Positions 1 through 64,000 of a DNA stretch of 64,000 nt are shown here, piece after piece. The stretch lies in the NCBI GenBank assembly GCA_022592435.1, contig JABYQS010000181.1, positions 1-64,000 on the forward strand, given 5' to 3'. The notes under the pieces are model-generated. The model saw nothing but the letters and a program-made list of their open reading frames with translations, searched no databases and was not told the origin of the DNA. Position 1 is the stretch's first letter; each line of letters opens with the position of its first letter. The DNA is from Cerioporus squamosus (taxonomy: Eukaryota; Basidiomycota; Agaricomycetes; Polyporales; Polyporaceae). The translations under genes were made by a program, and so were the position numbers.

Positions 1-84
1 TAGTATATTGCAGGCGGCTGGACAGAACGACCTTTAAGGCTCTTTGGTTTAAGGTCACGCTCGAAAGCGTAACAGCAGCGAGTT

Positions 85-390
85 GTGTTTCTACTGATCT
101 TGTTTTTGACCCCGCAGGATGCCAACCGGGCAATCACCAAGGGCTTGTATGTGGCCGGCAAGCATGTCAGCGTGCACAGGGACCAGGATGAACTGCAGCA
201 GTGTGCGAAGTGCCACAAATACGACCCCCTGCACCTTGCGCGCAACTGCAAGGCTATACACAAGACGTGCGGAACATGTGCCTCGATCCACCACAAGACC
301 GCGGAATGATCAGCTATCGACCACGACGAGTACGCCTGCATCAACTGCCACAACGCGCATGGACATGCTGCCTGGGAGAAAGTAGATCTG
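85..390 (+). pseudogene. LINE-1 gag-like zinc-knuckle protein, C-terminal part
   Basis: The reading frame holds C-x2-C-x6-H-x4-C (CAKCHKYDPLHLARNC) and a second CGTC-led knuckle. After an in-frame TGA at 307-309, the same frame continues with a third cluster (YACINCHNAHGHAAWE). Such knuckle sets are usual in ORF1 or the N-terminal part of fungal LINE polyproteins, where they bind RNA. The TGA falls where a knuckle cysteine (TGC or TGT) would be expected, so one base change would explain it. The frame continues to about 390 and then meets further stops before the endonuclease ATG at 689. Confidence 0.7.
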
Positions 391-688
391 CCTGGTGTAC
401 CAGTGGGCAGTGCAGAAGATGCAGGCGAGGAGACCAGAGTCGGGCTTCCGATTCTTCCCTCTGGCGGACGACCCATACAGCTGGAAGTCAGTTGAGGGCG
501 GAGAGAGCCTTTTCCAGGTGGACAGGGGGTCACAGCGCGTACACTGGCCACTCACTCAGCTAAGTCGCCTGTCTCATTCTCCATAAGCTGTGATGTCACC
601 TGCAGCGTGCAGGAGGGTTGCTCAGTGACTATGTTGCAGATGTGTTTGATAGCATGGATGACAAGCCCATCTCTCCCTCACAGAACTA

Positions 689-1637
689 ATGCAAGACACC
701 CTCAACACATTACAGATATGGCAGCAGAACCTCAACAAGTCGCTTGATGCCCAAAGCTACCTCATCAACACGGCGCTCGAAGACAAATTTGACATCATTG
801 CCCTTCAGGAACCGTACATGGACTGGAACACGTTGACGTGGGCACACTCTCGCTGGGTGGTTCTCTATCCGAGTGGGCACCACGACCTACATGCACGGGC
901 ACGTTCAGTCATGCTGGTTAGCACAAAGCTGTCAACGAAGGCCTGGTATCAAGTCTTGAGCAGCTATCAGGACTTGACTGTGGTCTCCCTGAAGACTGCA
1001 GATGGTGCACGGGTCCATCTATTCAATCTATACGTTGACTGTGATCACAACAGGAAATTGCACGCAGCGGCGCGGCTTGCCAAGAAGCTCCAACGGCAGT
1101 TCGAGGGCCAATGCCCACAGCACTTCTTCTGGCTGGGAGACTTCAACTGTCACCACCCAAGCTGGGATGACTTGCGCAACGGGCATCTTTTCACCCGCGC
1201 AATCTCGAGCAAGCGCAGCTGCTGATCGACTTCTGTTCTGATCTAGGGATGGAGATGGCGCTCCCGCCCTCGTTGCCTACCCTGTGTGCGTCGCACACAA
1301 AGAACCTCACGAGGCCTGACAACATCTTCTGTTTGGAGGAGCTGCTGGAGCATGTTTCGTGATGCGCGGTGGACATGGTGTACCAGGGGCCGAAGACAGA
1401 CCACTTCCCAATAATCACACATGTGGAGGTGTTGTTGGCAAAGGCAAAGGTGGAGGTATGTCGCAACTTTCGAGCTGTGGACTAGGAAGAGTTCCGGCAG
1501 ACACTGGAGGAGGAGCTGGAGCAGGTGCATCCGGCTGAACGGATCGACTCCCCACAGACGTTTGACGAGTCATTGGACAAGCTCCTGGCCGCGCTCAATG
1601 TGGCAATCGAGAAGCATGTGCCACTCACGTCAATCAC
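689..1637 (+). pseudogene. LINE-1 apurinic-type endonuclease domain (EEP fold), broken
   Basis: An ORF from 689 encodes the start of an endonuclease/exonuclease/phosphatase domain: WQQNLNKS, then DIIALQEPYMD (catalytic glutamate), FNLYVD, and FWLGDFNCHHPSWDD (catalytic Asp/Asn). A frameshift near 1190 moves the rest to another frame, which shows RPDNIFC and TDHFPIIT, the latter holding the expected catalytic histidine. That frame has a TGA at 1360-1362 and a TAG at 1483-1485. The linker toward the RT then runs into the inserted element at 1638. In an active LINE this domain nicks the target DNA to prime reverse transcription. Confidence 0.8.
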
Positions 1638-2702
1638 TAGGCTGTATCACGGGTGTCACAAACCTGCACGGGTTTCCGCGGGTGTCACGCGCGGGTATGG
1701 GTTCGAGTCACAATGTACTGAACCCGCATCACACCCGTGACCTGTGCACGGGTTGTGACACCCGCAAGATATGTGTGTACATCCGCTCAATGTTGACGTC
1801 TCACGATGTTTCATACACCGTTAGAAAGCTACGTTTCGTAGCTTTCCAGCGATGTATGACGCGTCATACGATGACCGCTATAAACGGCGCTATGGCCAGG
1901 GAACATCGACACAGGGGGGAGGATGGAGGTGCTGTAGGTTGGAGAATAGTTGATGCATCTGTGAACGAATGGGATCAGATGATTACAGTGCACTGAGCGA
2001 ATGAACATGCCAAAATGCGTATAGACTGGACATGAATTCATGCAGATATGGCTGGTTTTCTGTGCAGCCACAGAGTGCCGCAGTAAACCGGCCATACCTC
2101 TTGTGAAAACGCATGTATAACGTTGGTGGAGGGCTCATTCGAAAGCGGCGTCAGAAAGCTTTCGAACTAGCCCTCTCGCAGCCCAAACAGCGTGGTATGA
2201 ACTCCAAAGCAATGGATACTCTTGGTCTTGTGCAGTGCTGGTGTACTGGGGGAGATGAAGGGGCACTTACCATGTGAGAGATCCCTGTATACCTCTTATT
2301 CCACCATCTTCTCCCCAGTTTTCTGCTCGTTTCTAGCCCAACACCATGCAGATCTGACAATATCTTGCTGAGATATGGCTGAGGCTTTGAGAGGGCCTGC
2401 TGGAGAGACATTGAAAGTCGAAAATCTGCAAGCATTCTGCTGTACAGTAGCCACAAAAACCCAGTTTGAGCATGGAACAAAGCCCAGGAGCTTGTGTTAG
2501 GCAAGCAGAGAGTAGAAGAGAGTAAAAGAGCAAGAAAACCCGGTCAGAAAACCCGGCGGGTACCCGTACCCGCGGTACCCGTGAGCCCTGGCGCTAAGCC
2601 CTGTACCCGTGGGAACCCACGGGTTCACGGGTCGGGTTTCTGTGCGGGTGTGGGTGCGGGTTCGGTCCGAGACCCCCGCGGAAACACCCGTGGCACACCC
2701 TA
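1638..2702. mobile_element. hAT-like non-autonomous element with ACCCG/CGGGT subterminal repeats, copy 1
   Basis: The element is 1065 bp and flanked by a perfect 8-bp direct repeat, TCAATCAC (1630-1637 and 2703-2710). Its ends are imperfect inverted repeats, TAGGCTGTATCACGGGTG on the left and TAGGGTGTGCCACGGGTG on the right strand. An 8-bp duplication with TAGG-type ends is typical of hAT transposons. Both ends carry about 120-170 bp dense in ACCCG/CGGGT and CACGGGT motifs in both orientations. The interior has short hairpins (GAAAGCTACG near 1836, and a CGAAAGC palindrome at 2139-2170) and no credible transposase. Removing the element with one repeat rejoins the LINE-1 frame. A second copy lies at 53200-54266. 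Confidence 0.85.
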
Positions 2703-4345
2703 TCAATCACACCCTACACAAAGCCCTGGTTTACCAGTGAGCTGGTGGAGGAGTGTTGCAAGATGCACGACCTGGTGCAGGAGGCAAAAAAGAGGTTCAA
2801 GGCGGATCCAACGCATGAGGCCCACCGAGCATACAAGATGCAGTGCAACTGGTATACCGACCTCCAGCGATACTCAAAGAAGAACTGCTGGGCGTCGTTT
2901 CTGGAGGACACCAATGACACCACTATCTGGAAGACCAACCGCTTCATACGCAGGGGCCCCACCAATGGTGGCAAGTCTTGTATCCCGGCGATCAGAGCAA
3001 CAGATGGATAGGGGCAGGAGGTGCTGCTCATGGACAATGAGGCCAAGGGCGCTGAGTTTTACAAGACCTTCTTCTTACCGTGGGTGGATGTCACTGATAT
3101 TCCCGATGACCAGGAGTACCCAGAGCCAAAGTATGTGTTCCAGCCCATCACCGATGAGCAGGTGCACCGTGCAATTCGTCAGCTGAAGTCATTCAAGGTC
3201 CCTGGGCCAGATGGGATCCCGAACGAGGTGTACTGCGCATCAGTGGACGTGCTGGTCCCATTGTTGGGGAAGCTGTTCCGCACAACCTTCGAGCTGCATT
3301 ACTATCCTGAGGCATGGAAGGTCTCGGACACGGTTGTTCTGCGCAAGCCAGGCAAGACAGATTATTCGGTGGCAAAGGCATACAGAGGAATTGCGCTGCT
3401 GAGTTGCCTGTCTAAGATCCTGTCGAAGTGTGTTGCTGATGTCCTTGTCTATCACGCAGAGAAGCATGGCATGCTTCCAAACCTCCAGTTTGTAGGGAAA
3501 TGCACGGGTTTTTGGGCGCTCATTTTGTAGGCCTTTCCTCCCCGCCAGCCATCCTTGAGAGGCTGCGCAGGCAGACAGACCACCAATTTGCTCCACCTAG
3601 TTCAGAAGACCATCAAGGATGCCTGGCAGCGAGGAAAGGTGGCGGCTGCACTCTTTCTTGATATCAAGTCGGCATTCCCTGTGGCCGTCCCAGAGCGACT
3701 CTATCATATTCTGCGCTCGTGGGGAGTGCCCAAGGAGTATGTGCAGTGGCTGCGGGTGAAGCTGGACGGGCGGCGGACCACGCTCAAATTTGACGACTTC
3801 ACCTTGGACCCCTTCCTCATCGAGTGCGGCATCGACCAGGGGTGCCCGCTCTCTGTCATCCTGTACACGTCATACGAGGCTGCATTGGTTGAGGCGGCGA
3901 ACCCTGTGAAGGGCAAACTGGCAGAGGGCTCCATGGACGATGTCACAGTGCTGGTTACAGGCCAGACATTTGGCGAGGTACACACACAGCTCCAGGATTT
4001 CATGACATGTCCTGGAGGTGGTGACGACTGGTCTGCCTCCCACCACTCTTCCTTCTCTGTTGACAAGTTTGGGCTTGTCAACTTCACGCGCAAGCTTAGC
4101 ATCAAGAAGGGTTGGCTTGGGCCAGCACTGAGGCTGCAGGCGCACACAGTCAAGCCCAGCCCCTATCACCGTTTCCTCAGAGTACTCATCAGCTGCAAGC
4201 TGTGGCACCACCCACAGGTTGCAGATGCCTTCGCGAAGGGCTCGGCATGAACGACACTGATGAAGTGTATGGGGCAGTCGAAGCAGGGGCTGCCCATGCA
4301 CGTGCTGATGCGTCTTTATCAGGTGGTGGCACTGCCACCAGTCCT
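2703..4345 (+). pseudogene. LINE-1 reverse transcriptase domain, broken
   Basis: After the inserted element the frame resumes at the usual linker (KPWFTSELVEECC) and runs into the RT. Visible RT blocks are the fingers around FKVPGPDGIPNEV, YRGIALLSCLSKILSK, the palm block LFLDIKSAFPV, IDQGCPLSVILY, and the catalytic box as SMDDVTVLV (the usual YADD/FVDD position, both aspartates kept). Breaks: TAG at 3009-3011, a roughly 60-base interruption at about 3490-3550 between LPNLQF and GRQTTNLLHL, and TGA at 4248-4250, after which the thumb region (LMRLYQVVALPP) continues to about 4345. Confidence 0.85.
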
Positions 4346-5400
4346 TGTAGACTCATTGTATCACTATACAGTAACTGCTGCTCAGTGCACTGCAATTCCT
4401 GCAGTAGCACCAGCGGCAGTTTCTACTGTAGGCAACATGTCGTGCATAGTACAGGGTATCTACTCACAGCAAGCACCAATCCTGGCCTCATGCTCGTGCT
4501 CGCCGTCCTCGTCCGCTGGCTTGCACTCGCCACCTCCCCCACGCTGGTGCTCGCCATCATCCTCAAGCTCACCGTCACTGACCTCGTGCTCGCATTTCCC
4601 AGCTGGGTCGCGCTCGCTGTCGTGCTCGGGCTCGCCATCCTCCCCCCGCGCTCACGCTTGTGCTTGTGCTTGTGCTCACCGTCGTTCTTGAGCTTGCCAT
4701 CCTCGTCCACCGGCTCGCTCTCGTGCTCGCGGTCCAGCTCGATGCATCCCTGGGTGAGCTGGTGCTCGCCTGGCTGCTTTCTGATCTGCAACAAGACATG
4801 GAACTTGAGTTAGTTTGGAGGCATGCTGGCAAAATTTAGTGACAAGCCCAGGTGAGTACAGTCTGGAGCTGGTTATATCTGGTAAAATGGGTCAGTTGCC
4901 TGCGACGAAGACAGGAGTGGTACTAACCTTCCTGTGCTGCACAAGCACCCAGGCGGTGTCTTTTCATCGTGGTAGGGGTAGATGGGTGCAGACAGAGTGA
5001 ACGGGGCGGAGATGGGCACTATATAGTAGGATATGTCAGTGATTGATAAAGAAGACGAGGAGTGTAATACTCACCTGAGACTTCTGCGGGAGGTGACGTC
5101 TTCTGGATTTGAAGAGTGCCATGATCGTGGACGTGGTGGTGATGGCGGTGCTCCTCTGGATGAGCGGTGAACACAGATGCCATGTATGAAGCATGGCGCT
5201 GAGGACTTGCCAGCCATGAACGATCAGGAGGGACGCTATCAAGGTGTGAGAAACAAGGTTGGAAAACTTACCAGTCATACAACATGCTTGCAACCCACAC
5301 AGGGGGTACAGTAACAACAAGATGGATTGCAGTGAACTGATCACAGTGCATGTACATGGTAACAGAGTTACTTTTAGGAACGGCGACAGCTAGTGCCCTG
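4346..5400. other. Non-coding stretch with a CTCG/CTCGCC-rich minisatellite
   Basis: From about 4485 to 4750 the sequence is an irregular array of CTCGTGCTCGCC, CTCGCCATC and GTGCTTGTGCT units, so several frames are open but low in complexity. No convincing gene was seen in the rest. This tract separates the end of LINE-1 from the inferred left end of the hAT element. Confidence 0.6.
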
Positions 5401-5444
5401 CAGGGGTGGGGGTAACCCCTGGGGGTTAGGGGTAGGGGTGGGGG
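5401..5444 (+). repeat. G-rich terminal/subterminal tract of the hAT element (G-quadruplex-type)
   Basis: Starting with CAGGGGTGGGGG there are more than four G runs of 4-5 bases in about 44 bases, including GGGGGTTAGGGGTAGGGG. hAT elements often begin with CAGGGG or TAGGGG and carry short G-rich subterminal motifs. Its place 0.2 kb upstream of the hAT promoter suggests it is the left end of that element. The matching right end has been lost, so this is inference. Confidence 0.45.
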
Positions 5445-5626
5445 TACAAGTCCCTCAACCCCCAACAACCCTCACCAAACCCCCAAGGAATTTGCACTGG
5501 GATTAGCAGGAGTTATACATATTAATCATGTATTACTTTGTGTACGCACAAGCAGTGCCTCCGGCAAGCTCCGGGCAGCAGGATGAAAAACTCCGAAACT
5601 GTATAGTTGCTGCCCTTTTAGGGTCA

Positions 5627-5635
5627 TTATATAAG
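5627..5635 (+). promoter_or_regulatory. TATA box, probably of the hAT transposase gene
   Basis: TTATATAAG lies 7 bases upstream of the left KDZ-1 target duplication. If KDZ-1 and one duplication copy are removed, this TATA box sits about 70 bases upstream of the hAT transposase ATG (15452), a normal fungal spacing. In the present arrangement it faces into the KDZ-1 terminal repeat. Confidence 0.5.
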
Positions 5636-5641
5636 CACGAG

Positions 5642-5649
5642 GGCGCGCG
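5642..5649 (+). repeat. Left target-site duplication of KDZ-1 (GGCGCGCG)
   Basis: The 8-base word GGCGCGCG abuts the left terminal repeat and recurs at 15397-15404 directly after the right one. Eight-base duplications are known for the related Zisupton elements. The word is low in complexity, which slightly weakens it as proof. Confidence 0.75.
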
Positions 5650-6271
5650 CACCTGGACATCACGATCTGATGGATTGATAAACCCGTTATGAGGGGGGGC
5701 TTACCGGGTTAGTTTGAGCCAAATGCTGTTTCCCTGTACTCTACCAGTTCGTCTACGAATATCTATCCCCGAATACTTGAAAGAGTAAGTACTCTTCCCC
5801 TCCCCCAAAAGGTGTGGCGCCCAGGCCCCGGGCTGCTCGGAGAAGGTGCCCGCGTACGTCATCATATCACACCGCCCTCGGCAACTCCCTCCGGGGCGGC
5901 TAACGTCCGCCCCCCGTCGTCCTCGCTGCCAAGGACCCCGTCGCCGCCATCCCCGACGATGAGCTCGATGTCTCCCTCCCCAGGTAAGTGTTCTCATCCG
6001 ATTTCCTCCGTTCTTTTTGCAAACCTAGGCTAACGTACGCTGCGAACACGACTATGATAGTAGCTAATGGATCTGCCAGCCGCGAACATCGTCGCCCGAC
6101 ACCAGGGGGCGGGCTGGCGCGCCCGGTTGAAACTCCGCTCGCAGCAGCCACCGGCACGGTGGCATGTGCGCTCTCTCTCCTCCCATCAAGACGTGGCACC
6201 GCCGCCCCTCCCTCCGACGCTCTTCCGTCGGCTATAACATCCTCAGCCACCCCGCCGGCACGCGCGTGCCC
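5650..6271 (+). repeat. Left terminal inverted repeat of KDZ-1
   Basis: About 622 bases match the reverse complement of 14774-15396 with only scattered differences. Identity breaks down after GCCC at about 6271. The repeat is far longer than most DNA-transposon ends and holds inward-facing splice-like signals: a GTAAGT donor at 5985, and a CTAAC branch-like site near 5900 followed by a pyrimidine tract. Confidence 0.92.
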
Positions 6272-6739
6272 TTCCACTTTAAGTATCGCAGAGAAGCATA
6301 TAGCATTAAGTGAGTGTCTCAGGATGCACTACAAAGCTTGCTGACCTGTGCGTAGTAGAAACATACCCTACTTACCATACCGCAGGCCTCAGAACTGCCG
6401 CGCCACCGCTATCAGAGTTCCATCAGCAACGAGGTTAGCCGACGATATCAGGTACGTCTAACAGCAGTACTTGCGCTATAGCTTCTGCTCATGGGCGGCT
6501 CCCTTGAAGGGTGTATGTCCTTGCAACAGTACGACATAGAGTGGCAGGCAGAGGAGAAGGAGGCGGCGGGCAAGCTTGGAGGGACAGCGGCGGAGGGGGA
6601 GGAGGAGGAGGAGGGGGATGTGCCAGTGATGCTCTTGGCACCAGGCACGCGGCCGACCGGTTCGTATAAGCGCGCAATTTCCGGCACTTTGGGACCTGGG
6701 CGGCTCAGCGTGCACTTGGACGTTTTTATTGTAAGTTAG
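6164..6739 (+). other. Possible inward-facing coding segment starting in the left KDZ-1 TIR
   Basis: An open frame from the ATG at 6164 (MCALSPPIKTWHRRPSLR) crosses the TIR boundary to about 6309, where a GTGAGT donor follows. A further open segment (YDIEWQAEEKEAAGKL and an acidic glutamate run) lies at about 6529-6739. I could not join the exons in phase with confidence, and no domain is recognised. The right TIR holds the same start reading outward to inward at 14881, but it diverges after about 45 codons. It may be a fourth KDZ-1 gene, the remains of one, or chance. Confidence 0.25.
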
Positions 6740-7098
6740 GGTCGTGCATCTTGGTGCTGTATGCCCTTGTATGCCAGGGTTCCTAGTCATGGCACAAGTA
6801 CATTGTATGCAAACATTGCTGGAAGAATTCCGAGGGCAGATCGCGAATTGTGCAGCGTGAAAGATCGGGGCGATAACCGGCGCAACAAGCCGGCAAACAT
6901 GGACCTGCAATGCCAGTCAATCTATCAATAGATCTTAGCCTGCGTGCTTAATTTCAAGCTTAATCATTAGACGTAAACTTATTATTGAGTCATTGTCGTC
7001 GCAACAAGTATGTCTAAGAACCATGGGTTTATTCGGGGACTTGCTGGACATGACATTGCATACAGTATACGAGACTAGTAACATAAGTATGAAGACGT
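6740..7098. other. KDZ-1 interior without a recognised gene
   Basis: This is the 3' flank of the HMG-like cargo gene. No gene or repeat was recognised. It presumably holds that gene's 3' untranslated region and polyadenylation signals. Confidence 0.4.
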
Positions 7099-8866
7099 CT
7101 ACGCTGCGCTACCTCCCTGCGCGCCGGGGTCTTGGCGGGAGCGCTTCTGGGCCTGGGCGGAGGGCTCAGCGTTGCCGCGCTTCTTCTTGCCAGAAGACTT
7201 GTCTGCGCGGGGCTTGCGCGCACGCTTCGGAATGATCAGAGCCGAGCCGTCCGCATTGGTGACGGCGTTGATGAAGTTGAGTGTGACACCAGGTGTGGCG
7301 GCGGCGGCGGCAGCGGTGGCGGCCGGGGCGGTGGCGGCGGCGGCGGCGATGACGGCGTCAGCAGGAGCAGTGGCGGCGGCGGGAGAGGCAGGAGTGGGAG
7401 CGGGAGCAGTCGCGGGAGCGGGCGCAGTAGTGGCCGAGGTGGCGGAAGCGTGCGACGTCGCGGAGACCGGCGGCTCATCATCCAAGGAGGCGGTCGGGTC
7501 GCCGTCGAACATGGTCGCGAGGCCACGTCTGTACGCGTCCTTCCAGTCGACCCACTCCTCGTCGTCCAACTGACGGAAGGTCGTCAACTTGTTCTTGAAG
7601 GCATGCAGCAGGACTTCAAGCTCAATGCGGGAGAGGCTGCCGGGTGCCGCGAAGCGCTTGAGTGGCCAGTTCTTCACGATGATGCCATACCTCATCGTGA
7701 TGTGCTCCTCGAAGTTGATGTAAAACATCTTCGGGATAGTCGTCCGGGTGCAGGACTCCTCTGCAGATGGGCTTGAACATCGCGAGGGAAGGGGGACGAT
7801 AATAGAGTAGAACTCACGCAACGTGTCAAATATAAGCTCCTTGACCTGACGCTTCAGTTCAACAGTCTCTTGACGTGCATTACGTGTTGTGCCTGATGCG
7901 AAGCGTAAGTATCTGGAAGGAATAGAATCGAAGCTGAACTCACCTTCGACGCCCGAGATGACATGAGCCTCCAGCTTCGCAGCAAGATCTGTGATCGGCA
8001 TCTTGGTGACCAGCTCGAAGAAGTCTTGCACACGCTCATTGGTGTAGTAGACGTAGGGGGGGTTGTAATCGTGGATGTGCGAACGGACAGCGAGGAGGAT
8101 GAAGTCGTTGTCGGTGCGTCCCTTGAGCTCGTCCAGCTGCATGGAATTGGAAACTTCAGGGTCAGGCACGGAAGGTATATGGACAGACGGGAGCAGACAC
8201 TCACCTGGCGCGTGACGCTAGCGAGGTTGGCACGGGTGTCATTGAACGCGTGGAGCTGCACGTTGTGAACCCCCTTCACGCGGTTCTCCTGCCGGGCGAC
8301 GAGCTTCTCGAGCTCTTCGCCGGCCTCGGCCTGTCGCTCGTCCGGGGTCATCGCGGCCCAGCGCGCAGAGAGCTCCTTGATGACGCCGTTGTGGACGCGT
8401 TGAGGCTCGACGTCCGAGTCCTCAGGGATGTCTGCGGTGAAGTCAGCGTGTATAACAGGATGTCACATACAGAGACGTGCTCACCAGCGTTCATGCGCTT
8501 CAACTCCTTGCTGATAAACGCGTTCCACAGCGTGATCTTGCGCGGGGCCTTCTTCACGTCGGTGACCGCCTGCAAAATGAGTCGAAAATAATAGTCGGCG
8601 GAGTGCCCGCCGAAGAGCGTCACCATGTCGCGCGCCAGGCCCCAGATGACATCGCGGGCTTCCGTGAGAGCCTTCCGAAGGTCCTCCTTCTTGTCGTCGC
8701 GGGCCTTCTTGAGCGCCTTGCGTTGCTCGGGCGTGAGGTCGCTCTGCTTCGCCTTGCGACGGGCAGCGGCCCTCTTGTTCCAAGGGTAGCGGACCCGGGT
8801 CGAGGCCAGCTTGCGGGCGCTCTTTGTGAGGCGGTAGAGGACGATGTTGGACTTCTTAGCGACCAT
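7099..8866 (-). CDS. KDZ-1 cargo gene 1: protein with an HMG-box-like segment
   Basis: Five exons (8866-8485, 8431-8205, 8136-7944, 7892-7818, 7760-7099) join in phase at GTGAGT...CAG introns of 51-68 nt and give 512 residues. The ATG at 8866 opens a lysine/arginine-rich N-terminus. Residues about 100-170 (KITLWNAFISKELKRMN ... KELSARWAAMTPDERQ) have the spacing of an HMG box, a minor-groove DNA-binding fold. A central part without known domain follows (YVYYTNERVQDFFELV, MFYINFEEHITMRYGI). After it come an alanine/proline/threonine-rich linker encoded by GC-rich repeats and a basic nuclear-localisation-like tail (KRARKPRADKSSGKKKR). It lies tail-inward beside the left TIR. It may assist transposition or chromatin targeting, which is inference. 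The HMG call is tentative. Confidence 0.75.
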
Positions 8867-9052
8867 GGTAAACTGCGCTGAGAGATGAGGGGGTGGGGGG
8901 TTAGAAATTCTGGTAGTGCGGGCTTGCCTTATAAGTTGCGGCCGACTGCACACAATTTTCATCACGTGGCGGCGGGCGTCGGTGGCGCAACGAGCTCTAG
9001 GTCGCCAATGGTTACAAGAAATGTAAGACACAAGATACTAGCGATAGCAAAA

Positions 9053-10234
9053 TCAAAATTCCGGGACCTGCATGACGTCCCACAGGCGGGCCGCATCGCG
9101 TGTGCTCCATCCTAGCGACAGGCCGACGTGGTGCGTGAACGACTCTACCGTCCGCGCATGAACACGGATCTGCAGGAGGGTGAGCAATTCATCTCCCTCG
9201 ACGCCTCTCCTCTGCAGTAGATCGTCCGCCTCCTCGCCAAATACGAGCGGAGGCAGAGGAGGGTTGGCCATGCCACCCATGCTCGGGGGTGCACGGACGA
9301 AGCGACGAAGAAATACTAGGCCCGGCGAGCCGCCGAGGACATCACGAAACGCTGCGCGGTGGTGATCGATAAACGTGATCGAATTATCACGCAACCTTGT
9401 GACTTACCGGCTGTAAGCTCGTCGACGTCCCGGATGGCGGTGGCAAGGGGACGACCTCCTGCAGGAGCAGGACTTGGGGCCGCCGTGGTCTTCACAGGGG
9501 ATCCTGAACGGCTGGGGACCGCGAACGCTTTCTTGACGGGGCTAGCAAGCCTGCTTGCCGAGCCCTCCAAGTTCTCGCGGGGAGTGGGGAGGTCGAACCG
9601 CAGCTGCTTCGTACGTGTCGGAGTCGAAGGGGGAGGGAACGCCGTGCCCGACGCAATAAGAGGCAGATTGAACCCCGGCTTCTTCAACATGAAAATGAGC
9701 GCCTCGACGACGGTCAGAAATCCCTCCCATCGCGGCTTGTACTTCTTTCCAGCGGGAGCTGCGGCGAACTGCTCGACATTGCCCCTGCTGTATGTGAGTA
9801 CACCATTGTTGTCGATAGCAAGGACTCGAACGTACCAGTCAAACCCGATATACACTCCAGTCTCCATGCCGGACCTCACAGCGAATATCGGCCTGTTCAC
9901 CTGGAGATCGGCCGTCGTATCCTTCCAGTGCTGAAGGCGGTAGACCATGTCGTGGGCGTCATCGGCGTCGACGATGGAGAAGATGCCGTGGTGGAAGAGG
10001 GAGAGGGCCTCAGCGTCCTGGCGGTTGGTACAGATGACAACGATGGGGAGAAGAGACTTGAAGTCGTGGAGTGCCACGTTGGCGGGGCTGCAATAGAGTT
10101 CGCTTCTCAGCTTCCCAGTGACAGTCGAACGTGCACTCCTATTACTGCATCGAAACTTACCGTTTCTCGTATATTCCGGGATTATTGCCACCCAGAACGA
10201 CGTAGTAGTTCTTGTTGAACGTGTCCTCGGTCAT
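9053..10234 (-). CDS. KDZ-1 cargo gene 2: two RNase H1 N-terminal-like modules
   Basis: Four exons (10234-10161, 10087-9836, 9787-9408, 9351-9053) join in phase across introns of 73, 48 and 56 nt and give 334 residues. The start MTEDTFNKNYYVVLGG is at once followed by NNPGIYEKR. A second similar segment, PIFAVRSGMETGVY ... YKPRWEGFLTVVEALIF, begins near residue 80. This YVV-G-x-PG(I/V)Y ... F-x-x-EA pattern is that of the small RNase H1 N-terminal (viroplasmin-like) domain, which binds RNA:DNA hybrids or double-stranded RNA. The linker is proline/threonine/serine-rich, and the C-terminal 100 residues are unassigned. No RNase H catalytic domain is present. The domain assignment comes from pattern, not search. 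Confidence 0.75.
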
Positions 10235-10857
10235 TGCGCTGAAGATCGGCGGCACAAGGGAGGAGGAAGAGAGAGATCAAGTGATAAACATACGAAGTCG
10301 AGCTGTAGATCTGCCGATCTACGAGCTAGGCGCTGGCGATCTGGGGCTCGGCTATGCGCCACCGACATGTTTTCAAGGTCTACATGTCGCACACCTCAAC
10401 ATTAAGCAATGAGACATACATAGTTCGACTCTACTAGTTTATACCTTTCGAACGGTACCAATTTCATGGTACCCTGATGAGTGTGACCAAACGTCAATCT
10501 GAACGTCGCAGGTACGCTCATATTTCGCAAATACGCTCTTTCTCTAAGGTGCACTTTCCGTGCTAATGTTCGCTCTCCACTGTGCACCGACGCCAAAACG
10601 TTACCACACACTCCTGCTAGTAGTAGCTGCATATTCCATGTAGTATTATTGTGTAATGTGCCGGAACACAGTCAGGGAAGCCTTAATACCGACCTTAAGA
10701 CGGTGTTAAGACGCCTACTTCGAACCGTTGAAGGTGCACTACGCGCGAACAATCCATCCGTTTCCCATAAAACTCCACACAAGCATGCTTTGTATACATT
10801 AGAACGTGTCCATAGATATGCGAAGAGTCTGCGGGCCAGCAGCGCTGGACTAGAAGC
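10235..10857. other. Intergenic region of KDZ-1 upstream of cargo gene 2
   Basis: These 623 bases lie between the stop of the KDZ transposase gene and the start of cargo gene 2, both on the minus strand. The region should hold the transposase 3' end and the cargo-gene promoter. No clear TATA box, repeat or further gene was seen. Confidence 0.4.
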
Positions 10858-13800
10858 CTACAACATGACGTTCTGCACATACTCTATGAGGTTCGTCATC
10901 TCATCATCTGCCTCGTCGTCGTCGCCGAGAAGCACGTCATTGCTCTCGTCATCTCCCACAGTCGTTCCGGCCTCCGTGGCATCTGACGAGACCGCCGTCG
11001 TCGCCCTGTCTTGCAGGTGGGGTGGGAGAAGCGAAGGCCCATCGCGAACGCCCGGCTCGGGGTTACCGGAGAACTCGGGTAGCTGGTACGTAGCACGAAC
11101 GTAAGCCATGGAGCGTGCATTCAGAACTCTTCGCCGACGCCAGTAGTCGTGAACTGCACCATGCAGCGCGGGGTTCTTGTCCTTGAGATCGTCGAGAACA
11201 GCTTTGAAGAGCTCTTCCTCGTCCCACACCCATGTGTGTACGCGTCGCAGCTCCCGATGCACGTTCTTGATCTCCTCGTGAGCCCTGGCAACGCGCTGCG
11301 ATAGGCGCATAACCTCGCGAACTGCCGGAGTCGCCCAAGGCTTCTCACGCAAGTCATTGCGCGTGTCCGCGAGAAGATGGAATTCCTCGATAAAGGTGTA
11401 GTGCGAGGCCTTGTTCCAATCGATAGCTTCTCGCGGTGGATCAAGCGCGGCGGCAGCGGCGTTGTAGGCTTTGACGGCTGCTCTGATGGCCTTGCATCTC
11501 CGTTGGAGGTTCTTCGCAATATACGTTCGGGCCTTGTAGCCTGTAACACGAGGTCAGTAGGAGACGCGCGCGTAGTAGGGCGCGTGTACGTACCTGTCTG
11601 CGCCAAGTTCATCTTATGCAGTTCAAACAGTCGCTGAATGACTAAACGCTGCAATCTCCCGAGAGCCCGCTGGTACGTCCGAGTGGTGATATACTTCGTT
11701 GCGTTCACGTACTTCTCGTCGGTGCGCGACCACCGTTTGTCGATGCCTAAGCGAACCTCGATCTCCGTGACGTCAGCGCTCAGTCGATCAACTCGATCGC
11801 GCAGGTACCGCCGGCGCGTCTCCAGCTTGCGAGTAGCCGATAGATCGCTATCATAAGATGTCGGGCCCGAGGTTGGGGTCAGGAACGTCAACCCCGCCCC
11901 CGCCTTAGCGGCCTCGGCGGCTTCCGCGACTCGCGCAGCGCGATCATAGTAGCGCGCGGAGGTGTCCTTGAGTTCCTCGCTGGGGTAGAAGGTATCAGTA
12001 GTTGCGGGACAGCCCATATAACAGAGACATACCTTGCATCCCAAAGCTCCCGAAGTGCCTCAACGTACAGTATGTCGCGGAGATCGTCCGGATCTTCGTC
12101 GCGGAGGTTGGAAAAGTACTCGGTCTCCTCGGCCTCGAAATGATGAACGTCCTCCTCAGTGAGAGACAGCGCTTGCAGTGCTTCTTGCATGATGGGAGTC
12201 TTCTCCTTGATGATCTCGAGGGCTTGCCGATAGTTGTTGTACAGCATCTGTCCCAGATTTCCGTACTTCTCGTCATCCCAGTGTTCAAAGTAGAGGGCGA
12301 TAAGCATGCGGCGCCTATACGGCGAGGCGTAGCGCGTGACAGAAGCGAGCTGATTGGAAGCGCTGAAGATCCGTTCCATCGTCTCCAAGTCCTCCAGGCC
12401 CATCCCGACGATTCGGTTTGGGTGGTACTTGACCTGACACTTGTACGAGTGCGAGTAGCCGTGGAAGGAGTTGACACAGAAGGAAGATCCGGACGCACGG
12501 AACTCCTCGCCGATGGAGCTCCGGAGAATAGTGAACAAGAACTCGCAGCCTATGTCGTATCCGTGCATATTCTTGCCCTTGAGCACCCGGACCGTCTTTG
12601 CAGTCATAGCAATGCCGTACTTCGCCCTGATTAGCAGTTAGCTTCAGAAGGTCACCACACATAGCAAATATGCACTTACAATTCGCCACTTCGCACGATA
12701 TCTGCAATCCACAAAATTAGACCATGGCGGCATGCGCTCGCGAAGATCCCCGATTCATCGTAGATCGACCACATGCGTTTCTTCTCGTCTGCGGCGGCAG
12801 CCTTCCAATTGGTCGCGCAGGATCCGAGCGTCTCGGCGCCATCAGTCGGATCTCCCTCCCTTTCGCCATCAGGAACCTCGTCATCATCGTCGGATTCCTG
12901 ACCGGGCTCCTCGTCGTGCGGGTTTTCGGCAAGAACAGGTTTGCGGGGAAGCTGTCGAGACTTGACCTCGTTGGCGAAGGAATCTACGAACTCGTGGGGA
13001 AGGAAGTAGTCGTCTTTGAACAGGCGAAGGTCGGCGGTCGCGCGCCCGCCCGAGGCTAGCACACGCTTCAGTGAGTTGTTGCCATCCATGACGACCATCC
13101 TATCAAATACGGGGGGCTCCTCGCCCAGCAGCTATGTTCATGAGCACGAGAACGCAGCGTTAAGGCAGGCTCAACATACCTTGTTAGCGCACGCCGGGCA
13201 GCCATTCTTCGCTCTCCACTCCTCGGAATCGCGTCCGAGCGCCATCATTACCTGTGCCTTGACGTCACGGAGAATTACGAGGTAAATGTCGAACGCGTCA
13301 GCGATCGCCTTCCGATAGAACCGCCGGTACGGAATCTGTCAGGAACCGGTTAGCCGATCAATCTGGTTGCCGCGCTCTGTTAGACGTACGTAGTAGACGT
13401 AGCACAACAACTTGGTGAATGCTTCTGTACTGAATGATGCCTTGAATGTGCGTATGAGTCGAAAGAGCTCGAGGGTCCTGAAGGATATCGCGAGGGAGGG
13501 ATGGAGGGGAGCGGTGGCTAGGTAGCCGTGGAGCACGAGGTCCTCGACCAGGGACCTGTCCCGCGTGATAGTCGCTGTTGTGGCAGTGCTATAGATGTCG
13601 AGCACTTGGAAGTCCTCCATCGCCGGAAGGATCTCGGGGTCCTTGGGGGCGGGAGTGCCATATCGCCACTGCAGGTATGCCTTGCAGACGTCTGGCAGCA
13701 CGACTTTCCAGTTGTCATCGAAGTTCTGCAACCGCTGGCGCCATGACCGACCATCTCTGTAGACCCTCGAAGCGCTGTGGAGGCTGGAAACTATGAGACT

Positions 13801-14274
13801 TGCGCGCAACTTAGATGATCACAGATTGAGTTAAGCTTACCGAGCGCTGAGCAGATCTCGGATTGCAAGCGCTACCGCCGCTTCTCCGGTTTCTGCTTCA
13901 TCCTCCCAGTTGTCGTCGCCGTCATCGTTCTGCATGGTGAAGCCGTCCAGGAGGGGGTCGTCGGCGTCTGGGTGCTCTTCCCGTCGGAGGTCTGCTAGAT
14001 CTTTCCGAGATTCGACACCTAAGGCTATAGTGGTGGTCAATGATCGCAGTAGCAATAGAGTATAAGCCTTGCGCGCACAGTTCTCTATCTCCTTCAGCCG
14101 TGCTTTGGCGCGCTCTCTCTCAGCCGCCAATCCCGCCAAGCCAATGGTACGCGACTGTGGTCCCCCAAAGAACCGCGATGCTCCCTGTCCACCACCACGT
14201 GCGCCCGAGAATGCGGACCGCACAACGGTTACGCGGCGACTGGTACCCTGCCTAGAGATATTAGATTGTGTCAT
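10858..14274 (-). CDS. KDZ family transposase (CxC1 class), intact
   Basis: Seven exons (14274-13841, 13783-13390, 13335-13180, 13131-12680, 12626-12033, 11979-11594, 11540-10858) join in phase over introns of 48-57 nt and give 1032 residues with no stop. Conserved KDZ stations appear in order: NGCPACANK (cysteine cluster), MVVMDGNNSLKRV (first acidic residue of the RNase H-like core), IYDESGIFASACRHG, SGELAKYGIA, YDIGCEF, FHGYSHSYKCQVKYHP, GLEDLETMERIFSASN (candidate catalytic glutamate), and the C-terminal stretch MNLAQTGYKARTYIAKNLQ. The N-terminus is arginine/glycine-rich; the C-terminus is acidic. It should cut and paste KDZ-1 via the long TIRs. Intactness suggests the element may still be competent, which is inference. 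Confidence 0.93.
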
Positions 14275-14311
14275 GGTTAGAGAGAACTACTGCTCGAGCG
14301 ATGTACTGGGG

Positions 14312-14322
14312 TAATATATATT
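14312..14322 (-). promoter_or_regulatory. TATA box of the KDZ-1 transposase gene
   Basis: On the minus strand AATATATATTA lies about 40 bases upstream of the transposase ATG at 14274. It is the only strong TATA-like word between the gene and the right TIR, and it implies a very short leader. Confidence 0.5.
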
Positions 14323-14773
14323 CTCTGCAGTGGATGATACAGATCATATCTGATCTACATCAGGCACCCATCAACTCTAGCGAGCGCGCTCGCTTGTGAA
14401 GTCCCTTCCGCCGGCCTCACAGCCCTCCTACTACGTAGATCGACGTCCATACCAGCCACTCGCAGCCTGCCTCAAGTCCCCGCTATACCCTGCCGTGCAG
14501 CGGTACTTCTGCACACTGAGGATACAAACAATGACTTACCGGGAGTGCGAGACTCCAGTAAACACCCCGAGGAGTGCGTACGTCGTGCGATGTGATCGAT
14601 AGTCGGGTAATCCTTGAAGCAGAGGCGGAACATCAGCCGATACATGTGCGACAATCGAGATGCGACACTGACCTTGTATTCTGTGTATGCGGGATCCAGA
14701 TGCCTCCAGGATGTTTGGCTGCGACAAGAGCCGCTGCGGTGGCGGGAGAGAAGGCGGGAGGAAGAGTGTCGGA

Positions 14774-15396
14774 GGGCGCGCGCGTGCCGGCGGGGTCGCT
14801 GAAGATGTTATAGCCGACGGAAGAGCGTCGGAGGGAGGGGCGGCGGTGCCACGTCTTGATGGGAGGAGAGAGAGCGCACATGCCACCGTGCCGGTGGCTG
14901 CTGCGAGCGGAGTTTCAACCGGGCGCGCCAGCCCGCCCCCTGGTGTCGGGCGACGATGTTCGCGGCTGGCAGATCCATTAGCTACTATCATAGTCGTGTT
15001 CGCAGCGTACGTTAGCCTAGGTTTGCAAAAAGAACGGAGGAAATCGGATGAGAACACTTACCTGGGGAGGGAGACATCGAGCTCATCGTCGGGGATGGCG
15101 GCGACGGGGTCCTTGGCAGCGAGGACGACGGGGGGCGGACGTTAGCCGCCCCGGAGGGAGTTGCCGAGGGCGGTGTATTATGATGACGTACGCGGGCACC
15201 TTCTCCGAGCAGCCCGGGGCCTGGGCGCCACACCTTTTGGGGGAGGGGAAGAGTACTTACTCTTTCAAGTATTCGGGGATAGATATTCGTAGACGAACTG
15301 GTAGAGTACAGGGAAACAGCATTTGGCTCAAACTAACCCGGTAAGCCCCCCCCTCATAACGGGTTTATCAATCCATCAGATCGTGATGTCCAGGTG
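14774..15396 (-). repeat. Right terminal inverted repeat of KDZ-1
   Basis: This is the near-identical inverted partner of 5650-6271 and ends ...CCAGGTG at 15396. Small differences are visible, for instance ATAATACACC where the left copy reads ATATCACACC. About 450 bases separate it from the transposase promoter. Confidence 0.92.
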
Positions 15397-15404
15397 GGCG
15401 CGCG
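15397..15404 (+). repeat. Right target-site duplication of KDZ-1 (GGCGCGCG)
   Basis: This direct repeat of 5642-5649 lies immediately outside the right TIR and 48 bases before the hAT transposase ATG. Confidence 0.75.
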
Positions 15405-15451
15405 CGGTACATGGACAAAGAGCAAGCTGAAGCATCTAAGTATACCACGAC

Positions 15452-17472
15452 ATGGGTAAGCTGAAGCAGGCAGTGACAGTGGCCGTCAAGCCTGTCACCG
15501 CCGCACTCAAACGGCAGGCCTCGAACATCTCATCGAAGATCCGGAAGAAGCGCAAGGGAGATGATGCGTCGAGCGCAATCTCGGTCGACTCGAGTACCAG
15601 CAGTGGATACAGAAGTCCAACCGTGGAAGATGCCGAGGATGAAGACGATGTCCAGTGTCGCGGCAGCACTGTGGGTGCCAGGGAAGACAAGGACGAAGAT
15701 GCACCCATGTTGAGCGCGGCGGAGATGAAGAAACTGCAGGAAGATCTCAGTGAGTACTTATGCGCTCCCTTGCACGAGTTCAAGGAACTTACATGATATC
15801 AGAGAAACGCCAGGGCCGATGGAACTCCTACATCTACGTGTTCTACAAGCCCATGGTCGAGATCATAGTGATCAGTCCCACAAAGATCACGCACGAGTTT
15901 ACGTGCGCGAAGCCTGGCTGCAAAGAGACGATCAGACGGTACCAAGACACGGAAGATGCCACATCCACGGGGAACATGACCGGCCATGCGGTAGCGTGCT
16001 GGGGTAACGAGATTGTGAGTGCAGTGAAGGCAGTGGGCGGCCACACGAAGTGCTGCCCGATGGTGGAGTCATTCGGTCGGTCCGGCACTATCACAAAGAT
16101 GTTCAAACATATCGGTAAAGGAAAAGTCAGCTACATGACTCGTCAGCACACCTCGATGGAAACCCGGTACGTAGCTTCTCAAACGACTGCGGCAAGCCAT
16201 TCTGATGGCCGGGTTGCGGAGAACAAACAGCCTTACGAGATTGTGCATAATTGCGTGTTCTTGACTTTGATGAAAACTGGGCGCCCCAAGTACAAGATCC
16301 CATCGCCGTCGACCATCTCGCGTGATGTACGGCATGTGTTCACGCGGTGCCGATCCCAAATCGCCAAGATGTTGAAGGTGAGTCGCAATGGTGTGTGATG
16401 CAGGGGAATAGCACTGACCATCGAATGGCGGCGGCCTGCAGGACTTCGAGGGCGATTTGAGCTTTACCTGTGACACATGGACATCCCCTAATCACAAAGT
16501 GTTAGTAGCATTCGCTGTTCACCTTCATCACGAGGGCACACCTTTGTCCTTCCTCCTGGATGTTGTCGAGATCGCTGAATCGCACATGGGCGAAGTGCTG
16601 GCGAAGGCTTTTGAGACCATGCTGCGGGAGTTCGAAATCAGCGAGAAGGTACGTTGAGCGACCATGTGAATGTGATATGAGGCTTATGAGTTCCAGATCA
16701 TTGGCGTGACTGCCGACAATGCAACGCCGAACGACATGATGATTGACGAGATGGCCAAGGTGCTCCCGAACTTTGGCGGCCAGAATGCTTGCGCCCGATG
16801 CTTCGACCACATCGTGAATCTGTGCGCCAAGTCGGTCTTGAAACCCTTTGACGTTGGGAAGGACAAGGCTGGGGATGCGAAGATGGCCGTGGAGGAGGCC
16901 ATCGCAGCCCTGCTGGAAGATGTCGACTTGTATGCAAGTGGTCTCAACGCTGCTGCCGGCGAGGACATTGGTGACAACAACAACGAGGATGGGCTGGTGG
17001 ACGAGCGGGATGAGATGGACAAGGGGGAACGTGAAGATCTTGAGGAGAGCATTGCACCAGTCAAGCTTGTGTTGACGAAGGTACGTGATAGCTCAATGAA
17101 CGACTTACCTGCCTGTGACGACCCTCTGCCAGATCCGTACTCTCGCCTACAAGATCATCAACTCTTCGACTATTCTCCTCCCAGCCTGGAACAAGATCGT
17201 TGAGGACCTTGAGTTGCCCCCGCGCGTATTGCCGCGGGATGTTCGTACGCGCTGGAATTTGACTTACCAGATGTTGGACGTTGCGTTGAAATATCGTCTG
17301 GCCGTCAACGGGATCACGGGAAGCAAGAAGTATGATTTGCGCGACTATGAGCTGGACGAGGAGGACTGGACAGTGGTGGAGCAGCTGCGAGACGTCCTCA
17401 AGGTACGTACTTGACATCCCATGACGCCCGGGTGCACGGACCATGCACGTGCGTTGCACTTAGGTGCCTCTC
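15452..17472 (+). pseudogene. hAT transposase with BED-type zinc finger, 3'-truncated
   Basis: Exons 15452-15749, 15803-16377, 16442-16648, 16697-17080, 17133-17402 and 17464-17472 join in phase (introns 48-64 nt) and give about 581 residues before a solo LTR interrupts. A basic and acidic N-terminus precedes a BED-like finger (FTCAKPGCKETI ... GHAVACWG). hAT core stations follow: FTCDTWTSPNHKVLVAF (first Asp), IIGVTADNATPNDMM (second Asp), CARCFDHIVNLCAKS, and TRWNLTYQMLDVALKY. The C-terminal hAT dimerisation region is absent because the LTR starts three codons into the last exon. No stop or frameshift was found in what remains, so the LTR event and the KDZ-1 insertion in the leader appear to be what silenced it. 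Confidence 0.9.
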
Positions 17473-17896
17473 TGTTAGCTGCAGTGCGCCTCAGAGCGAT
17501 CATAATGGCCTATGTCGAGCTCTGTGAAGTCTGATACATTGACAAAAGCATATCTACACACCTATGTCGAGCTCTGTGAAGTCTGGGGACTCCAGAGCTC
17601 GACGAGCGCGCTGTCTACGGTGCGGGTTACATAAGCTATACAGTACCAGCAGCCACAGCGCCCAGGAAATCAACAAAAGCGAAAAGGCAAAAAATCAGTG
17701 AAGACCAAGAGGTCGAGTGTTCAATCCCGGGAGTGTGCAAAGAATAAAATATGAAGAAGCGCCAATATCTCGAAGAGGAATGAAGGCGTCAAGTAGTCGT
17801 GTGGAGCGCCAATAGAGCGCACTGCAATAGTCCCCTGGTGCAAGTATGGACTTGACACGGGCACAGGAACTCGGAGATAGAGCTCCGAGTTCAACA
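17473..17896 (-). mobile_element. Solo LTR, family A, copy 1
   Basis: Read on the minus strand the 424-bp unit begins TGTTGAACTCGG and ends GCAGCTAACA, the TG...CA ends of an LTR with a short terminal inverted repeat (TGTT/AACA). Copies 2 and 3 (19188-19610, 36583-37003) are closely similar over their full length. The flanking pentamers here (CTCTC and CTACG) do not match, so this copy has lost its duplication through recombination or deletion. It truncates the hAT transposase. Confidence 0.8.
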
Positions 17897-17998
17897 CTAC
17901 GTTCTACATAAACGCCCAATCTCTGCGGTCAGCGACTAACGACATCGAGAGATGCAGGAAAGCAGTTACTTACAGGATGTCTGAAACGACTCGGGTGC

Positions 17999-18412
17999 CT
18001 ACCAACACAGGCGCGATTCGCCGTTGTCCGTCGACGTCAAACACCACAATGAGCCTCCTTCTGCGCAACCACCAAGCCTCGCCCCTGCGAGATAGCTGTC
18101 CCGATCTTCCCCTGCCACCTTGAATGTCTTTGGTGAGCAAGGCAGTTGCCTCGACGCAACGACAGCGACCACCTAGAATGCAAGCTAGGTTAGCTTCGCT
18201 AAGGCGGAACATACCTGTACGTACAGACTGTCATTCACCTCCTCGCTGTGCCATCCAATGAGCTTGATGCTCCCATGGTCCGAGTTGACATGGAGGACAT
18301 CATCTCCTTGTGACACGGCTCGCGCACGGAACGCGTCAGCCTCCCCCAAGGGGCTGTCTTTGTCGGCTTTGCTCGGCTCGTATACCGGGGCAGGGACGCG
18401 TGCTAAGCGCAT
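17999..18412 (-). CDS. Small unassigned two-exon protein
   Basis: Exons 18412-18215 and 18172-17999 join in phase across a 42-nt GTATGT...CTAG intron and give 123 residues starting MRLARVPAPVYEPSKAD. No domain was recognised. The first exon is compositionally normal (GDDVLHVNSDHGSIKLIGW). The second is serine/glycine/cysteine-rich and may not be real. It lies between two inverted copies of the same LTR, so it could be a fragment of a larger displaced gene. Confidence 0.3.
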
Positions 18413-19187
18413 CTGTGCTCACGCGAGCGTGAAAGACTTCCAGTGCGCCAGCGGCCTGTCCGTCTGTGACTGCGCGAAAGGGTCAGGGACGTCGGGCAAG
18501 GTCGACAATGGAGCGAACTCCATCATGTGTGTGTGTTGTGTCACAGCTTGGCTTTCGAATTCCATGGTAGTGGGTGGCAATGGAGATATGACAAGTCAGA
18601 TAGAGAGGTGATAGAGTAAAGCGGAGCAAGTAGACTGTGCATGTTAGTGAATTGAGCGAGGAGCACGAGGAGAGAGGACAAATGGTGGTCCAGGTCAAGC
18701 GTAGAAACTTTGCTGGCTGCTGGCGAAGACACCAGACGAACGGCGCCGCCGCGCCGGTTCGGCGGGCGCCGATCCTGTAGAAGGAACCAGACGCGGGATC
18801 TGTAACGCGATCACGTGGCCCCGCCACTAGGAGCGTGCTGTCCGAATCGGGACTCCTGCGCTCTGCTGCAGTGGCCCGCAATTGGTGTTGCAGACGTTGA
18901 ACCCGCAGTCGACATCCCCGTCTCTCTCTCGCACATTGACCTCCACCGCTCGAGCCCACACACGATGCCAGTGATGACGCGCTCTTCCTCGATCCCGGCA
19001 ACCAGGTCGTGTCACAGAAAGAAGCCGAGCTGGACGCGAGATGCTACGACTGCTAGAAGCCACAATGGGAGCGGCTCGTTCTCAAGGGCGAAGAAGGGTA
19101 CATTACTTGTTCTTCAGATTTCTTACAGGACACAGCCTGAAGGGCGCGGAAGCTCGTCAGTCTGAGGTAAAGGGGTGCACGAGGAAG
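18413..19187. other. Stretch between inverted LTR copies without a recognised gene
   Basis: Short open frames exist on both strands, but none shows a domain or good splice structure. A CTCT/TCTC-rich patch lies on the minus strand near 18590-18680. Nothing else was seen. Confidence 0.4.
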
Positions 19188-19610
19188 TGTTGAACTCGGA
19201 GCTCTATCTCCGGTTCCTGTGCCCGCATCAAGTCCATACTTGCACCAGGGGACTATTGCAGTGCGCTCCATTGGCGCTCCACACGACTACTTGACGCCTT
19301 CATTTCTCTTCGAGATATTGGCGCTTCTTCATATTTTATTCTTTGCACACTCCCGGGATTGAACACTCGACCTCTTGGTCTTCACTGATTTTTTTGCTTT
19401 TCGCTTTTGTTGATTTCCTGGGTGCTGTGGCTGCTGGTACTGTATAGCTCATGTAACCCGCACCATAGACAGCGCGCTCGTCGAGCTCTGGAGTCCCCAG
19501 ACTTCACAGAGCTCGACATAGGTGTGTAGATATGCTTTTGTCAATGTATCAGACTTCACAGAGCTGGACATAGGCCATTGTGATCGCTCTGAGGCGCACT
19601 GCAGCTAACA
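19188..19610 (+). mobile_element. Solo LTR, family A, copy 2
   Basis: The 423-bp unit runs TGTTGAACTCGGAGC to GCACTGCAGCTAACA, in the opposite orientation to copy 1 and 1.29 kb from it. Flanking pentamers GGAAG and GATGG do not match. It abuts the truncated F-box gene at 19611. The absence of duplications at both copies 1 and 2 points to rearrangement between LTR copies rather than two simple insertions. Confidence 0.8.
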
Positions 19611-21061
19611 GATGGTCCCAGGAAGCTATGTGTCCTGGCCTCCTCTTTCTCATGTGTGCCACGCCTGGCGCAACGTCGTCTGCAACTTGGCGTTGCTGTG
19701 GTGTGACATCCACGTCAAGAAGGAGCTGCAATGGGTTGAGCTCTGCCTTTCGCGTTCTAGAGAAGCCCCTCTGCACGTCTACTTCCACTCCTCACAAACA
19801 CTCCCTGAAGCCTGTGACGCATTGTCTTCCCAGACGCGCCGTATCAAGAAAGTGGTGGTCTACGATACCGCACCAGAATCCGTTTCCGTCCTCACCCAGC
19901 TTTTCCAGCTGACCATGCCCACACTTGAAGAGTTTTGTCTTGACGCGTACAACACTGTATCTGAGGCCACATGTTTTGGTGATTCCAACATACTCTCCTT
20001 ACTCCCGGCCCTACACACCCTCTGTCTCCGGTACGCGCACATCGACTGGGCCTCCGCTTCGGCCCAGAAGCTTCGCGTCCTGCATCTGTGCGACTGGACA
20101 CCGCCCGAAGGGAGTATGCTCTCCCTGGGTCGATTTCTCAGTGCGCTACAAGAATTTGAGGCCCTTGAGGAGCTTAAGATGGACTTCGCATTCCCCTTCG
20201 AGACCTACACCACAGATGGCGTGCGCGATGTCTCAGGTCCTACTATCTCTCTCCCCAACATCCGCAGCCTGTACTTCTTCCTCTGTCCCGCATTCGAAGA
20301 GCCTTCGTCGCCCGACATCTACCACCTCCTCGCGCATCTCAGAATACCTGTATCCGCAAAACTGTGTGTGTACTCGCAGGTCCATGACTACGATGGCAAC
20401 GGCGGCTATTTGGCTACTATCCCCCATGATGCAAGCTGCCTGCCGATCCTGCACAGTGCGCTGAAGGCGAAGCTATGGAGACAGGGCTTTCGACTGCGTT
20501 TGCCAAGAGGGTCAGTTGGGCCTCGGCCTCGAGTCGATCCACGACGTGCATCGACCATGGACCTACACAACTGATCGGGCTGTCCAGGACTTCTGCACTT
20601 TGTTCGCAAAGTCGCCGTTGCAGGAGCTTGCCGTGCTGTATACAGAGTATACGCAAGAGACGTGGACACACCTATTCCAAACGTTCGCTGCCCTCTCGGC
20701 AATCACCATCCGAAACGAGGGACCCGACCAGCGCGAAGGTGCGCTCCTCACTGCTCTTACCTCCAGTGTGTATATGGTCGATATTGCAGATTCGGACTCG
20801 AGGGGTACTATCATCCTGCCGAATTTGCGCGCATTGTGATTCAAGGCGGTCGCATGGCACGAGGACACACTGGGCAATCTCGTACGTTGCTTGCGTGCCC
20901 GAGCTGCGTGCGGTGTCAAGCTTCAGGAGCTGGTACTCCGCATGTTTGGCCGTGTCCAAGGGATTCCTGAAGTCGATGCGAGGCATGAGGCGTTTTGTGA
21001 GGAACTGGACACATTGGTAGAAGACGCATTCATGTATGCTGATATACCACGACCGCAATGA
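19611..21061 (+). pseudogene. F-box protein gene relic, 5'-truncated
   Basis: The frame from 19612 shows the segment that follows the F-box in many basidiomycete F-box proteins (WPPLSHVCHAWRNVVCN, then LALLWCDIHV and LSRSREAPLHVYF) and continues as a leucine-rich C-terminal region. The F-box itself (LPPEIL-type start) is gone, replaced by the LTR. Near 20515 the frame shifts by one base into ESIHDVHRPWTYTTD, and at 20837-20839 a TGA splits NLRAL from the conserved FKAVAWHEDTLGNLVRCL tail, which ends at 21061. Living relatives act as substrate adaptors of SCF ubiquitin ligases. This copy has three separate lesions. Confidence 0.75.
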
Positions 21062-21632
21062 ACGATGTGGGTCTATAGCTGTGATGATGTCCATGCTGTG
21101 GGACGTATGATACGTAACTCCGGCTTTGTACCGTATGTCGCTACACATCCGCAGCCTTTTCCTTCCTCGCAGACATCACAGAGCGCGAATATGTCAATGT
21201 TGCCCTTCCGAGCCCGGAGCAGGCGCCGGAGTGAGAGGCTCTTATCTTATCGGCGCCTCACCACTATCTTATCGGCCACGCGAGTTCTCGCGACATCGTC
21301 CTCCTAGACTTGCTTCTCTGCCATGCGCCCTTGTACTCGCCCCATGCAGCCACCATTCATACACGATGCTCATTTCCCGTGAGACGCCATGGGATGCAGC
21401 TGCTCCCTCGACTCTCCCCTTGGTGCAACAGCTGTCTGCCCTCGCTCCGTCTCCTGATCCATGCAGACACGCCGATGTATGCGTCCCTCATCCACTGCCC
21501 TTGCCGCTGCTTCTGCGCGAACATGCGAACCAGCCGCGCATACAGGTGGCATTTCTGTGAGTTCTTCCCTTTATCTCTGCATACGCTTGCCCAAACGCAT
21601 GCTTACATCCACCCACAGCTTGCGCTGAACGA
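21062..21632. other. No gene recognised
   Basis: The stretch between the F-box relic and the next plus-strand ORF holds only short, proline/serine-rich open frames. It presumably includes the promoter of the ORF at 21633. Confidence 0.4.
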
Positions 21633-22442
21633 ATGCATCGGACGGTCGACAATCGGACCGCGCGCACGCAGAAGCGCCCTGCATCCATTTGCCCCGCACC
21701 CCTTCGCACTCGAGCATCACGAACGGGTGCTCGAAGAAGCGCGATGACAGCCGTGGTCGTCTCGGCACACAACTGCCCGCTCGAGACTCTCCGCTCACCG
21801 CCAAGTCCATGCGTAACCTCTCCTTCCCCCGTTAAGCCGTCAGTCGTGCGCCCGAAGGGCCATCGACAACCACTTGGCACGCTCGAGCTCGAAGACCCCG
21901 AGTCGCCAAAGGTTGCAGGGAAGAAGCGCACGCGTGCCCAGGCGGAGGAGAGCAGCGAAGATACGGATCCTCGAGCGGCGGTGCGCAGGCTCGAAGCACT
22001 CCTCCCGAAACGTTCAAAGACTCGGGCGATGACTGCGACGAAGGCTGCAAGAGGTCGCGCGGCTGTAAGGAGCAAGGGGAAGGGCCGGGAGAACATTCCG
22101 CAGTCGGAGAGTACGTCCGAGATTGGTGACGACAACAACTCGTCTCCGCCGAAGGCCCCTGCAACTCGCGGCGCTCGGGGACGTGGAGCAGGACAAGGGC
22201 AGGGGCGGGGCCAAGGACGAGGGAGGGCCGCTGCTCCACTGCCTACTGGTATCCGTGCAGCTCCGGCAGTGACCCGGGGGCGATCAACTTCGCGAGGACG
22301 GCCCGTTTCGAAGGGCAAAGGGAAGGAGAAGGCCGTTGAAGAGGCGGATCCTGAGGAGGATGAGGTGCGTGTTTGTGTACGTGATCTGACAGCATCCCTG
22401 CCTGTGTCCTCATCTCGTTGGCTCTCTTGGTCTTCTTTTTGA
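21633..22442 (+). CDS. Low-complexity basic/acidic protein with RG-rich tract
   Basis: This single open frame of 269 codons encodes a protein without a recognised domain. The N-terminal third is proline/serine-rich. Next come a KKRTRAQAEESSEDTD segment, a basic block with RSKGKGRENIP, and an RG-rich run (GRGAGQGQGRGQGRGR) of the kind found in nucleic-acid-binding proteins, then an acidic AVEEADPEEDE stretch. A GTGCGT donor directly after the acidic stretch suggests the last 20 codons may be intron and the gene continues downstream, perhaps toward 22.7 kb. Composition alone could keep this frame open, so confidence is limited. Confidence 0.4.
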   Translation: MHRTVDNRTARTQKRPASICPAPLRTRASRTGARRSAMTAVVVSAHNCPLETLRSPPSPCVTSPSPVKPSVVRPKGHRQPLGTLELEDPESPKVAGKKRTRAQAEESSEDTDPRAAVRRLEALLPKRSKTRAMTATKAARGRAAVRSKGKGRENIPQSESTSEIGDDNNSSPPKAPATRGARGRGAGQGQGRGQGRGRAAAPLPTGIRAAPAVTRGRSTSRGRPVSKGKGKEKAVEEADPEEDEVRVCVRDLTASLPVSSSRWLSWSSF

Positions 22443-22744
22443 CTAGTACCATTCGGAACTTGTTACGATCCTGGGCAGAACCAATCTTGAATATACTTGT
22501 ACTCGTAGTAGCAGTATGTTTCTTCTTTCCGTTATGCAATCTCTCTGAACAGAATGTCTTGTTTCATCCCGACAAGCTCGTGGTCTGGCCGGTCGTGTTG
22601 CTGACCATCGAGGTACCGGTGAGTACTGCTGTTCTTCTCTCGGATAACTGAGCTAACTCAGTGTGAACATCTCGTCCGCCCTGCGGAATTGAACTCCAAC
22701 AGCACAGCAAGTCCTCGAGTGCGGCCGCTGGCCTGGGTTTGGCT

Positions 22745-24227
22745 TGATGGTGAGTGTGTTGATTGAAATCCGTCTAATGGTGCTCCACCGACCTACAGGT
22801 TACAGTCTCTCAGACTCCCGTATGTGTGAATGCTCATGGTTACGACACAGGCTCTTGAGCAACTACTGCGGCCTTGCCGCGACAAGCAAGTGGCTTTGCG
22901 TAACTATTGATACTGGGACAAGAGGCTCATCACAACCCGCGCAGACGCACGATAGCGTCTCTGGTTTAGCCTTGACGCGATACACCAACATGTTACAGTA
23001 CGCGATCGAGGCGGCCACTAACTTCTCGATCTCGCGGTACTTTCACTGACTCGACCCTAAGATCAGGTAGTTCGCATCGTCGCTATCTCATCCTACCTTG
23101 AACAGCCGCTAAGACAAGCACCACAACCGACAGCTGCGACGCCATCAACTGGATCGCCGTTATTGTGAGGGCTATCGCGCAATTCGTGGCCGCAGGTGAG
23201 CTTTCACTGCTAAACCATAATTTGGGAGCTTTGGTGACTTACCATGGTGTCATACCAGTCTTCACGACCCAGCGGGCTTATGGGTTATCAGGGGGAAAGG
23301 TTCGGCTGGCCATCGTCACCTTCTTCCTATCAAACGTGGCATGCGTTGTCAACTTGGTGAGCGGGACCGGATCGTTATGGTGCCTCGATGCTAAGAACTG
23401 TCCTCTAGCTGGATAGCTTCAAATGGTCACCTATAGAAGAATTACCCAGTCCGATATACTGCGCTTTAGGAAGCTCTATCCCATCACAAGCACTCGACTT
23501 CGCGTAAGGATTCGAATTCTGACCTGCATTGCACTCAGTATGTTAACCTTCAAGTAGGTGTACGTAGCATTCATGAATCAAGACCTGTGAGGCTAGTGTC
23601 TGATGACATGTTTTAGTGACGGCAATCATGTGTGGCAAATTTGCTAGTGGTCTTAGTAACCGGGAGAGCCACCTATCAAGCACACAAGGCGCAGCCCGTC
23701 AAGATGTTCCGTCGATCCCTGGCGTCGGCCTTGTCGTATGACGGTAAGCATGCCCTCGCTCTATGCATTGATCTTGCTCGTTCGCTATCAGGAAGCATCT
23801 ACGTAGTGTCCGTATTATGCAAAATGGCGTGAGCGTTCTTTCTACTGACTCTGTTGACTTTGACTCAGGACTTTGCTACTGCTGAACGTCGTACAAATCT
23901 CTCTGACAGCGAGCATGGTAAGTTGTTCGTCTATTCTCTCTTTGTGCGTCTCAGACAATGTAGCAGATTGCCTCGCAGGTAGTCGGTCAGTTTCGCCGGA
24001 GTATTCACGGATCGGTCAGTACTTGGTTGCTCTCGACCTAACTGCGTATCCAACCTGCCAATCATAGGTTCACTTCAATCCTCATTTGTCATTTCATCCT
24101 CGACTTCCGCCGTGCAGATTACTGTCGCGCTGACAGTGAATGTGCATCGCTCTCAACTGTCGACGTTCATAACGGGAGGAACTCGCATCGCTCCTTCTCG
24201 AGTTCATCGCGCCTTTCGCGTCGATGA
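22745..24227 (+). CDS. Multi-exon integral membrane protein of the basidiomycete seven-helix type (DUF6533-like)
   Basis: Exons separated by short GT-AG introns show, in order: LALTRYTNMLQYAIEA; DSCDAINWIAVIVRAIAQF; VFTTQRAYGLSGGKVRLAI followed by VTFFLSNVACVVNL; LDSFKWSPIEELPSPIYCAL; VANLLVVLVTGRATYQAHK; GSIYVVTLLLLNVVQISL; and FTSILICHFILDFRRAD ahead of a serine-rich tail and stop at 24227. The order (Arg-Tyr helix, SCDAINW turn, LR-Y-type helix, THR-type loop, LLLLNV helix, RF-LDLR-like end) is that of a large, functionally unknown membrane-protein family in mushrooms. The 5' exon(s) are unclear and may start before 22745. Exon edges are partly guesses, including one weak GTCCGT donor near 23807. 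Confidence 0.5.
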
Positions 24228-25586
24228 AGGTTGGAGGGCAACGTACGCATCGGATCGTATCCTATCCATGTACGTAGACACCCATGAAATATCTCTGCTA
24301 GAGGCTCGTGTCAGTGCTGAGATCAATATGGCGCGACGCAATACTGATCCGTACCAGAGTACTAGTGCAAATGTCTGATTCGCGCTCTCGGTCCCATTGC
24401 ACAGGCTGAGCAGTGTTCCGACGCGTCGTGGGGAACGTGGACTACCGGACGGCCCAGTAGGCAAGCAATGCTGAGAAGCAGGAACGCAAGCCGGGTCAGT
24501 ATTGGTTCAACTCGTCCGGATAACAACATATTACCTTACCAATCCTCTTAACAGACCTTCTATGACAGCATCGACGTTAGACGAAGGGACCAGCACTTCG
24601 ATGCTATCATTCAGCATTCACCAACCGGACAAGCAGAAGGCGAACAATACCGACCTGCACGTGTATATTTGGCGATTAGACCGAGTCGTGTTTCACTCGA
24701 GAGTGGACGGCATCACTGGGAGACGTCCGAGTCTCCGGTGTGAGTGTCATCAGAGGGATAGACTTGGTCTCTGGGTGAAGCCTGCACTTTACATGTCTGT
24801 GAAGTCAAGCACTCCTAGCGAGGTATGTTGCATACTATGTCACACCGCGTCTCTTCCTCTCGCTTTTGGAATACTCAGAGAGGTGCGAAGGTGATCATTC
24901 TATCTTCTCAGGTGTCTTGGCAGACAGACAGTAAATACATCCGAGAAGCAGGCGAAGATCGTCCGATAACGGACGACTTCCACCTGCGTGAGACTTGAAT
25001 CCGAGTCGCTACTGCTCTCACCCGCGAACCTGGGAAGAGGGCCAAGTTCCAGCCTGTGGAGGCGAGTGTATATATATCAGATGAATCGTGCAGTTGGATG
25101 GATGAAGAGCGGCCAGGAGTAGTCTTTAGGGCATACTAGTACGGTTGCAATCGGTAGGCGGGGGAGAGCTACGGAAGAGTTCATTGTAGATATATACAAG
25201 GGAAGCAAGGGAGTTGAGACAAGACACCACGTGTGCAGGGAGAGAGAAGGGGGAGAAAGCTCGACGGGCAAACGAAACGATATGAGGTTTGCAATGGAGA
25301 GCAGTATGATGTACAGTATGTGATTGCGTGTAGGGCCTGGAGACAATTGCGTGAAGTATGCAAAGTGAGACAAAGTAAGACAAGGAGGTGCCAACAGGAA
25401 GGAGAGGGGAATGGTGGTGGCCTACAGAGCTCTCAGACGATTCTTCAAAGTAATGAAATCCCATGCCTCGTACTGGCTCCAGTTTTCGAAGAGGAGAGCC
25501 ATCTCAGCTTTCCCGTTCCTACGAAAATGAGGAACCAACATGCCGAATATCAGTATGTACCCATAAGCGCAGAGCCATTGTTGTAC
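24228..25586. other. No gene recognised
   Basis: Open frames at 24502-24894 and elsewhere lack domains and splice context. Part could be 3' untranslated sequence of the membrane-protein gene or of the RING gene on the other strand. Confidence 0.4.
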
Positions 25587-26847
25587 TCACCGCTCCCGCT
25601 GCTCCCACTCAATCCTTGATGTCTTGCCCAGGCCCCATGCGAGGACTTTCTCGTCAACCTCCCCATGCCAGCGAACACCGTTTTGTGGGTTCCCACTGTT
25701 GCTCGACGTCGACTTGGCCTGCGAGTCGGCAGCGTCCTGCAGGATTGCGAGGTGAGACTTGATGACCGCGTCCCCAAGACGATCGGGGACGAAGGGGAAG
25801 GTACATATGTCCCGAGGGGCATGTTTTGAGGCGACGGGCGACAGAGTGGGCATTCAAGAGCTTCGTGCCAGTAGCCGCAGCCACGATGCAGCGCCGTGAA
25901 AGCCCACTTGAGGATGCATATGGCACAGAATGCGTGCCCACAGCGTCCGTTGTTCAACGAGTACGGACTGGCCCTGTGATGTGGACGTGATGATGAGCTT
26001 CGAAGCATACAGCCGCAGGAATGCACACGTACATGATCTCAAAGCAGCTAATCACAGAGGGGAATAAGTGAGTAACGTATGGAGGAGGTCAGAGAAGAAT
26101 GTGAACATACAGAGAACATTGGAACTGGTCCTCTAGGTGCGATAGCACCCATTGTAAATCACTACTGCCAGCTGGAACCTCCGCCTGCGCTCTGCTTTCG
26201 GCCTCACGCAACTCGGCCAACACGTTCCGCTCATCCGTTACAGCCTTCAACTCCGCCTCCAAGCCTCGCGCCGCCTTCTCGTAACGTGCCCCCAACATGA
26301 GCAACTTCCGAGTCAGCTTGACGATCTTCTGTTCAAGTTGCTTGTTCGTGCTTTCCAACCCCTTGCGTATCTGAACGGCCAGCTCACGCTCTCGCATGAG
26401 TTCTTCCTGCTCACTCACGGCATTCTCCCTCATGATCACCGCGCTCTCTCTCTCAATCGCAGCGCTCTCTCTCACAATCACAGCGCTCTCCCTCTCACTC
26501 ACAGCGCTCTCCCTCTCTTGTAGTGCGCAAATCTCGGCGTCACCTATGGCTCTGAGAGCTGTCAACTGGTGGTCGAGGGGAGAGGCCGTGGCTGCTTCCT
26601 CATCCAAGGCGTCAATCGTCCTCTTCCTGGAAGAGCGGATTGGGGCAGTGGATGTTGTCTGAGATTACCGCGAGCGGGTTTTCGGTGCCTGGACGGGCGC
26701 AGTGATGGTAGTCTCACGACCAGAGTGTGTTTCGGGAGTAGTGGTAGCATCGGTAAGATGAGGTACCTCTGCTTCTTGGTGTACTTTCCCCAAACGCGTC
26801 GTAGACGACAACGAAGTCGCTTGCGCATGACTGACCGTCTCTGACAC
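25587..26847 (-). pseudogene. RING-finger protein gene with coiled coil, carrying a stop and a frameshift
   Basis: From 26847 the frame is serine/threonine-rich, then hits TAA (26665-26667). It continues as RKRTIDALDEEAATASPL, then a long coiled coil whose middle repeats the heptad-like unit RESAV. Introns at 26048-26110 and 25974-26032 flank a 15-nt microexon (26033-26047). Spliced, they complete a RING of C-x2-C (CSLC), ...RCGHAFCAIC..., and ECPLC, so E3 ubiquitin ligase activity is likely in relatives. After CPLCR the conserved continuation (DICTFPFVPDRLGDAVIKSH) lies in another frame with no possible intron between, implying an indel near 25850. The alternative frame ends at 25587. An upstream exon on the 27-kb side is possible. 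Confidence 0.65.
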
Positions 26848-27677
26848 CTTCCTACCTCTGTACCGTTTCTATAGAGCCGACTGGTTCGGATAGGGAGATC
26901 GGAGGAGACCCTGTCATGCTCAGACTAGGAGGTTGATGGACCAGCCGCGGATTCGTGATAGGGGCCACTGAATGTAGGAGGATTCTGACACTATTGAACA
27001 TGTCGGAAGTCAGAACAGAGGTGATTCTGAGCAATCCAATACTTACAATTGTCGCCGGAGGACGTACACTAAGGTAAGGCGGGACGTTGCGCGGACTTTC
27101 CTGAGGACGTTGTGAGGACGTGGTGGTCACAGAGACACCCGCACGATTGCAGCATACCTGGTACGTGAGGTGGATAGCAACACACGATAAACGTTCCGTT
27201 CCAGCATGTTTCGAGCCTTTCCGCCCTTGACTCATCGTTGGTAGTACTTCCCTTGACGCTCGACTGTGGGAACCCAAGGAGCCTTCAGTCCCACTTCACC
27301 CTGCGTGAACACTGCGTTCCAAGTCTACTCATGATTCTGACCGTTGAATTGGATGCGCTGCCATTGGCGGTGGTTGCGGAGACAAGAAGAGCACTTTTAC
27401 ACGAGGTGGCGGTTGCGTGGCGGGGTTCGGCAACTGCCGAGCGGTCAGGCCGACGTTCAACAGGCACGAGAGTGACGTCCCGCAGCTCCATAATCCGGTA
27501 CAGGTTCGCGACTGAAGGAGGAGGAGGAGGAGGAGGAGGAGGAGGAGGCGGCAAGTTTTAGTCAGGCAGTGACGGCACCTGCGCCCATTCCCCCCTCCGG
27601 CCGACCACGGACTCTACTTAGGGATCAGAGCTGCTCGCCTTGGATACATCGCGCGTATATCAGGGAGGAGGGTTGCT
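26848..27677. other. No firm gene; includes a GGA repeat
   Basis: A minus-strand frame at 26852-27277 is proline/serine-rich and might be a 5' exon of the RING gene, but I could not connect it in phase. The short stretch at about 27614-27677 lies just outside the LINE-2 target duplication and may be the continuation of the dehydrogenase relic. Confidence 0.35.
27517..27548 (+). repeat. (GGA)n microsatellite
   Basis: This is a perfect run of about ten GGA units. It encodes polyproline on the minus strand and polyglycine on the plus strand, which keeps several spurious frames open. Confidence 0.9.
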
Positions 27678-27689
27678 GCCATCGTAGGG
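27678..27689 (-). repeat. 3' target-site duplication of LINE-2
   Basis: GCCATCGTAGGG (plus strand) recurs perfectly at 31246-31257. A 12-base duplication of this kind is expected from target-primed reverse transcription. Confidence 0.8.
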
Positions 27690-30600
27690 CAACAGTGCGC
27701 TCCCGCGCGGGAGGACCATATGAGGAGGACCATGGGACAAAGCGGGTCAAGTGGTGTGAGAGAGCGGCCCAGCAGAGCACGTCTGATTTCACATGTTTGC
27801 ACAAGCCAGCGAGCAGGTGATACGTAACATCCTGTAGACGTGCGCAGATGTAATGATCGTATATACAGGCGGGCCTACGTCAAGGGTCGAGAGCGTATTC
27901 CCTGGTCGATTAAACCGAAAACGTCATAGACATAGTGCGCAAATCCGGGGAGGAGTTTATCTCGGGAGAGTAGGAAGTTCAGGGGGAAAGACGGCGGCGG
28001 ATGTTATCGAGGTCCGGGTACAGCGCTCCGCGGACGAACATGTAGAGCTCATTGCGACGTACTTCCAGCCCGTCATGCCCATATACTACCAACACGTGAA
28101 CCTCGTCCACCGCCTCACGCTGACGACAGAATCGACAGATACGGCGATGCCGGGGGACAGCCTCGGAAGATGGAACTCGTCGGAGCTCTTCGATGTAAAG
28201 TTTATGGTCGGAGGTTATCAACCGGAGCAGTATGTCTCTGTGCTCGCTGTGCTTGACTGCCAGATAGGGTTGTGGTGCACAAATGTGGCGGAGCTGCAGC
28301 GGCTGAGGGAGTCGCACAAAGCGCGCTTGGAGGAGGGGCAGTCGCTCGGAAGTTGTAACCGAGTCAAACAGATGGCGCGCCAGGGCGGACTCGATCTGCG
28401 CGAGTACCGCTGCAGCAAGCTCTGTGGTGGGGATGGGTGTGAGCGACAAATGCACCTGCGGAGGACACGACGCAGGTCACTCCACCATGAGGGATGGCCC
28501 TGCCCCGCGAAAGTATACGCTTCCCGAAGCGCGCGATACGGGTGGGGCGGGCGTTCACGTAGCAGGTAAGCGAGGTACTTGACTGCTAGCCAAGCACACC
28601 GGAACCCTAGCGGCCAGATCCCCGTCTCGGTGAACAGCGGGGTGAGTTGAGAGCATGACTCGAGGCCCAGGAGGCGGCGGAGGAAGGTTTGTTGAACTCC
28701 TTGCAGACCGGCGAGAGCGGCCGGACGGATGTCGAGAGCGACTTCACAGCCGGACACGAGGTGGGGGTCCTGGACACCCGGGCCTTGTACAGTGACAGGA
28801 GGATGGACGGTGGAGCGGAGCCCACAAACCCTCAATGGCCAAGCACGAGCTGGCCATGTTGCGCGCTGATTTCTCCTTCCACACATAGTGGTCCTTCAGG
28901 ATATCGTACATTGTCAAGGAGAACGTCACTCCGACATAGGTTACTGTCGGAACAAACGTGACCGGGGAGGCTGTGAGTGAGACTATCGGTAACTCTGCTG
29001 GGAGAGCGCCGAATGCTAACCCGTAGGTCTTTGGGTCGCTGACCTCAACGAAGCTGCCGCCGCAGTACCGGCAAAACTGACCTGTCTTCGGTGCAAGCGC
29101 AAGTGTGGAACAGGTCATGATGGCGGCGTCATCAGCGAACTCGAGGTGGTTGACCGGGACTCCGTCGAGAAGTGCGTTGTCCGGGTGAACGGAGAGCTCG
29201 AGGTCGGACAGGAAGAGTATCCATAGGATGGGAGAGGCAGGATCGCCAATGAGGATGCCAGCGAGCGCTGAGAACCCGTCTGTAGAGTCCGCCATAGCGT
29301 ACGATGTGATCGAGGTGTTCGTACAACCATCGCAGCCAGTCAAAGATCGGGCCAGCCGCTCCCCAGCGTGCTAGTTTGACCCAGAGTAGGGACTGGTTGA
29401 CAGAGGGAAATGCGTGAACAAGATCAAGGAACGCTGCCCGAGTGTATGATTGGTGCTGCGAGCTTTCTGTATAAGAACGAGGAGGACGTAGGCGTAATTG
29501 CATGTGCGGTGCCGATTGCAGAACCCACTCTGACTGGACGGTAGTCGTCTCGTCTCCTTCGCCCATTCGCGCAGCCAGTGCTCAATGAGCAGGGTAAGCG
29601 TCTTCAGCATGCAGCTCTTGATCCTGATCTCTCGGTAGCTGGACGTGTTGGCGGCATCTTTAGGGGGTTTCTTAACTGCAACAAGAACTGCCTTCATCCA
29701 TTTCTGGGCCGCGGCTCTGTTATCGATGCACTGCTGGAAGTAGTTGCGTAACATCTCGGACGGGATCCCCAGGACACGATGGTAGCCGACGTCGTCGAGG
29801 CCAGTGGCCGCTCCGAGGCAATTCTTCCGGATATGCGCCTTGACGGCGTCGATCTCCTCCGTAGAGAAAGGGTGGGAGAAGTATTTTCGGGTGGTGGTGT
29901 CCACAGAGCGGCGTGGAAGGGACATGCCTGTCAGGCGGGTGAGGGAGAAGTGGAGGCGGTCAAACTGCATGGGGAGGGGGGTTCATGCGGCGGGCAAAGT
30001 TGTCTCGCAATTGCGCTGCCGTTACTAACAGAGGTCGCGGCTTGAGAGCTGTGAATGCCTGGAATGCCTTACAGTGCCGTTGATCCGTTGAGCAGTCCAG
30101 CAAGCACGTAAGGTCACGGTGGCGCAGGGATGCAACAGAGGGAGGGAGGTACAGAGCGGAGTCGTCCGAGCGGGCAATGTCTTCTGCGGACCACTCTTTG
30201 TCGCTGGTACCGTCCCGAACGGTAGCCTCTGCTCGATACGAGATCGGCGCTAGCGAGGTATGCACCTTCAGCAGGGATCGGAGGTCGGCTGACGTGACGT
30301 ACGGGGTCTCCGGGGGATCCGGCCAGTGTGTAGGAGGGCGGGCCAGAGAAGTCTCCCGGACAGCTTCCGCTTGTGGCAGGGAGCTGCCCATGTAGGCTAG
30401 CATATCCGCTGCGAGATGGTGGGCGGTGAGAGGGGCTGCATGGGGAAGAGGCTCAAAGGGGCCCGAACGGGCGGTGATCGTCCTTGAGAGTGCACGCAGC
30501 AGGGTACCGTAGGGTACCTGCAAATCCTTTTCGCGCATTTTGGTGGCCCAGTGGCACACGACGCGGAGGAGATAGTCACTGGTCGTGCACACGCGGAGAG

Positions 30601-31245
30601 GCACATGGGGGGCTACAGCTTAGACCGCTATCAGTGCTGCAAAGAGTACCACACGGGAGCGAGCAGGGGTACTGTGGATGCGCACAGAGGCATCGAGGTC
30701 ACTGTTCATCCCGAAGTACGCTCCCGCGCCGGTCTGCAGTCCCGGAGGGGCAACATGGCCAGCCATGTAGACCTGCGGGTGAAGGGGTTTGAAGTCAGTG
30801 CGCTGTACGTCGGAGGAGCCGTCAATCATGCACAGCGACAGACCTAGCAATGCGCCGCGGAATTCGGGGCCCATACACGGCCATAGGATACGTGGGATGA
30901 TCGAGTGCGCCGGAGGAGAGTAACGTTCTAAGATGTCCTCAAGAGCGACGTCGAGCGGAGAGGCGGGCGAGGTCCACTCAGCCTGTCGTGCTGATCGTGA
31001 GGCAGGGGCAAGGGGATGGAGGAGAGGTTCAGGAGCGCAGAGGGGAGCTCGAGGTTGAGGGAGATAGGTGTGTGATCAGAACAGTCCTCCCACGGTTCAC
31101 AGATGGCGAACTCCGAGATTGAGCCGTCTGCAATGAGGGTGTCGAAGGTGTCTGCGGACTGAAGGGGACGATACCTCACCAGTGACGTAGGATGATCACG
31201 TACGTACTCTGCGGCAAGGCTTCGCGAGTCGATTGGTCTGCATCC
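27690..31245 (-). mobile_element. 5'-truncated non-LTR retrotransposon, LINE-2
   Basis: The 3556-bp insertion is bounded by a perfect 12-bp direct repeat (27678-27689, 31246-31257). On the minus strand it begins inside the endonuclease domain, so it is 5'-truncated, as most LINE copies are. It then runs through the RT and a C-terminal zinc-binding region to a roughly 260-base 3' flank without a poly(A) tract. It lies inside a zinc-type dehydrogenase relic. Confidence 0.85.
27979..31245 (-). pseudogene. LINE-2 endonuclease C-terminus, reverse transcriptase and tail
   Basis: Minus-strand frames show in order: endonuclease end (SADTFDTLIADG, then DCSDHTPISLNLELP with the catalytic SDH); an RT N-terminal region; RT fingers (CLGAATGLDDVGYHRVL); QSGFCNRHRTC; the catalytic box EFADDAAIM at about 29128-29142; VTYVGVTF; then a region with WPLGFRCAWLAVKYLAYLLR; and near the end RRICRFCRQREAVDEVHVL, the C-x2-C...H type motif common at the C-terminus of fungal LINE RTs. 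Frames change at several points (near 29.35, 28.75, 28.4 and 29.96 kb), so no full protein can be made. Confidence 0.8.
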
Positions 31246-31515
31246 GCCATCGTAGGGAAACCCCACGCACAGCGAAGAGTGAAGGCTGGCACATGCGTGA
31301 GCGTCTTGAAAGGAATCACCCACACGAGCTCCGCTGAATGTTGATGTACTCGGGGAACGCGCCTTATCCCGGAAGCGTCCCTCATGCAGGAAGGTCGCGA
31401 CGTGGTCGCCGACTTTGAGGCTCTACCAGTTCTTTCCGACTTCAAGTACGGTCCCGAAGAAGTCGCAAACCAGGACTGCGCCGGCTTGAGGATTCGCTTA
31501 TGTGATGCGCTTCCA
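31246..31515 (-). pseudogene. Zinc-type alcohol dehydrogenase (MDR / enoyl reductase-like) relic
   Basis: On the minus strand a frame reads AGAVLVCDFFGTVLEVGKNW, stop, SLKVGDHVATFLHEGRFRDK. A frame change follows to AELVWVIPFKTLTHVPA and then RCAWG. This is the GCDFAGTV-x-VG ... GD-V-x-F-HGG ... LVWVIPEGTLTHEQA ... CGWG pattern of the catalytic domain of fungal medium-chain dehydrogenases related to trans-enoyl reductases. It carries a TAG, a frameshift, and the LINE-2 insertion directly after CAWGFPTMA. A few codons may resume at 27677 and below. The rest of the gene was not found. Confidence 0.6.
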
Positions 31516-34320
31516 GAGACCGCGAGAAGTGACGACGGCGCTATGTGGGGTACAGAGAGACGGAGGACGTCGTTTGAGACGGGTTAGTCGATCATCCACA
31601 TGTGTTCCTGCCCGTGCGTTCCACAAGACTGTATGTGCGTCTCCTTAGTGCGTAGTGAGGATCCGTTGAGCTCCCGTTCCATGAGATGCCACCCGCCTAT
31701 GTCTGGTAAGAGTTCTCGAGGGTACCTATAAAGAGGACGCCTCAGCCAGTGTCGAGAGGAAGTGAGCTAGCGGTGGACTTACATGCGCGTGGACGTGCCT
31801 CGAAGTTGTGGCCTGTATCTCTCGGAAGCGGCCGGTATGGGAAGCCATCTGTGAGCGGGCAGCGTCCAGAACCACCAGCCTGTCGTTGTCACGGGCTGGA
31901 TGTGAGAGCGGCGGCGGTAACATTCGCCTCAAGACTTGCCTTTCTGGAACGAGAGAATAGTCAGAACTAGCTTGCTTATGCGACCAATAGACAGATTTTC
32001 AAGTCCGTCCGCGTTCCACCCTCCCTCAGGTGTTCCTGCGCTGTTTTGACACGGTGACGCGCGCGCTAGCAGCAGGCAGAGGAACATGTCAGCAATGCGG
32101 CGTCGACAGAGTATGCAGGCGCACCTATCGTGTCTGTTTGTACGCGTGTTTCAACGTCAAAGGTGTCCACAAGAGCTGCTGCGTTTAATTCGATTCTTTT
32201 TGCGTGCGTCGTAGTAGTTTTAGCAGTACTCGATGCTGGCGGCGATACTGTTCATCACAAGGTTCTGGATGTTGCAATGTCGAGCTCGGATCAAGCCAAA
32301 GCCCGCTTGGGGCAATGTTGTAGCTGTATCGTAGTCCAATCACACTTAACCCGCATTCTAGTGTCAGATCACTTCGCATTGGCGACCCGCACACAATATC
32401 TTCGTACATCAAGACAGCAATCCCGCCCTTCCTTTCAATGGCTACCCAGCGCAACCCGCCTGACATCGCTTGATTGGCATCATTCACGGATCTACGAGCA
32501 CGTTAGGTGGACTTACCGGCCGTATTCTCATCTGCTCCTAGTCTTCCCTATGACTCCCGGTCTTCTCTACGATACGACACGTCAAGTTGTGCATGATTGT
32601 GACCGAAATGCACGCACCTTGGGCCAGAGTATCCTGCCAGGTCTTGCAACGACTATGCACCTTGTCCAACCAAGCACGAACGGCTGCCAGCCATGCACCA
32701 CCGTTCAAAGGTCTGCTCAATCGCGACAGTGTCACTCACCTTCATACTGCTCAGCCCCATCGCTGTCATCCATTGTCCCAAGAGGTTCACGAGTGCCATT
32801 CTGTTGTGTTCCCTCGTCACGGTTATCGGCAGGCCCCGCAGCATTCTTGTCACGTTGACCGTCGTCACCACCAGTGAGAGTCTTTGGAGAGGAAGACATA
32901 GTAGCAGAGAGAAAGAAGTGCATGTGGTAGCCGGGGAGGACGCCGCTGCCACTGTCAATGCCGTGAACTGGCGGGCGCCTTCCGCCGGACCGCGCACTGA
33001 CGCCCACGCGAGCAGCCTCCAAGGAATACTCAATCTTCGCGATGCCATCCGAGCGCATGAACAGAAGGCGGAGTACGAGGGTTCGTGTCTGGAGGAATGG
33101 GTCAATGCCCGAAGGTGTAACCGCGAAGCGCAGATCGCGCAGGTGATAGAGGAAGTGGATTGGTAGATGGCAGCTTCGCGTCAATGGAGCTTAGATGCGC
33201 ACTCACGAGGGATTGGCTAGATTGGCCAGAACGGGAGAGCGGAATTCAGTGCGAATGCAAGAGCATGGTATCTGCCATGTCTGCACCTCGCGCTGGAGGA
33301 GTACGAGGTTTGCTCGCTATTCATGCGCAAGGCACCGAGTGCCAGGCATTCCGGCTCGAGTCTGCGACAGGGAGAAGGCTTGGGCAGCGTCTGTATTAGA
33401 ATGAGACGGGAAGTGAGGACACCGTGTCTTCATCGATGTGAGAATAGTGAGCTTGGCTAGGAGTCCCAACGTGTCAGCAATATGGACGGTGTCACCAATC
33501 GTCAGTACCACGTCGGTGTTGCAACTCAGGACTGACAGAATCGACTCGTGCGTCCACCCACAGCGGCTATTGCTAACGCAGACTATGTTCGCAGCAGGTT
33601 CTCGTGTACGGAGCTCGACATGGGGATCTCCTGGATCGCATGAGTTTTTTCGGTGTTCGCCGGGTACTTCCTGTAAATTATTAGTATCTTGCTCTCTTGT
33701 GGCCCACTTTCGCGCTTAGTATCTTACCTCTCAAAACTTGAGTGCAAGCTTCCTAAGCCGCCTCACAATTGCTCACGATCATGTCTTCCACTACCCTGCT
33801 TCCCCATCCCCCATCGGAACTGACATTGAGGCATGTTCCGCAGTGCGGTCTTGCTCGCGGCACTTTCCCGGAGTCAGCATCGTGTTCGCACCAGTACAAT
33901 GTCATGATAGCCTAAGCACTACGATTCGCCCGTATGTTTCAATGCAGTCAGCATGCCGGCTTTCCCATGAACAGGTTGGACGCCCACATATGAACCCGCC
34001 ACACCAGTCGAGCATATCAATGTCCAATCCAAGAAGGAATAGACCGTGAAGCCATGCTAATCTTGATTCTCCTGCGCAGATGATAACATAGCATAGAAAT
34101 AAGACAATGGTTCAAACAATCACTCACACGAAGCTGCTTGATCATGGGCTCAAAGGCGGCTGTATCGGCACATAAGACGTTGAGATATGGACGAACAGAC
34201 TACCCGAGCCAATCAGCGGACGAACGTGCAGACTTCGGAATCACTTACTCGCATATGATCGAGCTGCTCGCTGTCGACGTCCTTCGTCCGTGCGCTGTCG
34301 TACTCAAGGAGACTGCATTG
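31516..34320. other. Long stretch without a firm gene
   Basis: Several open frames exist. A minus-strand frame at 32185-32487 (GGIAVLMYEDIVCG, then GLWLDPSSTLQHPEP) faintly resembles a LINE endonuclease. A plus-strand frame ending at 33166 (LRDAIRAHEQKAEYEGSCL) looks like coding sequence with a helical segment. A minus-strand start at 32898 (MSSSPKTLTGGDDG) is followed by a GTGAGT donor. None could be built into a gene or assigned to a family. Confidence 0.3.
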
Positions 34321-37300
34321 TCATCCCGACGTTTCTGCATGAGTGAGCATTAAGTCACAGGCCTTCATGTGTGGCACAGAGACGTACGAGTAGACCAGTT
34401 CTTGTTGGTACACTTGCGCCCGTCCGCCTCTGTGGCCTCTCTGACGTTGCACATATGAGCCCGTCTCCTTGCTGTCGCCCAAGGTGCGAATTGTGGCGAT
34501 ATTGGCGATAGTCAGATCACTCTCGACGTTGATCCGCTTCAGCCGTGCGCCGGCGCCGCTGTCGTTAGTAGCATCGTAGTCCTTCGACCGAAGGCAGCAG
34601 ATGCGTGAGTAGTTTTTGTTATAGCGCTTGGCGAAGAGCTGAGCAAGGTGCGTCGCATTTTGAATGTTCTTCTCGGCCTCGGCGTTCGCGGCATGACCCC
34701 GAGCATGCTTCTGATTGTCGTCGATGTATTGTGCGCGGTGCTGCACAGCCTGGCGGACAGTCTCGAGCTGGTCGAAGGCCGTCCTGACCCTCAGTTCGAG
34801 CTCATACTCCGCCAGGTCGTGCAGATTATGCTCGACGCATTCCTCGGGGCTGAAGTCGGAGGGGAGGGCTAGGATCTCTCCATCACCGCACCAGACTCTG
34901 GCTTGTCGTCCTCGAAGGCCTGCATATCGTCTTCGGGGGGAAGGTCTTCGATGTCTGGCATCATCTTGCGCTGGTTTCCCCGACAGCGCTTGGACAGCGC
35001 ACGAGTTTGTTGCGAAAGCTCTTCGACATCACGCCGGCATAGACGTGATTGTCGCCGACATCAGCTGAGGACTTGTTCTGCTTGCGGACATAGCGCAGGT
35101 GCTCCCTGGCATACACGTTAGCCGGATTCGCAAGACGGCAGAGGATACGTACGGTTCGCGCTCGAGTTTGAGGCCGTTCTTGACGATTACCGCCACTCGA
35201 CTGCGGTCTGCGGCCAAGGCGCGGTCTCGGCCCGTGTTGCCGGAGGTCACCGCGGAGAACGCACTGTCGGACGTCGGCACTGTCAAAACATGTCAGCGAC
35301 CAGCCCTGGAGTAATGAAGTACTCCCCACAGTCTTCGCGGTTGAGCATCAAGGCGCTTTGGGGAAAGCCCTCTTCCTTCTGCTTGAAGGTCTCCGTAGTA
35401 GGCGCTTGGTCGTCCATAGGGATCTGAAGCCACTCGGCGACTGTCGCAGCACCTGCTCGGGCTTGAGCCAGTGCCAGTCGATGAAGACAGAGTTCAGCCA
35501 GTCTATGCAACCTCCCTTTGTCATCTCCCGCGTGATGATTCCGGCCTGATTCAACTCATGCCATGGCGTCTCCACACCCTCTCAGTAACTGTCAGCGAAC
35601 CGGCTGGCATAGCAGAGCGCGTAGACGAGCTGGCACAGCTCCTTGTGAGCGTGCAAGTGCATGGATGGTAGCAGCATCTTGATGCGTCGAATGATAGGCA
35701 TGAGCTCGGGAAAAAGCTTCTCCCGGCCCTCGAGGATCTTTCGAATTCAGCGGCAGATGACGTCGTAAGTCATTGTGTGCTTCAGCTCCTTGACTGGACC
35801 GTCGAGGGAGCGGCTGCATAACTGTCCATGAAGAAGTTCCTGCGAGTCAGTCCAGGAAGCCGCAGGGCGAACGCATGAGGACGTACGTCTCGGTGGGTTT
35901 CAGGTCGAGAGTGGCGCTGGATTGTGAAGAAGATGTGGATGCAGACGGCGGAGAGGATCCCGCTGACATCCTCGTACTTGAACTCACCTAGACGTTGCGT
36001 ATGTCTGACCTGGAAATCGTTGCAGATGTATTCCTGCAGATACTGTGAGCGTTGCGCGACGGTGCTGGCTGTGTCGACGCTCACCAGGCAGTCATTATCC
36101 TCCGCAGCGGTCGACTTAACCTTGGATTTACTCTTGGACTCCTGGAACTTTGGTTGGCCAGCGATCTTGTCGTCGGGAACAGGCTGAGCAATCGACCCAA
36201 CCCTGGCCACGTTATCCTTCTTGGCTGCGCGGCGATCTGCTCCGCAACTGCGGATACAACTTCCTCCGTCCCAGGTGTCTTCTTCTTCTTCTTCTTGCGC
36301 TTCTTGCCGGACTTGGTAGCCTCATCCCACTTGTCGCTGAGCTCGGACAGGCAACGGGATCCCATGAACACTCCCTGACCGTCTGTAAAGGGGTCATCAT
36401 TCGACGTCAGCCGGCTTGAGCTTATGCTACATGCCGTGGTTGCCGTCCATGCTCTTTACATGCTGGAACAAATAGCTAGAAGCTAATCAGCATCCTACCA
36501 CACTTGTACCATGCCTGCCACTTACTCAAGATAGGACGGGACATCCTTCCAGCCCCAAAGGAGGTTGTCCTTGGGCCACGGGTGTTGAACTCGGAGCTCT
36601 ATCTCCGGTTCCTGTGCCCGCGTCAAGTCCATACTTGCACCAGGGGACTATTGCAGTGCGCTCTATTGGCGCTCCACACGACTACTTGACGCCTTCATTC
36701 CTCTTCGAGATATTGGCGCTTCTTCATATTTTATTCTTTGCACACTCCCGGGATTGAACACTCGACCTCTTGGTCTTCACTGCTTTTTACTTTTCGCTTT
36801 TGTTGATTTCCTGGGCGCTGTGGCTGCTGGTACTGTATAGCTTATGTAACCCGCACCGTAGACAGCGCGCTCGTCGAGCTCTGGAGTCCCCAGACTTCAC
36901 AGAGCTCGACATAGGTGTGTAGATATGCTTTTGTCAATGTATCAGACTTCACAGAGCTCGACATAGGCCATTGTGATCGCTCTGAGGCGCACTGCAGCTA
37001 ACAACGGGCAGATCAGACAAGGGAAATCGAGGGACGTACGGAAGTACTACTCCAAGCGCTCCCCCAGAACGCTTGAGGCATCACGGAATGACGCTAGACG
37101 CGCGCCACGCACATGAATTGACGGTAACGGTCCTGCAGCAATACTAGTCGGCGAAGGTTCGGGACTTGACAGCTAGGCTGCACTCACTGACACGTTGCCA
37201 GGGAAATGGCCGTTTGTCTTGCGGACGAGCCCCCGCCAATAGTCTTGTGCACTCTTCTTCGAGATGTCGAAGTCAAGGTTGTAGTCATCTAGGACTTCAA

Positions 37301-37760
37301 CAGTGAAGGCAGTTTTAATGCGACCGACGGAGAGGGGAAGAATCCCGCGCGCACGAGCTGAGACAGTGGTTTCTGTCCAGTGGGGCAGAAACGATATGTG
37401 ATCTTGCAGTCGTGGACGCCGTTGTTGTGCACGATGACAAACTCGTGAGCAGGAGAAGAGCCGGTGACGTTAGGACAAGCCTCGCCCCGGTGCTCGAGAT
37501 GGATCTCCATTCCAAGCTCAGATAGGTCTGTGCGCTGAAAGTAGCGACCAATCCAGACCTCAATCCAATGAAGAGGGAGGTTCCGATCACGTGAAGATAC
37601 GCAGTCGGAACAGACGGGTCATGTTGCTTACAGTCCAGGCATTGTGTGGTTGCAGCGTTTAAGCAATCCGGAGTATCGCACGCGCCCGGCATGTCGGAAT
37701 CTTGCTCGCGCCACAATATGTCTCGGAGAACAGTCTCGAAGTGAGAATGAATTACTTGAA
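34321..37760 (-). pseudogene. KDZ family transposase (CxC2 class), KDZ-2, decayed
   Basis: On the minus strand the CxC2 cysteine cluster appears in pieces: DTPDCLNAATTQCLDCKQH, frameshift near 37595, NLPLHWIEVWIGRYFQRTDL, ELGMEIHLEHRGEACPN, NNGVHDCKITYRFCP, LVRAGFFPS, second frameshift, then KTAFTVEVLDDYNLDF. Beyond a solo LTR come WGWKDVPSYLE and HVKSMDGNHG (core Asp), followed by stops. The core continues as KHTMTYDVICR, stop, KILEGREKLFPELMPIIRR, LHAHKELCQLVYALCYASR, then a stop and EGVETPWHELNQAGIITRE, the Glu-containing KDZ box. A C-terminal segment (LHDLAEYELELRVRTAF ... RTLGDSKETGSYV) ends near 34.3 kb. Multiple stops and at least two frameshifts make it dead. No TIRs were identified. 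Confidence 0.75.
36583..37003 (+). mobile_element. Solo LTR, family A, copy 3, inside KDZ-2
   Basis: The 421-bp unit has the same ends as copies 1 and 2 (TGTTGAACTCGG...GCAGCTAACA). It is flanked by a perfect 5-bp duplication ACGGG (36578-36582, 37004-37008), the length usual for Gypsy and Copia integrases. Removing it with one duplication copy rejoins the KDZ-2 frame across LICP|WPK. No internal retroelement part remains, so it formed by LTR-LTR recombination. Confidence 0.9.
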
Positions 37761-38504
37761 ACGCGATGACGGAGTAGACTGCATATACTGTCAGCTTCGG
37801 ATATCATGTGAGGTTAGCTGTGCATACCTTGTTCTCCGGGGCTTTGGTCTCGGTCGGTGGTTGTGAAGCAGAGTCGTTCAAATCAAGCCCGGCGCGCACG
37901 TCGTTTTCGGCAAGCAATTCGGAAGTACCGGCCTGTGCTTCGTCGACACCGACCCATTCACAGTGAGCAGCAGTCGAGGAGTCTGTCCTCAAGGCTTCGT
38001 CAGTAGAGGCTTCAAGAGGTCACTCTGGAACAGCATAGTGCAGCTCCCTCCCCGTGAGGACAAGCTGGCCGTTTCTGGAAAACGTAGGATGACGTGCTCC
38101 CCAGAGGAAGAGGGAGCATCCTTGAGATCTTAGCATGTCTGCAGCAAGATTTCCAGGACGACATCGGGGATCAGTAACAAATACCTCAGAGCCTCCAGCA
38201 GATGTACCCATAGATACGGCCACCCTGCTCGCTTTGATGATGGCCACCTCTGCAGCTTTGATGCAGAGTGCAAGAAAGTAAGTGGCCAACGGCAGGTGGG
38301 GTTGGAGGGTCCATGCACGAGCGGTGAGGTCCAAGCGGGCGCTCCCGGAGCGTCGTGTGTCAATGGCAGGAGGAGACAATACTTACGATTTTGAGGGTCC
38401 ATGTCATAGACTTTACTAAGAGCTACACATTGTACGGGCGACTATGTCACAGTAGGCTAACGAATCACGAGCAGGTTAGAATACAAATGGGATATGCTAC
38501 ACTA

Positions 38505-40576
38505 CTAGGGATACTCGTGAGGAACGATGGGTGCTCGTCCAGATTGTGCAAAGAAGGTGTCCACATAGTACTTCACCAGAACTTTCTCGCGCGCAATGAT
38601 CTCCTCGTTAGACATGGTGGTCGCGAAAGGGGTAGAGTCATGTAGGGAAGTGGGACAGCTCGGCCAACGGGAGACAACCCGGCGGAACGCCTCCAGGTAG
38701 GGGACACGATGATGAGGTACTCGCGCAGACAAGCCAACACCTGCGTCCGGGAGTTCCGGGATTGAGAACAGGTGATGGCCCGGAAAGATGGCTGCGAGCA
38801 TGTCCACACGCTTCCTCTCGCCATGCAGGTCTTTGCGGGAGGGGACGAAGAGACGGTCGAGAGCGAGCAACTCATAGCGGAAACCCAGGTCAAACATCTC
38901 CCAAATGATCTTCGGGCAAAGCTCCGGATCGACGGCGCGGAAGCGGTGACCGCACCACCAGACCGGGTCCGACTGATTCGAGTCCAAATCTGCCTCTTGA
39001 AACACCGTGCCAAAGACCTTCTTGATCTCCTCCCAACACCGAGTGTTCAACTTCGAGGGATCCAGTTCGGTGCGTCCGGTGGGCCCGTAGAGGATGTCTC
39101 TCCACCATTGAGTGGGAACAGAGGTCACCGGCACGTCCGGCAAGTGCAGAAGATACAACCATCCGGCTCGTAGACGCAACCACGTCATAATATAGCGATC
39201 CCGGCGATCCTCAGTCTTCGGGCAAAGGAGCAGCGCAGGCTCCGGGATCCAGTAACCCCATACCTCCGTGTCCGGGCGCGTGGGTTTGCTGAGATCAACG
39301 CTACGGAACGCGTCTTGCCATGTGGACAGTTCGGCGGGCATCCAGGCGTGCTCCAAGTGTTCGAACTTGTTAACACCACGCACTTGGGTGCCGTGCGGCC
39401 AAGCATCTATAGAAAATGAGCAAGTGAACATCATTGGCGTGGAACTACTTACAAGGAGTCTTTGCGCTCTGCCATGGTTTCAACTGCCTGCGCATTGCGC
39501 CACCTTGAGCGCTAGTGAGCACAGGCGTCGTACTGGTGGTGGGAGCAGTCGCGGATTGCCCTCCGACCAAGATACCCTTGTAATTTCTTGCTGAGAATTG
39601 CGATGGGTACCCGCCTTCGGTGTCCACGACCAGCAAGGGTGCGCGAGAGAGGTTGAGGTAAGTCTGCCCGAATCGTACCGTCTGTGTGATGTGTTCCGCG
39701 CCCACGAGTCCACTGTACACCACAATCCTGCCTACTGGACCCGCGTCCATGCAGATCTCAAACAGAGGCTCAAGAATGATGCTGGCTGCTGTGCGGGTGT
39801 CTTGAAGGATCGAGACATCGGATCGGATGAACCAGACGGGTATGCCCGCATTGAAGAGATTTTGAACTTCGCCGGGGTTCGTGGTGAACGCGCCCATGAG
39901 CTGGCGTTGCACCGGCTGGGGAGATCCGACGAAGGCTGGGACATATGTGTTGTTGAATTCCATGCAGGCCTGGCTCATGAGCCAATAACGCTGAGTCTCG
40001 CGAACTTGAAGACATGCATCTCGAAATGTGCAGGGAAAGTATTTGAGACGCTCTTGCGCTTGAGTCATGGCGAGATGGAGCAAGGCCAGACTGGAAGGGG
40101 GATCCGCCATGGAAATGACGGACGCAGACAGCTCGTCAACAAGGTCGTCCAACGGACGCAAGGCATCCCGCTTGAGTAGACCAAGGCAGGTGAACAGCGA
40201 GCCTTCTAGAAGCTCGAAGTCGCTCTGTTCAGGGGTCCACCATAGAGGAGCGTAACGGGTGCCGGGGGGAGTAGGTCACATGACCGCGCAGAGATAATCG
40301 AATTCTTTCATGTGGACTTGCAGCCATTGAATGGGGTCGACCACCCCGTAGTGATAGTCGGATCGCAGGGACACCTGGACGATGCCGATCTGAGGCGAAG
40401 GTACGTAGTCCATGTTTGGCGAACTGACGACGTACTTCTGGTCACCCGTGTCGGCTACTGAGAGTGCATGACACCAGTCAGAGTGCGTTGGCTCTATCGA
40501 CTAAGTTAGCAGAGTCTGACATAGCGTGCAGTGTGCACATACCTTCAGAGCTGGCCTGGGTCGTTGCAGATGACAT
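38505..40576 (-). pseudogene. Unassigned 658-residue protein gene with a single nonsense codon
   Basis: Exons 40576-40543, 40493-39453 and 39406-38505 join in phase over 49- and 46-nt introns (starting MSSATTQASSEEP) and would encode 658 residues, except for one TGA at 40276-40278 between DYLCAVM and PTPPGTRYAPLWW. Recognisable but functionally unknown stretches are RSDYHYGVVDPIQWLQ, AFTTNPGEVQNLFNAG, IPVWFIRSD, WGYWIPEPALLL and YIMTWLRLRAGWLYLL. I recall similar proteins being repeated in polypore genomes near transposons, without a known role; that is memory, not a search. The long, otherwise clean frame suggests a very recent lesion, readthrough, or a sequencing error. KDZ-2 lies just downstream on the same strand. 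Confidence 0.65.
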
Positions 40577-40968
40577 GACGACGGATTGAGAGGCGGGACG
40601 GTAGGAGGTTGGGGAGGAATAGGGAGTAGATCCGGGTGCGTGCTGGGGGGATTGCAGAACTTGCTTGCACTTGCTGACCAGGGGTGGACTCCGATGAACA
40701 CAAGTTCACCGGAGCTACGAAGATCAATGGACCTCAGAGTCTGATTGATCTATCGTAAGACTTGCAGGGATGGGTCTTGATCCTTCGCGCAAAAATGAGA
40801 GGAAGAGGGGAAATGAGTGAGGGAGAGGGAGAGGGGCTGGATGGGTTGCCATGTAGAGCCTGAGGCGTGAGGGCCAGGCACCAAGAGGGCTCGCCTAAGA
40901 TGGAGGTGGCAGATACTGATACTGATTGCGTACGTAAGCAAAACACTCGCAAACCTCGCCATCTTCTA
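40577..40968. other. Upstream region of the 38.5-40.6 kb gene
   Basis: No further gene was seen. The stretch presumably contains the promoter of the minus-strand gene starting at 40576. It includes a CT/GA-rich patch at 40795-40840. Confidence 0.4.
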
Positions 40969-41196
40969 AGGTTGGCTTCATGCACGGGTGTCCACTGCCA
41001 CATGGCCTTGCAAGTCTAACTCCTCCTCGAAGAAAGGAAAATCAAAAAATCGACTTGCGCCAAGTTGTTCGGTTGGCAATTGTCTACAACTTGGCGCAAG
41101 CCAAATTTTTGAAAATGGGATGCGCGAGGAGGAGATAGGTTTTTGAGTTCTGGCGGGGACCACGTGGCAGTGGTCGCCCGTGCATGAAGCCAACCT
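40969..41196. mobile_element. 228-bp foldback MITE with TA target duplication
   Basis: The unit starts AGGTTGGCTTCATGCACGGG and ends with its inverted repeat (CCCGTGCATGAAGCCAACCT), flanked by TA on each side (40967-40968, 41197-41198). Pairing continues inward: CCACTGCCACATGG with CCACGTGGCAGTGG, CTCCTCCTCG with CGAGGAGGAG, and ACTTGCGCCAAGTTGT with ACAACTTGGCGCAAG, leaving a loop of about 16 bases. Nearly the whole element can fold into one hairpin. TA duplications point to a Tc1/mariner-type transposase acting in trans. Confidence 0.8.
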
Positions 41197-41679
41197 TACT
41201 TGGCCTCGCATTCTTCGTGTCTTGGTGTCTTGGCTCGTTCCTCTCTCTCTGTAACACACGCTGCGTTCGCGAAGCTGCCCGACAAGTCACAAATGTGTAT
41301 CTCAGTTCTGTGAAAACGAGCATTCGCGGCAACCTCACCGCACCGGTATGTGAATCTGTGCCATTTGCTTATATCTGCTTTCTTCTTAGCATGTCTCTAC
41401 CGCATATGAAAGGCAAGCCGTGACCCTCTCCCCTTCCGTGCAAACTTGTTGTTCGTGCGCATAACCCGTCAGACTCTGAGGTCCACGGGTGTGCTGACCT
41501 CGCCGTTACGACCGTCCCTTGAGCTCTCAATCAGCAGGACGCAGCGACCAAGAAAAAGTGTTTTGTTGTGACATGAGAAGACCACATCAGCAACGTTGGC
41601 GATGGACCAAGCGATCTGGTGGGCCACTCAGTTTGGAGATTATAAGCGGCCGGGTCCTATGCACGATCTCTACAGTCGT

Positions 41680-42502
41680 ATTCCCCATGCCACCCTCCCG
41701 CTCTCAAACTACAACCGCTCCGCTACATCATAAGCCGCCTTCCCCTCTGAAGGTCGCGTCAAGGCGCTATCACGAAGAGTCCAAGTAGGATCGTTTCTGC
41801 CGCTTCAAAGCGATAGCCAGAGTCTTCGCGGATCGGCAACCGGAAAGACCCTCAATTGTCCACACCTTATGGTCTGCCTGGTCATGCAAGTCACCGGCAT
41901 GAACGATGACAGCCGCTACTATGGTATTGTGAGTAATGCCCTTTGCCGCCGTCGCAACCTCTACCAACGCTCCCGTGCGCGCCCCGGCGCCCATCTACTC
42001 TGTCCCGCCGGAAACTTCCGATGCACCACCCGTTGACGGCGCGCCCGTTCGAACGTCTTGCCACCCACAGAGCAATCGGTCGAGCCGCCGGTCTTGGGCT
42101 CGCAGACCGATGATGCTTCCGGGGGCGCGACTGCTGAATTGCAGACCGACGATGCTTCCGGGGGCGCGACTGCTGAATCGCAGGTAGCCGATGCTACAAG
42201 CCTACACAGCCTGCCCAGGTCGCCCCCCGCAAGTCAACCTGGACGCGCGGTCCTTGGAAAGAGGCACCGGCAGTTGCTGAGCCAGCGGTGGAGGCGCCGT
42301 CTGTGGTGCGGCGAGTGGCCAGGAACCCACACCCCGTGCGCCCTCGGATGCAAGCTGGGGGGCAAGCAAAAGCGGGACGAGAAGGACGATGCTGACAAGC
42401 AACAGAAGAAGTATGTGCTCTTAGTACTGACATGCTAACTTACGCTCATCACATCTTACCAGGGCGTCTGCTCCAACCAAGAGACGCAAGATGCGGAGGT
42501 GA
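41680..42502 (+). CDS. Possible small nuclear-type protein gene with a 13-residue tandem repeat
   Basis: Downstream exons are plausible. An open segment holds two perfect copies of the 13-residue unit QTDDASGGATAE(L/S) and is followed by a GTAGCC donor. The next segment is proline/arginine-rich. A GTATGT intron at about 42413 leads to a short final exon reading KASAPTKRRKMRR before the stop near 42502, a typical basic nuclear-localisation tail. The 5' exons in 41680-42060 were not resolved and phases were not all reconciled. No domain was recognised. Confidence 0.3.
42103..42180 (+). repeat. 39-bp tandem repeat, two units
   Basis: CAGACCGAYGATGCTTCC begins each of two 39-bp units (42103-42141, 42142-42180) that differ at only a few bases. 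The unit length is a multiple of three, so the reading frame is kept. Confidence 0.85.
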
Positions 42503-43679
42503 TAGGTACGGAATGCTATAGCTGCGCGTCGATGCCAGTGCTATGTATAGATGCAATGCTTAATGGACTTGCTTAACAATGATTTACATCAGCTAATGGT
42601 AGAAAGTCAAACAAAGTACTGCCGATGGGCTGCACATCGCGCCTGCTCATGACATGAAGTAGATGCAATTTGTGAAGTAGGCCGCGTTCGAAATAGACAC
42701 TCCGAACTTGATGAGAGCACTTGGGTCGCCAGGAGGGAGCTGGAGGGAGAGGCTCTGTCGTCAAGAGCGAGCGAGGATTCCGGACGCTGGCCAGGTGTGT
42801 TTCTGGGCAAGCGCTGTGACTGCTGTCGGCGTGCTCGTACCATCCAAAGCCATCGTGACGCCGCCATGAGACACCCTTCCCACATTGCCCGCCTCCGGGG
42901 GTACGTAGTCGCCATGTCAGACGCAAATGTCAGCACGCAGGCCAGGGTATGCATGCTGAAGTGCTGGCGGTGGTTCTGGCCGTCCGCGATCTGTCGCACC
43001 TCCGCTTGATGCAGGATGTTGCGTTGACTGCTGGAGGAAGACCTGTCCGTAGCACTGCCTGCAACCGTTTGCCCTGAACCCACGTTCGTTAGCGTGCTGT
43101 GATTACCGCCGTTCCGCGACCCACCTCCGTTGTAACTCGTGTCGCAGTTCGGCGACACCAAATCGACAGCCTTAGGCAGAACAGCTTGTCGTACACCTAC
43201 TATCTCGACGGCCAGATGATCATCCCGGACTTCTAGATCCATGTGTCTTGCAGCCAAAATGGTCGCGGATATTTATTTGCTGAGTCTGCCAGCGCATTAC
43301 CAATACCTGCGTGCTGTGTCAGTGCGACCGTCGTTCTCTAGTTGCCAAAATCTAGTGACACGAGAGGACGTAGATGCAAGCTTCAAAGTAATCATAGAGG
43401 CCGCGTATAGCGTCAATGTCAGCTTGAAGTCAAAGAAGGGTGCGAGCACGTTCCGGCGATGGTGTCGGGAGCAACGTACCAGCACCTGCTTATTGCGAAG
43501 TTTGAAGTGCGGGGAGCGGGCCAAACAGATTGAACGACAGCTGGCAAACCATCTGCACGACGTGGACCGAAAGCGTTATGCTGTGTTCTCTACTAATATA
43601 CACATGCACTTATACAGTGATATACAGTAAATGAAGGGGGGAAGGGGGGTAGAGAATATGGGACACGTATAAACAGTAC
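42503..43679. other. No firm gene
   Basis: A minus-strand frame of 216 codons (42607-43257) is serine/arginine-rich and shows no domain. It may be part of a gene, but neither splice sites nor similarity supported it. Confidence 0.3.
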
Positions 43680-44622
43680 CTAATCGATATATTCGGGCAG
43701 GTCTACATCGTCGCCGTCAAATGAGTCCAACGCGTAACCACGAGTAGGGATGGTGAATCGGAGAGGCTTGTGTCCTGGACGCGTCAAAACACACGTCATG
43801 CCGTCTGTGAGCACAAATTTCTCCTCCCCCGGCATGATGTCCTTCAGCGAATACCCGAAGGCTTCCTCCAACGAGCGCAGACGGACAGGTCTGCAGACAT
43901 GCGGGCTCGTACGATTGCATATCATCCACAAGCCGAACTCGAATGGCGAGTTGACAGGCTTGCCTGTGCTGGTCTCCACGAAGTCCAGACAATACTCCCT
44001 CAACGCAGGAGAGCCAGGAAAGAGACGTATAGAGTGCTTGCTTCGGGGGATCTGTCGGATGAAGACACCTGCGTCGCCCAGCCTGGGTTTGGACTACGCA
44101 TGTGTTAGTGAGGGTTGCGCTGCAGACATCACAGCTACTCACTCCAGTCACAAATCCCGGGGCGCTGAGCATATCCTGAGCAGACTTAATGGCTAGTCGC
44201 GCATCGCCGCACTTCGCGACCTGAGACGCAAACTCGTGTTCCAACCACGGGCGAAGTTTCTTATCAGATCCTTGGAAACGACTGTCCGAAAGCGCGAGTA
44301 TGTCGAAGTCGTGCCATGGAACGAATCTAGGGAACTTCTTGTGGATGTTGGCCAAAAAGACGTCGCACAAGGTGTGACTGGGAATGCAAACGGAAGATGA
44401 CTGTGGTCGTGAAACCACTGAAACCGCTGATCGAGTCGCAAGTTTCGATGAAGACGAAGGTTGTGATGTGCCTCGTGCAGTCTGGGAGTGGGCCTTATGA
44501 TACGGTTGGTGACGAGGGCCGGTGGTTGACTGAAGTGAGATTGTCAGCTACAACCCCAGTCAGATGAGCAAGTCACATGCCTTGGATGCAGAAGGAATAT
44601 TGCGGGAAGTCCTAGATGACAT
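43680..44622 (-). CDS. Unassigned protein, paralogue of the gene at 61161-62135
   Basis: Exons 44622-44581, 44529-44143 and 44093-43680 join in phase and give 280 residues starting MSSRTSRNIPSASK. Intron 1 (44530-44580) has a GC donor (GCATGT...CTTCAG); intron 2 is GTGAGT...GCGTAG with a CTAAC branch site. A serine-rich N-terminus leads to HDFDILALSDS, LEHEFASQVAKCGDARLA and FVTG (intron). A C-terminal half follows with REYCLDFVETSTGKPVN, IMPGEEKFVLTDGMTCVL and LRFTIPTR. The second intron sits at the same point (after VTG) in the 61-kb gene. No function is known to me; similar proteins recur in polypore genomes (recollection). Confidence 0.75.
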
Positions 44623-44971
44623 GGCATGTGGAGGACAGAGAAATGGGAGTGGAGGACAGAGAAGTGCGTGTGTGGAGGACCCTGGACAGAGTAGTGGGTT
44701 ATAGGTGAGAGCAGGGAGCAGGTCACAGTTCGGGGACAATTTGCGGCGCCTATCCTGAAGCGGCCGCCTTATCAACAAGCGCTAACAACCGGCTCGACCC
44801 CGGTCGGCTCACCTTTGCCGTGCCGTGAGCGCCGGATCGAAGCACACTGTCTATGTAGTGCACCTTCGACGTTCCAAGCCATAGGGCGAGTACCGTTCAA
44901 CCATGTGTGGTATAACCATGACACCTTAGTCCGACATCTGCAAAAGCCAAGACTTCTCCAGCGACATCACT

Positions 44972-45666
44972 CTATATAGACTCCGCCATGTCGGCAAGAA
45001 TCTCTCCCTGCAGACGCTCAATCTCGTAATCACGGCTCTGGATCTCGAGATTACGCCTGAGGACGAGGCGTCTGGTGATGAAGAACAGTTCCATGCACCT
45101 CGCAAACTCGATGCCTTCTTCGAAGCAGAAGACATAGCGGGTACGGATGCCGAACTTCTTGAGGGTAAAGGTGTTCCCGGTGCGAGTAGGATCCTGTCTC
45201 TGGATGAGGACTACAATGTTGCACCTCAGAGAGCACTCAACATACCTCGCGAACAGACCCGACCAACTCCTGGTCCCAAAAGTTGAGCACGACCCACGCA
45301 GGAGGCTGGAGGGTGGCCCTCTCGAGGCCAGAAAGCGGGATAGCAACCAACGTGTCTAGGCAGATATTGTGAGTTGACAGAACTCGTGAGACATGTGAAT
45401 GCATACTCACAAGCCTCGCATGCGACCTCAACTATCGCGAACCTTATCTTGTATGTGTTGTGGCCTTCATTGATGGCGACATGGTCATCATCGAGCCTGT
45501 CTATGCCGAGTGTCAACCGGTCGCTGGATAGTACGACTTTCGCGTGCCTAGAGGAGAATTGGTTCAGGGAGAATATTTTAGCCTGGCAAAGTTGTGAGAC
45601 ATACGGGAAGAGTTCTGCAACGTCCATGGTTGCAAGTGGCACAGAAGAGAGCGGTGGTAGTCTCAT
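44972..45666 (-). CDS. Unassigned three-exon protein with C-terminal helix
   Basis: Exons 45666-45411, 45355-45246 and 45199-44972 join in phase over introns of 55 and 46 nt and give 197 residues. An alternative start, MDVAELFPYV, lies 13 codons in (45627). A TATATATGG word lies about 20-30 bases upstream of 45666. Notable segments are LTLGIDRLDDDHVAINEG, PPAWVVLNFWDQELVG, and NTFTLKKFGIRTRYVFC, ending in a charged helical tail (RDYEIERLQGEILADMAE). No domain was recognised; the strand-like middle with FWDQE might be a PH-like or other small beta fold, but that is speculation. Confidence 0.55.
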
Positions 45667-48469
45667 GGCGCTTGTAGCCAGCCACTGGGGCCATATATAT
45701 CAGATGAAGACAAAGGTCGACCAAAATGGTAACACTCAATGGCGGGCGACCCGCATCGGCGACTTCAATGGGGACTCGGACACGATCATGAGGCGTTATA
45801 TGGCGAAGGCGGGGTGGTGGAGCAGGATATCGAGCCAAGAGCCGAGGACTGAGGAGGCACAATCGAGTCAACGTTGTTGTAGCAGACGCATCGAGTATCT
45901 GCAGTGCCGACGTGAGCTTGACCGCATTGATTGCTTTGGGGGATCCCTTGTGCGACAGACGGGCAGGAGGGGGCAACATGTCATCGTCGAATTCTTCCCC
46001 CAGCACCAGACAGATCTCCGCTCATGGGGAACTGGACTGAAAATGACCCGGCTGAGAGCGATACACGGTGCAAGAAGGTGAGTACAGCAAAGAGCAGAAC
46101 CGCGCGTGCCAATGAGGCACAACGCCGCACCCTCCTATACTCCCAGTTCAGTCATGGTCCATGCTCAGCAGCAGTGCATGATCGATGATTCGAAATAGTA
46201 CTGCATGCACGACCGCACGCATCAGCGTCCCCTCCTTTTGTTGGCATAAAGCACACTGAGCAGAAACACACCTTCGTGAACATCGCCTCGCTCGCGTCCG
46301 TAACCATCGCCGGTGTCTTGATGGCCTGCTACAGGACACTCGGCTGCTTCGTGGAGCAATTAAGCAGTCAACGCTACTCGCTCGACAATGGAGTGCAGCT
46401 AGGGGATCAGCATGTCCCGCTCGACACCATTGCAGAAGGTGATCATCGCAACGGCGGCATGTGCGTCAACTTTCGCGATGATAGGTGTTCGCGCATCCGC
46501 TCGCAGTGGCCAACAAGAGAGACACAGATCGCGACTATGTCAGCTGGCTCTAGAACTTCGGGCGCGGAGTGCGAGTGTAGGAAGATAGCTCGGTGGGACA
46601 TCCCCGTGCAGTCATTGAAGATTTGGGCACGCGACAATCCAGTGCGGAGATGTACGAGCTGAACAGAGCGGATGAGCTCCGCGAGCGCAAAGAGAAATGC
46701 GAACTGCTGGGGCTGCAAGACGGGGAGCGGGTTGAATGTTGGGGTGGATGGCTTGCGCCTGCCAGTGAGCGTTAAGATTGAGTGCAGTGAGGAATGCGAC
46801 GAATCTGCGGAGGAATGCGAGAAGATACTACCGTGGAGATGTCAGCACCAAGTTGCACAGGAGCAAGGGGGGAGAAAATGCGGCGACTCAGCACAAAGAC
46901 CCAGGGGTGTTATGAGCCTCTACCACTCAGCAATGCAGTCTCTCATGCTCGCATAGCAGAGCAGGATGCAAGCGGACACATCTCTTTGGCTTGCGAAACC
47001 ATATCTATAGACGCAAGCAGGACCATATGCACCAAGTTCACGAGACACGTCAAGTCTTCCTTCCTGTGGCTTTACCATAGCTCGATTTACCAGCTGACTG
47101 CACTGCATCATCGTCGTGCATCTTTTTACTCAACAGAGACGGACCCGATACCTCTGGCGACGGGAGGGACCTCGACAGCCCAGAGCATTCGGCGGAGACC
47201 TCGTCTCCAAGGAGGCAACGTCGAATGAGCAAGATGATGGATTCTATTGGCCCCGCTACAGTTGTGAGGAGGACAGGCTGGCCGGCGAGCACATCAGGGT
47301 ATATCACCGCTGACGCACAACTTAGGCCGTCACATTGTTCCCTTCATAAAAGTGACAGCACAGACATTGGCGACGTAGTCAGTGTCCCCGTGATTTCGCG
47401 CATGAGGAGACAGTTCAACCATCGAAACACTGACTGCATGAACTCGACGTTTTTGGCATCCAGATGCGCGGCCAGCGGTGATCGGAGGACCCAAGGTCTG
47501 TGAGAGACTGTTCCAGGGAGCCAGATGAATGGGAAGATGCAGACTTACCATCTATTCGAGCGACGAGCTCTGCCTCCTGTGGACATCAGGCTGACCCGCG
47601 ATGTTGTTGTCCTGGATGCCGTCCAGCAGTCATGACGACCACCAGAACGTGTCCGCTCCTACTGCTATTTGTACGCTCTCCAGGAGCATTGCGGTATCGA
47701 ACTCTTCGGGAACAGAGCCTGGGTGGATAGACGGATAAGTGCGTGTTCTTGCCCGAAGGAGATACGTCTACACACCTATAGGAGGTCGTTCATTCCCTGA
47801 ACATAGCGGTGGCGGATCGCTCACACGTACAGTATGCGCTCCGAAATCTGCGATGCTTTCAGCGTGAGATTGAAGGTAGATATAACTGGGATAGCAACAC
47901 ACCCTCTGTGTGGAAGCATGCATCCACAACCGTACTCTGTTCCGTGTTCTTGCCACGTCAATTTCAATCTGATGCCATACTTGCTGATCGAGTTCTTTCC
48001 GACCCCGCGCAAACATCGTCTCGACAAGGGGGGAGGCATACTCCCGACTCTTTCGTGCACGCGTGGACGTTTGGGTAGGTTTAGGTAAGGAGATAGCCCA
48101 GCAGCAGCGGCCATACGAGGGTATGGAGCTTGTGTGCTACCGCGCGATTGAGCTGCCAGGGGTGGCGGTTGGCTGAAGTCGTGCGGACAACCAGCACTGT
48201 CCACGTACCGATATCCAAAGCAGCCGCGTTATGCATTCGACGAACATTATCCGCCTATTCGTGTGGATCGAGTGTTCCCGCATGAGCTTCTCCAGGCCAC
48301 ATGGGGGCGACTCGTCTCGAGTCTTGCTGGAGGAGCCGGTTGGGCGTTGGATGAGATGTCAATGAGAACACGCAACTTGTGTAGGCGCACCATTGACAAA
48401 CTCCTGCACATCGTCCCTAAGCACGCCCTGTTGACATGGGGCTTCGCAGTGTGGGAGCGGTACTGGTGG
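45667..48469. other. Long stretch without a firm gene
   Basis: Open frames on both strands reach 100-144 codons but show no domains. A minus-strand frame at 45580-46006 (LSHKGSPKAINAVKLTS) and one at 46443-46718 (FAFLFALAELIRSVQLV) have normal composition and could be exons. Neither could be extended with convincing splice sites. Confidence 0.3.
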
Positions 48470-48877
48470 TCAACACGTCAGCTTCAGCTTCAAGCTCCCC
48501 AATGGCCATGTCTCCGTCCAACTCATCGTATCCTGGGGGTGGCCTTGTGGTACAGAGTCATGCTTGCCCGGGTGATCGCCCTTCGGCGGATAAGAACTTG
48601 ATGCGTGGACATGGGTAGACGAGAACGCATGGGTAGACGAGAATGCCCGGGTCGAGGAATAGTTATTCTGGGCAGGCCTCGACATGGATTTGGGAGCGGT
48701 CGTGGACGAAGATGCGTATGCATTGGAGGGACGTTTCCAGTCTGGCTTGCTCGCCGACTCCCAGTCTGAGGAACTGTCCTAAGCGTCGTCTTCACGCCAG
48801 TTGTTAATCGGGTACGAGGGAAATTTGTTCCGCAGGTCCTGGCCGATGTGAGGATAAGGAGGAGGTCTCGCAGACAT
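48470..48877 (-). pseudogene. Unassigned small protein gene with an in-frame TAG and a FSSTHA repeat
   Basis: From the ATG at 48877 (MSARPPPYPHIGQDLRN) one frame runs to 48470 except for a TAG at 48779-48781 between NWREDDA and DSSSDWESASKPDW. Downstream is a tandem 18-bp repeat (FSSTHA, about 2.5 units). Without the TAG the product would be about 135 residues, serine-rich, without a known domain. An intron removing the TAG was looked for but not seen. Confidence 0.4.
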
Positions 48878-49532
48878 CTTGCTGGAAAGGAGGAGGAGGG
48901 AGGTGATACCGCGCAGACCGACCCTCTGCCGTTCTTCTGGCACTGGTGATCTTGGCCTCGCTATTCTGAGTACCCTCATCACACCGGGTCCACTACTATT
49001 GAAGCACTATGTATCTGGCATCATGTCGAACAGCTTACGATATGATGTCTGAGTCGCCGCACCGGTCAATGGTCACCGGTCAGGACTCAAAGTCCCTGTG
49101 TCAACCTATGTATCCGGGACACAACCTGGAGGCACCCAGGTCCTAGATCGAGTGTCCGGTCTTCATGGCTCAAGCCAGCCAAGATCTTCTGGAATCGCCG
49201 CGAGAGTGGTCTTATGTATGCGACATAGGTATGCGGGCCAGTGTGATGCAAGTATACGCGATTCGGCTTGAGGGTGAGTCTGCAGCGCTCAGCGCTCAGC
49301 CTTCGTCCTCCTGAACTTCCGGAAGAATAGTAATAATTCCTGAGCGGTGATGTGAGTACAGAAATCAGTCTACGCCCCTGCTTGATGTCCACCACAGTTA
49401 TACGACGTCCATGTGTTCATCCGCCCCCCGACCTTTGCTAGGTGTCGTTGTGTCTCGCAGAGACTTCGTGTTTCGCAGCAGCTAGGGCGAAAGTGTTCAG
49501 TCTCCATATAGAACGTCAAGCACAGCACGGCA
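48878..49532. other. No gene recognised
   Basis: This stretch lies 3' to the Plavaka relic and may include the rest of that transposon's end. No terminal repeat was identified. Confidence 0.35.
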
Positions 49533-52500
49533 TTACATACCTTGCGGTAGGTCCATGACATGTACACAAGGTTGGGCAAAGTGGATTGTCTCCGTCGTTG
49601 TTACACCGTCAGCACCGGTGACTTCCTTAGCGAACACGACTCCTCTCATAGAGGTCTTCGCGAAGTGGCATACAAGGTCACTGGGTCGGACTACAAGGAG
49701 TGTCTTGTTGTATTCGTCATAGTAGAGAGCTCCCCCGATAGGGAAAGATTGGTAGGGATCGAGAGAGCGATCCTTGTCGTTCAAGGAAGTAAGCCTTCTC
49801 ATCACAAGATATATCTCCTCCGCGACCTCCCAGCCATTCCGCCTCTTGTGGATGAAGATCTGCTCTATCCTGCCTGCGCCTTTGCCTTCGAACGCAGGAT
49901 AACAGAAGATCACGTTGCTATCTCCCTGAGCCCTCGATCGGCACTTGTAGAGGACGCCGGAAAGAGAGATGGTGGTACAAGGGATGGCGGATCGCGGGAG
50001 TCTCGACGAGAAGAGTCTTGACCCGAGCCGTCGCCTTTGTAGACAGTTCCTTCGAGTCTAATCCGATCCCGTAAGGCCCTATAGACGTTGTCGTCCAGCA
50101 GAATGCCCTTCTTGCGATCTACAACCTCTATGGCGTTATCAGAGGCACCGCGCATGGTCTCGTCGAGGCGCATTCCGCGTCTATCTTCCTGGGACAACCT
50201 GTTGTAGGCTGCCACGAAAGTCGGCATCGCATTCTTGACTGTGTCGGTGCGCAAGATAGGTCGCAGATTCGCCATGCGAGACATCTGCATCATGAATGTC
50301 ATCTCCAGTTCACCTGCCAAGATGTGATCAGAACAGGAAGGTGCCAATACAAAATATGATAATAAACCAAAGTTGCCGTTGACATTCAATGTCTGTAACA
50401 AAAAATTGAGCCGCTCAAACGCGAATGCTCTCCAAGAGTGGACGGGGCCGAACAAGGCGATGAACATCGTAAGATGAAGGGCGATATGATGATTCGGTAT
50501 GATTTTTGCGCCCTTGTATAGTTCCTTGACGCCGGCTAGGTACTTCTGGAGTAGCTCGTCGGCGCGCGCAAGACTGGGTTTGTCGGATTCCAGATAGCCC
50601 AGAATCCCGACGGCCTCAGCCAAGTGCAGGAAGTTAACCAGCATGCCGTATCATCTGCCGCTCTCGAGGCCCCAAGTACGGATCAGTGTCACTGGCAGGT
50701 TTGAAAGCGCCACTGTTCTCCACTGGTCGGCGCTGAGCTTCCCATGTTCGGATGTGCCAAATGCGCGGGGTGCGGGGTTTACCCAGCTTGGAACCTCCAT
50801 ATGAGTTTGATCTCTGACATACTCTGCTAGAGTCTGTGCGCCCAGCGCGGCAGTCGGAGGGAGCACCTGAAAAACAGTACCTCGTCATTCAAACGGACTG
50901 GCCTGGGGAGCAACCCAACGTACCGGTCCAATCCTGTTTAATCCCTCCAAGCTGGAAGGAATCGCGCTGCCTTGCTGTAAATCCTTGATGGTCAGTCCAT
51001 TATGAGGTGTATATCACGATGGTTGAGCATACCATCTGACTATCGAACATAGCCTGAGATGTATCCGGCTCACGCATGGGCGGCTGCACATCAAAGTCAA
51101 ACGTGAATCCTCTGGGCATGACGACGTTGCCAGCGTTGCTTGTGTCCTCTGCATTGCTGCCTGCCGGGTCTCCTGCGCCCTCCAAAGGAAGAACAGTTGG
51201 TTCAAGAGATAATTTGTTCTTCAAGCAATCCAGGCGCTACGACGTGCCTGTCAGTGAGGTAGACAGTTGTTGGACTGGTCTCTTACCCATTCCCACAGAC
51301 GCACAGCCAGGTCCTTTCTTTGCCCTTCCGTGGGAAGAGCACGGTCGCGACACATCTGCCTCAACACTTCTAGGCCTTTCCTCACTAGACCTTCCGGTGA
51401 CTTGACTCTCTCCAGAGTTGACGCGCCGGAGCCCACGATCTTGGTCTTCTTCAGGGGTAGTTCCTGCGCAGCGACAGCTTCAGTTGCCTGAGGCTCGGCA
51501 TCTTGCGATATATAGTCTGATTGCAGAGTGCGCGGCTGTGGAAAGATTTTCTCTGTCGCGCTGTCCGAAGCTGACATGAGTGTTGCTGATCGACTATGGG
51601 AAAGACACTATCACATACCCAAATTTTCAGGTGTCGCATGAGCATACGGATCGTCCCTGCGCGCTGCAAGTTGCGATCCAAGCACAGATGGTACAGCGCA
51701 GGCTTTCCGAAGGACTTCAAAGCGCTATCAGATCCGTGCAACAGGGCATCCAACGCTTGATCCATGACCTTCGGGGCCGGCCGTGGCGGTGGCTTCGTGG
51801 AGTTTAGGCCAGATGCGTCTCCGTTGTCGAGCTTGACCGCAATGCCCCAGAAATCCTGGATGTGGCGCTGCAATAGACCCAGATAGAGATTATGCATGGA
51901 GTTGACGACAACGTAGAGAAGTGGGTTCCAATATCCAAGTCGAAGAAGCTCGGTCCATCAGATACCATTGTACTTGAACAAATTCTCGCGCGCCTGGGTT
52001 GACTGAGCATCACGCCATGCCGTTGCAGCTGCCAGGTGCGCCTGGAGATCGCGAGGAGGTGCAGGACGAAAATCCTCGATATCGTGCTGAGAACGGGTGC
52101 AACAGCTGCAGAGCATGTACGTGTGGTCGAACGGTCCTAAGCCTGCAACCTGCCTTGCCCCTACAAGGTCGCAAACGAGCGGGATCATGGCCAGCCGCGC
52201 GTGATGGCCCATCGAGCAGAGAGAGGTTCGGGTGTACCCAATGCCATCGTGCCAGAACAACAGGAGCTCGTCAACGAGCGGAGAGAGGAAGTGGTTGATT
52301 TCTGTCGTGGATGGCTTCGTGGGCCCAGGGATGACGCCTGCAACGAACATGTTCTCGGGACGGTGATACAACCTACGAGGATCTCTCCACGGATGGGCGG
52401 ATGAATGAATACCTCAAGGAGGGTGCGGGGTCGCGTCCTGCTACCTGAAACACCCAGCAAGGGCTGAATAATAATAGATAAAAAGCGAGACTCTAACTGA

Positions 52501-53199
52501 AGATGGTGACACGGTGGTGGGGCCCAGAGAGAACGGCGTATCGTACGCTGAATATCGCCGGAACGGCTGGATGAAAACCCACTAAACTCGGGGAGAGGAA
52601 ATAACGGAGTCAGACGAGGGAGCGTGTAAAATTTGGGAACGAACGGAGGGAAGATGCTTCTTCAGTGAGGCTTCGAATGCGACGGTGCAACGGCGGTGGT
52701 CTGACTTTGGTACTTCGGAGCTTCGGAGCTTCTGTCAGTTCTGTGGTTCTGTCCGGGGTCACAGGTCGCATGTCGCAGGTTGCAGGTCGCAGGTTGCAGG
52801 CGCAGTCACAGAAGCGGTCGCAGAATTGAGCTCTAGATGGTGGTGGTGGGAAGCTAAGGTGCGTATCGGCAGTACATCTGCTATCTAAGGATCAGGAAGC
52901 GCCAGAAAACTGTACTAAGTACTGTAAGCAGTAAACAAACAATAAGTCCAAAATGCGAGAATTAAATATGAGCACAGACAGGCTCGGTGCTCATCAACGG
53001 TAGCGGAGATAGGGGGGGAGGTTGAGACAAACCATAGACATTGCGGTGCTCGACACAGATTTCTTGGCCTCCTTCATCTGGTAAGGATTGAATCCGTCAA
53101 CGGAGAGACTGAATATCAGTCGAAGCTCATCATCCGGGGCCAAGAGGAACGGATGATCCTCCCAAGGAGCCTTGAATTTCTGCAAGGCCAATCCATCGA
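49533..53199 (-). pseudogene. Plavaka/Tnp2-type (CACTA-related) transposase, decayed and 5'-truncated
   Basis: Minus-strand blocks follow fungal Tnp2/Plavaka order. IFSLSVDGFNPYQMKEAKKS and MVCLNLPPYLRYR come first, then (after a solo LTR) PENMFVAGVIPGPTKPS, IPLVCDLVGARQVAG with a CSCC pair, and a stop (TGA at 51958-51960, where relatives have Arg before W). WNPLLYVVVNSMHNLYLGL, ALNGL-type linkers, TLAEYVRDQTHMEVPSWV, and a second TGA at 50652-50654 follow. Next are MLVNFLHLAEAVG, IPNHHIALHLTMFIALFGP, SWRAFAFERLNFLLQ, and a C-terminal beta-rich part to 49533. The N-terminal zinc finger and first catalytic region are missing because the ACCCG-repeat element abuts at 53200. Confidence 0.85.
52364..52996. 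mobile_element. 633-bp solo LTR-like element inside the Plavaka gene
   Basis: The unit begins TGATACAACC and ends GTGCTCATCA (TGAT/ATCA terminal inverted repeat) and is flanked by the 4-bp direct repeat ACGG (52360-52363, 52997-53000). Deleting it with one repeat rebuilds the conserved frame LRYR|PEN exactly. There is no coding capacity. It contains a GTCGCAGGTTGCAG tandem patch near 52765-52800. TG...CA ends with a 4-5 bp duplication suggest a solo LTR. Orientation is unclear, and a single copy was seen. Confidence 0.75.
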
Positions 53200-54266
53200 T
53201 AGGGTGTGCCACGGGTGTTCCCACGGGGGTCCCGGACCGAACCCGCACCCGCACCCGCACAGAAACCCGACCCGCGAACCCGCGGGTTCCCACGGGTACG
53301 GGGCTTAGCGCCGGGGCTCATGGGTACCGCGGGTACGGGAACCCGCCGGGTTTTCTGACGGGTTTCTGTGGCTCTCCTACTATGTTCCACTCTGTGCTTG
53401 TCTGCCACACACTTCTGGGCTTCATTCTATGTACACACTTGGCTTCTGAGGCTACTGAACATCCAATCACTTGCTTAACTTCAACTTCTGTCCCTCCTAC
53501 AGGCCCTTCCAAAGTGTCAACAATATCCCAGCCAAATCGCCATGGATCTGGATGATAGTGGGCTTAAATCGAGCAGAAGAGCGAGGGGAAGGTGGTGGAA
53601 CGTTAGGCAGACCCAGATCTCTCTCATAGTAAGTGCATCACTGTCTTCATCTCCCCCTTCTACACCACCACAAGCGGTCAAGAGTTTCTGCTGTCATGCA
53701 TCCCATTCTGCATCATTTCGAGCCATATAGGGCTCGTTTGAAAGCGGCGTTGAACCGCTTTCCAGCGAGCCCTTTTACGACGCCATACACGCAGATGCAC
53801 AGGAGATATGGCCGGCTTACTGCAGCGCCATTTGGCTGCACAGAAATCCGGCCATATCTCCATGGTATCACCGCCGTTTGGTCCGCGTTTTTGGCTGCAT
53901 ATTCTCTCGATACATCGCTAACATGGTGTACCATTCGTTTCCAGAAGCACCAGCTAGTGCACACCCTACAACCCCTCCATTCTCCCTTCTCTGTCCATGT
54001 TCAGTGCGTCATAGCGCCGCTGCTAGCGGTCGTACTGCGACGCGTTGTATATCGCTGGAAAGCTACGGATCGTAGCTTTCTAACGGTATATAACGCGTCA
54101 TGATACGTCAACATGGCGTGATATGGCAGCCCCATCTTGCGGGTGTCACAACCCGTGCACGGGTTACGGGTGTCACACGGGTTCAGTACATCGTGACCCG
54201 AACCCGTACCCGCGCGTGACACCCGCGGAAACCCGTGCGGGTTTGTGACACCCGTGATACAGCCTA
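53200..54266. mobile_element. hAT-like non-autonomous element with ACCCG/CGGGT subterminal repeats, copy 2
   Basis: This 1067-bp element is the inverted counterpart of copy 1 (1638-2702). It starts TAGGGTGTGCCACGGGTG and ends CACCCGTGATACAGCCTA. Both subterminal repeat fields and the internal hairpins (GAAAGCTACG near 54058, GAAAGCGG palindrome at 53740-53765) are shared, with moderate divergence in the middle. The flanking octamers (TCCATCGA and CCGCAGGC) do not match, and different genes abut on the two sides, so a recombination or deletion has taken place at this copy. Confidence 0.85.
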
Positions 54267-55130
54267 CCGCAGGCATAAACAAGCGTCAATTGGAAGGTGT
54301 CGCGCATCCTGGCTAAGAGAACATGGGTGGCTCGTCCTGGAAGGCGATATAAGACGTTCATCGTCGCCGCCAAGAGCGCCTGAGCATAAAGCGGAGCGAG
54401 GGCCTTCGTCCAGGTGGTCGACTGGAAGGCGAAAAACCGAGCTACGAGCCACTTGTGAGAACGACGCCAAAACAATATGAAGCAGTATCCTACACGTATC
54501 AATGTCACGGGAAGCCTCCCCGTTCACGACGCCGGATGGGTTTTCTTGCTGCACTTCCCACTCCAATTCCTTCATATCCTCCAGTTGATCGATCTCTTCC
54601 ACGATCTGCGTGACCAAGGTTTCCCAAGAAGACCTGGTATCTTCTGTAGCCTCGCGAGGTAAAAGAGGGAAAGACTTGTGAATGACGATGAGCCATGTAT
54701 GGTAGGCGAGGAACTGGTGGTTAGAGGGATCGGCGGGATGAAGCGCGCAGCGAACAGAATTGTAACCTTGCTCTGAACCTATCACATAACGCTCATAAGG
54801 GCCCGTAGTAGCTGGCGCATTGACAAAGTGTAGGCTGCGTCCAGATAGAGTGAACGTCAAACTATTATGAATGAGTGCAGTGCAAAGGTGGGCGAGATCA
54901 GTGACGAAGGCCCATATGTCCGCTTTGCTGAGGTGGTCCCTGTCAGAGACTGCTAGCGTAGCCACAGTCTTGTCCTCCTCTTTCAGTAGGGGAGAGGCTG
55001 TGTCGACGATTGAGAGCTCCTCTAGATCGTCCTCGATCGCCCGTAGCTGTGTATCGATGTCGAGGGCCTGAAGCCGCGCACGGGTTTCGCCTTCAACTCG
55101 ATGCCTCTGTGTTGTGGATTACGAGACGAG
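54267..55130 (-). pseudogene. Unassigned gene fragment truncated by the ACCCG-repeat element
   Basis: A minus-strand frame from about 55130 reads LDIDTQLRAIEDDLEELS, VSDRDHLSKADIWAFVTDL, FTLSGRSLHFVNAPATTGPY, VIGSEQGYNSVRCALHPAD, NHQFLAYHTWLIVIHKSF and EEIDQLEDMKELEWEV. It then degrades toward the element boundary at 54267; a GTGTAG donor near 54480 is possible. Codon use and composition look genuine, and this reads like a conserved basidiomycete protein, but I cannot name a domain. The 5' start was not found. Confidence 0.5.
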
Positions 55131-55600
55131 TGGCATCCCAAAGGAGGGAAAGAGGCCTATAATGCAGCAACGTTAGTACAAGACCGGATAGCACTGCAAG
55201 AGTCTGCAACGAAGACGAGGAAGGATATGCCCGTTTGGCAAGAACTATGCATGGACATGCATGCAACAGTCATGCACCTCGCCCTGCCTATGAATAGTTA
55301 TCGGGGGTGGAGTAAGACGATCATCGACTAACCGGGTGATTTGGTTCAGATGTTTGTAGGAGAGAAGGCTGAGTGAAGTGGCTCAGTGTACCAATCCCAA
55401 GCGCTTACGGCGGCTCTGGCCGCGGCAGAGTGCGGCTGGCCTGATATCAGAGATGCAGAGCCGGAGTCGACGCAATGATATGGACCAAGATCTGGGAGCC
55501 ATGCAACATCGTTCCAGTAGAGCTCTTGGTGGAGCTAATACAAAATGAAACACGAGAAGATGGTACACAGTGCTAGCACGAGCCCGATTCTCAAGTGCGC

Positions 55601-56690
55601 TTACTCTGGCGCCGCAGACTTCCCGCTCCGCTCCCGCTCCCACTTCTTGATACGACTGATATACGTACGGATGGTGTCCTTCGTGACCCACGACGGTTCT
55701 CCGTTCGATAAGATGTTGAGAACGTACCCGCGCAAGTAAGGATGAGGGTGGTGCAACTCGACGTGGACCCATTCATCGGTGTTCCATAGCCATACTTGCT
55801 TCCTATTGCCGGTGGCCACATGTACGAAGAGGTCACCCTGATGAAGTTGCGAGGATGGAATCGCGACAGGGGCGGCCAAGAGCTGCTCTCCTCGAGATGA
55901 GAACCAGACGGTCTTGTCTTTGAGCCCACGTATCATGTGCTCGTGCCGTTCAACGAGGAGGACGCAACTAAACCTCGAACACTGTGAGCCATGTGCGAAC
56001 CACTCCATCTATTCGAGACGACTGACCTTGGATTGTCGGAGATGGACTGCACAGCGGTGGCTGCCAAGACGGGTTGCTGAGCCTGCATGCGTACTTCGGC
56101 GGAAGCAATGTTGATGGTGACTCCCGGCGCCGGGTCAGCACGAGTCTGTGGAACTGGCTTCTGCACTCCCAGGTGCTGGTTGACGGGTGCGGAATGTCTG
56201 GCGGAAGTAGCGCTTGCATCGAGTCTGGCACTGTTCAAAGGTTACGCGAGGACGAAGGTAGGAGACAAAATGGCACTTACTGGGATGATTGTTCGTCGAT
56301 AGTATTGACATTGGGATGAGGTGGAACTACTATGTGCAACTGCGGCGCTCTACGTGACCAAGCAATGAGGACAAACGGATAGCTAGAAGGGAGTTCGACA
56401 CTTACAGGAGCCATGACAGGATATCCGCGAGTGGATCTTCTGACGTTGGCCGTAGCATCTCCGACAGAAGAAGGATCTCCTGCTGGCCTGTCGGGCACAG
56501 AGTTCAACTGCAGATCACCTGAGTCGAAAAGATCGTACTCAAGGATAACAGTGTACTGCTGCCTGACGTGACGGTGCCGCAGTACCACTGTATGCGGGTA
56601 CAACCGGATCTTTTGATCGCCAGTGAGGGTGAGGGCGGGGGAGGGAGTTTCCTCGACATGGATGGTGACAGGGGCCTCGGGTTCTATCAT
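55601..56690 (-). CDS. Unassigned three-exon protein
   Basis: Exons 56690-56281, 56230-56027 and 55967-55601 join in phase over introns of 50 and 59 nt and give 326 residues starting MIEPEAPVTIHVEETPSPAL. The N-terminal part (GDQKIRLYPHTVVLRHRHV, YTVILEYDLFDSGDLQL) looks beta-rich. The middle is low in complexity and rich in Ala/Pro/Gln. The C-terminal part (WLWNTDEWVHVELHH, then SRIKKWERERSGKSAAPE) has a tryptophan-rich stretch and a basic end. Inside exon 1 there is a perfect GTAAGT donor, and a 66-nt frame-neutral intron could be removed (ending GCCGCAG), so two isoforms are possible. No family is known to me. Confidence 0.6.
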
Positions 56691-59600
56691 AGCGAGTGAG
56701 TGGTGGGGAGGATGGAGAAGCAAGACAGGCGGCGAGAGGCCATTTGTACGTTTTGAGGTGTGTGCGACGTGTGCCACTCATTGGTGCCATTCGGGTGAGG
56801 ACTGGCATGTTCGAGACGAGAAGGGCGTGTACGCTCGCCTAGATAGGTTTCCCGGGAGCTTTCCTGCCATAGGTACGGATGTAATGTAGAGGGAGTTGCA
56901 TGGCGTAACAGCGCATTATACATACCCAGTTGGATTGCTCGGAATGTCGAGTTGTGAGCCGATAGTAGTTAACACTTCAAGATGCCCATACCATACCGCC
57001 TGCAGGGATTGGAATATCGAGATCTGAGACCGCGTGTAGCACATCACGATACTCACCGCCGTACACGTGGGTTCCGATTATTGGATCCGAATCAAGAACA
57101 AACCGCCTCACCGAATCCGAACCCTCTGTCATGAGACATCAATGCCAATTCCCGGCCAGGAAGCCGGGACTGTACAAGTGCACGAGGGGTTGGGAGGGCG
57201 AGGTAAAGCGTATGCCTGGTCTCTTGCTAATCAAGCACCAAGTGACGGAGTAGCTCAGCCTCGAAAGATCAACCTAGACGAACATTGACTGACTGACCTC
57301 GAATTCACAGTTGCGAGTGGCGCAGCGTGGCGCGGGCTAAGGGTATTGAGAACAGCGTAAACTGCGGAGATGGATGAGAGGAAGTAGGTCCCGGTTATGT
57401 CTTTGATTCGTAGCTTGCAGAAATAATGAGCCGCCGAGAAACCTTGACTCGAGTTCAAGGACTACATACTCACATTCGACATTATGTGTCTTAAGCACAC
57501 GCACAACCGCGCAGCAGCTGACTTATTCGGTTCGTTCTTTGACATGCAGCGAAATGTCGGCGAGCTACAGGATAGGGAGAGCGGTGCCTCACCTGCATTT
57601 ATGTCTACTGTACATAGAAGGGGGATGGTTCAGCGAACTTGACGCGAGGGACATCTCGGTGTTGACGAGTCGGATTGGGTCCCAGAGTGGGGATTCGTGG
57701 TTGGACCCGTCGCAGACTGACTATCAGAGTCAAACAAGTGACCGGCAACATACGGCGTGCCGTGATCCACGGGCAGCAAGAAGAGGCATTCGTAGGCTCG
57801 GCCGGATGGCAGGAGACCGACATCCCGCCGCACTCAAACCACAGCCATCCGCCCCCACAAAAAGCATCTCTCAGCATCTACACGCTCTCTGCACACTGTG
57901 AGACGCATCCGCACGATGAAGCCGTCATGTTCTCTTCCGCGCCCTCAGGAGTCCGAGTCACTGCCCGGTACGTACACCCTTCTGCATTGCACACGCCTCC
58001 TCCCGAGGAGATGCAACATGATACGCGCATCCATCGCGACCTCGTAGCCCACCCGACTCTCGGCATGCCACCACTTCCCGGTCGGGATCAAGCACAGACG
58101 GCCGCGCAGTCGCTTGTATGGTACGCACGAGTTCTCAAGACCCAAACACCCTCCGTGCTCAGTCTACTTAACAGAGGAGAGCGAGAAGGCTATCAGGAGG
58201 ATATATCCTGAGCACAATGTTACGGAGCTGAATGCAATGCGAGGGGATGACTTACAGAATGAGCAGTCCTACTCGCCGAAGAACTTGCGGACATTGTGCA
58301 GTAGGATATACCAGGCAGCGTCACGAGCTATTGCAACATAAGGCCATCAGTATCACAATTGCCATGGACATAGAGGGGAAAACTCACGTCCTGTATGTGT
58401 AACAAGTCTGTAACTGCTGTCGACCATGGCCACGCACCTTCACCCACTGCGCAATCTCCCAATCAAGCCGGGAGATGAACGACACGCAGTGGTTGGTGTT
58501 CTCACTGTCCAGACAAGACTGGGCCTGTCATAGGCGGTCTCCTCGGGCCCCTTGTCGACCTTTACGCCGACTTGGCACCCGGGAACGGGACTTTGGAAGT
58601 CTTCGTGCAGAGCTCTGTTTGCATGCGGCTTGCCGTGTTGCCGCTTCTCCGTCGTCTCGTGAAGTGTCTGCAGCGTGATTGGTCCGGTCATGCGAGTGCT
58701 GGCTGGGACATCGGAGCAAGCGGTTCCAAGTCGTACTCCTCGGCGTCCTCCCACAGATTGTCCTCGGGAACCAGATCATCTTCCTGTTCAACCTCCGCGC
58801 CATACATCGTCCTCCTCGCCATTGCCACCTGGGTCGTCGTATTCGTCGAAGATATCGAAACATCCGGGTGCGTGGTCTCCGAAGAAGTCGCCCGGTCGAG
58901 TGTGTGAGGAGCTCAAGGAGGATCTGGAGCACTGGCATTTCCAGACGGTGGTGGCGACGGCAACTTGAGTACAGGTCGAGGTAAAGGGAACCGCGGGGAG
59001 CTGTCGTGAGAGTCCGTGAGCCTGTTGAGGTAGTGCAGAAGCTCAATGCAAGCCGGATTCGCTGTCTGTTCGAAGTGCGACCAGTGCCTCAAGAAGGCGA
59101 AATGTTTGCGGCATCACTTGCAAAACTCACACCCCGTGATACAAGCTGACAACCAGGCGACGGGAGGGGTGCAGTGTGGGAGGATGGTGGCCACAGAACT
59201 AGTGTAGTTGCGCTAGAGACGCAGCTATGGTGTGTGGAGCGTAGGCGTGTACAGGTAGGATGTGCAGGGTTCGGGCGGTCACGCTTGCCCAGAGGCGAGC
59301 ACTCCACTCATGAGTTCGGGTCTCAGGGCGAAGGCTGAGAAGGTCGTTGAGTCAGGCTGCAACAGCGCCAACAATCATGCGGGACATCGTACCTGTTGAG
59401 TATAACAAGGACACAATGACGTGCGTTCATCCTCCCATGTCTTATTGCGGCTGACATTGACCTCAACACCGATAATGACGAGGATACCGTCGATGAATCA
59501 GCCTGGGAGTCGAAGTCTGCACAAGCACCTATTATTCAGCAACCTCCCAAGGCAAGGACGGAGTTGCTGAAGGCTCACCGAAGATGCTGAAGCCGGGCAA

Positions 59601-61160
59601 AACTAACACGGCCGATGGGGACTTGGGGCTTGAAGCTCAAAGAACATGTTACATAAGCAATGATCGCCATAGCGGTGACGAGGATAGCAAGGCGTCAGCG
59701 GATGGAGAAGAGGAATAGCATGCGCGCGCGCAAAGCGGCAATTGGAGGAGGATTGAAGTGCGCTCTCCGAGAATGCAGCAGCACAGCGGCATGGCGGCGG
59801 GCGGGCGAGCGCTTCCTGCTTGCCTTAGTTCGATCCACGACGCTATAGTACTAGTAGTTGCTCCTTCTATCCCCCCCTTCAGGCCTATCCTCCCTCGCTG
59901 TCATCTTTATCCCCCGGACGCAACCAGCTTTCTCCTTTGCCCTGCCCCTCTACCTTCAGATGCACACACTCACCCCCCAGGGCCCCGCAGACAAGAAGGT
60001 GAACGCGACCGCAGTCAAGATGGTTGACGTCCACAAAAAGGACAACGGTGATCTCTTCCCGTCTCCCATCTCCGCTAATACGCCCCTGCCCTGCCGCCAA
60101 CCAACACAACCTGTCTGCGGCCGCAATCATCTCAATCTGCATCGTCCTCAGCTCTTCCGTCATTATATACAACAGCTACCTACACAACACGCTTGAGTTC
60201 CGCTTCCTTGGTCTTCCTCGTCACCTGGCACCTCTCGTTTGCTGTGAGTATTGCTTTTGTTTGCGTGGCGGGTTTTCTTCAAGCCGTCGGGCAGAAGTCC
60301 TAGTGCCATGCGAATGGCCATGCATTGCTCCCGCACTCGAGGCTCACGAAGTGCGGATGTCCTCCCAAGGTCCGCCCCCGGAGGCGAGAGGGGTTGGACA
60401 GCACAAACGAGTCGCGCTGAGGATGCAGGAACTTGCTGCTGCAGATACTCATGCAAACACGCAGGTTATCGACACACGCGTCCTCCAGTGGACAACACAC
60501 CTTGCCGACCCCGCTCGCCTCGCTGCATCATTACCAGTGTGTTCTCGTCAGCTTGGGGAGCGCGATCGTTCTCACGCTCACGGGCATGTTATAGGAAGAG
60601 GAGTGCTCATCTCCAGTGCACAGATTGCGCCGCTGCAGGTCTTCGGTGCGTCCCTTCCCCTATGCGTCCTGCGTAGCGTCACGTGCTCGGGCATATCCAC
60701 GCCCCCGACATGCACAGCACAGCACAATTTTGAAGACAAGACATACCTGCCGACTTGTACAGAATGATGCCCACGAGCGCGATCAAGTAGCTTGCGGACA
60801 TATATCTTTGTAGCGGGGAACATGATGTATCAAGGTAGCAGAAATATATTTCGTTCGCTCGTCGAAAATTGTGTGCGCACGTTGTGGGCTGCTGTCGGTG
60901 GGCTCATCAGGTCCTTCGGCGGACACAGTACACAGACTTCTGCGAGGATGGACGATCAGTCAGCGACCGCTGAAGGGCAATACTGCGCCACTGACCACGA
61001 GTCCGGACATCTTCACGGTCGAGGTGAATCCACCATACGCCGCTGCGAGTTCCAGCGTACTGCACGTTCAACATGGTGACAAAGCGTAGCACAGTGGATA
61101 ATGGTACATGATGATACAAGACTGACGTGGAATAGATCTGATAATTGACGACTTGGTGTC
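56691..61160. other. Long stretch without a firm gene
   Basis: Many frames of 60-250 codons occur, but none shows a domain. The largest plus-strand frame (60024-60767) and the arginine-rich minus-strand frame at 58528-59046 look compositional. A minus-strand frame at 58440-58754 and a plus-strand frame at 57675-58211 have near-normal composition and could be exons of unresolved genes. No transposon ends, LTR copies or RNA genes were recognised. Confidence 0.3.
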
Positions 61161-62135
61161 CTACTGGCTGCTGCGCACGGGAACTTCGAAACGGACCAGA
61201 CCACTAGTACCCTGCTCGGGATACTCCAACATGCAAGTTATCCCTTCGAGAACGACACATTTCTCCTCTCCTGGGAGAATATCCTCCGCTCGGATACCGA
61301 AGTTGGTCTCAAGGGACTCCAGCAGTTGTCCCCCAACGCCCAGCCATGGCGTCGCTCCCCCGGGGACATGGGTGAAGAGCTGGTATCCGGGTTGTCTGTT
61401 GACGGGCGTGTTCGTGTCCTTTGCGTGCACGTAGTCCAGGCAGAACTCTCGGGTGGACACTGCCCCAGGCCACATTCGCAGGGAATATGTACTCCCAGGG
61501 ATGGGGATGATGGTGACGTTCTCGTCACCAGCAAGGGGCTTCACCTAGTGGAGATTGACGATCAGGAACAGAAGTCCCTCGCTTCGAAATCGTACACGAT
61601 GACTTACCCCAGTTACTTCCACAGGTGCATCCAAGATCCTGCATATCTCCTTCATAGCGGTATCCGGACTGCCCCCGGCGTGAGCCACGAAGGCCAACCA
61701 GTCCTGTTGCAGACGGGCTTCCAGTCCGTCACCCTCCACATGGCTGTAGTCCCCGCCACCCAGCACAAACAGCTCGAAGTCGCTGCGCAGCTTGTACCCA
61801 TGGTGCCGGCTGCAGACAATCTCTTCGTAGAAGTCGCGTGTGCTACGCAGGTTCGAGGAAGTGAAGGGAACGGTAGGGGAAGGGGTAGGGAGATCAGACT
61901 GCGAGTCGCTCCTCGGATGCTTCACGTTGGTTGCGTCCGGATCATCAAGGCCTTCAGCTGAGTGTTCTCTTTTCAGAGGGACTTGTACACCCGGGTCCTG
62001 GTCCTGTTCAACACTTACATCAATGTGAGCTGCACAGGAGTTGTGATGCTTACTTACCTCGGAGTTATCAAGGAAGCGGCGACCCAGGGCTCTGTACACA
62101 GGGGTGGGACTCATGCTGGCAGGCAAGGAGGACAA
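61161..62135 (-). CDS. Unassigned protein, paralogue of the gene at 43680-44622
   Basis: Exons 62135-62058, 62003-61608 and 61544-61161 join in phase over introns of 54 and 63 nt and give 285 residues starting MSSLPASMSPTPVYRALG. A proline/serine-rich N-terminus is followed by RSDFELFVLGGGDYSHVEG, QQDWLAFVAHAGGSPDTAM and VEVTG (intron). The C-terminal half contains NVTIIPIPGSTYSLRMWP, REFCLDYVHAKDTNTPVN, ILPGEEKCVVLEGITCML and LVRFEVPVRSS. Length, intron after VTG, and the (R)E(Y/F)CLD and PGEEK(F/C)V motifs are shared with the 43.7-kb gene. Both copies are intact, unlike most of the window, which suggests they are expressed and selected. Confidence 0.75.
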
Positions 62136-63230
62136 GGACTGGAGCAGAGCGCAGAGCAGCGAGGTGGAGTTATAATCGCGTGTTGATTGTGAAGGGTCGG
62201 ATCAGATCGGTCCGCGCTGAGCCTTCTGTGCAACGGTCAGGCCGACTTCCGAGCTGAAATGAAGGTGAGAACACCAAGAGACTTTGAGAAGCAAGCCTAT
62301 GGGAAAAGGGCGCAAGGCCTGAAAGGGACCACATCACGTTGGGCCCTTTCTCCAACTGATAGCTGCAATCTTTCAGTGCTGGTTCGCAACCATGGTGCTT
62401 GAATGATTGGAACCTGGCGGCAAGCATGGGTCGTGGGCAGAAGAGGAGGGTCGGGAGAAGGATGCTAATGGCTGATTAGTCGGATGGCAGCAAAGCATGC
62501 CGAGACATTGGGCCATACCTCCGAAAGAAGGTCCCTTTTTTCTGTGAGCTTTCTCTGTTCTATGGGGCGGCACAGAAAGAGGTTGCCCGTCGCTGCTGCG
62601 TGAAGAGTTGCTGCTCGAGAAGCGGAACCCAAGAAGCCGCTGCGAACATCACAGTGAAGGGACGACAATAAAAGAATGAGAACAGAACCTAGCACTTCAG
62701 AAGCTATAGCCAGCAAGCCGCCCTTTTGTTTCATTCATTAGAGACAATTGGACATTCACTCGTAGCAGATGTTAGAGAGAAAGTCGAGCACGCCGGCCGC
62801 CCCCGACACCTGAGGACTCACGAATACGTAGGTTGCGTGGCTGTGTCGATTGGGGTAAATCGAAATTTTCGGAGAATCAATGTTTTCTTTCGCCAATCGA
62901 ATTGACACCTTATGTGGCTATGTTAGAGCTTTTCGGAGATGTAAGTCACAATGCAATTGTTGCATACCGCTTATCGTCCGAGGGTAAAGGCCGCGATTGT
63001 CACAGCGCCCTCAAGCACACTTTGACTAGGATCCTTGCTGGGTGCTCGTGTCGTTTGACAACAAGCAGTCTCTTCCTCTGCTCTTGACTAACATTTTCCG
63101 TCCTAGTGAAATGTCAGTAGCGCCGTGCCGGCAGTGGGTTTATATAGAGGGCGATTCGCCTGTGTTTCCGACACTATCCTCCTGAATCGACTAACCAAGT
63201 ACGTCTGAACAAGTCCCACATCTCCATGCA
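62136..63230. other. No gene recognised
   Basis: The stretch contains the promoter side of the minus-strand gene at 61161-62135. A minor imperfect palindrome (GTGTCGATTGG ... CCAATCGAATTGACAC) lies at about 62840-62910. A short plus-strand frame starting MSVAPCRQWVYIEG at 63110 runs into a stop and was not called. Confidence 0.35.
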
Positions 63231-63797
63231 GTGTCTAACATTGTGGTATCTTTACACAGGATGTTGATAGGATCGGTTTTCTGCCTCTACCCAGACCAGG
63301 CCATTGGCGACATATACCTCTCATATGCCTGGACCACTGCGGGGGAACTCGTCCGTATTTCAAGTGTCTGCATCACGCATGGCTTGTCGGCCGTCACCAC
63401 CTACGTCGGGAACTGCCCGGCGATCGGAGTTATGCCAAACGACTGGACCTTTCACCATCCCGGACTGGGCTTGATCTCAGTCAACGATCAGGGGCCTCAG
63501 CACATGCATATTCCTGGTGCTCAGATGCTACTCCCCATCCTTCCACCCGTGCAGCCGACAGCTGTTCACATAGTGAACGGCGTTCAGGTCGCCACCAAGC
63601 CTGTGCAGTGGCATCATCGTGTTACACTGGAGCATGTGACGCCGGGCGCTCGGCTTCACTATCACCAGCACACCCGTCGTAGGGGGCACACAGCCGAGAC
63701 CACTCCCATATTGCCCCAGAACAAGGGGAAACACAAGTCATTCAGGCTGCTGGTGTTCAACACCCAGGTGCAGATTTCCCGCCGTATCCAGCAGTGA
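63231..63797 (+). CDS. Unassigned open reading frame
   Basis: The open frame of 188 codons contains well-composed stretches (LYPDQAIGDIYLSYAW, NDWTFHHPGLGLISVNDQG) before a histidine/arginine-rich end. Near the end another frame (HPGADFPPYPAVIDWVLGD) also looks coding and continues into a GTATGT donor at about 63833, so an intron or frameshift near 63.7 kb may join the two. The gene runs toward the window edge. No domain was recognised. Confidence 0.35.
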   Translation: MSNIVVSLHRMLIGSVFCLYPDQAIGDIYLSYAWTTAGELVRISSVCITHGLSAVTTYVGNCPAIGVMPNDWTFHHPGLGLISVNDQGPQHMHIPGAQMLLPILPPVQPTAVHIVNGVQVATKPVQWHHRVTLEHVTPGARLHYHQHTRRRGHTAETTPILPQNKGKHKSFRLLVFNTQVQISRRIQQ

Positions 63798-64000
63798 TTG
63801 ATTGGGTGCTGGGCGACACCGTCAGCAAGGAGGTATGTTGTTCATCATTCGTATGCGTGACAACCCCGACTGACACCTCTATCAAGGCTGTCTCGACCCC
63901 TACAAGGTCCAAGTCCCGTTCACATCTTGTTAGTTGTTCGTGTTGTGCCACTCTGGGCCTACTGCTGGCGGTCTGGTCTTTTCTAGGCTGACGGTGCGGC

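What the first reader, a model, noticed from the sequence alone, without database searches (positions are those of the whole stretch)
5650..15396. Intact 9.75-kb KDZ transposon with very long TIRs and three clean multi-exon genes
Seen: ~622-bp near-identical inverted repeats, an 8-bp duplication, and three genes that splice in phase without a stop (1032, 334 and 512 residues). Known: KDZ elements of fungi were described as carrying a large RNase H-fold transposase with cysteine-rich accessory domains, and some carry or border TET/JBP dioxygenase genes. Here no dioxygenase is visible; instead there are two other cargo genes. Inference: a recently active KDZ with its own gene set, possibly a multi-protein transposition system.
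Basis: partly seen in the sequence, partly recalled or inferred. Interest (0 to 1): 0.8.

Follow-up and report, generated by a model that had tools for sequence, protein, structure and literature searches.

The report
Mushroom transposon carrying three conserved genes
This stretch of a polypore mushroom's genome is an intact jumping gene of the KDZ type whose two extra genes do not look like random passengers: related elements in the same genome keep the same kind of gene set, which suggests that the element supplies its own helper proteins.

Summary
Window 5650-15396 is a complete KDZ DNA transposon (623-bp TIRs, 99% alike; 8-bp TSD GGCGCGCG) with three intron-rich genes on the minus strand: a KDZ transposase (Pfam E 1.8e-73), G2 (~333 aa) and G3 (~512 aa). 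The host is probably Cerioporus squamosus. A second copy (85% alike in the TIRs) and three other complete elements, transposases only 38-53% alike, have the same genes in the same order and strand, long TIRs, a CACCTG end and exact 8-bp TSDs (5 of 5). A sixth, cut by a contig end, has G2 and G3 too; two more loci of that transposase clade carry G3 beside a different middle gene. G2 and G3 are under purifying selection like the transposase. G3 holds a divergent HMG box; G2 a fold like the RNase H1 hybrid-binding domain. So they look like helpers, not cargo. Recent activity is not shown: no near-identical copy or empty site was found. Fungal KDZ elements with accessory genes, including (recalled) an HMG protein, are known, so this is a new variant; G2 is the part not met in the papers seen.

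The parts
5642..5649 (.). left target-site duplication GGCGCGCG
5650..6272 (+). left TIR, starts CACCTGGACATCAC
7099..8866 (-). G3: ~512-aa protein, 5 exons (8866-8485, 8431-8205, 8136-7944, 7892-7818, 7760-7099); divergent HMG box plus two further folded regions
9053..10234 (-). G2: ~333-aa protein, 4 exons (10234-10161, 10087-9836, 9784-9408, 9351-9053); RNase H1 hybrid-binding-domain-like (Cauli_VI-like) fold plus C-terminal helical domain
10858..14274 (-). G1: KDZ transposase, 1014-1032 aa, 7-8 exons
14773..15396 (-). right TIR
15397..15404 (.). right target-site duplication GGCGCGCG

Best explanation
This is an intact, self-sufficient KDZ cut-and-paste transposon that encodes three proteins which work together. 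Shown: the transposase (G1, KDZ domain), the ends (CACCTG TIRs, 8-bp TSD), the keeping of G2 and G3 with G1 across diverged families, and purifying selection on all three genes. Inferred: G1 cuts and joins the ends; [quoted passage not shown] G2, with one clear and one probable RNase H1 hybrid-binding-like fold and a helical C-terminal domain, binds nucleic acid (an RNA:DNA hybrid or dsRNA) and acts either in the transposition complex or in protecting the element's transcripts from RNAi. I put about 0.85 on G2 and G3 being element functions rather than passengers, 0.6 on G3 as an architectural cofactor, and 0.45 on G2 as a hybrid or dsRNA binder.
For: KDZ domain E 1.8e-73. Searches of the own genome with G3 and G2 led to loci beside KDZ transposases: complete elements C92, C501, C65, C855, C77 and the contig-end copy C551. 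Each of the 5 complete elements has TIRs of 493-689 bp (97.8-99.8%), an exact 8-bp TSD and the end CACCTG(GA/AT)CATCAC, although the transposases are only 38-53% alike outside the C92/C501 pair. The diverged G2 of C77/C551 still aligns to the C92-type G2 (hhalign probability 84.3, E 7.2e-6, columns 6-145), that of C855 over the whole length (98.6, E 5.1e-16). KDZ tree of 26 rows: the 8 G3-bearing rows form one clade at 100/100, and 0 of 500 label shuffles cluster as tightly. C92 against C501: dN/dS 0.12-0.14 (G1), 0.18-0.22 (G2), 0.13-0.18 (G3); differences at codon positions 1/2/3 are 51/31/196, 50/29/106 and 43/22/100. Arthromyces matolae (Agaricales) has one predicted protein, P0008, that joins a G2 relative (hhalign probability 96.1, E 3.5e-9) to a G3 relative. 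Two Lentinus brumalis G2 proteins lie on contigs of the same lengths (428928 and 360043) as two L. brumalis G3 proteins. HMG: with profile A8 against the PDB the first 19 of 50 rows are HMG-box proteins (best E 0.0033); Pfam HMG_box in 3 of 15 G3 relatives or exon pieces, best E 3.6e-4. G2: profile A2 hits the human RNase H1 hybrid-binding domain 3bsu, E 1e-5; Cauli_VI is over its cut-off in the C77 copy, P0011 and P0013.
Against: C388 and C758, in the same transposase clade, keep G3 but have a different middle gene, and in C758 the G3 block is inverted to the transposase, so G2 is replaceable; the ends of C388, C758 and C551 were not examined. The window's own G2 misses the Cauli_VI cut-off (20.2 against 21.0 bits), with only residues 10-23 matched, and the window's own G3 gives no HMG match at E<=1 on its own; P0008 gives no Cauli_VI or HMG match at E<=1. 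The G2 model is poor (mean pLDDT 53). Foldseek found no match at E<=0.001 for either model (best 0.19 for G2, 0.46 for G3). 48 of the 56 merged KDZ loci of this genome have no detected G3, so KDZ transposition does not in general need it. Weak matches to the last 65-80 residues of G3 (E 0.0017-0.0094) occur at C24 (three), C177 (two) and C988, contigs with no KDZ match. No biochemical or expression evidence exists here.
Confidence: 0.8

Rival explanations
1. G2 and G3 are counter-defence genes: they blunt RNAi or chromatin silencing and are not part of the cutting machinery. The Cauli_VI fold, named for caulimovirus P6 (a silencing suppressor, recalled), would bind dsRNA or hybrids.
For: RNase H1 hybrid-binding-like fold in G2; replacement of the middle gene in C388/C758 fits a host-facing function; G2 evolves fastest (75.5% aa identity against 92.2% for G1 and 89.1% for G3 between C92 and C501, over the codons kept).
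Against: G3 looks like a DNA-binding, bending protein and is kept even where the middle gene is replaced.
Confidence: 0.35
2. Captured passenger genes with no role for the element, carried along by descent.
For: KDZ elements of fungi frequently carry accessory genes (stated in PMC12477816, passage seen), and 48 of 56 KDZ loci here have no detected G3.
Against: Purifying selection and open frames in both genes, and retention in one order in diverged families.
Confidence: 0.1
3. Gene-model artefact: the ORFs between transposase and left TIR are not real genes.
For: No RNA-seq was available; splice sites were chosen by a simple scoring script and by hand.
Against: Codon-position pattern and dN/dS, matching models in other families, and independently predicted proteins with the same junctions.
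Confidence: 0.03

Closest known systems
KDZ1, KDZ2, KDZ3 of Cryptococcus neoformans (PMC12810828, passages seen)
   Same: KDZ transposase, about 9-11 kb, TIRs, TSDs of 8 bp (KDZ1) or 4-8 bp (KDZ2, KDZ3); shown there to insert into a reporter gene
   Different: TIRs 139-241 bp against 493-689 bp; CxC1 domain reported there, not recognised here; the passages seen name no G2/G3-like gene, and whether those elements have one was not tested
TET/JBP-bearing Kyakuja, Dileera and Zisupton elements of fungi (Kojima 2025, PMC12730594; parts 1-3 of 7 and passages read)
   Same: KDZ transposase; 8-bp TSD in Dileera and Zisupton; accessory gene on board
   Different: no TET/JBP found here; TET+ Kyakuja has 7-bp TSD and no TIRs; no HMG or RNase H1-like gene is named in what was read
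KDZ elements of Iyer et al. 2014 (PNAS, doi 10.1073/pnas.1321818111; not held; abstract recalled)
   Same: the recalled abstract says several KDZ elements encode additional proteins including a divergent HMG domain, which would be G3 or its kin
   Different: the TIR/TSD-defined element, G2 protein, fixed three-gene order and selection test are added here; whether that paper already has G2 could not be checked
RNase H1 hybrid-binding domain / Cauli_VI (PF01693)
   Same: beta-beta-alpha-beta-alpha order in the G2 model and profile match
   Different: no RNase H catalytic domain among the Pfam matches of G2; a second, weaker copy of the fold in front and a helical C-terminal domain behind
HMGB1 as cofactor of RAG1/2 (Transib-derived recombinase; role recalled)
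   Different: here the HMG protein would be encoded by the transposon itself; no interaction shown

Membership tests
KDZ transposon superfamily | KDZ transposase domain (PF18758) | tested here: met
   247.3 bits against cut-off 26.6, full profile 1-217
KDZ transposon superfamily | TIRs and 8-bp TSD (Zisupton, Dileera, C. neoformans KDZ1) | tested here: met
   5 of 5 complete elements
KDZ transposon superfamily | conserved acidic motifs of the RNase H-fold core (MDGNNS, [YF]DIGC, GxEDxExMER; assignment as catalytic is recalled) | tested here: inconclusive
   motifs present in 5 of 5 transposases; catalytic role not tested
KDZ transposon superfamily | CxC cysteine cluster of fungal KDZ transposases | tested here: not met
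   CxC1 12.0 bits against cut-off 26.9; C855: CxC3 11.5 against 26.6 (first 609 residues given); one CPAC motif kept in 5 of 5. Not known to be required of all KDZ
Kyakuja lineage as in PMC12730594 | 7-bp TSD and no TIRs (as reported for TET+ Kyakuja) | tested here: not met
   8-bp TSD and 623-bp TIRs
Dileera or Zisupton lineage | position in a transposase phylogeny with named references | not testable with these tools
   no reference sequences at hand; only the own genome's KDZ rows were treed
PF01693 Cauli_VI / RNase H1 N-terminal domain (G2) | Pfam score over the cut-off of 21 | tested here: inconclusive
   window G2 20.2 and C551 16.7 are under it; C77 22.5, P0011 25.5, P0013 26.3 are over it; profile to 3bsu E 1e-5
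HMG box (G3) | profile or fold match to HMG boxes | tested here: met
MADS box and GTF2I domain (regions 178-243 and 260-361 of P0003) | profile match to known members | tested here: inconclusive

The most novel reading that the evidence does not exclude
A clade of fungal KDZ transposons is a three-protein transposition system: besides the transposase it encodes its own DNA-bending factor, built from an HMG box followed by MADS-like and GTF2I-like folds, and an RNase H1-hybrid-binding-like protein that ties transposition to RNA (R-loops, hybrids or dsRNA). A cut-and-paste DNA transposon with an RNA:DNA-hybrid-binding partner would be a new kind of coupling.
Probability: 0.25. Interest if true: 0.75.

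Novelty: new variant of a known kind. Interest (0 to 1): 0.55.

Why it matters
KDZ elements are large cut-and-paste transposons, shown to be mobile in a fungus (PMC12810828, passages), and what their extra genes do is, as far as I know, open. A conserved set of three genes with defined ends and target-site duplications can be turned into a transposition assay and tested gene by gene. If the two helpers are needed, this would be a DNA transposon that brings its own architectural protein, and the RNase H1-like helper would make a link between DNA transposition and RNA testable.

Tried and rejected
Rejected or empty: (a) G2/G3 as chance ORFs (codon-position pattern and dN/dS). (b) TIR identity as a clock: the arms of one element are 97.8-99.8% alike while the two elements of one family differ by about 15%, so the arms seem to be homogenised and do not date the insertion. 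(c) An empty site in this assembly: joined flanks matched only the window's own two flanks plus one 70% match over 162 bases at C922, which does not answer the question. (d) TIR-only relatives: the TIR query matched four places, that is two elements. (e) Homology of the middle gene of C388/C758 to G2: an 80-residue C-terminal piece gave hhalign probability 0.5; its front part was not compared with G2 by profile. (f) Sequence support for MADS and GTF2I folds: none. (g) Viral contigs with a G3 relative: none of 60 pattern matches confirmed. (h) Foldseek: nothing at E<=0.001 for G2 (best row Tic22, E 0.19) or G3 (best row a GTF2I domain, E 0.46). (i) Protein-database reach is limited: 2 hits, 10 hits and 3 hits, each after scoring only 7,989-7,998 candidates; so distribution outside Polyporales and one Agaricales species is not known. 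(j) Literature: in the listings of searches and in the passages opened I saw no HMG or RNase H1-like partner of a fungal KDZ named; most listed papers were not opened. The key paper, Iyer 2014, is not held, nor is Huang 2024. (k) Alignment A3 placed short exon pieces wrongly and was not used.
Full report
What is there. Window 5650-15396 (9747 bp) is bounded by inverted repeats of about 623 bp (99.0% identity, 5 mismatches and 1 gap), whose ends read CACCTGGACATCAC, and by the 8-bp direct repeat GGCGCGCG. Between them lie three genes on the minus strand: G1 (14274-10858), G2 (10234-9053) and G3 (8866-7099), with 13 or 14 introns in all. Predicted proteins in public databases support the models: P0011 of Lentinus brumalis, 334 aa, has the same three G2 junctions, and P0004, the host's own partial G3 record, agrees at three of four junctions.

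Host and setting. The genome (53,974,592 bases, 988 contigs) is unnamed, but contigs C92 (68,591 bases), C77 (75,836) and C501 (214,649) have the lengths of the contigs of three Cerioporus squamosus proteins, P0004, P0003 and P0012; this is inference. On my reading of the ORF translations the right flank looks like a hAT-type transposase gene and the left flank like a non-LTR retrotransposon (no domain search was run on them), so the element sits among other transposons.

G1 is a KDZ transposase: PF18758, 247.3 bits, E 1.8e-73, whole profile. The motifs MDGNNS, [YF]DIGC and GxEDxExMER are present in 5 of 5 transposases compared; that they hold the catalytic residues is recalled. No CxC zinc cluster is recognised (12.0 bits against 26.9).

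The TIR query matches two elements in the genome: the window's and one at C501:129560-139285 (85% in the TIRs). C501 has all three genes in the same order. Searching the genome with G3 and G2 then led to further families. Complete elements with KDZ, G2 and G3, collinear and on one strand: C92, C501, C65, C855, C77. A sixth, C551, runs off its contig end inside the transposase but has G2 and G3. The C92 G2 query did not find the G2 of C77 and C551; it was found by reading frames between transposase and G3. The two are each other's relatives (41-44% over long stretches), carry the same fold (Cauli_VI over its cut-off in C77, under it in C551) and align to C92-type G2 with hhalign probability 84.3, E 7.2e-6 over columns 6-145 only. 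The G2 of C855 aligns over its whole length (98.6, E 5.1e-16). The five complete elements have TIRs of 623, 557, 493, 664 and 689 bp at 97.8-99.8%, lengths of 9747, 9726, 11265, 9823 and 11158 bp, exact TSDs GGCGCGCG, ACCTGGGT, TACAATTT, GTTGCCGC and CGATGAGT, and one end motif, CACCTG followed by GA or AT and CATCAC. Transposases outside the C92/C501 pair are only 38-53% identical, so these are diverged families with one layout.

How far the association goes. PF18758 gives 92 matches, 56 loci after merging within 3 kb. In a tree of 26 of these loci (23 different rows; those whose DNA had been fetched; 128 columns; two long branches flagged by the program) the 8 rows with G3 form one clade at 100/100. 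Two of the eight, C388 and C758, were found by a local search with more seeds and confirmed; in C758 the G3 block is inverted relative to the transposase, and both have a different middle gene. The ends of C388, C758 and C551 were not examined. For C250, a KDZ outside the clade, 6.1 kb next to the transposase showed no G3 or G2 match. For the other KDZ loci, absence of G3 rests on three genome searches with three seeds and is a statement about detection; that C388 and C758 were missed by the first two shows the limit. Weak matches to the last 65-80 residues of G3 at C24 (three), C177 (two) and C988 have no KDZ on their contigs and are unexplained.

Other fungi. G3 relatives: 10 database proteins, from Cerioporus squamosus, Lentinus brumalis, Earliella scabrosa, Fomes fomentarius, Arthromyces matolae and two without a name. 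G2 relatives: 3, from L. brumalis and C. squamosus. Two L. brumalis G2 proteins lie on contigs of the same lengths as two L. brumalis G3 proteins. In Arthromyces matolae (Agaricales, Lyophyllaceae) one predicted protein carries a G2 relative in front (hhalign probability 96.1, E 3.5e-9) and a G3 relative behind, which implies adjacency there, whether or not the fusion is real. KDZ neighbours in other species could not be checked.

Selection. Between C92 and C501 dN/dS is 0.12-0.14 (G1, 986 codons), 0.18-0.22 (G2, 322) and 0.13-0.18 (G3, 503), with third positions holding most differences. Codons in poorly matching stretches were dropped before the count, and one C501 exon of G1 was missed by the model. 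This is one pair of copies. Genes without a use would not be expected to show it.

How it most likely works (inference). G1 recognises the CACCTG ends and cuts and pastes with 8-bp staggered joining. G3 bends and bridges the long TIRs to pair the ends. G2 binds nucleic acid, either in that complex or to shield transcripts from RNAi. The replacement of G2 in one subclade and its faster change favour a host-facing task for G2; the retention of G3 favours a core task for G3.

Known or new. KDZ elements with TIRs and 8-bp TSDs are known and mobile in Cryptococcus (PMC12810828, passages). TET/JBP-bearing KDZ elements are described by Kojima (PMC12730594, parts 1-3 of 7 and passages). Accessory genes in fungal KDZ are called frequent in PMC12477816 (passage), which cites Iyer 2014. 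I recall that the Iyer abstract names a divergent HMG domain among the additional proteins; the paper is not held. So G3 as an HMG protein is probably known. The RNase H1-like G2, the three-gene order with defined ends, and the selection test did not appear in the search listings and passages seen. Verdict: a new variant of a known kind. Recent activity remains unproven.

Noticed in passing
window 35474-35782: A second KDZ domain match on the minus strand, partial and with two TGA inside when introns are not spliced; perhaps a decayed relative.
   Followed up: partly
window 15400-18000 and 1-5000: The right flank carries what looks from its translation like a hAT-type transposase, with a possible start about 50 bp beyond the insertion; the left flank looks like a non-LTR retrotransposon. 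No domain search was run on either.
   Followed up: partly
C65 about 57690-58280 (in L063): The G2 gene of element C65 contains a repeat-like insert of several hundred bases with inverted ends, apparently inside an intron, where it could be spliced out.
   Followed up: partly
L073 (C24:17928, with further matches at 29655 and 41375) and L080 (C177:17070, with one at 27454): Weak matches to the last domain of G3, spaced about 11.7 kb and 10.4 kb, with no KDZ match on those contigs: another repeated unit may share this domain.
   Followed up: partly
L074 (C388) and L075 (C758): In two members of the clade the middle gene is different from G2, and the two are 41% alike over an 80-residue C-terminal stretch.
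   Followed up: partly
window 5981-5990 and its mirror in the right TIR: The TIR holds a splice-donor-like CAGGTAAGTG reading inward, so the right TIR may carry the promoter and first untranslated exon of the transposase gene.
   Followed up: no
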